Source of the DNA: Entophlyctis helioformis
Lineage: Eukaryota; Chytridiomycota; Chytridiomycetes; Chytridiales; Chytriomycetaceae
DNA: 57,460 bases
NCBI GenBank assembly: GCA_025526915.1
Contig: JAHLKH010000178.1
Location: forward strand, 1-57,460
Reading direction: 5' to 3'
Of this stretch, positions 1 through 57,460 are shown piece by piece. The position numbers and the translations under genes are program-made. Position 1 is the stretch's first letter; every line of letters starts with the position of its first letter. The notes below the pieces were generated by a model. It had not been told where the DNA came from. It saw only the letters and a list, made by a program, of their open reading frames with translations, and did no database searches.

Positions 1-3000
1 ACGCGGTCTGTGCTGGATCGTGCGGACGAGCTGTACGGCGGCATGCGGCCGTTTAGATCCAGCAACAGCGGCCTTGCGTCAGACGGCTCGTCGGGCATCA
101 ACTCTGGCCTGCCGACGGCCATCCTGCTGCCGGCGTACACGGTCAACTTTTCGTGGATCGTCCTGCACATCACGCGCTACGTCAACCGGCTTGCGCTCGT
201 GCCGACGCAGGCGCAGACGGCCGCACGCATGCGTCTGCGGATCTGCCAGCTGCTGGAGGTGCTGCTGCAGAAACGCACTCTGGTTGGTATCCGTCAGGAC
301 GTGCTGTTCCGCAACCACATGGTCGAGGTGCTCCTCGAGTGGAACTCTGAGTTTGGCATCAAAACGGGCGAGCAGCTGTTTGTCGCACCGCAGGATCCGG
401 CCAACCGTCTCAGCGCCGAGCTGGACCAGACCACCATGCGCGTCATGGTTGCCCTGCTGCAGGGGCTGCCGCTTGTCGGCGTCGCCGAGTCGAACGGCGT
501 CCTGTCCGAGATCCGCGACGACGAGGACGGCACGGTCAAGTCGCGCATCTTCTCGACGTATCTGACGTTCTTCCTCAAGGTGCTGCAAACGTGCAAGCTT
601 GTCGAGAGTCTCGACAGCAGCAACCGCCAGCCGTCCACGCCCGAGGCGCGCGCAATCATGAGCAAGTCCAAGGAGAGCATCCAGCACCTGACGGTGCTCA
701 AGGACGACACCATCCTCGCGCTGTCCAACTTGATTGGCGCCAACATCAGGGCTGGACTCAAGTACTCGCTGTCGATTGCCTACCACGAGGACCCGCGCAC
801 ACGGTCTGCGTTCATGTATGTGATCACGCGCATCCTCGAGGGCGGATCGGTGTCTGGCCTGCTCGGCGACGACTGGCAGGAGAGCAAGTACGCCAAGCTG
901 CTCGAGCTCATCACGGACGACGATTTGGCGATTGTGCTCACGCTCTGCGAGGTCACCTCGTCCAACGACATTGACGAGATCGCGTCAGCCCTGCTGTCCG
1001 TGTTTGAGCAGTGCGGCAAAGCGTCTGCGCTCATCACCACGGTCATTGCGGACGAGATCCAGCGCACCGACACGGCCGCGAGCATCTTCCGTCGCAACAG
1101 TATCGCCACCAAGCTGCTTGCTCTCTATGCCAAGAGCGAGGGGCAGGACTTTTTGCAGGTGACGCTCATGCCCATCATCCGCGCGCTGTCCGAGGCGGTC
1201 CCGCCTGCCACGTTCGAGATTGATCCGTCGCGCATCGACGCTGGCGAAGACATCCAGCTCAACATGCAGAACCTCAAGTCTGTTGTGCAGGATTTCCTCA
1301 ACAGCATCTTTGGCAACGCGTCGCGCTTCCCGGCCAAGCTCCGCCGCATCTGTGCCAACGTCGTTGATGCAGTCTCGCGCAAGTTCCCCAACGCCGGGCT
1401 CCTTGGTGTTGGCGCATTTGTCTTTCTCCGCTTCATCTGCCCAGCGATTGTTGCCCCCGAGTCGCACGGCCTGCTCAAGCAGCCTGTGCAGCAGCGCGAC
1501 GTCCGCCGCGGTCTCATCCTCGTCACCAAGGTCATCCAGAACCTCGCCAACGCGGTGCTCTTTGGCAACAAGGAGGCGTTCATGATCGGCCTCAACGACC
1601 TTCTCGACGTCAACCAGGCGGCCGTCAGTGCGTTCCTTATGGATATCTCGACCACGGCGTCGGCGGATCGATCGCTGGACGACCACTTCATTGGCGTGCA
1701 TACCGAGGACCTGCCTGTGCATCTCGCGCAGCTGCATAAGCACCTCGAGGCGTATCTGCCGCGCATGGAGCGTGCTGTCGCGTCGGCTGTTGCCGAGACG
1801 CAGCTGGTACCCAACGTGTCGCGGTTCGCCACGCTGCGCGGATCGGCGCTGTTTGTGCGCGCTGCTGACGCGGGCGGCAAGACCGTCGACCCGGCGCTTG
1901 CGGCTGCCTCGGGAGCCGATCTGATGCCGCCACCGCCTTTGTCTGCCTCTCCGGGTGCTGCGGCGGACGGCGCCAGTGCGTTTGCTGCCGCTGCGACCAG
2001 TGCCCTGCCGCCGCCGATTGCTGCCACCATCAAACGCAAGTCTGGCGTCGACCAGCTGTCTGTGCTGCTCGTGCAGCTGGGTCCTGCTGCCAGCTTCCCG
2101 CGTCAGACGCTGTCTGGCCCTGCCGGCCCTCGCGGCACTCCTGGACAAGCTTCGTCTGTGGCCCCGTCTGCCAGCGGGTCGCTCGTTGCTGGCTCCAACG
2201 GATCGGCTGTTGGTGGCGCTGCTGGTGTTGCTGCTGCCGGATCGCTGGCCGGTGTCGGCTCCAAGGAGGCTGCTGCCTTGCGCTCGGCGGCCTCGAGCCG
2301 CGGGTTCATTGAGTTTATGGGTCGCCAGGCGGCGTTGCCGACCAAGCAGGCCGTTGCAGACTTTGTGCGCGACCAGCGCATCTTTTACGAGTCTGGCACG
2401 TCCCTGGTGAGTCTTGCCACTGCTGCCACTACTACTGCTGATCACCATTCCCAAGTGTGCTGCAGTGCATGCTGACATGCCTCTGTTGGACACTCAGGAT
2501 GGCCGGCCAGTCTTTTACTACATTGCGCGCAAGGTTGTCCCAGACTCGATCGACATGGACATGCTCCTGCACGTCTTCTTTGAGACGGCGCAGCCGCATC
2601 TGGCCAAGCCGTTTGACCTCGTTGTCGACCTGACGTTCCTCGGGCCACCGAACGAGTGGGCACCCGAGACGCTGCACATGTTTGAGAAGGTGTCGCCGCC
2701 CGACATGCGCAACAACATCCACACGGTCATGTTCCTGCACCCCAACTCGTTCTTCAAGGGCGTTGCCAAGCGCGCGTCGCGTCTCCTTCACAGCCGCATG
2801 GCCAAGCGCATCGTCTTTGCGTCGACGGTCAACGAGCTGCACCAGTTTGTGGCTGCCGACAAGCTGACGCTGCCGCGCACCACCACGTCCATGTACGACC
2901 AGCCGCTGACCGTGTTCACGCCCGTCAACGTCCACCCGTACAAGGGATCGTCGCTTGCGGTGACGCTGTCGCTCTCGACCGAGACGATCCACGTGCTCAT

Positions 3001-5986
3001 GAACAAGAAGCAGGACGTAATGGGTCTGCAGCCGCCGATTGTCGACATTTTCCGCATTGCAGACATCCGCGATGCCGGCCCTTCGTCGCTCGACCCGCGC
3101 AACGCGGACACGGAGTTCTTTGTCAAGCTGCACGAGCGCCACGCCTCTGCCTCTGCTCCTGAGGCGTCAGGCGCCAGCGCGGTCAGCGGCGCCAGTGGAT
3201 CTCACGGCTCCAGCACCATGGCTCGCTCCAGCGGTGCTGCGATTGTCTATTTCTCGTCGCCGCGTCGCGAAGCTATCCTGCAAGGCATCCGTGCTGCAGT
3301 GGCGCGGTTCCAGCTGTCGAAGCCGCCCATGACGTCGGACGAGCGCGACATCTCGCCGCGCGATCTCCCAGGCACGCTGCTCAACATTGCACTGCTCAAT
3401 CTCGGCAGCAACGAGTCTTCGCTGCGTGTCGCGTCGTACGACCTGCTCTGCGCCATCATGGACAACTTTGCGTTCAACTCGGGCGTGCAGCTGCAGAGCA
3501 CCAAGGGGATCGCCATTCCGTTCAACAACCAGCGGTTTGTCGTCAACATCAGCCGGCAGCTCGCCAAGTCGCAAGAGTCGCTCACGTTTGAGTTTCTGTC
3601 CGAGGGTCTCCTCGGATACCCCAAGCTCAGCCGCGAGCTCAAGCACCACATGCTCGAGTACCTGTCGCCATGGTGGGCCAATCTCGCCCAGTACGTCAAG
3701 CCTGCCGACACGATCGCGAACGCTCTCCAGGCCGAGGCGTCGCGCCAGAAACTCGGTCAGATCCTGACGTCGCTCTTGCAGATGACGATCAAGGAGCAGG
3801 AGAACTTTGCTGTCATCCAGGAGCAGGTGTGGGCCGTTCTCGGCAAAGAAGAGTCGCTCGTGCCTGTCATCCTGGACCTGTTCCTTGAGACGGCCACGCA
3901 GCTGCCTGCTGGCGCCAAGGAGACCGAGATCCTTGGCAACACGCTCGTCACCGTCGCCATTGCGAGCCCGCTGGTTGTGCCTGGCCTTGTCATCAAAGCA
4001 CTCCGCGACGCGCTTGCACTCACCTCGACCAACCCGCGGCCGTCCGTGGTCGACCATCCCGCCTGGCGCCAAGTACAGGCGGTGCTCCGGTTCCTGCTCA
4101 TGCTCTCGTTTGACAACAAGCTGCGCATCCAGCACACGCTGGCGGACCTGTTCCACTCGCTCACGCTCGTCGCTGGCCTTGGCGTGCCGTTTGTGCGGCG
4201 CACGGTGCATGGCATTGTGCTCAACACGGTCCAGGTGCTGTCGACGGCTGCCGGCCTCAGCGAGACGGGGCTTGCTGGACTGCAGATTGCGCTTGACAAG
4301 CTATATGATCCCAAGTACGCGCGTGTGTTTGGCCTGTCGCCCGCCACGAGCACTGGAGCGACTGGCCCGGCTATGCCCGGCGCACTGGCATCGGCGGCAG
4401 TATCGGCGTCTGGACCGACTGGACAGACAGCATATGGTCACTCGGACAGGCAGCCTGGGTACATCACGCCGGCGTTTGTCGTCAGCAACGAGACGATCAA
4501 GGGCGAGTCCATCAAGGAGCTGTCGCTCTCCGAGGTCGAGTTCTTTGTGGGTGCGCTGATGGACCTTGTCACGTACGGCGCGCCGTCTCTGGAGGCGTGC
4601 GCCACGTGGAAGACGCGCTGGATCTCGCTGGCGGCGCGGTCTGCCTTTGAGGACAACCCCACGGCGCAGACACGGTCGTTTGTCACGATTGGCCTCCTTG
4701 CTCGCGACGGGTTTGACGGCGATCTGCTGTACCAGACGCTCATTGCCCTGCGGTCGTCGCTGCTGCGGTTCGACGACACGCGGCCGCAGCTTGTGCAGAG
4801 CGTAGTCATGTGTCTGTGCTCGTCGCTCCACAGCGCGCCTGCACACGACTCGATCATCGTGCCGCTCTTCTGGCTGTCGATTGGCCTTGTGCAGATCGGG
4901 TTCATTCCCTTCTTCCTGAGCGGCCTCAACCTCATGCAGGTTGTCCTGCGCCTCGTTGAAGAGAACCCGAGCCTGCGCGGCAGCCAGCTGACCAACCTGC
5001 TGCTGTCTGGACGCGAGCGGCTGCGCGAGGGTGCCATCAAGCTCGACCACGAGACGCTCATCTACTTTGGCGAGTTCTTCTCGTTCTCTGTCTCGGCCAC
5101 GCTGCTCAAGGGCCTGTCCAACCAGACGCTGCGTGCACCCACGACCGCTGTGCTGACGTCGTTTATCGAGCTCACATCGCACGTTGGCGTTGACGGCTCG
5201 GTCGACCCGCACGACTTTTGCCGCCACACGCTCGGCTATCTCCTGCCCCTGCTGCCGTCCTCGGAGAACCCAGAAGCGCTGCTTGCCCTGGCTGGCGTCA
5301 TGGGCCGCGTCGACGGCATCAGCAGCAGCACCAGCAGCAGCGCAATCGAGGAGCCCATGGCTGCCTACAAGCTGTCGATGCCAAACGCCAAGATCCCGGC
5401 TGCTGGCGGCCAGCCGCAACTGCCGCGCAGCAATCATCAGCCCCAGTTGCAAGCCCAGCAGCCACAGTCGCTGCTCAACTCATCGCAGTCGCTCGTGGCC
5501 CGCCGCGGAGCTGCTGCGCGACTTGCTTCGCGTCAGTGGACCGACCACCTCACGAGCGCCATCTCCATGGCCGATGCTCCCGCCCTCACTCTGGTGCTGG
5601 CGCTGCTCCAGGTCATGCTCGAGGCCTCGGACTCTGAGCCCAAGATCCTGCAGATCCACCGGCTGTTTGTGTCGCTTGCTGAGCAGTCTCCTGTCGCGTT
5701 CGCGCCGGTCTACCGCAGCCTCATTCCGCGCTTCTCGGCCATCCTCCTCTCGACCAAGTCGCCGCAGCTGTCCGAGACGGTGCACGCCATCTTCGAGTCA
5801 ATGGCGGCCCTCTCTACATCGACGGCTGTTGACGAGGACATGCCGGATGCCGTCAACCGCCTTGGATTCGCGGGCCTGTTCTCTGTGCTGAGCCAGGACT
5901 CGTCTGCTGTCAAGGACTCGAAGCACCGCCGTGTCGCTGCGCTCTGTCAGATGATTGACTTGATCGTCAAGACCGGCGCGCTCTGA
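1..5986 (+). CDS. NF1: Neurofibromin-type Ras GTPase-activating protein (5' partial)
   Basis: This protein accelerates GTP hydrolysis by Ras. The frame is open from base 1 with no convincing start, so the N-terminus lies outside the window. One intron fits at 2407-2497 (gtgagt donor, ctcag acceptor) and keeps phase, joining about 799 codons to a second exon ending at TGA 5984-5986. The RasGAP domain lies at roughly 840-1690. It shows the arginine-finger motif FRRNSIATK (NF1 has FRGNSLASK) and FLRFICPAIV, equivalent to the FLRFINPAIV signature. Straight after the intron, DGRPVFYYIARK marks the Sec14/CRAL-TRIO-PH lipid-binding module typical of neurofibromin (Ira1/Ira2 in yeast). The rest is a long alpha-helical C-terminal region. 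An Ala/Ser/Gly-rich linker lies at 1880-2300. Identification is strong; the exact relation to fungal Ira proteins is not resolved. Confidence 0.9.
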
Positions 5987-6179
5987 TGTCATGTCCTCCC
6001 CTTTTCTCCCTTTTCTCTTTCCTTACACATTGTCTCCTCCTTTTTACACCACAAGTACACAACTTGCAAGTCTCACTGCTGATGCATGAATGAATCCACC
6101 GATGAATGAATGAAAGAAGACCGTTCATGGGTGAAACTAGGCACAAGAATGGGACACGGTATGGAGACGGACGAGGCCG

Positions 6180-8653
6180 CTAAGAGTCTGACGCGAGGAG
6201 CTGCTCGATCTGGTAGCTTGTCATCAGCGACGCGCTTGCGGGCATCGCACCAGCACACAGCTGCATGCCCTGCATGTGGCTGATCAGCAACGGCGAGCCA
6301 TTGGCAGTGTATGCGTCGTGGTTGATGAGGCTTGCCATGTACGGGCCTGGCGGAGAGCACTGTGCTTGTGGCGGCGTGATGGGCATGCTCGGCGGGGATC
6401 CCTGTTGTTGCTGCTGCTGCTGTTGTTGCTGCACAGTGTAAACTTGCGGCGTGTACGCAGGTGGCTGTGGTGACGTGTCAATCGACCAGCCAGCCGGCTG
6501 ATGCGCCATCATTGACGGGCTAGCGTTTTGCGGCATACCGCCGATGCTGGTGTTGTTGTGGTTGTTGTCGTCACACGCGTACGTGGCGGCGGGTGTTGGC
6601 GCGCATGCCCACTGCGGCTGGCACGGCGAGGCGGGTGCAGCCGCAGGAATGTCGAACGCGGCCGGCCAGTCACGGCGAAATGCCAACTCAAAGTCATACA
6701 GGTAGTGCTCGTAGTAGGTCCGCAGCGTAAACGACGATGACGTGAGCGACGGCGGCAGCTTGAGCAACGCCGCCACGCGCTTCCACCGGCGGTGTTTCGT
6801 GACCGTCTTGTACCCGCCGAGCTCAATGACCGCTGTTGATCAATGCACGTCTGATGAGCATGTATGCGTGTATGCGTGTATGCGTGTATGCGTGTCGAGG
6901 CAGAGGATTGTCTGTGACTTACCATGGAAGAGTGCCCAGAAGCTGAGAGCTTTGCGGTCGACCGACGGCAGACGCTCAATCTTCTTGCCGCTGGCTGACA
7001 GGAACGCGGCGAGCTCGCCGTTGAATCGCTCTGCGGAAGTCGTGCGTGCACTGCGTGACGTGAAGCCGTAGTAGTCGGGGTCGTTGCTCATGGGAAACTC
7101 GCCGTTGCGTGCTCGGCCTCCGCGTGCTCGTCGCTTGATGGGTTTGGTGCCTGTCGCCGCTGCGTCGTCGTGCTCTCTCGGCGCGTTGACAGCAAACGAC
7201 ACAACAGACGTGGTTGCAACGGTCGCGGCCGAGGTGGTTACGGCGACGGTGTCCGAGCCCATGCTCTGCGCGCTGCCTGAGAGGTCGAGCTTGCGACGAA
7301 TGTACGGGTTCTGGTGTGCGCGTTCACGGATGTGCAGGTTGCTCAGCATGTGCACGGGCGGCTCAGTCTCCGCGTCCCATGTCGCGCCACGGCCGTTTGA
7401 CGGATGTGCCGACATGGCCCACTGCCGCTGCCGTAGCGGTAGTACTGGAGATGGTAGTGGCGTGCGAGGTTGGCGGACGAGACGAGGTACGGCTTGAACG
7501 ACTGGCGGATGGACGACGACGGGATGAACGCGACCGGGCCGCGTGGCAGCATGATCGAGGCGGACGGCGGAGAAATGTGAGCGTATGGCGATGCGGGCTC
7601 GGGTCGCGTGTTTGACGCTGGGGCAGCATCGTCGGCAAACAGTCTGTCTGAACTGCATGCGGGTGGTGCGGATACCGGGCCGATATTCGCCTTGCCGACG
7701 CTTGTGTTGATCGTCAGGTGCACTGGACGCTCCTTGGCGGCGAGTGGCTCTGGTGCATTGCAGCTGTTGCTGGCATCTGCAAAGGAGTGGACGTTATTGG
7801 ACGGGCTTGAGATGGGCGACGGGAAGTGCATGGGATACACGACGTGGTTGTTGCTGTTGGCGGTGGAGTTGAGCATGCCGGACGGGTAGGCTGGGTATGA
7901 CGGGAGAGGGAACTGGAAAACGGACGAGCCAAAGTCGCTGGAAAGGTTAAAGGCAGGGCCGCGCGGTTCGACGGCCGAGTAGCAGCCCGTGTCGAGCAGA
8001 TCCATGGCAAACGGACGCGACGCATAGCCGGATTGCTCGACGATGCCGGCAGACGGCGGCGGCAGGTACTGCAGGTGCGGCGTGGCCGTGGTGGTCGAGG
8101 TGTGTGCAGTCGGATCGCAGCTCTGCATGGCGGGATAGGCAGACATGCACGCTTGCTGCTGGCCAAGACACGCCGACGCGGCTGTCGACACTGGGGGCAT
8201 GGTCAGTGGTGACAGCTTGAGGGATCTGGCCTTGAGCTTGAACAGCGACGTGCGCTCTTGGTCTGCAGGCAGGGCTGTGTGCATTGGGTGTCGGCAAGTG
8301 GGCTTGTGGTCAGTCAGGGGCCAAGGCAAGTCAGGCAGGCGACCGGGCGGAGTTTGGTGTGCGAATGTGCGGAGATGCGGAGATGCGGAGATGCGGGCTG
8401 TCCAGCAAAGCGCGGTGTTGAACGCTCTCAGGGGCTGTGTGGCGAGCACGAGAGCAAGGGGCGCCACACCAGTTGTGCAACGGCGGGGAGCACGCCAGCT
8501 GCGGGCTGAACGACTCGCAGGGCATGCAAGCGAGCAGGGTCGGCAAGCAAGGCGGGCAGATGCAGACTCACCGGCAGTCGTAGGCATGGACTGGTTCGTG
8601 GAAGGAGACGACGAGGCCGATGGTGGCGCTGATGACGGGGTTTCTCCGAGCAT
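6180..8653 (-). CDS. ARID/BRIGHT-domain DNA-binding protein
   Basis: Probable chromatin or transcription factor. Three exons are supported: 8653-8572, then 8274-6923, then 6832-6180, with introns at 8275-8571 and 6833-6922. The ARID domain spans the last intron: ERFNGELAAFLSASGKK and LPSVDRKALSFWALFH before it, VIELGGYKTVTKHRRWKRVA after it, then helices ending near YYEHYLYDFE. The N-terminal half is low-complexity and rich in Ser, Pro and Asn, with a basic KRRARGGRAR stretch upstream of the ARID. A ten-residue glutamine run lies near the C-terminus. A one-base indel near 7435 is needed to join the N-terminal frame to the ARID frame. It is convergent with the RasGAP gene (193 bp between stops) and divergent from CC2D2A. 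I see no jumonji or PHD partner domain, so I do not assign it to a KDM5 or SWI/SNF subunit. Confidence 0.8.
6858..6898. repeat. Octamer microsatellite in ARID intron
   Basis: Four to five tandem copies of an 8-bp unit (TATGCGTG) lie inside the 90-bp intron of the ARID gene. No function is evident. Confidence 0.8.
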
Positions 8654-9342
8654 GTGTGTAGTTTATGTGCGAGTGTGTGCGTGTATGGCTGTATGTGTGT
8701 AAATGTGTCTAGGAGCTACTTGCTTGCCTGCTTGCTTGCCTGTTTAGCGTATCTGCTGGTGCTGCCGATGTCCTGGTTGTCGCTGCGAATGGGTCGAAAG
8801 GAGCGAGCGCGCTGTCTATGGGCTGGCTCAGCGTCTTGAAAGTGCCAGATAGCAAAGACGAGTGTATGGTGTTGGGGTGCAAGGTGAACGCCGCGAGGAT
8901 CCTGGGTGGTTTTAAATGGCAAAGGGGGCAAGGGCGGCCTGTCATCAGCTTGTCATGCTGGCTGGCTGACTGGGTGGCTGCTGGCTGCTCATCAGCCACG
9001 CACGAGTTCACTCTGTGCAACCCGAACACTCCGACAGAATCTGGCCGCCCTTGAACGCGCTCCAAGCGGCGCTTTCGGGGGCTGTCTGCTGCCGACACTC
9101 GCTGGCAGCCCCAGATGGTCGCAGTGTGGCATCTGCTGCTTGGGCACCGGCTGCTCAACTTGGCGCACTCTGCAGACGGCCACGATCCAGCCACGCCAGA
9201 GTACCTTGCCCAGGCATCAGAACGCTGCTTAACACCATCATGTCACGTGACCGTCACGCCATCAGGCCACTTGAACCACGCACGCGCGGCGCGTTTGATG
9301 TGTTGCCAGCCCTTTGTCAACGTTGGCCTGGTCACTGTGCGA
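8654..9342. promoter_or_regulatory. Divergent promoter region, ARID / CC2D2A
   Basis: This 689-bp gap separates two divergent starts. A palindromic TCACGTGA (extended E-box/CRE-like) lies at 9243-9250, about 93 bp upstream of the CC2D2A ATG, followed by a near-repeat of GTCACG. A short GT-rich tract lies at 8650-8705. I see no RNA gene or convincing extra coding exon here. Confidence 0.5.
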
Positions 9343-12300
9343 ATGGCAGCGATATCGCACTACCAGCTGCGGCGCTTCACGTTTTTGTTCCAGCAGTATT
9401 CTGGCACGATAACAACCGAGGCAGAGCTCGAGTCGCCTGCAGCGTCAATACCGCCAACTGCTGCAGCCTCTGTCGCCACCTCGTCGGTCGCACTCAACAC
9501 GCAGGCACCGCAGTTGCGCGCCAGTGTGTCTGGAAACTATCGCCGGCTGTCCAACGTCACATTTGCAGAGACGGGCCCAGAGCCGCCAGCGCAGACAACA
9601 AAGTCCATCACGCTCGACAATCGGCTTGTTCTGCGCGAGTTTACGTTGCTTCTGGTTCGTTGTTGCTGTCTCCTTCGTGTCGCTGGGCTGCCGTGCGCAC
9701 GCTGACCGTTTGGGTCCATGATACAGTCGCGGATAGGACCGAGCGTCACGCTCGAGCAGGCTGCAGACTACATCTACGAGTACGACTCGACGCTGACGGG
9801 CACGCTCACTTTTGAGGACTTTATCGAGTTCATCAAGGACTACTTTGTGATTCTGGTCCAGGAGCGAGACCGTGCCATCGCATACTGGAACAAGCTGGAA
9901 GCAGAGTCTGTGAGTTTGTCAATTGCACTTGGGTGCGTGTGAATGGCCAAGACCGGCTGATCGGTGGCTGTGGCAGCAAACTATCCCAGAGGCATTCGAG
10001 TTTGTTGCAGCGTACAAGACCCTTGACTGTTACCTGTCGAGCATCGGGCTTGAGGATGCCGAATGCTTCTTCCGGCCGTCGGACTGGCTTGTCGACTCGC
10101 TCAATGCGGCCGGCCAGATCATTGATCCCAACATCCTCAAGCGCCGCGTGTCGGTCCGGATCTTTGCGGCATACAACCTGCGTGGCCATGGACGGTGAGT
10201 GTCGCCGGCCGGTTCAAAGGTGCGAGATGGCGCTGACGCACGTGTCGCCACAGTCTCAAGAAGCGTGCTGGGCGAGAGATCAGCTACGAGACACTGGATC
10301 CGTTTGTGCAAGTGTCGTGTGCCGGGGTTTCGAAACGCACAACAGTCATGCTTGACAATGCAAGTGCCGCACTCGCCACAGAAGCGTAGTGGATTGGCCC
10401 AAGCTGACGCAGTTGGGCACTTTGGTGCATGCAGACAAAGCCAACATGGGACCAAGATCTGGTGCTTTGCATCAGTATCCCGCCAGGCGAGACGCACGAC
10501 ATCCAGCAGTGGGTGCAGTCGCACAACATTGAGTTTTTCCTGTTCGACTCGAACACGTCGGGTCTGTTGCCGTACGTGCCAATGGCGAGCATCTTTGGCA
10601 GCCGCATACACTCACCCCCATATGTCGTGGATTGTATGCAGCTCGACAGACTTGATTGCGTATGCATGCATTCCGCTGCTGCGCGTGCTACTTTCGTCGC
10701 GCAAGCCGCTGTCAGCTGTCCTCAAGATGACAACGCCCGAATGCAACCTAGCCGACCCAGAAGTCCCTCGTCTCGAGATTGCTGTTTCTGATCAGACACA
10801 GGAGCGGTGGTCATGGTCCAAAGTCGTCGACGTGTACCGATCGTCTGAAGAAGGTAAAGGGTGGGGCTGAGTGCTGCGGTATGTCTCCGTGGGCTGACCG
10901 TTTGTGTAGTTTGGGAAGCCAAATACGAGACCAAGATGAAGGAGGATCTGACGCGCAGCGTGCTTGGTCACAGCAAAAAGTCCAAAAAAGTATGCAGGAG
11001 TGGAGTTTTCTCGACTGCTGACGAGGCTGGCACTCACTCCTTGACGGCATTCAGGGTACGATGCCATGAGGTGGTCGCACAATCAAACTGCACTGACCAT
11101 GCTTGCTTGTTACCTGGCGATCTGCAGCCATGGTCGAGTCTGTGAGTAGTGTTTACCTGGATATTAGCAGCATGGCCCAGCTAACACTGCCGTGCACAGA
11201 TGCATAACATCTGGAGCCTCCTGCTGTCGACGCAGCAGGGTCTCAAGACACTCTTCCGCCACCGCCTGTTCAAGTTTGTCGTGCTGGACGAGTTCAACAA
11301 CTTCCGCTTTCTGCCCAGCATCCTGTCGCCTTTTGACACGATCGATACGAACCTGACCACGCCAAACGATCTCGCCGCGTCCGTTGGGTGCATTCCGTAC
11401 AAGCCACAGGTTATCTCGCCTTCGGACCGATCACTGTTTTACCAGAAAAAGGCTGCATCGACGCCTACTGCGGCTCCACATCCGAGTCCTGCGAATGCGG
11501 CTGGTCCAGGAGTTGGTGGCGCGCCAAGTAATCAGCACCACGCATGCAGAACTGCAGAACACACGGATATGCATAGCGGAGAGAGTGCAAACCTGTCGGC
11601 GTGGTACTACAAGGGCAATCCTGCTGCGTATGCGACCGAGACGTTCTTTGGGCAGGTTGCGTCGCCATCGTCGATGCTGCTTGTGCGTGCGGGGTCGGTG
11701 CTCGAGCACGCCTGCCTCCTCTGCTCGCTCTTCCTTGGCCGGCACATGAACGCGTTTGTCGCTATTGGCGAAGGCAAGTGGCTCATGCCTCTCTTTTGCA
11801 CAATCTGACCGCTCACTGGCATCCTCGTTGCCTATACTCAGTCAAGCGCCGTCCGTATGTATGGGTTGTCACCATATCGCCACGAGCGAATGCCAAGCCG
11901 CCGCCCTCAACCAACGGCAACAACAACAACAGCAACAACGGCAATACCAACGCGGGCAGCTTGAACAGCAGCTACAATGCAGGCTTATACGCGAGCCAAA
12001 GGCACGTGCCATCGATCCAGGACGACAACCGCGAATCAGAGTCATCGACCGAGGAGCTGGCAAACGCCAAGGACCAGAAGCCCGTCCTGGCGCGCATCAA
12101 GTACGCGATCGAGGAGCTCGACGAGCCATTTGTCTTTGAGCGGTACAAGTTTGTCAAGCTCGGGCCAGTCATGGCATCTGAAAAGTTCAAAGAGTCACAC
12201 CAAGTGCTGCATTGGGACCCACTGACGGGTGAGTCTTGAGCTCCACTGACAGCCATAAGCGGCATGCACTGACAAATGGTGTGGCTGCAGGCGTATCGTT

Positions 12301-13390
12301 TGAAGTTGGCCGCGACACCAAGTTTCCATTTGATCGCCTTGACACGCTGTTCAACCACCAGAACATCTTCTTCAACGTGCAGTCAACCAACCTGTCCACA
12401 CAGTGTGTTTATGTACAGCCGCGCGTCTTGGTTTGCCGAGTCTAGAATAGCTGACTTTCAAATGGGATCGGGCCAACACAGGCCGACGTTCTCGTGGGAT
12501 CTGGACAACACGGACATGTGGGTGCCGTTCTTCACATCAGACGTCGCCATCCATCCCGGACAAGTCAGCCCCTTTTGTAAGCCACACTCGATGTGCTGGC
12601 TCTTGGTCCGATATCGTGCTCATGCTCTTGCGATGGATAACATGCAGACATGGAGCCAACGTCGATCCAGTCTTACACATTCGAGGTCGATCCAAGCGTC
12701 ATGCAGGAGAAGTATGCACCTTGATATGCCATGGATTGTCTGAGAATGCAGCGAGTAACACGGCCATCTCAGTCTGATCAAGGAACTTGTCAATCTGATC
12801 CAGCTGTACAGACGCCACATGCTCTTCATACCGTTCACGACTTTCCACCGGTCGATCTGCTCGCACATCCAGAACATCCTCACATCCATGGATGATGTGC
12901 GAGCCGTGGGCACACCCTCGCTCCTCTCGTCCAGCCAAGGCACTGGCGGCAGGTACTTGTCGGCTGGCCGCCGACTCGACAAGACGCAGGGCCCGCAGTC
13001 GGCTGGCGTGTTTGGGTCGTCGCTCACGTTCCGGCAAGACACGGATGCGTTTGACGAAGGCATCATGACGCGGCTCAAGTCCAGCGTCGTGAGGCTGCTG
13101 CCAGACCGGCATTACTGGCAGGGCAGCATGTTCCAGTTCATGGACTGCGAGGCGGAAGGGATCCTCGAGCAGCTCGGTAAGGATCAGATTGCTTGCAATC
13201 ATGCCATGTGTTAGCTAATGCGGTTGAGCATGGCAGTCTCGACGGGCGTGCTGGATGTCAGCATCCCGATGTCATGATCACGATCGGCGTGCGCGTCATC
13301 CAGCAGCCGTTTGGCATGTTCACTGTGCGCGTCATTATTGGGCATGTGGCCGATCTCCTTGCTATGGATCTGCACAAGCTGACGCGATGA
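9343..13390 (+). CDS. CC2D2A: CC2D2A-like ciliary transition-zone protein
   Basis: CC2D2A is a component of the MKS complex at the ciliary transition zone. The start ATG at 9343 opens MAAISHYQLRRF. Many short introns are needed, for example after 9909, 10196 and 11776. A C2-type domain lies at about 10110-10640, with DPFVQVSC and PTWDQDLVL. The C-terminal part matches the inactive transglutaminase-like module shared by CC2D2A and CEP76: LEHACLLCSLFL, HWDPLTG, and FNHQNIFFNVQ followed by MWVPFF. The last exon pair reads VSTGVLDVSIPDV and then FTVRVIIGHVADLL, equivalent to the end of CC2D2A. The protein is shorter than animal CC2D2A (about 1,600 aa), and I see no obvious long N-terminal coiled coil. 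It implies a flagellated life stage. The tail is convergent with the F-box gene (87 bp between stops). Confidence 0.82.
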
Positions 13391-13477
13391 TCCGAGCATG
13401 GGTCTCGTCTCATTGGACCGAATAAAAGAGTACAGCGACACAGACTCTTCTATTGAACATCCCGTCTATGGAGGCGA

Positions 13478-15343
13478 TCATGGGCCAAAACGGTATGATT
13501 TCCGGCCCAGACTGCCATCGGTGCTGACATCGTCCGTGACATACAGGGTGATGGGCGGCCCACCACCGTGCACGAGTGCCGCGTACTTCCACGACGGCAC
13601 GTTGATTGTCTCCACATCCGCCGCTTGGAAGATGCTGATGCGGCGCAAGAACCGAGGCGGAGGCGGCGGGGGTGGCGGCAGCACAAGCTCCGGCATGATC
13701 GGCGGCAAGTCTGAGATGAGGTACTCATCGCGGCCCTTGCCACGGCTGCGTCGCTGCTTTCCTCGACTGCCTCGTCCTCGCGAAGATTGCGATCCCGGGA
13801 CCGATGTGTACCGCGACGTCTCATTGTCGCGCGCAGGTTCTGGAGCGTCCCAGTTGCGGCCCTCTTTGAGCCGCCGCACAATCTCGAGCAGCACGTCCAT
13901 GTCCAGACCAGCCTGGTAGCCAAGATAGATCTCGACCTCCTCGATGCAAGGGAACGCCCATAGAATGCCAAATGCCATGTCCTTGAGAAACTCGAGATTG
14001 CCGTCAAGCAGCATGCTGAACGGGTACTTGCAGTTGCCAAGAGCCAGTCGCCTGAGTCTGCGAGACGTCGGTCCGCTGCCAGGCGGTGCGGCCAGCTCGC
14101 CTTTGGGAAAAAGCCGCCAAAACGACTTGTCCACGCGGCCAAGCCTGCCAAATGCCTCGAGGTGCGGCAATGCGTCGTACAGGTCGCGCAGTGTCTCTGG
14201 CCGGTGCAACCGCGCATCAAAGTCCGACATGAGCGTCTTGAGGTTGACGAGCCGCTTCATGATGGTGACGAGTGTCGGCCAGTGGTCGATCATGTTCTGG
14301 AACCAAGGGCCGTCCAGACAGAGATGCACAAGACGCTCGGAAATGGACTCGAGTGGACGCATGGCAAAAGCGCGGTAGATGCCGCGTTCGTCGAGCAGGA
14401 ACCGGCCATCCGACTGCATGCGGAGCGACTGCAGACGTGCAAAGTCTGGCAGCGAGTCGAGAATAAGTTGGGTATGGAGCTCACGGAGCTCGATGTGGGT
14501 GGATGTGGCCATCGGCTGATCGTTGAGGGCAGAGGGCAGAGGATGCCTAACTGAGATTTGCGAAAAGCCGTGCGAGAGCGTGGCGAGCTGCAAGCGCAGC
14601 ACGACGGTCGAAGCGATCTGCGGCCAAGAGATGCCTTGCGGGACCAAGAGCGACAGCTGCAGCTGCTCCAGCAGCGCTTCTATAAGCGGGATGTCGAGTG
14701 GCTGCGTGTGGATGGACGGGTTGCCCGTGATGAGCGCCAGTTGGTCCTGGATCTGGCGCTGCAGCTGGACCTGGAACGTGTCTGTCTGCAGCAGCACGTG
14801 AGCCTGCAGCTGCATCGACTGGTGCGACCCCTCTCCCCTCACAGCGTCCACAAAGACTCGGCGTACCAGCCGCAGCGACTGCCGACGAGTGTATGTGCGA
14901 GCGGCGTCGAGAATGTGGGCAAGCAGCGTGGTTTGGTCTGGCATGGATGGGCCGTCGCAGCTGACGCGCACCACAGCCCAGAGCTGCTTTGGTGTACGCT
15001 TTGGTGCCTGAGCATGGGCAGACGATGATGCCGTTGGCGCATTCGTCGAGGCAGCAGACGCCGCATGGACGGCCGGCAGCAGCGACGTTTGCAGCTGGCT
15101 GACAGACGACAGCGACGACGCAAAGTCAATGTGCAGCGGCGAGTTGAACGTGCCGACGACGAGAGCGACAAACACGGGCAGCGGCAGACGGGCCGAGATG
15201 GCGTGCCAGCGGCGTGACACGAGCGCAACGTCTGCATACGACGACGCAGGCAGGAACCCAAACACCGCCTCCCACAGCTCGACGGGCAGGTGCGGCAGCA
15301 TCCGACGGTTGCTGAATGTGCGGGGAAATGAGGTGATTTTCAT
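13478..15343 (-). CDS. F-box protein
   Basis: Predicted substrate-recognition subunit of an SCF ubiquitin ligase. It is a single-exon ORF. I choose the ATG at 15343 (MKITSFPRTF); a second ATG at 15301 sits directly before the F-box. The F-box reads LPHLPVELWEAVFGFLP then VALVSRRWHAI. The following ~450 residues are Leu-rich with irregular LRR-like spacing (for example LHLCLDGPW and LVNLKTLMSDF), suggesting an F-box/LRR protein with diverged repeats. Near the C-terminus is a basic RGRGSRGKQRRSRGKGR segment followed by an eight-proline run. The real stop is TGA at 13478-13480. I cannot name the ortholog. Confidence 0.75.
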   Translation of the reverse strand: MKITSFPRTFSNRRMLPHLPVELWEAVFGFLPASSYADVALVSRRWHAISARLPLPVFVALVVGTFNSPLHIDFASSLSSVSQLQTSLLPAVHAASAASTNAPTASSSAHAQAPKRTPKQLWAVVRVSCDGPSMPDQTTLLAHILDAARTYTRRQSLRLVRRVFVDAVRGEGSHQSMQLQAHVLLQTDTFQVQLQRQIQDQLALITGNPSIHTQPLDIPLIEALLEQLQLSLLVPQGISWPQIASTVVLRLQLATLSHGFSQISVRHPLPSALNDQPMATSTHIELRELHTQLILDSLPDFARLQSLRMQSDGRFLLDERGIYRAFAMRPLESISERLVHLCLDGPWFQNMIDHWPTLVTIMKRLVNLKTLMSDFDARLHRPETLRDLYDALPHLEAFGRLGRVDKSFWRLFPKGELAAPPGSGPTSRRLRRLALGNCKYPFSMLLDGNLEFLKDMAFGILWAFPCIEEVEIYLGYQAGLDMDVLLEIVRRLKEGRNWDAPEPARDNETSRYTSVPGSQSSRGRGSRGKQRRSRGKGRDEYLISDLPPIMPELVLPPPPPPPPRFLRRISIFQAADVETINVPSWKYAALVHGGGPPITLYVTDDVSTDGSLGRKSYRFGP

Positions 15344-15426
15344 TGCAGAGACGCTCAAGGGAGTGCCAGCCAGCCGGCCGACCAGCCAGCTGTGAGCTCT
15401 GTTCAGCGTACAGACGCTGCAGACAT

Positions 15427-15512
15427 GGCAGGCAGGCAGGCGGAGAGGCAGACAGGCAGACAGGCAGACAGGCAGACAGTCGGGCAGGCAGACAGGCAGA
15501 CAGATGGGCCAG
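15427..15512. repeat. CAGG/GGCAGACA microsatellite
   Basis: Tandem GGCAG and GGCAGACA units lie just upstream of the F-box gene start, with a smaller related tract near 15613-15655. Together they generate spurious long ORFs on both strands. Probably 5' UTR or promoter DNA. Confidence 0.8.
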
Positions 15513-15963
15513 TGCAGACCAGATTCAACAAGCAGCACGCTCGACGCGTTGTGTCGGACGAGCGGAGGTCGGAAGAGCGGAGGATGGGACGGAGGTTTGT
15601 TGTTGGGAGAGGACACACAGACAGGCAGGCAGGCACAGGCATGCAGGCAGATGGAGAGAGAGGACGAGGGGAGGCGAGAGGGCCGCCTGCTTAGTGCTCT
15701 TTAACGTGAGCGAACTGGACTAAGACCACTGACCTTAAGTCGAGGACGGTGCTGCACAGGCTGCAGACCGGCGTCACTTTAGGTCAGAGGGTTCAGTTCG
15801 GTTCGCTCCCGTCGCACTAACCAGCGGCAGTCTTGCAGTGGTGGGTTGGACGGCGGAGGATGGAAAGGATGGGCAACCAGATGCGGTCAGATGCGACCGA
15901 GAACGACAAAGAAGAGAGCTGAGAGTTGGAATGGATGGGAAAGACTGCGGATGGGTGCCGCCC

Positions 15964-15971
15964 CTTTTATA
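15964..15971 (-). promoter_or_regulatory. Candidate TATA box upstream of the F-box gene
   Basis: TATAAAAG reads on the minus strand here, followed by a GC-rich stretch. It is about 620 bp upstream of the F-box ATG, so a long or spliced 5' UTR would be required. The match could be fortuitous. Confidence 0.35.
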
Positions 15972-16490
15972 CCCGCATCCGACTGCGCACGGCTGCAGAT
16001 GGACGCTGCTGGTTGGATGGCTGGTTGGCTGGTTGGTGTCGGAGTTTGAGAACATCAAGGAGTGTTTCCGAGACAAGATGCGCAAACGAATGGGCTTTTA
16101 TGTACGTGACAAACTGATGCAACAGCCAGCAGCTTACTCTGAGGGGTGGGCAATAGGGCGAGGGAATGCCGGCAAACCGCCGGCAAATGGCCCGACATTC
16201 AAACAATTGCCAAGCGTTTTGGAATTGGATTCGACCCAAGAAGCGTCGAATGCAAGCCCGCACATCACACGATGGAAGGTTCGAGTCAGCAATGAGCATG
16301 CGACGACAGGTGGGCGAGGCACACCAGCGAGATGCTTACCTTCTCGTAAGAAAAGTGACCCGTTAGGTCGATCGGGAGGTGCCCCGATTCAAAGTGTTGG
16401 TGGTTGTGGCAAGTCACATGGAGTGACGTGCTGTGTCCGTGGAGGACACTGCTGCGATGCTGTTGACAGGCTGACCGGCTGGCGTGTGTG
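15972..16490 (-). other. 3' flank of the Fanzor gene (candidate guide-RNA / element end)
   Basis: No protein gene is supported here. In TnpB and Fanzor loci the guide RNA overlaps or follows the 3' end of the nuclease gene and ends at the element boundary, so this is where such an RNA would lie. Visible structure includes two GCCGGC/GCCGGCA half-repeats around 16168-16186 that could form a short hairpin. The actual RNA and boundary cannot be fixed from one copy. Confidence 0.3.
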
Positions 16491-19400
16491 TCAAGTAGAG
16501 CGGCCGTTGTCCAAGGAACAGATGCCCAGTGCAACCATCCCGATGTTGGTGGCTCCAAGCACATCGCGGTGGTAAACAGTCTCACATGGTATGCACTCGT
16601 AGCGTCGCAGGTTGGTGCGGTTCTCGTATGGGATCCGCTGCTTGCACTGCGGGCACATCTGGCTGGTCAGGTTCTCGTTGCAGCGGTAGATCTGTGTGTG
16701 TGTGTGCATGATCGTGTGGTCAGTTGGTGCACAGATGGATGGATGGACAGATGGACAGCATGGCATCAGACGTACATAGGCATATCCAGACGACCGCAGA
16801 TGCCTGATGAGAAACTTCTCAAACACAGCGTGCCTGCCACCTTGGCCTGTAAAGTCAATGCCAAATGCCCAGACAACGGGAATGTCCTTCTCAGGGTTGC
16901 TGACAGGGAGGCCTGAGATGCATCGGATGCACGCTCTCCAGTCTTTGATCCTGCCAGATTCATGATGCCCTCAAGAGCGTTTCCGCGATCAGACATGCTG
17001 TTGCTGCGCATGGTGAACCGCTTGGCCTTGACCTTCTGTGGAATGCCATGCCATGCCATGCCATCCAGTGCAATCAGCATGGCGATCAAGCAGCATGGCG
17101 GCCATGTCAATGGGCATCCAGAAACAGAGAAAACGCACCCGTGCATTCAGGAATGGCGTGCAGTACGCATGGCAGCGCAGATCCCAAAAGGCTCTCTCGC
17201 CTGCTGTGGCGTTTGGATCGGCATGCTTTGCTGTTTTGAATGCAATGGCCTCGTGGACGTCAGCAGCCTTGGCATATCGATTGTTGAACCTGGCACAAGA
17301 GGCAGTTGCTGTGAGTTGATCTGGTCAAGAGTGTACGTGGCAGAGTCATTGCATGCATACCACCGCTGAAGGCTGTGCTCGGCTCGTGCCATGCCAGAGG
17401 AGAGCACGTAGTTGGACTCCATCGTGTATGTCTTGTCCTCGACATTGACCAGCATGCTGGACGTGCCATACAGGTACCGCTGCCCCAGTCTAGACTGACA
17501 ACGCGAACAGTCTGGTAGCCCTTGTCGGCGAGCAGCTTGTTGGCATCAGCAACATTGGGCAGTCGCTGGGATGCATTAAAGTTGCGCTGAGCCTGCCATG
17601 CCATGGCATGAGTGAGGAATGTGCAATGCATGGGCACCAATGCGCGAGGTTAGCATGCAAGTGACATACAGGTTTGGCACTTTTGGCTTGGCGGCTGATG
17701 GGTCGGCAGGATCGGCGGCTGTGGATGGCATGTCAGTTGGTGTGGACAACAAGAACGCGTCTGGATTGGCACAGCAACTCACATGTGCCATTCAGGTAAT
17801 CGGGCTCGATAAATTGACCATTCAAGGCATTAAGGATGCCAACAGCAGCATCCGCAAGACTGGGCTGCTGGGCTGGAGACGCCGCGTTGGGACCTGCAGA
17901 GCAAGGCAGTGGTCAGAATCAATGCGTGCACCAAAACATTCAAGCACGGCACATACTGCGAGGCGACTCTGGACGGTCTGTGCGGCAGTCCAGTGCCAGC
18001 TGATAGACCGTGTATCCATCCGTCATGATGCTGCCTTGTCTGATCACTTGCTTTGAAGCCACCAGAGGCTGAGAATCAACCGCGGCCTCGTCACCCTTGG
18101 CCTGCGTTGGACGGCGTCGATTCTTGGGGCGGAGGCCAGGCAGGAGGATGTCGAGGATGGCCAGCTCCTTGCTATTGCTGAAAGCCCTTTGGATGACCTT
18201 GTCGTCAGTCCCAAGCTCCAACTTGGCATCTTTGCAGTTTTGGATAAAAGTGGAGTGTCAGCATCAAATAGCATTGGCGTGGCATAGACACATGCAACTT
18301 ACCAACTGCGGCCAGGAGCTCCTTTCGCAATGCTTGGAGGACAGGATCGTGCTCATTGCCAATGCGATCGCTTTGCAGCCCCACCACCGCCCAAAAGAGC
18401 GTGGCCTCAGTGACAAGGATGAACGGGTCACGGCTTGCTGGCTGCGGACACAGCTTCATCACTGAAGTGCCAGCGAGCTTGAGGAGTTGGTAGAACCGTC
18501 CAATGTCCGATGTTGACATGCTGCGCACAATTGCCTGAATTGGATTCAGCTCTTGTGGGATCTCGATGGCGTCCCCATCCTGTGCGGCTGGTGGTGTGTC
18601 TTGCATGGCATCTGTGGCGACAGGGGCAGTAGTCTCGTCCCTTTGCCTCTTGGATGTGCTGCCATCAGTGGCCAGCAGAAGCTGTGACGCGGTCCGCTTG
18701 AGAGTTGGGGCGGGAGGAGCGACATCCTGAGTGGCGTCCATGGCGTCGTCCATGGCGTCGTCCTCGATGGCCGGCAATGGGGCGTCTTGAGCAGTGTCCT
18801 GAGCGGCGTCCTGAACGGCGTCTTGAGCAGCGGCATGCCTGGCAACCTTGGTGGTCTTGAGTGGCTTGAATATGGCATCGACCCACGCTGCAATCTGCTT
18901 GGGAGTCGCAGCAGGCATTGCTCTCTGGGCTGCGACCAATGCCAGCTTTGACCGGTTCTCGATGAAGTGCTTGGCGAGTGTGGCGCTCACCTCCCTTGCC
19001 AGGTTTTCGAAGATCTGCTTGGTCGCACGCGCGCACAGGGTGTTGACAAGCCGATAGGGCACCACTGCCTGCTGTGTGTCGGCCTGCTGTGCATCAGCTG
19101 GGTGCAAGCTCGACCACCACATGTCTGGATGCCGCCCACGAGTCTGCTGCTTCTTGGCCGGTCGACGCGCGCCTGCCTTCATCTCGGCCATCCGTGCGGT
19201 GGTCCGCAGCGCGCCTGCCTGCTGCGCATTGCCAGTGTCCATGTCAGCCTTGATCGTGTCGGCTGGTGGTGCAGCTTGGTCGGTCATGCTGCCAGGTGTC
19301 CAGCTGCGATGGATCAGCAGCTGGACAACCGTGACAAGCCACGCATTGAGCGTGAGCATGATGGACATCGGCTTGACCATCTGCTCGCCCGTTAGGACAA

Positions 19401-22400
19401 ACGAGAGGTGCCGCAGGATGCAGGCCGCGGATGTCTGGCCACCCGACTCACTGGCGACAAGCATCGCAAGCAGCTCATTGGGCGTTGGCACTGCTGGTGC
19501 TGCTGGTGCTGGTGGCTGGCGTTGGGCAACTTGCGCGTCTCGACCTTCTCGAACATGACGCGCTCGAGTCTTGTTCCCTTGACCAGTCGCACGCGATGGC
19601 CGAAGCGAGGGTGCTTGCTGCTGCCATTATACTGACTTGCGCCGTACATGGTCCGCGCGGCAATGTCCTCGCGAAGCGTGAACTGACCGGACAAGAGCTC
19701 CGCTTTCGTGACAGCGCCGAGGCCCTTGATGACGTCCTTGTCGCCGAGGTCATCGAGGTCCTTGAGATCAGCGTCCAGGAAACAATACTGAGTCGCCTTG
19801 CCATCGGGCCATTTGTAGACATGGTACGACGGTGGCAGAGGCGCGTCCTGGTCAAGCTCGAGAAGTTCCTCGACGACGGCACCGATGACGACAAGGCCGG
19901 CATGCCGCACGCCGACCGTGAACGATTGAATCCTCGCGACAATGTCCTCAATAAGTTGGCGGCGTGTCCAACTTGTTGATGATCTGATGGCATGAACGCC
20001 AAAGATCGGGGCGCTCTGCGGGCCGCCTGACAACATGTCCTGAGCACCATGCAAGCCAACCTCTGAGTCAGTACATTCAAAGCCATGCATGCAGGCAGAA
20101 TGGCAATCCAAAATCATACCTCCAGCAGCACTCTCATATGACGATGATCAGATGCATCCTCTCCAGGTTGATCGGGTGCGTCTGCAGCGGCTTGATTGGT
20201 TGCGTCCGTGGCGGCTTGACTAGGCGTGTCGGCAGCAGGTTGACCGGGCGCGTGCACAGCAGCTTGTTGATTGTTGCCGCCAATGGCCGCAGGGAGCGTC
20301 ATGGGTGCCCCTGACGTGAGGCGTCCCCCCTTTCTGTCAACCCGACCTTGTGTCACTCGTGCTCCACCTTTGCGTCTGCAAAGCCCACACATGTCAGCAA
20401 GCATGCCCAAGGCACATGGCACAGTGTACAACACTCACGTCTGCTTCGGGTCCACTGGTTGGGTGTGGCGGTCTTGCCGGCGTGCACTCTCCTTGTTCCT
20501 GTCGATGGCCTTGTCTGCCGCGGCCTTGGCAGCTTGCTTTTCGCGCTTCTGCTTGTTCGCAGCCTCCTGTTGCTTGGTGATTTGGCGTCGCGCCTGTGGA
20601 GGTTGGATGCACCATCAGCAATGCATTCCGAGTGCACACAATGCATACGCAAGCACAATGGAACACCAGAACTGACCGTCGTCCGGATGTCTGCATCTTG
20701 ATTGAGATACAAGATCTTGCAGTCTGCTTGACCAGCCTGGCCGTCGGCGGATGGTGGTTCTTGCTCGGGCAGCTTGGGCAGTTGAGCCTCCTGTCAAGTG
20801 GAACAATGAGCAATCGTGCCAAGTCATTGCATGCACACACAGCCAGTGAAGATGGAGACGCACCGTGGCTTGCTTGATGATGGACTCTAGCAAGTCAATG
20901 ACCTCTTTCAGCTGCTCGTGGCGTGTCACTGGTTGGCCATCCGTGATGCTTCTCAGTTCGTTCAGCCTGTCCGCGGCCTTGTTGCAGATGTCGGCAGCAG
21001 TCAATGGGGAACCGCCTCGGGTGATGGCCTTGCCTTGATGCTTGACTTGCTGCGTGGCTTGCTGTGGGTCTTTCTGTGAGTCTTTCTGAGCATCTGTTTC
21101 TGGAATAGCACCGTTCAGCAAAGAAGGTGCTGTCAGTACATGATGTCAAGCCATTCCAATACAAGCAACGCATACTTGGCGTCGATAGGTGGCGGTGTGA
21201 TTTGCATGGAGGATTGACAATCTTGCCCAACTGCTTCTTCATCCTCAAAGCAGCACCCTGTACAATGAGCAGTGGATTGAGTTTGACACGTCCAGGCGAG
21301 GAGTGCACATGCATCAGAGACATGCAGCAACTTACATGTCCATCCCAAATAGCCCGATCCTTTGGGCCAAGCTTTGCCCGCTCTTCCGCTTCACGAGCCT
21401 GCTTGCGGACAATCTCCAACAGTTGCACACTTGCCGACCTGCTGATCTTTGCGAGAATGTTGCGGCCTTTGACCCCGTTGGTGATGTGAGTGATGCGATC
21501 GGCCACATGTCGGAGGACGCAGTCGAGTGCGGCGGGGCAGTCCTTGACCTTGTCCAGCGTAAGACTGAGCTGCTGTTCCTTGACAATGTTCCTGACGAGT
21601 GGCCTGATGTCGTCCTGCGTGAGATGGATGATGTTGGGGTCTTGCTTGCCTTGCTGCGCCTTGGGATGGATCACAAGGCAGCCGTCATGTAGCTGGCACC
21701 TGCATTGCAATCCAGTGGTTGCATCAAAGACAGAAGCACAGAGTCAGTCATGCAGGACACACCAAGAGATCACATGCATGCATACATACTTTGCTTGATG
21801 CGTGGTGGTCGCGTCAACAGCCACGCTGTTGTCGTTGCCATGTGGTGAGAGATGGTCAGTAGAGTGCCATGCATGCAAACGGATCTATGCCACCATGCCA
21901 TGACCAGTCATGCAAGGACTTGCCTCTTCTTTGGCACATTGCCAGATTGACTGCTGTCGCTGGTTGGGAATGTGACCGTGTTGGCAAAAGTCCCTGACTC
22001 ATCATGGTAGACGAAAACGCCAAAGGCATTGAGGAAGCTCTTGGCAAGAGCCACACCACCATCCAGCGACAGCAGGTCAGCAACATACGCATTCTTGACG
22101 CGATTGGCAAATGCATCTGCCTCCATAGGATCGTGAAGCAGCGCACAGAAGTCGGCCGGGTTGTTGAAGCGGCGCTCCTTGGCCGCGGCGTCAAACTGGT
22201 CGTTGATGAACTTGACGGCAGCAGCATTGCCTGCCAGGCAATGTGAATGGCAACACAAGTTAGTCAACATCGCAACATGGATGACAAACACAAGCACAGA
22301 GTCAAGCAATGGACATACCGCGACCATGGCAACTGTGATAGTCATTGTTTGCTATGGCAGCAAACAGCTGACATACACCAGGGAAAACACGCAGTCCAAG

Positions 22401-23389
22401 GGCAGCTGCAATGGTCGCAACGCCCTGGTGATTGAACGTGCGGATGTTGGTGGCATGCCCGCTGTGCATGCGTGTCATCAGGACACCGCAACGGCCAGCA
22501 CAATGGAATACGAGATCCGAATCGCCAGTGATGACCGCTAATGGCAGGACATTGCTGCAGGATGCAGGTTGTCAGCCATCAATCATAACAGACAGATGCA
22601 TGCCGATCTGTACCTTGGCTGGCTTGCATACTCGGCAGCGTCGCGTGCGATGCAAACATCGGCTTCGTGTTCGCACCAGCATACAGCATGGTACGACAGC
22701 GGGTCGAGAAACGCCTCAATCGCTTCCTTGATATGCTTCTTGTCGCCTTGCGTGAGAGTGAAGCAGCGCATCAGCGCCTGCTCCTCTTTCCTGCAACAAT
22801 GACTGTTAGTTAGAATCATCTTGATGCTGCACAAACAAGTGACCTTACTTTTCTAATGCCCCACATCGGCGACGGTCTTTGCGTTTGGCACACAACTGTT
22901 GAGCTGTTGCTGCTGCGCGCAAGACGTCCAAGGTGCGGCTGGCATGCGCCTGCTGCTTGATTCCAGTCTCGGCAAGCCTGCCATCAACATGGAAGACGAC
23001 GATCCGGCCGTTGCCGACCGACTTGAGGAAGCTGTCGAGGACAGGTGCAAGAATTGCCAACCACCCACTGACAGATGATGGCAAGTGGGAGGCAGCCAGT
23101 TTACGGAGCGTTCCGTAGAAGATGCTCAAAGCATCGACGTGGACAATTCCGGATACGAGCATGTGCGGTTGCAGCTGTGGTGGTGGTGGTTTCCTTTGAA
23201 GCAGGCGCAGCATCAATGGTGGTGGCAGAAGATGGGGTCGAGTGGTCGCGCTGTTGTAAATGCTGCTGATGCTGTGTTGCGTGGTGTCTTCAAGCACCAG
23301 ATCCAGTCCAGCAGACAGCGTCGTCCCGAAAGGTAGTGCCTTGCCCCCTGCCCCTTGATGACTTTTGGGATCACTCTTGGAATGCCCAT
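16491..23389 (-). CDS. XPG/FEN1-type nuclease fused to a Fanzor (TnpB-like) RuvC nuclease
   Basis: Predicted ~1,800-aa double nuclease. Inferred exons: 23389-22849, 22790-22614, 22554-22319, 22230-21924, 21825-21790, 21699-21336, 21257-21176, 21129-20864, 20790-20677, 20593-20439, 20375-20120, 20039-18303, 18229-17957, 17893-17783, 17718-17670, 17592-17364, 17289-17139, 17035-16776, 16691-16491. The N-terminus MGIPRVIPKVIKG and seven acidic residues match XPG/FEN1: VDALSIF, VFHVDG, CEHEAD (two Glu), TGDSDL (two Asp), NNDYHS followed by a helix-hairpin-like GRGNAAAVKFI. A long charged, Gln/Ala/Asp-rich linker follows. The C-terminal third is Fanzor: TDGYTVYQL; RuvC-I VVSLDWG (Asp codon 17488-17490); RuvC-II VVWAFGIDF; zinc ribbon MCPQC...ECIPC; RuvC-III YHRDVLGATNIG; stop at 16491. 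In-frame continuity needs small corrections near 19550, 17720, 17485 and 16965, and the exon-1 junction (23160-23340) is unresolved. Two separate genes remain possible, because a stop at 21908 would close the first nuclease alone. Confidence 0.7.
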
Positions 23390-23432
23390 GCTGCGTGAGT
23401 GTCAGAGCGAGTGGCGGTGGCGTTGGCGTCAG

Positions 23433-23530
23433 GGTGAGGGGGCGTTGGCGGGCAAGCACGTGCTTGCTGGACGAGTTGGTGGGCGAGGGGGCGTTGGCGG
23501 GCAAGGAGGCGTTGGCGGGTGAGGGGGCGG
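23433..23530. repeat. GC-rich direct repeats upstream of the nuclease gene
   Basis: About three imperfect copies of a ~20-bp unit (core GGGGGCGTTGGCGGGCAAG) lie 45-140 bp upstream of the nuclease ATG. The position suits protein-binding sites or transposon sub-terminal repeats; neither is shown. Confidence 0.6.
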
Positions 23531-24069
23531 CGTGCGTTGAGAACTGGGCCAGCCAGACATGGACAGTGAGGCGGCAAGAGCGAGAGAGGACAGAGCAAAG
23601 GCAGCAAGTGCGAGCGTCAGTGCCAGTCAGAGTACGCAGTTGGGTCTGTAGATGGATGGACAGGAGCACACCAACCTGCCGTCTGGGGCCGAGCGACTGC
23701 GTGTGGCTGCGAGAGCAAGAGGGGGTTGGACAGCGTCGTGGGCTGGACGGGATGGGGCGGTCGGTTGGTCGGTGGGCAGGAGGTGGAGCAAGGCACGGTC
23801 GAGAGTCAGCTCGCCACTGCTCCAACAGTGCGGCAGCTGCCGTGGTGGCAGTCGACTGGCTCCACTGGGCAATGAGCGGCATGTACGCACCACTCGAAGG
23901 CTGCAAGACTTGACGGATGCCGCCTCGCAGTGAAGGGGCGTGCCGCAGTGGCTGTTGGGGATGGTTGTGTGTCGACTTGGGAAGCCCGAGTGGTTGATGG
24001 TGCGGCAGGCTTGTGAAGGCTTGCGAGGCACTGGTCATGTGGCAGCCCATGTGCACGGCACTCTTGTGC

Positions 24070-24120
24070 CCATCGGAACCATCCGCCCATCGGAACCATC
24101 CGCCCATCGGAACCATCCGC
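24070..24120. repeat. Three perfect 17-bp tandem repeats
   Basis: Three exact, contiguous copies of CCATCGGAACCATCCGC occupy 24070-24086, 24087-24103 and 24104-24120. They lie in the divergent intergenic region, about 145 bp upstream of the partner gene ATG. Confidence 0.9.
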
Positions 24121-24264
24121 CTGTCAGCTGCCGCTGTGTTGTCGCCCGTGTTGTGCTCGCTATTGATGGCGCGCATTTGGGCAAGTGCCGCGACCAGATC
24201 TGGGCTCGACCAATCACAGCGATCCCACCACCAGTGGCAGTGGCGCTCTGACAACAGAGTTGGA

Positions 24265-26082
24265 ATGGACGAGCAACAGCCACCACATGCCGCTGTGCAC
24301 CAGCAGGACGACATGGACGCAGCAGCCACCACAGAGCCAGCTCCGAGTCAAGCAGACCCACAGGCCATCGACCCAACAGGAAAGGTTCTGGACAACAGCT
24401 TGTGCTTCCACTGCGACAACGGTTCATTCGAAAGCATGACACTGGTGGACAAGAAGAACCAAATATACTCGCTGCTGCCACTCGTCAAGCTCACAGACGG
24501 CCCGCGTAAAGGCGTCATATGCATCCAAGTGTCTCGCCTCCCCTTGGTTCTGACAAGTTTCGTTCCAAGACGACTTGACAACAACGTCCCTGCCTTTGCC
24601 ATCAAGGCGAAACCTGGCGGCCATGAAGTATAGGTGGTGCTTCTCAAAGACATTGACAAGCTTCTCGTCATGCTCCCATGCCTGTAGATTCCAGCAATCC
24701 CGGCATCGTGATGCATGGCATTGCATCCGATCCCTCGTTCAAGAGCAGCGTCCTCCAACTCCTTGAGCACTATGCAAAGTACCGCGATCATCACAAGGTA
24801 AGTCTGATCACCCACAACGCACAATAAGCAGTGCAATCGCTCACTGACTTCCAAACCTCACACGACAGTTTGCCGAGACGAGCGTCTTTGCAGCAGCCAA
24901 CAACCAGAATCTGGGCATGCTTGCGACACTTGATCCAAAAGCAGAGTTTGCAGTCCCAGAAGGAGCGACCTTTACGCACCTGTATGATCGCGCGCTTACG
25001 TCCTATCCCGTAGAGCAAGTAAGCTTACAAGCATGCAGGCGACACACTATCCTTGACGATCAGCACTAACCATTGCATGCAACACAGCTGTTTAACGCGT
25101 GGCGAGACAGTTTACGACGGACTGGAAAGGGCCGGAATGACAAGTCAGACCTGGAAGAGTTCATGTCAGTCGCACGACAGATGCAACTCATCTTCAAGAT
25201 CAGGTCGATGGACATCAAGCAGCGCGGATTCCTTGTTGAGCCATCCTGCAAATGCCGGTAGGATACTCTCATAGGATGTGTATGCACTGATCGCACAGCA
25301 GACTAACTGCACGAACAGCACATACACATCCTACGACAGATCATACAACATCTTTGTATGGGGACCCATCAGCGATCCCGTCTGGAAAGAGTATGCTGTC
25401 TACACAAAGGCAGCCAGGACAGAGGTTGACATGAGTGAGCAGAATTGCTGCAGGCATTCTGTGTGTATCGCCTCGACAGTTCTCAAAGTCAGACCAATCC
25501 AAGCGCGATGCCTTACAGCAGCTCGAGGAGACGCGGCAGCTCGACGATCCGCCGAGTGATCCATCCATGTCCTCGTTGGTGAGCTCGTCTGCCTCTTGTG
25601 CGATGGCTGTCAACAGTTGCGACTCTGTTGACACTGTGTGCCTTGACAATCTCGACGACGACAAGGACCTTGTGGATGAGCCTGGACAGCCAGCCGTTGC
25701 TGTAGCTGCCACGCCAACAGCCAGCCGCCAAAGAGCGTCAAGCAAGCGGAAGAGAGCAGCAGCAGCAGATGCCAGTTCGTCTGTGCCGGCTGTGACGTCG
25801 GTCGTTCGGACATTGCAGCAGGCAGCCCAACAGCACACACAAGAGGGCCGACTGGACGCAGAAGGCCAACAGCTGCAACAGGCAGTAGCAGGACAGTTCT
25901 TCGTGACACTACCAACACGCAACCAACTGCTGCCCCTTGGACAGGCTCAGCAGTCCACAAGCCAGCATCATAGCGACCACGACTTGAGAAGGCATCGACT
26001 GCAGGCTGCTCAGAGTGACCGTGAATCCGGACAAGAATATGAAATTGGATTCAAAAAGATTGGAAATTGGATGCCAAATTGA
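24265..26082 (+). CDS. Unrecognised protein, divergent partner of the double-nuclease gene
   Basis: I do not recognise this protein. Inferred exons: 24265-24528, 24634-24797, 24869-25018, 25088-25257, 25319-25424, 25480-26082. All introns have gt/ag ends, and phases agree except for one base near 24680, where an extra C in a CCC run would join KDIDKLLVML to PVDSSNPGIVMHG. The first intron is a choice: reading through instead gives an in-frame TAG at 24631. The protein starts MDEQQPPHAAVHQQDD. Its middle is a globular-looking segment with FAAANNQNLGMLATLD, LFNAWRDSLRRTGKGRNDK and YNIFVWGPISDPVWKEYAV. The last exon is acidic (LDNLDDDKDLVDE), then carries a basic SSKRKRAAAA cluster that could be a nuclear signal, then a Gln-rich tail. 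Its placement suggests co-regulation with, or membership of the same element as, the nuclease gene. Confidence 0.55.
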
Positions 26083-26154
26083 ACAAAATTCGAGGCAAAC
26101 CAGCCGACCAATCAGGTGCCGGCGCAAGGTTTTCTATGGGAACGAAATCAATTA

Positions 26155-26165
26155 CCCCCCCCCCC
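26155..26165. repeat. Poly-C run
   Basis: Eleven consecutive C residues lie between the convergent partner gene and STYX gene. This is a likely length-error site in the assembly. Confidence 0.9.
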
Positions 26166-26290
26166 TCGCTTACTCTTGCATCTCGTTGACTTCCCGCGTC
26201 TCCTTGTTCCATTCGCGATTCGCCTGTCAGGAACGATATGAGTGTCAACGAGCCGTATCGACATGCTGGCCTGGTCAGGCCAGGCATCGT

Positions 26291-27170
26291 TCATCGACAC
26301 ACGGCACTCACAGATACAGAATCCTCGTCCTCTTCGTATCTGCGGCGTGTTCCATGCTTCTGGCGGGTTTCTGTTCCAAATCCGTCTGTGCTGGCAAACG
26401 TCCGAGTTCTGACAATGGGCTCGTACTCCTGCACCACAAGGTCAGTCATTCCACTCCACTCGTGGCATGATACGATTGCCAGTTGAGTACCTTGAGCTGG
26501 AACTTGAACGCCTCGATCGGGTTTATGCAGAAGCGGCGGTTTTGGACGAGCTGGAAGGCGGCTGAGAACGTGTACAAGTGTGCCTCGATCAGATATGCCA
26601 CAACAATGGCCGGCGATCGAGAGATGCCGCTGTTGCAGTGGACCAGCACGCTGCCGCCCGCAGACATGGCTGCACTGATGAATGCTGTTGCCTGCGGGAA
26701 GAAGGGTATCAAGTTCTGCAGCGGCGACTCGGAGACCTCGCTGGTTCGGCCGGCCGTTCAGCCCGTTCAGCCCGTTCGGTTCGGCGCGAGCGTGAGACGG
26801 GGGCACGGGCAAGCAGCGCAGCGCAGCGCCAGGCACGGCAACGTGCTGACAGAGACCATGGCGGCAGGCAGACTCACAGCACTTGGTATACAATCTGGTC
26901 TGGAAACAGCGTGCGCACCAGGTGCTTCTCGCCGTCGTCGCGGATGCAGAGCACATGGGTGATGCCGCGAGCCTGCAGGTCGGCAAGGCTGCGTGCGGCG
27001 GTATACGGGCCGAGCCAGAGGCGGGGAATGACCTCTTGCATCTCTCGCCGCATCTCGTACTTCCAGTCGCTGCCCGACTCTACTATGTGGCCCTGCGTGG
27101 CGCCCGTGAGCGACATGCTGTGCGCCATCTGCACGTTGCCGTCAAAGCCTGCTGGGATAAAGTTGGACAT
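26291..27170 (-). CDS. STYX: STYX-type dual-specificity phosphatase with intact catalytic cysteine
   Basis: Dual-specificity phosphatase fold. Exons 27170-26878 and 26740 downward, with a further intron after FQLK near 26495; the reading frame resumes EYEPIVRTRTF and ends at TGA 26291-26293. I chose the ATG at 27170 (MSNFIPAGFDG) because the core starts soon after; an ATG at 27290 is also in frame. The protein follows STYX closely: YEMRREMQEVIPRLWLGPY, LQARGITHVLCIRD, SPLQNLIPFFP, then RRFCINP. The active-site loop reads HCNSGISRS, which has the nucleophilic Cys and Arg of active phosphatases, whereas animal STYX has Gly in place of Cys and is a pseudophosphatase. An acidic RRRYEEDEDSVSV tail resembles the STYX tail. 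Its 5' end faces the tRNA gene. Confidence 0.88.
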
Positions 27171-27387
27171 TGCGTGAGTGAGGGCAAGTTGTGGAAAGAT
27201 GCGCAGATGGCTGGTGGCTAGAGGCAGGAACTCGCATTGCAGGCTGTATGTCGCTTGCCGCTCGTCCCAGACCGCTTGCTCAAGCTGCATTGTCGGCACT
27301 GGTTGTTGCTATGTCAAATCCAAACATCCACAAGAGAAAAGAAAATATGATTCATATTCAAACTGCAAGGTCTTCGGCATGTGATGA

Positions 27388-27469
27388 GGGCGGATGGCCG
27401 AGCGGTCCAAGGCGCCACGTTAAGGCCGTGGTCTCTCCGGAGGCGTGGGTTCGAATCCCACTTCGCTCA
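27388..27469 (+). tRNA. tRNA-Leu (anticodon AAG)
   Basis: This is a class II tRNA of 82 nt without an intron. The acceptor pairs GGGCGGA with TTCGCTC (two G-U pairs), with discriminator A. The D-arm is GCC/GGC and the anticodon stem is CCACG/CGTGG around loop TTAAGGC, giving anticodon AAG at 27422-27424. A variable arm follows, then a T-arm GTGGG/CCCAC with loop TTCGAAT. A T-run (pol III terminator) begins at 27474. The A and B boxes are recognisable within the D and T arms. Confidence 0.95.
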
Positions 27470-27943
27470 CTCACTTTTTACTCGCCGAGCTCCTTGCTAG
27501 GCGGGTGCGAGCACTTTTTTGGATCAGCCAGCGGCGACTTTATTCCTGGGCACCTTGCCTGCACGCAGCACTGCTGGACGCACTGGCGACAAGGTCGCGT
27601 CCAACATCGTCGCTGCACCCACAACAATCTCGTCGAAACAAACAGCCTGCCAGTGCTTGTTCAAGCCGGATGATGCCAACGAGCCTAGCAAGATATCATT
27701 GCTTCTCTGCTGGGTAGGCACGGAGTAGTGCCTGCAATGTGAATGGTGCGACGGTGCTTGCCAAGCTGCACCTCGTGGCTGGGCTGGCTGGCTGGGCTTA
27801 TTGACACGTCGGCAGCCTCCTTGCAAAAGGCAATGACAATTGTACACTGCCCTTTGTGCACCACTGCCCTCAGTAAAAGAGCACCTCATTCATGTGCATT
27901 CCGCACTCTGCCACAATTGCCCCAACACTCCGCATCAGCCAGA

Positions 27944-30900
27944 ATGGGATCCCTTTACGTCCCCGCTGTCCGCACACAGATCAAGCGCAATGTGTTCTCG
28001 TTCGTCACCCTCTCGTGGATGTCGCCCACCTTCTCGCTCGGTTACAAGCGTCCGCTGCAGGAAGACGTGCGTCTGAGACCGCTCTGTCCACTGGCAGCTT
28101 GCAACCGCATACTGACGCTGACACTTGCATGCAGGATCTGCCCGACCTGAGCGACAACGACAAGGCCGAGAGCATTGCCAAGGTTCTCGACGGCTTCTGG
28201 GCCCAGCTCAGAGCCCACTTTGCCAACCCGCAGCAGGTCAAGCCGCCATCGCTCTTTACCACGCTTGCCTCGTCGTACATCGGCTACTTGTAAGTGCACT
28301 CTTGCTGGCCAGCTGATCGCACCCACCCCCGGTGGTCTTGCAACTCCGACACACACCTTTGGCTCACATTGCACTGCACCGCTCGTCCACCACTTGCCAT
28401 TCACTTCGCGACATGCAGCACCTCTCTTTTCTTCATCAAGGCGCTCGCCGTCACGGCCAACATCGTGATCCCGCTCCTTGTGCCACAGATCATCACGGCC
28501 ATCCTCGTCGGTCCTGATACGCCTGGCCTGCTCATCGCCAACGTCTACGGCCTCGCCGGTCTCTTCTTTGCTGCCAACCTCGTCCTCATCCTCCTTCGTG
28601 CTGCCGAGACCGCCGTCGATCTCAACTTTATGCTGTCCATGCGCGCCGTCATCATTGACGCCATCTTTGGCAAGTCGCTCCGTCTCTCGCCCAAGGCCCG
28701 CGGCGAGTTCTCGGCCGGCAAGATCAACTCGCTCGTCGATGCCGACGCTGACACCGTCATTTCGTTTCCGGCGACCCTGCTCATGCTCATTGGTGGCACC
28801 GTGCAGATTGCCCTTGGTCTCTACTACGTCGGCCGCGTGCTTGGCGTCGCGACCTGGGTCACCATCGGCGTGTTCCTCGTCTTCTTCGTCATTATGATTG
28901 TTATCAGTCCGCTCTTGGGTGCTGCAATGGGCGGCTACATGCAGATCATGGATCTGCGCACTCGCAAGCTCCGCGAGTTCCTCTATGGTGAGCCTGCCTG
29001 CCATGCTTGCATTGCATTGCACACATTGCTCTTGTGCTGACAGTCTGCATCCAACGCCTCGCATCGTCACTCACAGGCGTCAAGATCATCAAGTACCAGG
29101 CTGCCGAAGAGTTCTTCCACTCGGCAATCCTCGGTGCTCGTGCACAGCAGCTCGTCGCTCTCTGCAAGTTTCTTGTTCCGCTCATCTTCCTTTTTGCCGC
29201 TCTGATCGTCCAGCAGACCAGCATTGCTCCCGTCTCCATCATCGCATACGCCGGCTTTGGCAACGAGATCACCGCGAGCAACATCTTTGGAATCATGGCT
29301 CTTCTGCAGGCCGTCTCTGGACCAACCGAGTTCCTTGACAGCGCCTTCTCGTGAGTCGTGCTCAGCACTTGGACCGTGTGCATGCATTGTGTTTCGATGG
29401 CATACTGACAATGTGGCTTCCTCCCTGTATACGTTGGTGTCTGCAGTAGAGTTGTTCAGTTCTTTGTCAGCTACAAGCGTATTAGCACGTTCCTGATCGC
29501 TCCTGAGATCCAGGATGGCGAGACCACTGCCATGCTTGCCAAGGACCAGTCGGGCGACGGAGCTGCCATCAGGATCGACGGCGCTGCGTTCACCTGGGAG
29601 ATCGTCGAAGAAGAGTCCGACATGCCGACAACCCTGCACAAAAGGGCGACAAGAAGGACGCGGAACCTGAGCCTACTCCCGAGTCAGCCATCATTGCCAA
29701 TTCCAATGATGCGTCCTTTAAGGCGATTGTTGTAGCTGTCGTGAGCGATACCGCCGAGGCGACCAAGGAGCAGGAGCCGTTCAAGCTCGAGGACATCAGC
29801 CTTTCCATCCCGCGCGGCTCGCTTGTTGCTGTCGTTGGCTCTGTTGGATCTGGCAAGTCGTCGTTCCTGTCTGCTCTCATTGGCGGCATGCGCAAGACGG
29901 CTGGCTCGTCGTCCGTCTACGGATCCGTCGCCTACTGCGCTCAGGAGCCGTGGATCCTGACCGGCACCGTCGAGGAGAACATTGTGTTCAGCGACGAGTC
30001 CGTGCGTCCCAACATCGCCAAGGCCGTGTCTGCCTCGTGTCTCGAGCACGATCTCGAGCTCCTCCCCAACGGTCTCGGCACGCAGATTGGCGAGAAGGGC
30101 ATCAACCTGTCTGGCGGCCAGAAGGCTCGTGTTGCACTCGCTCGTGCCATTGCCCGCGATGCCGACATCTACCTGCTGGACGATCCCATTGCCGCACTTG
30201 ATGCACACGTCGGCAAGAAGGTGTTTGACGAGGCCATCTGCGGCACGCTCAAGAGCAAGACGGTCGTGCTTGTCACGCACCAGCTGCACCTGCTTCCCAA
30301 GGTCGACTTTGTCGTCGTGCTTGACAATGGTCGTGTTGCCGAGACGGGCACGTTCAAGGATCTCATGGCTGTCCCCGAGAGCGCTCTCTCTGGCATCATG
30401 AAGGACTACCACTTTGACGACGAAGACGACAAGGACGACGAAGAGGACAAGGAAGAAGCCAAGGAGGACGACGAGATCATCAAGGCCATCGAGGAGTACA
30501 AGACCGAGAAGGCAATCGAGGAGGACCGCCGCGTTGGCGCCGTCAAGCTTGATACGTTCCGCTCGTACTTTATCGCTGCCGGTCCCTTTTACTTTGGCCT
30601 GCTCGTCATCCTCTTTGTTCTCTCCGTGGCAGTTTCGAGCATGGTGCAGATCATGATCACGATCTGGGCGGACAACAAGTGGGGATGGGCACTTGGCGAC
30701 TACTACAAGATGTACATTGGTCTTGGTGCTGCGGAGATGTTTGTTATAAGTAAGCCGTCATGCTTGTGTTGCATGCATGTTTGTGGCATACCAGAGAACT
30801 GATCCATGTGCTCTCCCATCCAGTCCTTATGACGACTACCATCATAATCCTTGGCTACAGATCCACCATCACGCTCCACGACACTGCTCTGGCTGGTCTC

Positions 30901-32453
30901 GTCCGCGCTCCCATGTCGTTCTTTGACGGCCAGCCCATCGGCCGCATCCTCAACCGCATGACTGCCGATGTCCGCAGCCTAGATTTTCAGATGATCATGC
31001 TTCTAATCAACACGGCTGGATACCTGGCCGCTTTCATCACAGCCATCATCATGGTGGCATACTCGTTCCCTCTTCTACTGAGTAAGTCGCCGCTGCCACT
31101 GACCAGACCGTGTTGATCCACGACTCTCCGGCTGACACTCCTTGAACAGTCCAATTCGCCATCATTTTCGGCCTTGCGTTCGTCATCTACCGCTACTTCC
31201 TGGCTTCGTACCGCGAGCTCAAGCGCCTGGCATCCATCATGAAGTCGCCGCTCAACTCGCACGTCTCCGAGACGCTCAATGGCATCCCCACCATCAACGC
31301 GTACGGTGCACAGTCGGCATTCATTGCCACTGAGCACGTCAAGATGGATCTGCTCAACAAGTCGGAACTGTTCCTCGGCAGCTCGCGTGCGTGGCTGTCG
31401 CTTCGTTTGCAGCTCCTCGTATCTACCGTCGTCCTCGTTGTCATCGCACTCAGTGCCACCAAGAACATCACTGGCTCGGCTGTAGGTCTTGCCATCTTCG
31501 GTGCTCTCAAGATTGGCGAGAACGTTGTGTACACATTGGGCGATGTTGCCGAGACCGAGGCTGCCTTCAACTCGGTCGAGCGTCTCAACCACTACGCCAA
31601 CGACCTGCCGTCCGAGGCTGCCCGCCTGCTGCCCAACGACCCTGCGACCAAGGACGAGTGGCCGACTGCTGGTGCACTTGCCATCCGCGACCTGCAGATC
31701 TGCTATGACTCGCGTCCCGACCACGCCGTCATCAAGAACCTATCGCTCTCCATCCGTCCTGGCGAAAAGGTCGGCATTGTCGGCCGCACCGGCTCGGGCA
31801 AGAGCACGCTCATGACGGCCCTGTTCCGCATCATGGAGGCATCCAAGGGATCCATCACCATCGACGGCCGCGACATTGCGACGCTCGGTCTCAAGACGCT
31901 GCGCTCTCGCCTGCAGATCATCCCGCAGGAGCCCGTGCTGTTCAAGGGAACCGTGCGGTCCAACCTCGACATGCTGCAGACGGGATACACCGACGAGCAG
32001 CTGTGGGAGTCGCTGTCGCTCGTGGGTCTCAAGGACTACGTGGCTGCGCAGACGGACAAGCTGGATGCGGCCATCGAGGAGAACGGATCCAACCTGTCGA
32101 TGGGCCAGCGCCAGCTGCTGTGTCTTGCCAAGGCCATTCTCGCGCGGCCCAAGGTGCTCATCATGGACGAGGCGACGGCGTCGGTGGATGCCGAGGCCGA
32201 CAAGCGCATCCAAGAGTCGATCCGGTCGCAGTTTGCACACACGACGGTGCTGAGCATTGCGCACCGTCTCAACACGATTGCGGCGTTTGACCGCGTGCTT
32301 GTGCTTGACCAGGGCGAGATTGCCGAGTTTGATGCGCCGCATGTGCTGCTCGGCCGGGCTGGCTCTGTGTTTGGCGAGCTTGTGGATGCGACTGGTGCTG
32401 CCAACGCTGCCGTCATTCGCGAGATTGCGTCTGGCCACTACAACGCCATGTGA
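27944..32453 (+). CDS. ABCC-family (MRP-type) ABC transporter
   Basis: Full ABC exporter with TMD1-NBD1-TMD2-NBD2. Seven exons: 27944-28066, 28135-28289, 28419-28987, 29077-29350, 29447-30749, 30824-31081, 31150-32453. NBD1 shows GSVGSGKSS (Walker A), LSGGQKAR (signature) and IYLLDDPIAALD, the Asp-for-Glu Walker B typical of ABCC NBD1. NBD2 shows GRTGSGKST, LSMGQRQ and VLIMDEATASVD with the catalytic Glu. An acidic KDDEEDKEE linker follows NBD1. One indel near 29640 (an AAAAGGG run) is needed to stay in frame. There is no clear TMD0, so it resembles short MRP4-like proteins. Substrates of the family include glutathione conjugates, organic anions and peptides. The 3' end converges on the NRPS (97 bp between stops), which makes product export a reasonable but unproved role. 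Confidence 0.9.
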
Positions 32454-32550
32454 TGTTACCAATACAATTTATTGCCAACAAGACAGGCTATCGTATTACA
32501 GTAAACACACGCTGTTCATGCTTTGTTCACTTGGTAGCAGAATGAGAGGA

Positions 32551-33350
32551 TCACTTGGCTTGCACATGACCCTTAAGGACACTCTTCAACATGGACGCGG
32601 GTATGATGTTGCGTGCAGCAGTCTTATCTGCCGGTTGTTGAGCCTGGTCGGCTGACAGGCCGATCATGGTTTGGATAGCAGCAGCAAGGGCGTTCACAAA
32701 CTCGCCGTCGCGTGGAATGTCGTGGCCAGCGTCGTGTTCAAGCACCATGCGCATGTCGGCTCGGTACGAGCTGCGCAGTCCGGTTCTGAACACTTGCTCT
32801 TCGTTGGTGCCTGTGCATGGATGGACGGGATGCTGACAGTCGGATGGGCAGTTGACACGTGCGACGACTTGATGGAGGCTGAGCCAGAGAAAAGAGCACT
32901 GAACTTCCATGTGCGCTGGATTTTGCCCTTGTGTGCAAGCTGGTCAAGCATCTCGACGACCATGGCACCTTGCGAGAAGCCCAGCAGACCGTCGATGGGA
33001 CCAAGAGACGCGAGCTTGGCAGTGAAGTATTTGGACACAAGCGTCGTGTCTGACTTTGTGATGAACAGAGACTGCGTGAACCACTCGAACCACTCCATAT
33101 CGGGATAGATCTCACTCATGGCTGTGGGGATGACAGAAGGATGTCAGTTGTGGGATAGAAGCATGCGTGATCAGAGACGAGAGACTTACGTGACGAAGAC
33201 GTCTTGAAGGGTGCTTGGATGAACACAAACTCGATGTTGTCGCCAAAGTGTGCCTTAAGACCAGACAGCTGGAACTCCATGTGGACGGGATTAGAAGCCT
33301 GGCCGTGGAGACAGGCGATGCGGATGGCATTCGTGTTGATGCCCTCATCC
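32551..33350 (-). other. FSH1-type serine hydrolase domain at the NRPS C-terminus
   Basis: This alpha/beta-hydrolase domain follows the last carrier domain: IRIACLHGQASN opens the fold (LHG oxyanion region), GLLGFSQGA is the nucleophile elbow, and HDAGHDIPRD carries the catalytic His. A 68-bp intron (33122-33189) joins APFKTSSS to MSEIYPDMEW. One base must be corrected near 32810 to bring the His segment into frame. FSH1/OVCA2-like hydrolases usually occur as free enzymes. Here the domain takes the place of a type I thioesterase, so I infer hydrolytic or cyclising release. Confidence 0.8.
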
Positions 33351-36300
33351 TTGATAGAGTTCTTTCGTTCAGCTAGAAGAACCGCCCTGGTAAGCAGTCC
33401 AAGTGTTGGCTGCTTGAAGACGGCTTGAAGAGACAGAGTCGGGCAGTCAAAGGCGGACTGGATCTTGCGGACGAGAGCGATCGCGTTCAAGGAGTTGCCA
33501 CCAAGTGCAAAGAACGACGTGTTGCGGCCGATCGACTCGACTGGCACACCAAGCACATCGGCCCACACGGCTGCCATGCGCATCTCGGCATCGCTCGACA
33601 GGCTCTCGACAGCAATCACAGCGTCCATGGCGGCGAGTGCCTTCTTGTCCGTCTTGCCGTTTGGATTGGTCGGCATGGCGTCCAGTCCCACAAACACAGC
33701 CGGCACCATGTACGCTGGCAGGTGCTCTGACACCACATCGCGCAGCTCGTCGGCATCAATGTCGGTCGGTGTCACAAAGCCAACCAGGTGCGTCTTGTCC
33801 TTGCCAATCGCTGCAGCTGCCGTCACTCGCGGGTGCTTCATCAGTGCGGCTGCAACCTCGTCCAGCTCAATGCGGTATCCCTTGAGCTTGACCTGGTCGT
33901 CACGGCGTCCAATGATCTCGAAGCGGCCATCGGGAAGCATGCGTCCGAGATCGCCCGTCTTGAACATGCGGCTGCCACACTTGGCTGTAAACTCGCCGCT
34001 CGCAAACGGATCGGCCAGGAACTTGGCGGCCGTCATCTCGGGAAGGTTGATGTATCCAGGCGACACGCCAATGCCGCCAATGAACATCTCGCCCATCACA
34101 CCAGCAGGCACGCGGCGCATCTGCTCGTCAAGGATATATGACGAGGCATTGGTGACAGGAGTGCCAACAGACACATCCTCAAGAGCGCCAATACTTGCAG
34201 CATGCGAGATGATGGACAGCTCCGACGGTCCGTATGCATTGACGAAGGTGGCCTTGGACGACCACAGATCCTTGAGCTCTCCTGGGCAGACTTCGCCTGC
34301 GACGGTAACGCTCTTGAGTCGGGGATAGTCGGCGGGGCTTCCAAGCTGAGCCAGACCAGTTGGTGTGATCATCAAGACGTCGACCTTGGCAATAGTGGCG
34401 AACGCGTCCTCTGTGCGCATCACAAGCGTGCATCCGTGGCACAGCGATCCCCACACTTCCCATTGGCAGACGTCGAATCCAATGGCCATGAACTGCATGA
34501 CACGGGCACGCGGCACACATCCGATCTTGGGCGACGTGAGTGCAATGACGTTGACGGCACCACCGTGCGGCACTGGCACGCCCTTGGGATTGCCCGTCGA
34601 GCCTGACGTGTACACGATCATGAACACATCCGATCGAGATGCGGCGTGCTGCATGTCAGCCGATACCTGGAATGCGACAACGGCCTTGGTTGATGTGGCT
34701 GTCTGGAGAGCATCGGCCGACACCATCACGACTCGCACGGTGGATGGCAGCTGCAGCTGGTCGATACGCTCGCGCTCAGACTCGGTCGACAGCACAACCG
34801 TCACGCCGGCATCCGCGAGAATGAACCGGATGCGCTCGGCTGGGAACTTGGAGTCGAGCGGCACAATCGTCGCGCCGGTCTTGAGCACAGCGAGCAGTGC
34901 AAGCGGGAACTCGAGGCATCGCTGCATGATCACTGCGACGCGCGAGCCAACACCAATGCCGCCAAGTGCAACGATCTGGTTGGCAAGCAGAGTGCCGCAC
35001 TTGTCCAGTTCGCCATACGTGATCGACTCGTCGCCGTACTCGACGGCCGTCCAGTCGGGATGCTCGGCAACGCGTGCCTCGAAGCCGTGGTGCACTGCCT
35101 CGTACGGCAGATCCACAAGTGGTCCGAAGCTGTGTGCGTCGAGCAGCTGCATCTGAGCAGGCGACAGATCCCACAGACGCTCAATCGATGACTTGGATGC
35201 GACTGCGGCTGCAAGCTGGCCGACCGTGAAGTCAAACTCGGCCAGGATCGACGACGCCTGCGTATGCGACAGCTGTTCAAAGTTGTACAGTGCCGTCAGG
35301 CTGATGCCAGTTGCACTCGGGAACATGATCAGCTCAAATGTGTACGCCAATGAACGCGACGATTCTTGCGATTCAACTTGGTTGAACGGCAGCTGTGCAC
35401 CGGCATCACCTGACAGACGGTCGTCTTCTGGCAGGTTCTCAAACACAAACAGTGTCTGGAACAGCTTGGCGTCCGATGCGAGGCTGCTCCACTTGTGCAC
35501 GTCGATCAGACCCGTATGCGAGTGTGGCAGCATCTGTCCGTGGTCCGACTGCACGGCACGAAGGACATCGGATGCATCAGTGGCGTCCGAGTCGATGCGC
35601 ACTCGGCACGGCACGGTGTTGATCATGGCTCCAACAATGCTGCAGTCAAGGATGCATGTGCGAGTGTCAGTCATTGGCTATGTACACACCAACAACAAGC
35701 AGCAACGACAGCATCCAACTCACCGGTCGGCACCAGCAACGGGAATCTCACGGCCAGACAGCACCTGGCCAAACACGATGTCGCTGGATCGCGTGTACTT
35801 GCGCAGCGTCATGGCCCATGCTGCCTTGAGGAACACGGCGACCGTGACGCCTGCCGCCTTGCTGCCGCCTGCATCTGCGACATCGGCAGGCTGCACTCGA
35901 GCGACAGCGGCTTGTCCTCGGAGGCGTCCTCAGAGTCCCACTTGCCGAGCGACAGTGGCTCGGCTGGTACAACACCAGCAAGATACTCGCGCCAGAAGGC
36001 CTCGGTGGCGGCTGCATCCTGTGCGGCGATGTAGTCCACCACAGACCGGAATGCGGGTCGCTCCTCGAGTGCGTGGCCGCCATATGCTGCAAGCAGGTCT
36101 CCCACGATCATCGGCAGGGACCAGCCGTCGTACAGCGTGTGGTGGATCGTGAGCACAACAACAGGATGCGAGTCGTCCGTGGCATCCGACACGAGCGACA
36201 GACGGATCCAGTGCTTGTCGCCGACCGTGAAGCCGCGAGCCTTGTCTTGGACGAGGAACGCGGCAATGTCCATGTCGGCGGCGAGAGTGACACGCTCGAG

Positions 36301-39300
36301 TGCAACTTCAAGCTCGTCGATCTGCGGCCACACAACCTGCACAATGCCGGCAGTCGATGTCGGCACAAACGACGTGCGCAGGATGGCGTGGTGCTGCACA
36401 AGCGTGCGGAAGGCGCCTCGAGTGCAGCCACGTCGATCGCCTGCGTGGCTTGCAGCGGCACCTGGTTGACATATGCCGATGCATCCTGGATCGTTGCTGC
36501 AACCATGCCAGACTGCAGCGGCGTGGCGGGGAATGCGTCCATGGTCGATGCATCCAGCACAAGGCGGTCGACCCATTCGGCCGCAAGCTCGTCAAGCGTG
36601 TCCTGCGACAGAGTGGCAGCCGGCCACACTTGCGTGCCGTCAGAGCCAGAGTCGCCAGACGAGGCTGCCTTGTCGGCGAGTGCGGCTGAGCGTGACAGCG
36701 TCTGTGTCTTGAACAGCTGCGGCACCGGTGATCGGCAGACCCGCACGCTGGCAGGCTGTCGCTGTCTTGATGGCCGAGATCGAGTCGCCTCCGAGTGCAA
36801 AGAACGACGTGTTGCGGCCGATCGATTCGACTGGCACACCAAGCACATCGGCCCACACGGCTGCCATGCGCATCTCGGCATCGCTCGACAGGCTCTCTAT
36901 AGCAATCACAACGTCCATGGCTGCGAGTGCCTTCTTGTCCGTCTTGCCGTTGGTGTTGGTCGGCATGGCGTCCAGTCCCACAAACACAGCCGGCACCATG
37001 TACGCCGGCAGGTGCTCTGACACCACATCGCGCAGCTCGTCGGCATCAATGTCGGCCGGTGTCACAAAGCCAACCAGGTGCGTCTTGTCCTTGACAATCG
37101 CTGCAGCTGCCGTCACTCGCGGGTGCTTCATCAGTGCGGCTGCAACCTCGTCCAGCTCAATGCGGTATCCCTTGAGCTTGACCTGGTCGTCGCGGCGTCC
37201 AATGATCTCGAAGCGGCCATCGGGAAGCATGCGTCCGAGATCGCCCGTCTTGAACATGCGACTGCCACACTTGGCTGCAAACTCGCTGCTCGCAAACGGA
37301 TCGGCCAGGAACTTGGCGGCCGTCATCTCGGGAAGGTTGATGTATCCAGGCGACACGCCAATGCCGCCAAGATACACCTCGCCCATCACTCCAGCAGGCA
37401 CGCGACGCATCTGCTCGTCCAGGATGTAGCACGAGGCGTTGTCGATGGCAGATCCGATTGTGATGTCATCGCCAACAGTGAGCTTGGCGGCGTGCGACAT
37501 GATCGAGATCTCCGACGGTCCGTATGCGTTCGTGAATGTGACCTTGGACGACCACAGATCCTTGAGTTCTTTGGGACAAGCTTCACCGGCAACGCTCACA
37601 AACTTGAGACCAGGGAAGTTGGACAGATCGCCAAGCTGTGACAAACCAGTAGGCGTGATGATGATGGCGTCAACCTTGGCAATGGTGGCAAAGGCATCCT
37701 CTTCGCGGAGCACAAGAGTGCCGCCATTGCAAAACGTTGTCCAGATCTCGCACTGGCAGCCATCGAATCCAATGGCCATGAACTGCGCCATGCGGGTCTG
37801 AAGCGATACGCCAAACACGGAACGGCCAGCGAGTGCGACGTTCACAATGCCAGAATGCGGCACTGGCACGCCCTTGGGATTGCCCGTCGAGCCTGACGTG
37901 TACACGATCATGAACACATCCGATCGAGATGCGGCGTGCTGCATGTCAGCCGATACCTGGAATGCGACAACGGCCTTGGTTGATGCGGCTGTCTGGAGAG
38001 CATCGGCCGACACCATCACGACTCGCACGGTGGATGGCAGCTGCAGCTGGTCGATACGCTCGCGCTCAGACTCGGTCGACAGCACAACCGTCACGCCGGC
38101 ATCCGCGAGAATGAACCGGATGCGCTCGGCTGGGAACTTGGAGTCGAGCGGCACAATCGTCGCGCCGGTCTTGAGCACAGCGAGCAGTGCAAGCGGGAAC
38201 TCGAGGCATCGCTGCATGATCACTGCGACGCGCGAGCAAACACCAATGCCGCCAAGTGCGACGATCTGGTTGGCAAGCAGAGTGCCGCACTTGTCCAGTT
38301 CGCCATACGTGATCGACTCGTCGCCGTACTCGACGGCCGTCCAGTCGGGATGCTCGGCAACGCGTGCCTCGAAGCCGTGGTGCACTGCCTCGTACGGCAG
38401 ATCCACAAGTGGTCCGAAGCTGTGTGCGTCGAGCAGCTGCATCTGAGCAGGCGACAGATCCCACAGACGCTCAATCGATGACTTGGATGCGACTGCGGCT
38501 GCAAGCTGGCCGACCGTGAAGTCAAACTCGGCCAGGATCGACGACGCCTGCGTATGCGACAGCTGTTCAAAGTTGTACAGTGCCGTCAGGCTGATGCCAG
38601 TTGCACTCGGGAACATGATCAGCTCAAATGTGTACGCCAATGAACGCGACGATTCTTGCGATTCAACTTGGTTGAACGGCAGCTGTGCACCGGCATCACC
38701 TGACAGACGGTCGTCTTCTGGCAGGTTCTCAAACACAAACAGTGTCTGGAACAGCTTGGCGTCCGATGCGAGGCTGCTCCACTTGTGCACGTCGATCAGA
38801 CCCGTGTGCGAGTGTGGCAGCATCTGTCCGTGGTCCGACTGCACGGCACGAAGGACATCAGAGGCATCAGTGGCGTCCGAGTCGATGCGCACTCGGCACG
38901 GCACGGTGTTGATCATGGCTCCAACAATGCTGCAGTCAAGGATGCATGTGCGAGTGTCAGTCATTGGCTATGTACACACCAACAACAAGCAGCAACGACA
39001 GCATCCAACTCACCGGTCGGCACCAGCAACGGGAATCTCACGGCCAGACAGCACCTGGCCAAACACGATGTCGCTGGATCGCGTGTACTTGCGCAGCGTC
39101 ATGGCCCATGCTGCCTTGAGGAACACGGCGACCGTGACGCCTGCCGCCTTGCATGCCGCCTGCATCTGCGACATCGGCAGGCTGCACTCGAGCGACAGCG
39201 GCTTGTCTTCGGAGGCGTCCTCAGAGTCCCACTTGCCAAGCGACAGTGGCTCGGCTGGTACAACACCGCAAGATACTCGCGCCAGAAGGCCTCGGTGGCG

Positions 39301-42300
39301 GCTGCATCCTGTGCGGCGATGTAGTCCACCACAGACCGGAATGCGGGTCGCTCCTCGAGTGCGTGGCCACCATACGCTGCAAGCAAGTCTCCCACGATCA
39401 TCGGCAGGGACCAGCCGTCGTACAGCGTGTGGTGGATCGTGAGCACAACAACAGGATGCGAGTCGTCCGTGGGTCCAACAGCGACAGACGGATCCAGTGC
39501 TTGTCGCCGACCGTGAAGCCGCGAGCCTTGTCTTGGACGAGGAACGCGGCAATGTCCATGTCGGCTGTGAGAGTGACACGCTCGAGTGCAACTTCAAGCT
39601 CGTCGATCTGCGGCCACACAACCTGCACAATGCCGGCAGTCGATGTCGGCACAAACGACGTGCGCAGGATGGCGTGGTGCTGCACCAGCGTGCGGAATGC
39701 CGCCTCGAGTGCAGCCACATCGATCGCCTGTGTGGCTTGCAGTGGCACCTGGTTGATATATGCCGATGCATCCTGGATCGTTGCTGCAACCATGCCAGAC
39801 TGCAGCGGCGTGGCGGGGAATGCGTCCATGGTCGATGCATCCACCCGAGTCGGTCGCCCAGTCGGCTGCAATCTCATCAAGCGTGTCCTGAGAGAGAGTG
39901 GCAGCCGGCCACACTTGCGTGCCGTCAGAGCCAGAGTCGCCAGACGAGGCTGCCTTGTCGGCGAGTGCGGCTGAGCGTGACAGCGTCTGTGTCTTGAACA
40001 GCTGCGGCACGGTGATCGGCAGACCCGCACGCTGGCAGGCTGTCGCTGTCTTGATGGCCGAGATCGAGTCGCCACCGAGTGCAAAGAACGACGTGTTGCG
40101 GCCGATCGACTCGACCGGCACGCCAAGCACATCGGCCCACACGGCGGCCATGCGCATCTCGGCATCGCTCGACAGGCTCTCGACAGCAATCACAACATCC
40201 ATGGCGGCGAGTGCCTTCTTGTCCGCCTGCCATTCATCCCAAACCGCAGTCATCAATCCATGTGTCAGCGTCATCTTCCTCGTCACCATCACTCAAATGC
40301 CCGCATTCACTGCTTGCTCACCTTGCCGTTGACGTTCATCGGAATCGTCTCCAACAGCACAATCGCGGACGGCACCATGTACTGCGGCAGTTTCCGTGTG
40401 CGTGCTCAAGGATGCCTCAACAGCAACACTCGTCGGTGTCACAAACGCAACAATCGCTCCGTCGCGCACCATCGTCACAACACCGTCGACCCCTGCGCAC
40501 TGCTGCAGCACCTTGGACACCTCCTCAAGCTCAATGCGGTATCCCTTGACCTTGACTTGATCGTCGCTGCGGCGAGATACTCGATCTGGCCGTCGGCGTT
40601 CCATCGTCCAATGTCGCCCGTGTCGTACATGCGTGTGTCTGGCTGGCTGATGTCCGCCACAAACTTCTCGGCTGTCAAGTCGGGACGGTTCAAGTATCCA
40701 CGCGCAATGCCAACACCGCCAATGAACAGACGGCCCTTGATGCCGACGGGGACGTGCGCAGCTGGTCGTCAAGCACGTAGATGCGCGTGTTTGCAAGCGG
40801 CTTGCCGAGCGTCACGTGCGATCCTGGCAGCAGCTGCGATGTCGCCGTTGCGAAATCGTCGTCTCGGTGCGCCATAGTCCGAGTAAGCTTGACGTGTTCC
40901 GCCCACAGATCTACCTGGACTGTGGCAATGCTTCCAAACGAGAAGGACGACTTGCAAGTTCGGGTAGTCGCCGGGATGGATATGCTGCAGACCGCTTGGT
41001 GAGATCGACAGTAACGTTGGCCTTGGCGATCATGTCCAGAACAGATTCCTTGGCGAACAGGAGCAGAGTCGCTCGGTCGTAAGCGCCGAAGAATGTCGTG
41101 CAATGACGAATCCACCTGATAGTGAATGTCTGCGACATGTTGATGCCTGGTGCCAGATGACTGAACAGTGGATGGTGGACAATGCGTCGTATATGCCGCC
41201 GTGCTCGATCAGCACTCCCTTGGGCAGTCCGGTCGTGCCTGATGTGAAGATGGTGTATGCGAGTGCATCGGCCGTCGCAATCTCGGCTGCCTTGGTGGTC
41301 GGCAGACCCGAGGGAAGAGCGTCCAGCTGGAACACAAGTCCGCCGTACGTCGATGGCACGGCGTGTGCTGCTGCTGCCGTCGTGAGCACATGGCCCACAT
41401 TGCACGAATCGAGCATGTAGCTGATGCGGTCGGCTGGCGTGGATGCCTCGATGGGGACGAATGCAGCGCCAGACTTGAGCACGCCGAGCAGTCCAACAAC
41501 AAACTCGATCGACCGCGTCACAATGAGCGCAACAGACATCTCGCGAGTGCACCGTGCGACTGAAGCAGATGAGCGACCTGGTTGGCGCGTGCATCCAGCT
41601 GTGCGTATGTGACGGTCGAGGTGCCGTCATCCAGAGCAACAGCATTGGCGTTGAGAGCAGCACACGCCTCGAACGCGTTGTGGACAAGATCGTACTTGTG
41701 CGGCATGACGGGACCGTGTGCAAACTCGGTGAGCGCTTGCGTCTGAGCAGGCGACAGATCCCACAGCGGCTCGATCGACGACTTGGATGTGACTGCGGCT
41801 GCAAGCTGGCCGACCGTGAAGTCAAACTCAGCCAGGATTGACGAGCCTGTGTGTGCGACAGCTTCGAGAAGTCGAATGTGGCTTCAAGAATCATACCACT
41901 TGAATGCGGATAAATAGTGATCTCAAAGTCGTACGCCAATGAACGCGACGATTCTTGCGATTCAACTTGGTTGAACGGCAGCTGTGCACCGGCATCACCT
42001 GACAGACGGTCGTCTTCTGGCAGGTTCTCAAACACAAACAGTGTCTGGAACAGCTTGGCGTCCGATGCGAGGCTGCTCCACTTGTGCACGTCGATCAGAC
42101 CCGTGTGCGAGTGTGGCAGCATCTGTCCGTGGTCCGACTGCACGGCACGAAGGACATCGGAGCATCAGTGGCGTCCGAGTCGATGCGCACTCTGCACGGC
42201 ACGGTGTTGATCATGGCTCCAACAATGCTGCAGTCAAGGATGCATGTGCGAGTGTCAGTCATTGGCTATGTACACACCAACAACAAGCAGCAACGACAGC

Positions 42301-45300
42301 ATCCAACTCACCGGTCGGCACCAGCAACGGGAATCTCACGGCCAGACAGCACCTGGCCAAACACGATGTCGCTGGATCGCGTGTACTTGCGCAGCGTCAT
42401 GGCCCATGCTGCCTTGAGGAACACGGCGACCGTGACGCCTGCCGCCTTGCATGCCGCCTGCATCTGCGACATCGGCAGGCTGCACTCGAGCGACAGCGGC
42501 TTGTCTTCGGAGGCGTCCTCAGAGTCCCACTTGCCAAGCGACAGTGGCTCGGCTGGTACAACACCAGCAAGATACTCGCGCCAGAAGGCCTCGGTGGCGG
42601 CTGCATCCTGTGCGGCGATGTAGTCCACCACAGACCGGAATGCGGGTCGCTCCTCGAGTGCGTGGCCACCATACGCTGCAAGCAAGTCTCCCACAATCAT
42701 CGGCAGGGACCAGCCGTCGTACAGCGTGTGGTGGATCGTGAGCACAACAACAGGGTGCGAGTCGTCCGTGGGCCAACAGCGACAGACGGATCCAGTGCTT
42801 GTCGCCGACGTGAAGCCGCGAGCCTTGTCTTGGACGAGGAACGCGGCAATGTCCATGTCGGCGGCGAGAGTGACACGCTCGAGTGCAACTTCAAGCTCGT
42901 CGATCTGCGGCCACACAACCTGCACAATGCCGGCAGTCGATGTCGGCACAAACGACGTGCGCAGGATGGCGTGGTGCTGCACCAGCGTGCGGAAGGCTGC
43001 CTCGAGTGCAGCCACATCGATCGCCTGTGTGGCTTGCAGTGGCACCTGGTTGACATATGCCGATGCATCCTGGATCGTTGCTGCAACCATGCCAGACTGC
43101 AGCGGCGTGGCGGGGAATGCGTCCATGGTCGATGCATCCACTCCGAGTCGGTCGGTCCAGTCGGCTGCAATCTCATCAAGCGTGTCCTGAGAGAGAGTGG
43201 CAGCCGGCCACACTGCGTGCCGTCAGAGCCAGAGTCGCCAGACGAGGCTGCCTTGTCGGCGAGTGCGGCTGAGCGTGACAGCGTCTGTGTCTTGAACAGC
43301 TGCGGCACGGTGATCGGCAGACCCGCACGCTGGCAGGCTGTCGCTGTCTTGATGGCCGAGATCGAGTCGCCGCCGAGTGCAAAGAACGACGTGTTGCGGC
43401 CGATCGACTCGACCGGCACGCCAAGCACATCGGCCCACACGGCGGCCATGCGCATCTCGGCATCGCTCGACAGGCTCTCGACAGCAATCACAACATCCAT
43501 GGCGGCGAGTGCCTTCTTGTCCGCCTGCCATTCATCCCAAACCGCAGTCATCAATGTCATGTGTCAGCGTCATCTTCCTCGTCACCATCACTCAAATGCC
43601 CGCATTCACTGCTTGCTCACCTTGCCGTTGACGTTCATCGGAATCGTCTCCAACAGCACAATCGCGGACGGCACCATGTACTGCGGCAGCTTTCCGTGTG
43701 CGTGCTCAAGCACAGCCTCAACAGCAACACTCGTCGGTGTCACAAACGCAACAATCGCTCCGTCGCGCACCATCGTCACAACACCGTCGACCCCTGCGCA
43801 CTGCTGCAGCACCTTGGACACCTCCTCAAGCTCAATGCGGTATCCCTTGACCTTGACTTGATCGTCGCTGCGGCCGAGATACTCGATCTGGCCGTCGGCG
43901 TTCCATCGTCCAATGTCGCCCGTGTCGTACATGCGTGTGTCTGGCTGGCTGATGTCCGCCACAAACTTCTCGGCTGTCAAGTCGGGACGGTTCAAGTATC
44001 CACGCGCAATGCCAACACCGCCAATGAACAGACGGCCCTTGATGCCGACGGGGACTGTGCGCAGCTGGTCGTCAAGCACGTAGATGCGCGTGTTTGCAAG
44101 CGGCTTGCCGAGCGTCACGTGCGATCCTGGCAGCAGCTGCGATGTCGCCGTTGCGAGAATCGTCGTCTCGGTTGCGCCATAGTCCGAGTACAGCTTGACG
44201 TGTTCCGCCCACAGATCTACCTGTGACTGTGGCAATGCTTCCGAAACGAGAAGGACGACTTGCAAGTTCGGGTAGTCGCGCGGATGGATATGCTGCAGAC
44301 CGCTTGGTGAGATCGACAGTACGTTGGCCTTGGCGATCATGTCCAGAACAGATTCCTTGGCGAACAGGAGCAGAGTCGCTCCGGTCGTAAGCGCCGAAAG
44401 AATGTCGTGCAATGACGAATCCACACTGATAGTGAATGTCTGCGACATGTTGATGCCTGGTGCCAGATGACTGAACAGTGGATGGTGGACAATGCGCTCG
44501 TATATGCCGCCGTGCTCGATCAGCACTCCCTTGGGCAGTCCGGTCGTGCCTGATGTGAAGATGGTGTATGCGAGTGCATCGGCCGTCGCAATCTCGGCTG
44601 CCTTGGTGGTCGGCAGACCCGAGGGAAGAGCGTCCAGCTGGAACACAAGTCCGCCGTACGTCGATGGCACGGCGTGTGCTGCTGCCGCCGTCGTGAGCAC
44701 ATGGCCCACATTGCACGACTCGAGCATGTAGCTGATGCGGTCGGCTGGCGTGGATGCCTCGATGGGGACGAATGCAGCGCCAGACTTGAGCACGCCGAGC
44801 AGTCCAACAACAAACTCGATCGACCGCGTCACAATGAGCGCAACAGACATCTCGCGAGTCGCACCGTGCGACTGAAGCAGATGAGCGACCTGGTTGGCGC
44901 GTGCATCCAGCTGTGCGTATGTGACGGTCGAGGTGCCGTCATCCAGAGCAACAGCATTGGCGTTGAGAGCAGCACACGCCTCGAACGCGTTGTGGACAAG
45001 ATCGTACTTGTGCGGCATGACGGGACCGTGTGCAAACTCGGTGAGCGCTTGCGTCTGAGCAGGCGACAGATCCCACAGCGGCTCGATCGACGACTTGGAT
45101 GTGACTGCGGCTGCAAGCTGGCCGACCGTGAAGTCAAACTCAGCCAAGATTGACGACGCCTGCGTGTGCGACAGCTTCGAGAAGTCGAATGTGGCTTCAA
45201 GAATCATACCACTTGAATGCGGATAAATAGTGATCTCAAAGTCGTACGCCAATGAACGCGACGATTCTTGCGATTCAACTTGGTTGAACGGCAGCTGTGC

Positions 45301-48300
45301 ACCGGCATCACCTGACAGACGGTCGTCTTCTGGCAGGTTCTCAAACACAAACAGTGTCTGGAACAGCTTGGCGTCCGATGCGAGGCTGCTCCACTTGTGC
45401 ACGTCGATCAGACCCGTGTGCGAGTGTGGCAGCATCTGTCCGTGGTCCGACTGCACGGCACGAAGGACATCGGATGCATCAGTGGCGTCCGAGTCGATGC
45501 GCACTCTGCACGGCACGGTGTTGATCATGGCTCCAACAATGCTGCAGTCAAGGATGCATGTGCGAGTGTCAGTCATTGGCTATGTACACACCAACAACAA
45601 GCAGCAACGACAGCATCCAACTCACCGGTCGGCACCAGCAACGGGAATCTCACGGCCAGACAGCACCTGGCCAAACACGATGTCGCTGGATCGCGTGTAC
45701 TTGCGCAGCGTCATGGCCCATGCTGCCTTGAGGAACACGGCGACCGTGACGCCTGCCGCCTTGCATGCCGCCTGCATCTGCGACATCGGCAGGCTGCACT
45801 CGAGCGACAGCGGCTTGTCTTCGGAGGCGTCCTCAGAGTCCCACTTGCCAAGCGACAGTGGCTCGGCTGGTACAACACCGCAAGATACTCGCGCCAGAAG
45901 GCCTCGGTGGCGGCTGCATCCTGTGCGGCGATGTAGTCCACCACAGACCGGAATGCGGGTCGCTCCTCGAGTGCGTGGCCACCATACGCTGCAAGCAAGT
46001 CTCCCACAATCATCGGCAGGGACCAGCCGTCGTACAGCGTGTGGTGGATCGTGAGCACAACAACAGGATGCGAGTCGTCCGGTGGGCCCAACAGCGACAG
46101 GCGGATCCAGTGCTTGTCGCCGATGGCAAAGCCACGAGCCTTGTCTTGGACGAGGAACGCGGCAATGTCCATGTCGGCGGCGAGAGTGACACGCTCGAGT
46201 GCAACTTCAAGCTCGTCGATCTGCGGCCACACAACCTGCACAATGCCGGCAGTCGATGTCGGCACAAACGACGTGCGCAGGATGGCGTGGTGCTGCACCA
46301 GCGTGCGGAAGGCTGCCTCGAGTGCAGCCACATCGATCGCCTGTGTGGCTTGCAGTGGCACCTGGTTGACATATGCCGATGCATCCTGGATCGTTGCTGC
46401 AACCATGCCAGACTGCAGCGGCGTGGCGGGGAATGCGTCCATGGTCGATGCATCCACTCCGAGTCGGTCGGTCCAGTCGGCTGCAATCTCATCAAGCGTG
46501 TCCTGAGAGAGAGTGGCAGCCGGCCACACTGGCGTGCCGTCAGAGCCCGAGTCGCCAGACGAGGCTGCCTTGTCGGCGAGTGCGGCTGAGCGTGACAGCG
46601 TCTGTGTCTTGAACAGCTGCGGCACGGTGATCGGCAGACCCGCACGCTGGCAGGCTGTCGCTGTCTTGATGGCCGAGATCGAGTCGCCGCCGAGTGCAAA
46701 GAACGACGTGTTGCGGCCGATCGACTCGACCGGCACGCCAAGCACATCGGCCCACACGGCGGCCATGCGCATCTCGGCATCGCTCGACAGGCTCTCTATA
46801 GCAATCACAACGTCCATGGCTGCGAGTGCCTTCTTGTCCGCCTGCCATTCATCCCAAACCGCAGTCATCAATGTCATGTGTCAGCGTCATCTTCCTCGTC
46901 ACCATCACTCAAATGCCCGCATTCACTGCTTGCTCACCTTGCCGTTGACGTTCATCGGAATCGTCTCCAACAGCACAATCGCGGACGGCACCATGTACTG
47001 CGGCAGCTTTCCGTGTGCGTGCTCAAGCACAGCCTCAACAGCAACACTCGCCGGTGTCACAAACGCAACAATCGCTCCGTCGCGCACCATCGTCACAACA
47101 CCGTCGACCCCTGCGCACTGCTGCAGCACCTTGGACACCTCCTCAAGCTCAATGCGGTATCCCTTGACCTTGACTTGATCGTCGCTGCGGCCGAGATACT
47201 CGATCTGGCCGTCGGCGTTCCATCGTCCAATGTCGCCCGTGTCGTACATGCGTGTGTCTGGCTGGCTGATGTCCGCCACAAACTTCTCGGCTGTCAAGTC
47301 GGGACGGTTCAAGTATCCACGCGCAATGCCAACACCGCCAATGAACAGACGGCCCTTGATGCCGACGGGGACTGTGCGCAGCTGGTCGTCAAGCACGTAG
47401 ATGCGCGTGTTTGCAAGCGGCTTGCCGAGCGTCACGTGCGATCCTGGCAGCAGCTGCGATGTCGCCGTTGCGAGAATCGTCGTCTCGGTTGCGCCATAGT
47501 CCGAGTACAGCTTGACGTGTTCCGCCCACAGATCTACCTGTGACTGTGGCAATGCTTCCGAAACGAGAAGGACGACTTGCAAGTTCGGGTAGTCGCGCGG
47601 ATGGATATGCTGCAGACCGCTTGGTGAGATCGACAGTACGTTGGCCTTGGCGATCATGTCCAGAACAGATTCCTTGGCGAACAGGAGCAGAGTCGCTCCG
47701 GTCGTAAGCGCCGAAAGAATGTCGTGCAATGACGAATCCACACTGATAGTGAATGTCTGCGACATGTTGATGCCTGGTGCCAGATGACTGAACAGTGGAT
47801 GGTGGACAATGCGCTCGTATATGCCGCCGTGCTCGATCAGCACTCCCTTGGGCAGTCCGGTCGTGCCTGATGTGAAGATGGTGTATGCGAGTGCATCGGC
47901 CGTCGCAATCTCGGCTGCCTTGGTGGTCGGCAGATCCGAGGGAAGAGCGTCCAGCTGGAACACAAGTCCGCCGTACGTGGATGGCACGGCGTGTGCTGCT
48001 GCCGCCGTCGTGAGAACATGATCCACATTGCATGACTCGAGCATGTAGCTGATGCGGTCGGCTGGCGTGGATGCCTCGATGGGGACGAATGCAGCGCCAG
48101 ACTTGAGCACGCCGAGCAGTCCAACAACAAACTCGATCGACCGCGTCACAATGAGCGCAACAGACATCTCGCGAGTCGCACCGTGCGACTGAAGCAGATG
48201 AGCGACCTGGTTGGCGCGTGCATCCAGCTGTGCGTATGTGACGGTCGAGGTGCCGTCATCCAGAGCAACAGCATTGGCGTTGAGAGCAGCACACGCCTCG

Positions 48301-51300
48301 AACGCGTTGTGGACAAGATCGTACTTGTGCGGCATGACGGGACCGTGTGCAAACTCGGTGAGCGCTTGCGTCTGAGCAGGCGACAGATCCCACAGCGGCT
48401 CGATCGACGACTTGGATGTGACTGCGGCTGCAAGCTGGCCGACCGTGAAGTCAAACTCAGCCAGGATCGACGACGCCTGCGTGTGCGACAGCTTCGAGAA
48501 GTCGAATGTGGCTTCAAGAATCATACCACTTGAATGCGGATAAATAGTGATCTCAAAGTCGTACGCCAATGAACGCGACGATTCTTGCGATTCAACTTGG
48601 TTGAACGGCAGCTGTGCACCGGCATCGCCTGACAGACGGTCGTCTTCTGGCAGGTTCTCAAACACAAACAGTGTCTGGAACAGCTTGGCGTCCGATGCGA
48701 GGCTGCTCCACTTGTGCACGTCGATCAGACCCGTGTGCGAGTGTGGCAGCATCTGTCCGTGGTCCGACTGCACGGCACGAAGGACATCGGATGCATCAGT
48801 GGCGTCCGAGTCGATGCGCACTCTGCACGGCACGGTGTTGATCATGGCTCCAACAATGCTGCAGTCAAGGATGCATGTGCGAGTGTCAGTCATTGGCTAT
48901 GTACACACCAACAACAAGCAGCAACGACAGCATCCAACTCACCGGTCGGCACCAGCAACGGGAATCTCACGGCCAGACAGCACCTGGCCAAACACGATGT
49001 CGCTGGATCGCGTGTACTTGCGCAGCGTCATGGCCCATGCTGCCTTGAGGAACACGGCGACCGTGACGCCTGCCGCCTTGCACGCCGCCTGCATCTGCGA
49101 CATCGGCAGGCTGCACTCGAGCGACAGCGGCTTGTCTTCGGAGGCGTCCTCAGAGTCCCACTTGCCGAGCGACAGTGGCTCGGCTGGTACAACACCAGCA
49201 AGATACTCGCGCCAGAAGGCCTCGGTGGCGGCTGCATCCTGTGCGGCGATGTAGTCCACCACAGACCGGAATGCGGGTCGCTCCTCGAGTGCGTGGCCGC
49301 CATATGCTGCAAGCAAGTCTCCCATGATCATCGGCATCGACCAGCCGTCGTACAGCGTGTGGTGGATCGTGAGCACGACTGTCGGCAGCGACTCGTCCGT
49401 GGCATCCGACACGAGCGACAGACGGATCCAGTGCTTGTCGCCGACCGTGAAGCCGCGAGCCTTGTCTTGGACGAGGAACGCGGCAATGTCCAGGTCGGCG
49501 GCGAGAGCGACACGCTCGAGTGCAACTTCGCTCGTCGATCTGCGGCCACACAACCTGCACAATGCCGGCAGTCGATGTCGGCACAAACGATGTGCGCAGG
49601 ATGGCGTGGTGCTGCACAAGCGTGCGGAAGGCTGCCTCGAGCGCATCCACATCGATCGCCTGTGTGGCTTGCATCGGCACCTGGTTGATTACGCCGATGC
49701 ATCCTGGATCGTCGCTGCAACCATGCCAGACTGCAGCGGCGTGGCAGGGAATGCGTCCATGGTCGATGCGTCCAGCACAAGGCGGTCGACCCATTCGGCC
49801 GCAAGCTCGTCAAGCGTGTCCTGCGACAGAGTGGCAGCCGGCCACACTTGCGTGCCGTCAGAGCCCGAGTCGCCAGACGAGGCTGCCTTGTCGGCGAGTG
49901 CGGCTGAGCGTGACAGCGTCTGTGTCTTGAACAGCTGCGGCACGGTGATCGGCAGACCCGCACGCTGGCAGGCTGTCGCTGTCTTGATGGCCGAGATCGA
50001 GTCGCCGCCGAGTGCAAAGAACGACGTGTTGCGGCCGATCGACTCGACCGGCACGCCAAGCACATCGGCCCACACGGCGGCCATGCGCATCTCGGCATCG
50101 CTCGACAGGCTCTCTATAGCAATCACAACGTCCATGGCTGCGAGTGCCTTCTTGTCCGTCTTGCCGTTGGTGTTGGTCGGCATGGCGTCCAGTCCCACAA
50201 ACACAGCCGGCACCATGTACGCCGGCAGGTGCTCCGACACCACATCGCGCAGCTCGTCGGCATCAATGTCGGTCGGTGTCACGAATCCAACCAGGTGCGT
50301 CTTGTCCTTGACAATCGCTGCAGCTGCCGTCACACGCGGATGCTTCATCAGTGCGGCTGCAACCTCGTCCAGCTCAATGCGGTATCCCTTGAGCTTGACC
50401 TGGTCGTCACGGCGTCCAATGATCTCGAAGCGGCCATCGGGAAGCATGCGTCCGAGATCGCCCGTCTTGAACATGCGGCTGCCACACTTGGCTGCAAACT
50501 CGCCGCTCGCAAACGGATCGGCCAGGAACTTGGCGGCCGTCATGCCAGGCAGGTTGATGTATCCAGGCGACACGCCAATGCCGCCAATGAACATCTCGCC
50601 CATCACACCAGCAGGCACACGACGCTGCTGCTCGTCCAGGATGTACGATGTCATGTTTGGCTCCAATGGCCCGACCGTCACGCAGTCCTTGATTTCAATG
50701 AGAGCAGCGTGTGAGACAAACGTCTCCGACGGTCCGTATGCGTTCGTGAACGTGACCTTGGACGACCACAGATCCTTGAGCTCTCCTGGGCAGACTTCGC
50801 CTGCGACGGTAACGCTCTTGAGTCGGGGATAGTCGGCGGGGCTTCCAAGCTGAGCCAGACCAGTTGGTGTGATCATCAAGACGTCGACCTTGGCAATAGT
50901 GGCGAACGCGTCCTCTGTGCGCATCACAAGCGTGCATCCGTGGCACAGCGATCCCCACACTTCCCATTGGCACATATCGAATCCAATGGCCATGAACTGC
51001 ATGACACGGGCACCAGGCACGCATCCAACATTTGCAGATGTTATGGCGACGATATTGAGCATGCCACCGTGTGTCACTGGCACTCCCTTCGGGTTGCCCG
51101 TCGAGCCTGACGTGTACACGATCATGAACACATCCGATCGAGATGCGGCGTGCTGCATGTCAGCCGATACCTGGAATGCGACAACGTCCTTGGTTGATGT
51201 AGCTGTCTGGAGAGCATCGGCTGACACCATCACCACTCGCACGGTGGATGGCAGCTGCAGCTTGTCATGTGCTCACGCTCAGACTCGGTCGACAGCACAA

Positions 51301-53377
51301 CCGTCACGCCGGCATCCGCGAGAATGAACCGGATGCGCTCGGCTGGGAACTTGGAGTCGAGCGGCACAATCGTCGCGCCGGTCTTGAGCACAGCGAGCAG
51401 TGCAAGCGGGAACTCGAGGCATCGCTGCATGATCACTGCGACGCGCGAGCAAACACCAATGCCGCCAAGTGCACGATCTGGTTGGCAAGCAGAGTGCCGC
51501 ACTTGTCCAGTTCGCCATACGTGATCGACTCGTCGCCGTACTCGACGGCCGTCCAGTCGGGATGCTCGGCAACGCGTGCCTCGAAGCCGTGGTGCACTGC
51601 CTCGTACGGCAGATCCACAAGTGGTCCGAAGCTGTGTGCGTCGAGCAGCTGCATCTGAGCAGGCGACAGATCCCACAGCGACTCGATCGATGACTTGGAT
51701 GCGACTGCGGCTGCAAGCTGGCCGACAGTGAAGTCAAACTCGGCCAGGATCGACGACGCCTGCGTTTGCGACAGCTTCGAGAAGTCGAATGTGGCTTCAA
51801 GAATCATACCACTTGAATGCGGATAAATAGTGATCTCAAAGTCGTACGCCAATGAACGCGACGATTCTTGCGATTCAACTTGGCTGAACGGCAGCTGTGC
51901 ACCGGCATCGCCTGACAGACGGTCGTCTTCTGGCAGGTTCTCAAACACAAACAGTGTCTGGAACAGCTTGGCGTCCGATGCGAGGCTGCTCCACTTGTGC
52001 ACGTCGATCAGACCCGTGTGCGAGTGTGGCAGCATCTGTCCGTGGTCCGACTGCACGGCACGAAGGACATCGGAGGCATCAGTGGCGTCCGAGTCGATGC
52101 GCACTCTGCACGGCACGGTGTTGATCATGGCTCCAACAATGCTGCAGTCAAGGATGCATGTGCGAGTGTCAGTCATTGGCTATGTACACACCAACAACAA
52201 GCAGCAACGACAGCATCCAACTCACCGATCGGCACCAGCAACGGGAATCTCACGGCCAGACAGCACCTGGCCAAACACGATGTCGCTGGATCGCGTGTAC
52301 TTGCGCAGCGTCATGGCCCATGCTGCCTTGAGGAACACGGCGACCGTGACGCCTGCCGCCTTGCACTCCGCCTGCATCTGCGGCATCGGCAGGCTGCACT
52401 CGAGCGACAGCGGCTTGTCTTCGGAGGCGTCCTCAGAGTCCCACTTGCCAAGCAACAGTGGCTCGGCTGGTGCGACACCAGCAAGGTACTCGCGCCAGAA
52501 CGACTCGGCGTCTTTTGTGAAAGCAGGATGCTCCCTGACTTCAAAGAGCGTGCGCCAGATCGGCAGGCCAGGCGGAACAGCAGCATCGGCATCGGCCGGC
52601 TCGAAGGCCTCGAAAGTGCGACCAGAGGCGAGCGTGACGAGACAGTCGACAATGGCATCAAAGGCAGCGTTTCCGCTGGCATGCACGGCCCCGGCCGCCT
52701 TGAGTCGCTCAGACACGGCGTGGAGCAGCTCGGTGTGGCTGAACGCGAGCTCGTCAAACTCGCCGACGTGCTTGGATGCGGTCATGTCAATGTGGTGGTG
52801 CACAGATTCGGGAAAGGCAGGCGGCACACACCTTGGCAGCATCAGCGAGGGCCGAGTGGGGGTCAGCTGCGACGCACTGGGTGCCAGACAGCGAGTTGTT
52901 GCTGGCCAGGCTGGCTGGCACGGCGTTGGTGTCGCTGGCCCGAGTGCGGGCGAGGCCGTCACGGACAAGCCGGTGGGTCTCAGCGGGGCCAAGAGCGAAT
53001 GCGCCAGATTCGGCCTCAGCAGGTTCACAACCAGCAGGCGGCAGAGGAACAACGGTGCACTTGGCACGCACAGCGGCTAGAGCCGCGACGGCCATGGCGG
53101 TCGAGCCGTCGGCGCAGATGGCCAGAGGAAGGCGGCGAGGATCCTGGGCAAGGGCAGCGGATGCATTCACTGCATTCACTGCATTCAGGTCAAGCAAAGG
53201 AGCCAAAGCACGGGCACAAGCCTCGAGCTGGCCGAACGTGAGGCTGTCGCCGCTGGCCTTGCAGACAACCGCGACGGCGTTGGGGTCGCGGGTGGCGAGA
53301 ATGTCGCTCGTGCTAAGGCCGTTGTTGGTAATAATATCGTTCATGCTGACGTCGTTGTTGGCAAGAGAAGCGTTCAT
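32551..53377 (-). CDS. Six-module nonribosomal peptide synthetase with FSH1-type terminal hydrolase
   Basis: A ~20.8-kb gene reading from ATG 53377 to a stop at 32551-32553. Order: degenerate adenylation fragment; six C-A-T modules; serine hydrolase. C domains carry HHTLYDG and end VAGADR|IVGAMINTVP across an 84-bp intron repeated in every module. A domains carry SGSTGNPKG or SGTTGLPKG, YGPSE or YGATE, TGDLGR or TGDIGR, and NGK near the end. T domains carry FFALGGDS, except the last, which has FFALGGNS. Three modules (2, 3, 4) form a second A-domain class with an extra intron before the T domain. The hydrolase uses GFSQGA and GHDIP. Several single-base indels interrupt the frame, concentrated in module 4. 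The product would be a peptide of up to six residues; substrates are not predicted. Large NRPSs are uncommon in chytrids. There is no sign of a separate thioesterase or epimerase. Confidence 0.88.
33400..36700 (-). other. NRPS module 6 (C-A-T, class alpha)
   Basis: C-domain intron 35640-35723. The A domain has FDVCQWEVW and YGPSE. The terminal carrier domain is divergent from the others (LGGNSLNAIALVRKIQ instead of LGGDSISAIKTATACQ), as expected for the carrier that feeds the release domain. Confidence 0.85.
36700..40020 (-). other. NRPS module 5 (C-A-T, class alpha, distinct A core)
   Basis: C-domain intron 38930-39013. The A domain is almost identical to that of module 6 except between about 37.38 and 37.86 kb, where the substrate-binding core differs (FDGCQCEIW instead of FDVCQWEVW). 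There is no pre-T intron. The C domain needs single-base corrections near 39265 and 39470. Confidence 0.8.
40020..43300 (-). other. NRPS module 4 (C-A-T, class beta, many small indels)
   Basis: Aligns with modules 2 and 3 but carries many one- to few-base indels across its A domain, for example near 40400, 40575, 40755, 40855, 41555 and 41850. C-domain intron 42228-42311. The pre-T intron is present around 40210-40325 with a small length change. The T domain (LGGDS) is intact. Confidence 0.75.
43300..46600 (-). other. NRPS module 3 (C-A-T, class beta)
   Basis: Nearly identical to module 2 at the DNA level. C-domain intron 45542-45625; pre-T intron 43525-43620. The A domain reads through without frame breaks from 45576 to 43606. 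Missing bases in the C domain lie near 45880-45885. Confidence 0.8.
46600..49850 (-). other. NRPS module 2 (C-A-T, class beta)
   Basis: The C domain has HHTLYDG and intron 48859-48942. The A domain is class beta: SGTTGLPKG, VDSSLHDIL at the first specificity residues, YSDYGATE. The second intron, 46842-46937, separates NGK from ADKKALAAMD before the T domain. One or two indels in the C domain (near 49528 and 49690) break the frame. Confidence 0.8.
49850..53377 (-). other. NRPS loading region and module 1 (A-fragment, truncated C, A, T)
   Basis: 53377-52600 resembles an adenylation N-lobe: SLTFGQLEACARAL and TAMAVAALAAVRAKCTVVPL, then, after an inferred intron near 52725-52790, AFSHTELLHAV and AAFDAIVDCLV. 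The nucleotide-binding A3 loop (SGTTGxPKG) is absent. It passes into the C-terminal half of a condensation domain (ESFWREYLAG) with no HHxxxDG. Intron 52142-52225 follows. The A domain (51.7-50.15 kb) is class alpha with SGSTGNPKG and FDMCQWEVW; frame breaks lie near 51265 and 51472. The T domain (about 50.1-49.95 kb) has LGGDS. Confidence 0.75.
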
Positions 53378-53698
53378 GTTGACGTCGTATGGGGCAAGAT
53401 CGCAAGCAGGCGGCGTCGTGTTTTGTTTTCGCGCTTGTCATTGCCACCGTGCACAGCCCCCGATTCAAAGTGCACGCCGTTGTCATTGCCACCCTTCACT
53501 GCCCTGCAGACCTGTTGCCCAACGCCGCTGTCATTGCCACGGTCACGTGACGCCAGTAGATGCACGTGGCCGGCAACACCAACTGCACGCCTTGCAGGTG
53601 CCATGGACCTGGCGGCAAGAAGCGGACGCTGGGGTCGTGGAGTGGCTGGCTGCCATGCTTTGGCTGGTGACTGGCGGGAGTGTGTGTTGGACGATTGA
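53378..53698 (-). promoter_or_regulatory. NRPS upstream region with direct repeats and an E-box palindrome
   Basis: GTCATTGCCAC recurs at about 53437, 53482 and 53530 with 45-48-bp spacing, and a TCACGTGA palindrome follows at 53543-53550. The repeats lie 60-165 bp upstream of the NRPS ATG, a plausible place for pathway-specific regulator sites. No regulator gene is seen nearby. Confidence 0.5.
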
Positions 53699-53876
53699 CT
53701 AGTTGTGCTCTCTCTTTTTCTTTAGAAATGAACAGTGTTTAGTATCAGGATTGCCCATTGCGGCTTCAGGATATGCGAAACCATTCACTCGGCTGGATGG
53801 ACTGTATTGGTGCATTGGATGTCGCAACACTGCGATCCGACTACCATCAGGTGTCGGCACATGGCCAAGATGCAGA

Positions 53877-54750
53877 CTATGCAGCCGGCAGGCTGTTGAT
53901 GCAAGCGCCAATGACATCCCTCTGCTGCACAATGCCAGTAAGTCGGCCGCCGTCCACGACCCCCACGTGGTGGTGGTGTCTATCGACCATGTCACGCACT
54001 GCATCCAGCGCGCTCGTGTCCTTGGTCACCGTCGCGGGTGTGAGTCCCTTGGACTGCGTCGTCTTGAGACACTCGAGCACAGGACGCGACAGATCGGCCA
54101 GGATGCCCTTGAGCGTCGTGGACTCGCTGACCTCGAGCGACACGCCGTGACTGCGCAGGTTCTTGGCCGAGATGGCGGCCACAACCGACCCGGACTCATC
54201 GACGACGGATGCAGACGAGACGCCGCTCGGCACAAGGTGGCGGACTGCCGCAAGGCGGTGTGCGACTCGCGGATGCTGATGTGCGCATGCTGGCTGAGGA
54301 TGGCCGACACTGGCGTGGCGTGGATGTCAATGGTGTATGCGGGAGAGTGCTGGTGGTGTCGGTGAAGCGCAGAGTGTCCGACTGGCCGAGCAGGATGGAC
54401 GGGTGGGTTCTGGAGGTGTCTGTGACAAGCACTCGGTGACGGCACGACGCGAACGTCTTGAGCGTCTGTGTGGTGGCACGCGATGGGCGAGCATGGACAC
54501 ATGCAAAGACAGCGACAGCTACAGAGACACACGCCGCCAGCAACGAGTCCCTCCAGTCCCACTCACACACCATGCACGGCTCGTCGTCGGGGTCGAGGGC
54601 TGCTGCTGGTCGTGGCGATATGTCTGCTGTGGAATGGAAGCCACGGACGATCGCAACTGAAAGCCAGACCCGCCCCATCGCGACTGAATGCCAGACTCGT
54701 GACATGGCCAGTGTCAGTGATGCTCGGATCGCTGGGTCTGAACCGTGCAA
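53877..54750 (-). CDS. CBS-domain protein
   Basis: At least two CBS (Bateman) domains are visible, suggesting adenine-nucleotide sensing of the kind seen in AMPK-gamma/Snf4 or Sds23. Segments in order: DSLLAACVSVAV and CRHRVLVTDTS with SILLGQSDTLRF (first CBS); IDIHATPVSAIL and HISIRESHTAL, then VPSGVSSASVVDESG (second); and HHHHVGVVDGGRLTGIVQQRDVI at the end. Two single-base corrections, near 54345 and 54245, are needed to join them. The stop is at 53877. The start is unclear, and its 5' part overlaps the 3' end of the WD40 reading frame, so one of the two gene ends is wrong or the genes are damaged. I cannot choose among CBS subfamilies. Confidence 0.55.
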
Positions 54751-55516
54751 CGGCCCTGGTCACAAACCGCCAATCAAACAACACAGCGTCTGGATGATCG
54801 CCCGCAATAGCAATGTGCGCAGGAAACGCCTGGCTCATGGTGACGCAGTTGAGCGACTGTCCAAACCGGATAAACGGCATGCATGATCCGTCGCGAGTGC
54901 ATTCATGCCGCTGACGCAAGTCGTATTGATGCACGGTGCCGTCTTCGGAGCATGCCCATAGCAGATGCGGGTTGCCTGGCTCAAGTGCGAGACGTTTGGC
55001 ACGATCGGTGAAGCAGGCGAGTGTCGAGCGGGGCTTGGGGCTGGCAGATCCGAGAGACCAATGCACGTCAAAGATGCGGACACGGCCGTCACCTGCTGCT
55101 GAAGCGATGACCGAGTTGGCGGTCAACGGCATGAACATGGCCGAGAAGATGTTGGCGCTGTGGCTGGTGGGTAAGCTGGACACGAGCCTGAACGGGCAGT
55201 TGATGGTCTGTGGCGAGAGAGTGCTGTCGCAGGCTGCTGGACGCAAGCGGTCTTGACGGTGATGCACCATGTGGCGAGTGTGTCGATGGCGGCGGGTTGA
55301 AGGCGGGGTTGCTGCTGCAAGGGACGCAGCGCCAGATGGCGAAGTGCAGGCCGTCAGAGCCAGGCGGCCAGCCAGCCAGCCAGCCAGCAGGTCGCCGTCC
55401 TCGGACCAGGCGAGCGAGTTGGCGCAGCCAGTGTGGGCGGGCAGCACCTGCGAGAGCGTCATGGCGGCGAGCACGGCCCGCGAGTCGGTCACGGCCCGCT
55501 GGAAGACTGCAGGCAC
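54563..55516 (-). CDS. WDTC1/DCAF8-like WD40 protein (frame-disrupted)
   Basis: Candidate DDB1-CUL4 substrate receptor. The fragment starts around AVFQRAVTDSRAVL and LPAHTGCANSLAW (WDTC1 has GHSGCVNCLEW). It continues HSANIFSAMFMPL, SAAGDGRVRIFDV, DRAKRLALEPGNPHLLWACSEDG and VHQYDLR, all in the order found in WDTC1. A CTGG tandem run at about 55370-55395 shifts the frame exactly where the SGSDD turn of the first blade should be; the neighbouring frame supplies LHFAIWRC. No ATG begins this frame, so a 5' exon may be missing. The 3' end collides with the CBS gene. No TPR region like that of WDTC1 is visible. Confidence 0.6.
   Translation of the reverse strand: MPAVFQRAVTDSRAVLAAMTLSQVLPAHTGCANSLAWSEDGDLLAGWLAGRLALTACTSPSGAASLAAATPPSTRRHRHTRHMVHHRQDRLRPAACDSTLSPQTINCPFRLVSSLPTSHSANIFSAMFMPLTANSVIASAAGDGRVRIFDVHWSLGSASPKPRSTLACFTDRAKRLALEPGNPHLLWACSEDGTVHQYDLRQRHECTRDGSCMPFIRFGQSLNCVTMSQAFPAHIAIAGDHPDAVLFDWRFVTRAVARFRPSDPSITDTGHVTSLAFSRDGAGLAFSCDRPWLPFHSRHIATTSSSPRPRRRAVHGV
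55368..55398. repeat. CAGC/CTGG tetranucleotide tract
   Basis: A tandem CAGC run lies inside the WD40 gene and coincides with a reading-frame break. Confidence 0.7.
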
Positions 55517-55729
55517 AGAGGACGATGGAGGAGCCGCCTGGCGAGCAGCAAGCAGGGCGTGGCTGCTGCCGTGTGTGTGGTTGCTTTCTGCGCAGGCGTG
55601 CTGCCGAGTGTGTCCATGCTGCGGCTGCTGCCTGTGTCGTTGTTGGTCGCTGTTGTCGCTGTGATCTTGGCAAGATCAGTCGCATTGGCTGCAGCAGGCA
55701 CGCGTGCGAGTGCACGGCGGTCGTTGTGG

Positions 55730-56150
55730 CGCGGCTGGCAGACATCGCAGCAGAAGAAGCAACAGCCACGGCAAGCACCTGCCGCACATCCACATGCAGC
55801 CGCGTGTGTGTCATGAACCGCCCGCACTCTGCCCATCCATCGCCATCTGCTCCTGCGTCGTCAGCCAGATACGCAGGCATTGTCCCATCCACCACAAGCA
55901 GCACGCTGTAGAATGCCTGTCACACAGACACTGCCATCACGAGCACATCGCCGCTCTGCAGCAGCAGTCTCGCAGGCACCTCGTCGCGCGTCTCGCATCC
56001 AAACAGCAGCACGCAGTCCAGCCCCACAGAGACACTGACGAGCAGGCTGTCCATGTCGATCTCGCTGAGGTCCTGGTTCGCCATGAGAGCGTCGCCAGGA
56101 TGGCACAGGCTGACGATGCCTGCTTCTGGTCGCCATGGGTCGGCTGTGCA
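55730..56150 (-). pseudogene. ALKBH1: ALKBH1-like dioxygenase remnant lacking cofactor ligands
   Basis: The C-terminal half of an AlkB-family Fe(II)/2-oxoglutarate dioxygenase closest to ALKBH1: RPEAGIVSL, then DLSEID, SVSVGLDCVLLFG, RDEVPARLLLQSGDVLVM, and the family's C-terminal RQVL. ALKBH1 acts on modified tRNA and DNA bases. Aligned with ALKBH1, the first iron His of HxD is Asn (NQD), the second His is Tyr, and the 2-oxoglutarate Arg is Leu. An in-frame TGA lies between SGDVLVMAVSV and QAFYSVL. The N-terminal half is missing and a retroelement LTR lies directly upstream. It is not expected to be an active enzyme. An intron acceptor just upstream (CACAG at about 56145) could mean the insertion is intronic. 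Confidence 0.65.
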
Positions 56151-56301
56151 TCCAGTAATCAACGATCTTAGCTCAGGTAAGGAGGGATCAGACCGCAGGA
56201 AGATAGCTTAATTCTAGGGAAAGGACGCAAGAGCCACAATGCAAGGCCACAGATCCCAGTCACATGATCTTGGCTGTGGAATACAACGAGAAGCGTTGAC
56301 A
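56145..56301 (-). repeat. Candidate 3' LTR of a Ty3/gypsy element
   Basis: A purine-rich tract AGGAAAAGGAGG (minus strand, 56313-56302) is followed at once by TGTCAACG at 56301, the usual arrangement of polypurine tract and LTR start. The far end is placed near 56145-56160 by an imperfect inverted repeat (CGTTGA) or a terminal ACA. The other LTR is outside the window, so length is approximate. Confidence 0.5.
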
Positions 56302-56372
56302 CCTCCTTTTCCTGGGTGCCATGGAACCAACTGAGACATACTTCGGCACTCAAAATGCCGATAAAACCGAGA

Positions 56373-57460
56373 TTACGAGCCTGGTATACGTGCCTGGCGC
56401 TCGGGATGGACTCGCGGACTACGGCGCAGGGACGGAACAGCTACTGGAACTCCCAAGCGCGGGGCGGACTTGCCGAGATCTGAGACCTGGAGGCCATCAG
56501 CCGGCTCGAAGACGGCAGACGGGACCGTGGATGATGTTGACCCCGTGTCGACGGTTGAGGACCCACTCGACTCTGAAGGCCTTGAACAGAAAGAACAGCG
56601 GGAAGCAGAATGAGCGGCGGAGACTTGCCAAGAACCGCGGCCCAGATCCGGTCCCCGAAGGACGTATTTCCACATGCGTTGGACATGCACGACTTGTGGA
56701 GCGCGCTTGATGGGCTTGCCGTCTTCCTGGCATTTGGACACCTGGTAGTTGACGTCGCTGAGTTTCTTGGTGACGCGGTACGGCTGATCGTAGTGGAACA
56801 GCAGCTTCTGGGGCTCGCCAGGCTTGCCCTTTCTCGGCGTCCAGACCCGGACAAGGCTGCCAATCTCAAAGTCGACCGCTGTCTTGTCTGCGTCGTAATG
56901 CTTGGCGGCTTCCCTGGACTTCTCCAGGAGGTACGCGGCCATGAGGCTTCGGGTTGTAACGAGCTCCTTGAGCATGTGTAGACGGTGGCTATGCGATGCT
57001 GCCTCTGCGACGAAATCACCCTCCTTCCCCTCCAGCAGCGTGTAGCGGCGGGGGTTGTAGCCATGAAGGAGGAAGAACGGAGTGTACTGAGTGGACGCGT
57101 GGACAGACATGTTATAGGACGCGATCGCGGATGCGACAGGGCCTTCCCATGCTGCAAAGTCGCCTTGGGTGTACAAGCTGACCACGTCCTTGAGGAATTT
57201 GGTGAACCGCTCTGTTGCGTTGACCGACTGGTGGTGGTATGCGGTGGAGAACCGTTGGTCGACTTGCAGGATCTCTGCCAAGGCCCTTGTGAGCTCGGCC
57301 GTGTTCTCTGAGCCCTGATCAGAGATGAGGACTTGAGGTGGCCCAAAGCGAAGGACGACACCATAGTACAACGCGTAGCAGCACGTCAGAGCCGTCTTGT
57401 CTGGTATTGGGATCGCAATCTTGTACTTGGTCAGGTGGTCTGCCACAACGAGGACGTAGA
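56373..57460 (-). CDS. Ty3/gypsy retrotransposon integrase, Pol C-terminus (5' partial)
   Basis: The frame is open to the window end. It begins within the integrase catalytic core: ADHLTKYKIAIPIPDKT (first Asp), LISDQGSENT (second Asp), and YHHQSVNATERFTKFL (Glu). Further on, FHYDQPYRVTKKLSDVNYQV is the GPY/F-type C-terminal segment of Metaviridae integrases. An HMLKELVTTRSL helical linker lies between. The tail is Ser/Pro-rich and ends at a stop 56373-56375, 60 bp before the polypurine tract. Reverse transcriptase and RNase H would lie beyond the window. The frame is intact, so the copy may be recent. Confidence 0.9.
   Translation of the reverse strand, partial: YVLVVADHLTKYKIAIPIPDKTALTCCYALYYGVVLRFGPPQVLISDQGSENTAELTRALAEILQVDQRFSTAYHHQSVNATERFTKFLKDVVSLYTQGDFAAWEGPVASAIASYNMSVHASTQYTPFFLLHGYNPRRYTLLEGKEGDFVAEAASHSHRLHMLKELVTTRSLMAAYLLEKSREAAKHYDADKTAVDFEIGSLVRVWTPRKGKPGEPQKLLFHYDQPYRVTKKLSDVNYQVSKCQEDGKPIKRAPQVVHVQRMWKYVLRGPDLGRGSWQVSAAHSASRCSFCSRPSESSGSSTVDTGSTSSTVPSAVFEPADGLQVSDLGKSAPRLGVPVAVPSLRRSPRVHPERQARIPGS

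Follow-up and report, generated by a model that had tools for sequence, protein, structure and literature searches.

Open members of a DNA transposon family probably encode a single protein of about 1840-1890 residues, in which an XPG/FEN1-type nuclease, a long middle part and a TnpB/Fanzor-type RuvC nuclease are joined in that order. The host is the chytrid Entophlyctis helioformis, and the gene in the window (the whole stretch of 57,460 nucleotides that was analysed) can with good confidence be taken as the main gene of this many-copy family in a decayed state. Compared with the open copy C38, its exons 1, 12, 15, 16, 18 and 19 differ by numbers of bases that are not multiples of three. Since no single open frame runs through the window copy, the claim of a fusion rests on other copies. 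The one-frame fusion proposed in the preliminary description thus stands as gene architecture, in the open copies C38, C50 and C1, and fails for the window copy itself. Neither the broken state of this copy nor its setting in a high-copy transposon had been noticed there.

Organization of the element and its main gene

The main gene has 19 exons on the minus strand (23389-16491). The features of the element are as follows.

16132..16140, plus strand: target-site duplication GCTTACTCT, 9 bp
16141..26167, minus strand: entire transposon copy spanning about 10 kb, with its right end at 16141 and left end at 26167, flanked by the target duplication
16141..16146, plus strand: short terminal inverted repeat GAGGGG
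16141..16402, minus strand: candidate guide-scaffold (omega) RNA, reaching the transposon end; hairpin core at 16390-16366 and onward
16491..16691, minus strand: exon 19, alternative glutamate, CPxC/CxxC zinc ribbon and HRDxxxATNI
16776..17035, minus strand: exon 18, RuvC-II region, frame-broken in the window copy
17139..17289, minus strand: exon 17, RuvC between motifs I and II
17361..17592, minus strand: exon 16, RuvC-I motif D-W-G, frame-broken in the window copy
20375-20120, 20039-18303, 18229-17957, 17893-17783 and 17718-17670, minus strand: exons 11-15, middle part, no recognized domain; exons 12 and 15 frame-broken in the window copy
21699-21336, 21257-21176, 21129-20864, 20790-20677 and 20593-20439, minus strand: exons 6-10, middle part, no recognized domain
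21790..21825, minus strand: exon 5, link exon of 36 bases
21826..21923, minus strand: intron 4, GC-AG, holding the stop at 21908
23389-22849, 22790-22614, 22554-22319 and 22230-21924, minus strand: exons 1-4, XPG/FEN1-type part; exon 1 frame-broken in the window copy
24265..26082, plus strand: second element gene, divergent, several exons (model by eye), no recognized domain
26162..26167, minus strand: short terminal inverted repeat, CCCCTC on the plus strand
26168..26176, plus strand: second copy of the target-site duplication GCTTACTCT

Both motif sets lie on this one strand in the order originally claimed, the XPG-type set upstream and the RuvC/zinc-ribbon set downstream. The exons had been put at about 14 where 19 are counted, while the reported agreement of splice phases was confirmed across the joint. 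Near the end of exon 19 the window frame departs from that of the open copies. A separate small MGIP exon before an intron was considered and rejected, the first exon of L006 and L007 being continuous and the window differing by one base. An intron at 19.5 kb explaining a frame change was likewise rejected, as L006-L009 differ there by one base.

The right end, CACCCCTC, falls at the same point in 13 of 18 other loci compared, and the remaining five diverge 36-48 bases earlier; on the opposite side, element copies end at about 26140-26168. Target duplications were compared by eye in eight copies with both ends, C53 and C50 being excluded because their right ends diverge early. The window copy has a duplication of 9 bp, that of C38 measures 9 or 10 bp and that of C3 has one mismatch; no clear duplication was seen in C13 (two copies), C1, C130 and C125. 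The Pfam-scanned parts of the two element genes gave no transposase (MuDR) domain.

Open copies and selection

Three of the 11 aligned copies (the window included) are open over all 19 exons, namely C38, C50 and C1 (L007, L020 and L021); the other eight have stops in the 19-exon model. The arrangement is more than chance because these open frames run to 1836-1887 aa, L007 is 73% identical to L020 and to L021, dN/dS between copies is 0.35-0.43, and the RuvC/zinc-ribbon exon lies downstream on the same strand at no fewer than 94 of 146 XPG loci among the matches listed. Among the 150 zinc-ribbon matches listed, none lies upstream of an XPG part on the same strand, three lie near one on the opposite strand and 71 have no XPG match. 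These last loci were rejected as proof of XPG-less Fanzors: of two that were inspected, C23 is a short 3' remnant, as judged within 8 kb of sequence, and C153 runs into the end of its contig.

The XPG exons have dN/dS values of 0.09-0.43 (three copy pairs, two values being undefined), and on the RuvC side (exons 13-19) purifying selection between subfamilies is weak (p = 0.055 and 0.031). Paralogues with 27-44% identity in the N-terminal part keep the collinear order. The distant relative L036 is itself broken in the RuvC part, with three stops.

The joint between the two halves

Exons 4 and 6 are separated by just 224 bases, exon 5 included. Intron 4 (21923-21826) is of the GC-AG type, with the donor GCAAGTC in all 11 aligned copies, and a TGA follows this donor soon after in the same local reading in 10 of the 11 (it is absent from L024). 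The stop at 21908, named earlier as a point where transcripts might end, is present, but it lies inside this conserved intron. When L007 was spliced against the L020 protein, the same five introns were recovered. L036 has a GT-AG intron of the same phase at the corresponding place, followed by a small exon (22 codons as against 12) and another phase-2 intron; in L038, the intron that follows the link exon was placed at a different phase. Purifying selection acts on exons 5 and 6 (p = 2.5e-4 and 3.7e-4).

One gene with both parts is well supported because of the paralogues, the conservation of splicing and the selection. Judged on sequence, the fusion is very likely as gene architecture, and there is little doubt that the two halves would be encoded as one protein. 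The opposing case is that of two separate proteins, an XPG-like one ending at the intron-4 stop and a TnpB/Fanzor-type one started downstream, found together only as genes of one transposon. It can draw on the GC-AG form of intron 4 with its retained TGA, on the methionine present in exon 6 of L020 and L021, on the collinearity that a mobile element would keep for both genes anyway, and on the failure to find a full-length fused model among deposited proteins (7985 scored candidates). The GT-AG intron, small exon and phase-2 intron of L036 speak against it, as do the shortness of the gap around exon 5 and the absence of any methionine from 139 protein-selected codons past the joint in L007. 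This reading is therefore very improbable, and the conditions under which the fusion was to be given up, transcripts ending at 21908 or halves that are always separate genes, were examined on sequence with a result that points the other way.

The XPG/FEN1-type N-terminal part

The protein is laid out as an XPG/FEN1-type part (residues 1-420), a middle part without recognized domains (about 430-1570) and a RuvC part with zinc ribbon (about 1580-1862). The seven acidic residues, the lysine and the arginine of the FEN1 active site, with positions assigned by the FEN1 residue numbering, are invariant in nine aligned paralogues, a set that leaves aside L039, L040, L042, L043, L044 and L047. Six of the seven sequences in this set that reach the N-terminus start with MG, L036 as recovered being the exception; L044, outside the set, starts with MTV. 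The elements MG, D, D, K, R, E-x-D, D-x-D and D come in the same order as in FEN1, XPG and EXO1 and with similar spacing. In contrast with those enzymes, the N-terminal part is very divergent, carries a low-complexity insert ahead of the first aspartate and has E-x-D where FEN1 has E-x-E. In the searches made, this divergent form was found only in copies of the E. helioformis element.

The catalytic skeleton and MG start behind the original XPG/FEN1 assignment were thus recovered, but support from profiles is weak, and no XPG_N or XPG_I model exceeded its cut-off. The best of the Pfam XPG models, XPG_I_2, reached E = 0.044 (13.7 against 24.2 bits) in one of five members, a value to be set beside the unrelated chance match at 0.008 of another member. 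A PDB search gave no XPG-family match, one paralogue compared by BLASTP with the I-domain of host EXO1 gave E = 2.8, and whole-length hhalign against FEN1 gave a probability of 0.5%. A comparison with the FEN1/EXO1/XPG I-domains, devised after the whole-length one had failed, aligned in register over 128 columns (probability 2.1%, p = 0.0086), and its score exceeded those of 150 of 150 column-shuffled decoys and of the reversed template.

From these sequence features, the N-terminal part is with considerable confidence XPG-type. That it is instead another PIN-like or unrelated domain sharing acidic residues by chance would fit the lack of a curated model over cut-off, of a PDB family match and of BLASTP similarity to host EXO1, together with the low hhalign probability. 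Nine catalytic positions that are invariant, in FEN1 order and with similar spacing, and an I-domain alignment above every decoy, make such a coincidence unlikely.

The TnpB/Fanzor-type C-terminal part and the candidate guide RNA

The zinc ribbon matches PF07282 (OrfB_Zn_ribbon, now Cas12f1-like_TNB) in L020 at E = 1.3e-11 (44.9 bits, cut-off 26.3), and the NCBIfam model guided_TnpB matches three of six members at 4e-7, below its cut-off. The alternative glutamate stands six residues ahead of the first CxxC (E-NLTSQM-CPQC, invariant in A1) and is kept in all but two of the 18 aligned 3' ends, L011 and L019, which have lysine. In the portion seen of the survey by Yoon et al. (2023, PMC10711439), DPG at RuvC-I is nearly exclusive to Fanzors and D-Phi-G is the TnpB form; Fanzors have 120-160 residues from DxG to the glutamate, and an alternative glutamate six residues before CxxC. 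The seven copies examined (L007, L020, L021, L036, L037, L038 and L039) have D-W-G and not DPG, and the distance in L007 is 186. The Fanzor identity first suggested is accordingly upheld in part, by the alternative glutamate and zinc ribbon and not by the RuvC-I motif, where DPG is missing, or by the spacing. The labels XPG-type and TnpB/Fanzor-type are probable assignments, and the RuvC part is more likely than otherwise to be RNA-guided.

Past the zinc-ribbon exon, a conserved 3' noncoding segment folds into hairpins. Its hairpin core occurs exactly at 171 places, compared with none for the backwards control, and lies 82-439 bases past the zinc-ribbon exon in 76 of the first 100 cores listed. 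In the consensus fold, one of 63 pairs has a two-sided change, and one of five hairpin-III types is not more stable than shuffles. Rfam gave two matches, neither near the gathering score. The segment is a candidate RNA that would likely serve as guide scaffold.

Relatives and known Fanzor elements

No match at E <= 0.001 was found for the three open proteins among 7985 scored candidates (1038-3302 aa) from a set of 5.8 billion, and the full-length fused model seems to be absent among deposited proteins. A search with the RuvC part gave 10 matches among 337 candidates, all from E. helioformis. The deposited fragments recovered have 168-332 aa, lengths that say little given a search range of 155-494 aa. 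Viral contigs yielded no confirmed relative, and phage records gave three weak zinc-ribbon matches. In the PDB, query A1 had no match, A2 had two unrelated ones (E = 0.82 and 1), and A4 matched LaTranC at E = 0.13. The literature search found no description of an XPG/FEN1 and Fanzor/TnpB pairing, and the open-licence literature gave no paper naming both Fanzor and XPG.

Spizellomyces is also a chytrid. Its SpuFz1, with 42 loci of full or partial genes, resembles the present family in being fungal, in many copies and with inverted ends, according to the sections available of Saito et al. (2023, PMC10432273). Its locus of about 2.1 kb has one ORF, whereas the E. helioformis element spans 10 kb and encodes about 1840-1890 aa, with an added N-terminal nuclease and the D-W-G motif; SpuFz1 has a guide RNA from the transposon end, where the E. 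helioformis element has a candidate RNA. The Fanzor1 genes of Rhizopus, Phycomyces and Mucor, found in MuDr-like elements that lack a transposase (Bao & Jurka 2013, PMC3627910), are alike in belonging to fungal DNA transposons that carry a gene of TnpB type, have a 9-bp duplication, as the window copy does, and contain no recognized transposase. In the text available of that paper, no fused second nuclease is described and the words 'fused' and 'fusion' are absent; the E. helioformis element differs in its XPG-type fusion, short G-rich ends and 19 exons. The TnpB/Fanzor families described by Yoon et al. (2023, PMC10711439) share the alternative glutamate, zinc ribbon and RuvC-III D, while the present protein has D-W-G as in TnpB and a longer stretch from RuvC-I to the glutamate. 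In the portions seen of these three papers (PMC3627910, PMC10432273, PMC10711439), Fanzor-type enzymes are single nucleases on transposons.

Proposed mechanism and implications

If the 3' segment serves as guide scaffold, the guide would derive from DNA past the transposon end, and the middle part (about 430-1570) may include a guide-RNA-binding lobe. The RuvC part would then make an RNA-guided cut favouring retention or copying of the element, and the XPG part could process flaps, gaps or staggered ends left by that cut or by excision. RNA-guided cutting followed by end processing in one polypeptide is a reasonable inference, but that both activities act on the same break is a tentative proposal. 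It is rather doubtful that the element is a self-contained RNA-guided cut-and-process enzyme, whose flap nuclease trims the same break so that the element shapes donor or target repair. One chain might also be cleaved into independently working XPG and RuvC parts. Polyprotein cleavage is common in retroelements, and the great length of the chain, with Ala/Gln/Pro-rich low-complexity stretches mid-protein, would suit it; the Pfam-scanned parts, which comprise all but about 50 residues near 800-853 in L007, contain no protease domain, and cleavage appears improbable.

If the cut-and-process reading is true, a natural two-nuclease effector would have diversified into at least a hundred copies within a single chytrid. 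A selected fusion of a Fanzor-type and a structure-specific nuclease would bear on the purpose of the Fanzor cut, would open the processing of repair ends to testing in a eukaryote and would supply a ready-made two-nuclease scaffold.

Copy number, gene model and selection

When the window DNA was compared with the genome of E. helioformis, 48 matches were found and the gene region is a multi-copy repeat, with seven other copies at 94–97% identity across 5.4–7 kb and the remaining copies and pieces mostly at 69–92%. FEN1 in this genome has 98% identity to the E. helioformis FEN1, which identifies this chytrid as the host. The gene with the XPG-type and TnpB/Fanzor-type parts lies on the minus strand, and the region was read and translated in all frames. 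The model, built from 11 aligned copies (window included) with the exon junctions inspected, has 19 exons. The window copy is broken: its exons 1, 12, 15, 16, 18 and 19 do not keep the frame of the open copy on contig C38. Three copies are stop-free across all 19 exons: L007 (C38, 1887 residues), L020 (C50, 1836) and L021 (C1, 1852); the other 8 of the 11 contain 5 to 41 stops. The L007 protein has 73% identity to L020 and likewise to L021.

Among the open copies the overall dN/dS is 0.35–0.43, with clear purifying selection in the XPG exons and exon 12 (p 1.5e-14 to 1.8e-26). Between L007 and L020, dS is about 0.75–1.7 in the XPG exons where defined and 0.02–0.14 in exons 16–19, and the introns around exons 16–19 are also alike by eye. 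The 3' module looks as if subfamilies exchange or homogenise it, with the XPG half diverging meanwhile.

Genome-wide arrangement

An XPG exon 3 query gave 150 rows, merging to 146 loci of 36–100% identity. For the last (zinc-ribbon) exon, 150 of 256 candidates were scored, at 90–100% identity, and pairing counts are lower bounds. For at least 94 of the 146 XPG loci, a RuvC/zinc-ribbon exon of the same strand follows within 14 kb; among the matches listed, the distance is 4.8–6.6 kb in 75 of these pairs. Among the 150 zinc-ribbon matches listed, none is upstream of an XPG locus on the same strand and 3 are within 14 kb on the opposite strand. The C60 copy, unpaired in this count, is collinear over the protein, and the 3' RNA core is found downstream in 5 of 23 unpaired XPG loci tested. 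Conversely, 71 of the 150 listed zinc-ribbon loci have no upstream XPG match; one such locus, on C23, amounts to a 3' remnant within the 8 kb inspected and another, on C153, is interrupted by the contig end. At L003 (C2, 1904-3161), a Fanzor-type copy has its last exons directly behind the host FEN1 gene, on the opposite strand.

Joint between the two halves

According to the preliminary description, transcripts ending at the stop at 21908, with a separate promoter for the Fanzor part, would argue against a single gene. On the sequence side the outcome favours one gene, with 21908 falling within intron 4 (21923-21826). The intron 4 donor is GCAAGTC in all 11 aligned copies, and a TGA soon after it is kept in 10; taken alone, this conserved TGA would be consistent with a gene ending there. 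The same five introns were recovered when L007 was aligned, with splicing, to the L020 protein. In L036, the C60 copy with about 40% identity in the XPG part, a GT-AG intron occupies the joint in the same phase; after it come a small exon of 22 codons (vs 12) and another phase-2 intron. In a further copy, L038, a GC-AG intron was recovered at the joint, with the following intron placed at a different phase. Exons 5 and 6 (L007 codons 421–560) are very likely translated, because replacement changes per site are fewer than silent ones (ratio 0.59 against both L020 and L021; Fisher p 2.5e-4 and 3.7e-4, respectively). L007 has no methionine in residues 355 to 559, and therefore translation past the joint must come from upstream in this copy; exon 6 of L020 and of L021 has a methionine. 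A gene end at 21908 is decided against by the same-phase GT-AG intron of L036, the selection on exons 5 and 6, and the lack of methionine in L007.

N-terminal and C-terminal parts

In the N-terminal part, D86, D136, K145, R152, E223, D225, D251, D253, D311 and G319 are invariant in nine paralogues, four of which have 35–59% identity to L007 where compared. The FEN1 active-site residues D34, D86, K93, R100, E158, E160, D179, D181 and D233 follow one another in the same order, at similar distances. The profile search proposed in the preliminary description did not bear out the XPG side: curated XPG models stayed below cut-off, with XPG_I_2 at E 0.044 in 1 of 5 members and an unrelated chance match at E 0.008 in another member. 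The NCBIfam scan gave no XPG match (sole match unrelated, 0.065), the PDB search no XPG-family match (two unrelated, 0.82 and 1), and BLASTP of the L048 copy against a host EXO1 segment an E of 2.8. With hhalign, the probability was 0.5% against a FEN1 alignment and, in a second attempt, 2.1% (p 0.0086) against FEN1/EXO1/XPG I-domains; the latter alignment is in register over 128 columns, and its score of 14.3 exceeds those of all 150 decoys (maximum 13.6) and the 6.4 obtained in reverse. The N-terminal part is probably XPG-type.

On the C-terminal side the same search succeeded with PF07282, over its cut-off, and fell short with the NCBIfam TnpB models, which match the same end below theirs. 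Fanzor and TnpB were distinguished by criteria in passages of Yoon et al. 2023 (PMC10711439), where the Fanzor form has its glutamate six residues ahead of CxxC, the TnpB form a D-W-G type RuvC-I, and the RuvC-I-to-glutamate spacing is 120–160. By these, the glutamate position agrees with the Fanzor label (two of the 18 aligned 3' ends carry Lys there instead), but the D-W-G motif matches TnpB and the spacing, 186, is longer than published. The part is therefore best described as TnpB/Fanzor-type rather than a strict Fanzor.

Transposon and neighbourhood

The element and its surroundings in the window are as follows.

16141-26167: transposon copy, flanked by the duplication GCTTACTCT
24265-26082, divergent from the main gene: second gene of the element, 92–95% conserved in about 20 other places
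27388-27470: tRNA-Leu(AAG) gene, about 1.2 kb past the left end of the element
27918-32444: second multi-copy repeat, 4.5 kb, 91–93% identity in C193, C103, C229 and C328, with an ABC-transporter-like reading frame by eye
33100-52200: near-identical tandem open frames, peptide-synthetase-module-like by eye
56376-57458, minus strand: retroelement-integrase-like frame by eye

The right end at 16141 is common to 13 of 18 other loci. Target duplications were judged by eye in eight copies with both ends compared, C53 and C50 having been dropped as their right ends diverge early; a duplication is visible in the window copy, in C38 and, with one mismatch, in C3, and not clear in C13 (two copies), C1, C130 and C125. 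No known domain was found in the second gene, which by eye from the match lists often faces XPG loci head to head. The nearest known setting is the fungal Fanzor1 elements, described in passages of Bao and Jurka 2013 (PMC3627910) as having 9-bp duplications and no transposase.

Candidate 3' RNA

The core GAATCGGGGNACCTCCCGATCGACC has 171 exact occurrences in the genome, and its backwards control 0. For 76 of the first 100 cores listed, one of the listed zinc-ribbon exons precedes the core by 82–439 bases in the same orientation. The segment is predicted to fold into successive hairpins. Hairpin III occurs in five sequence types, four of which beat most insert shuffles (fractions as stable 0.0095, 0.0035, 0.002 and 0.03); the fifth is not better than shuffles (0.43). 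In the consensus alignment, where 13 of 18 sequences have the core, 1 of 63 pairs has a two-sided change, the alignment being too conserved for covariation. The segment is a good guide-scaffold candidate.

Possible mechanism

No paper linking Fanzor with XPG or with Chytridiomycota was found among open-licence papers. The two halves might be parts of a polyprotein, or the XPG and RuvC nucleases might have separate targets. The comparison of copies shows one gene, under selection, carried by a transposon whose conserved 3' segment is predicted to fold. In such a single protein, an RNA from the right end of the transposon would guide the RuvC part, with the flank serving as guide; the RuvC cut would favour retention or copying of the element, and the XPG part may trim flaps or gaps at the break so made.
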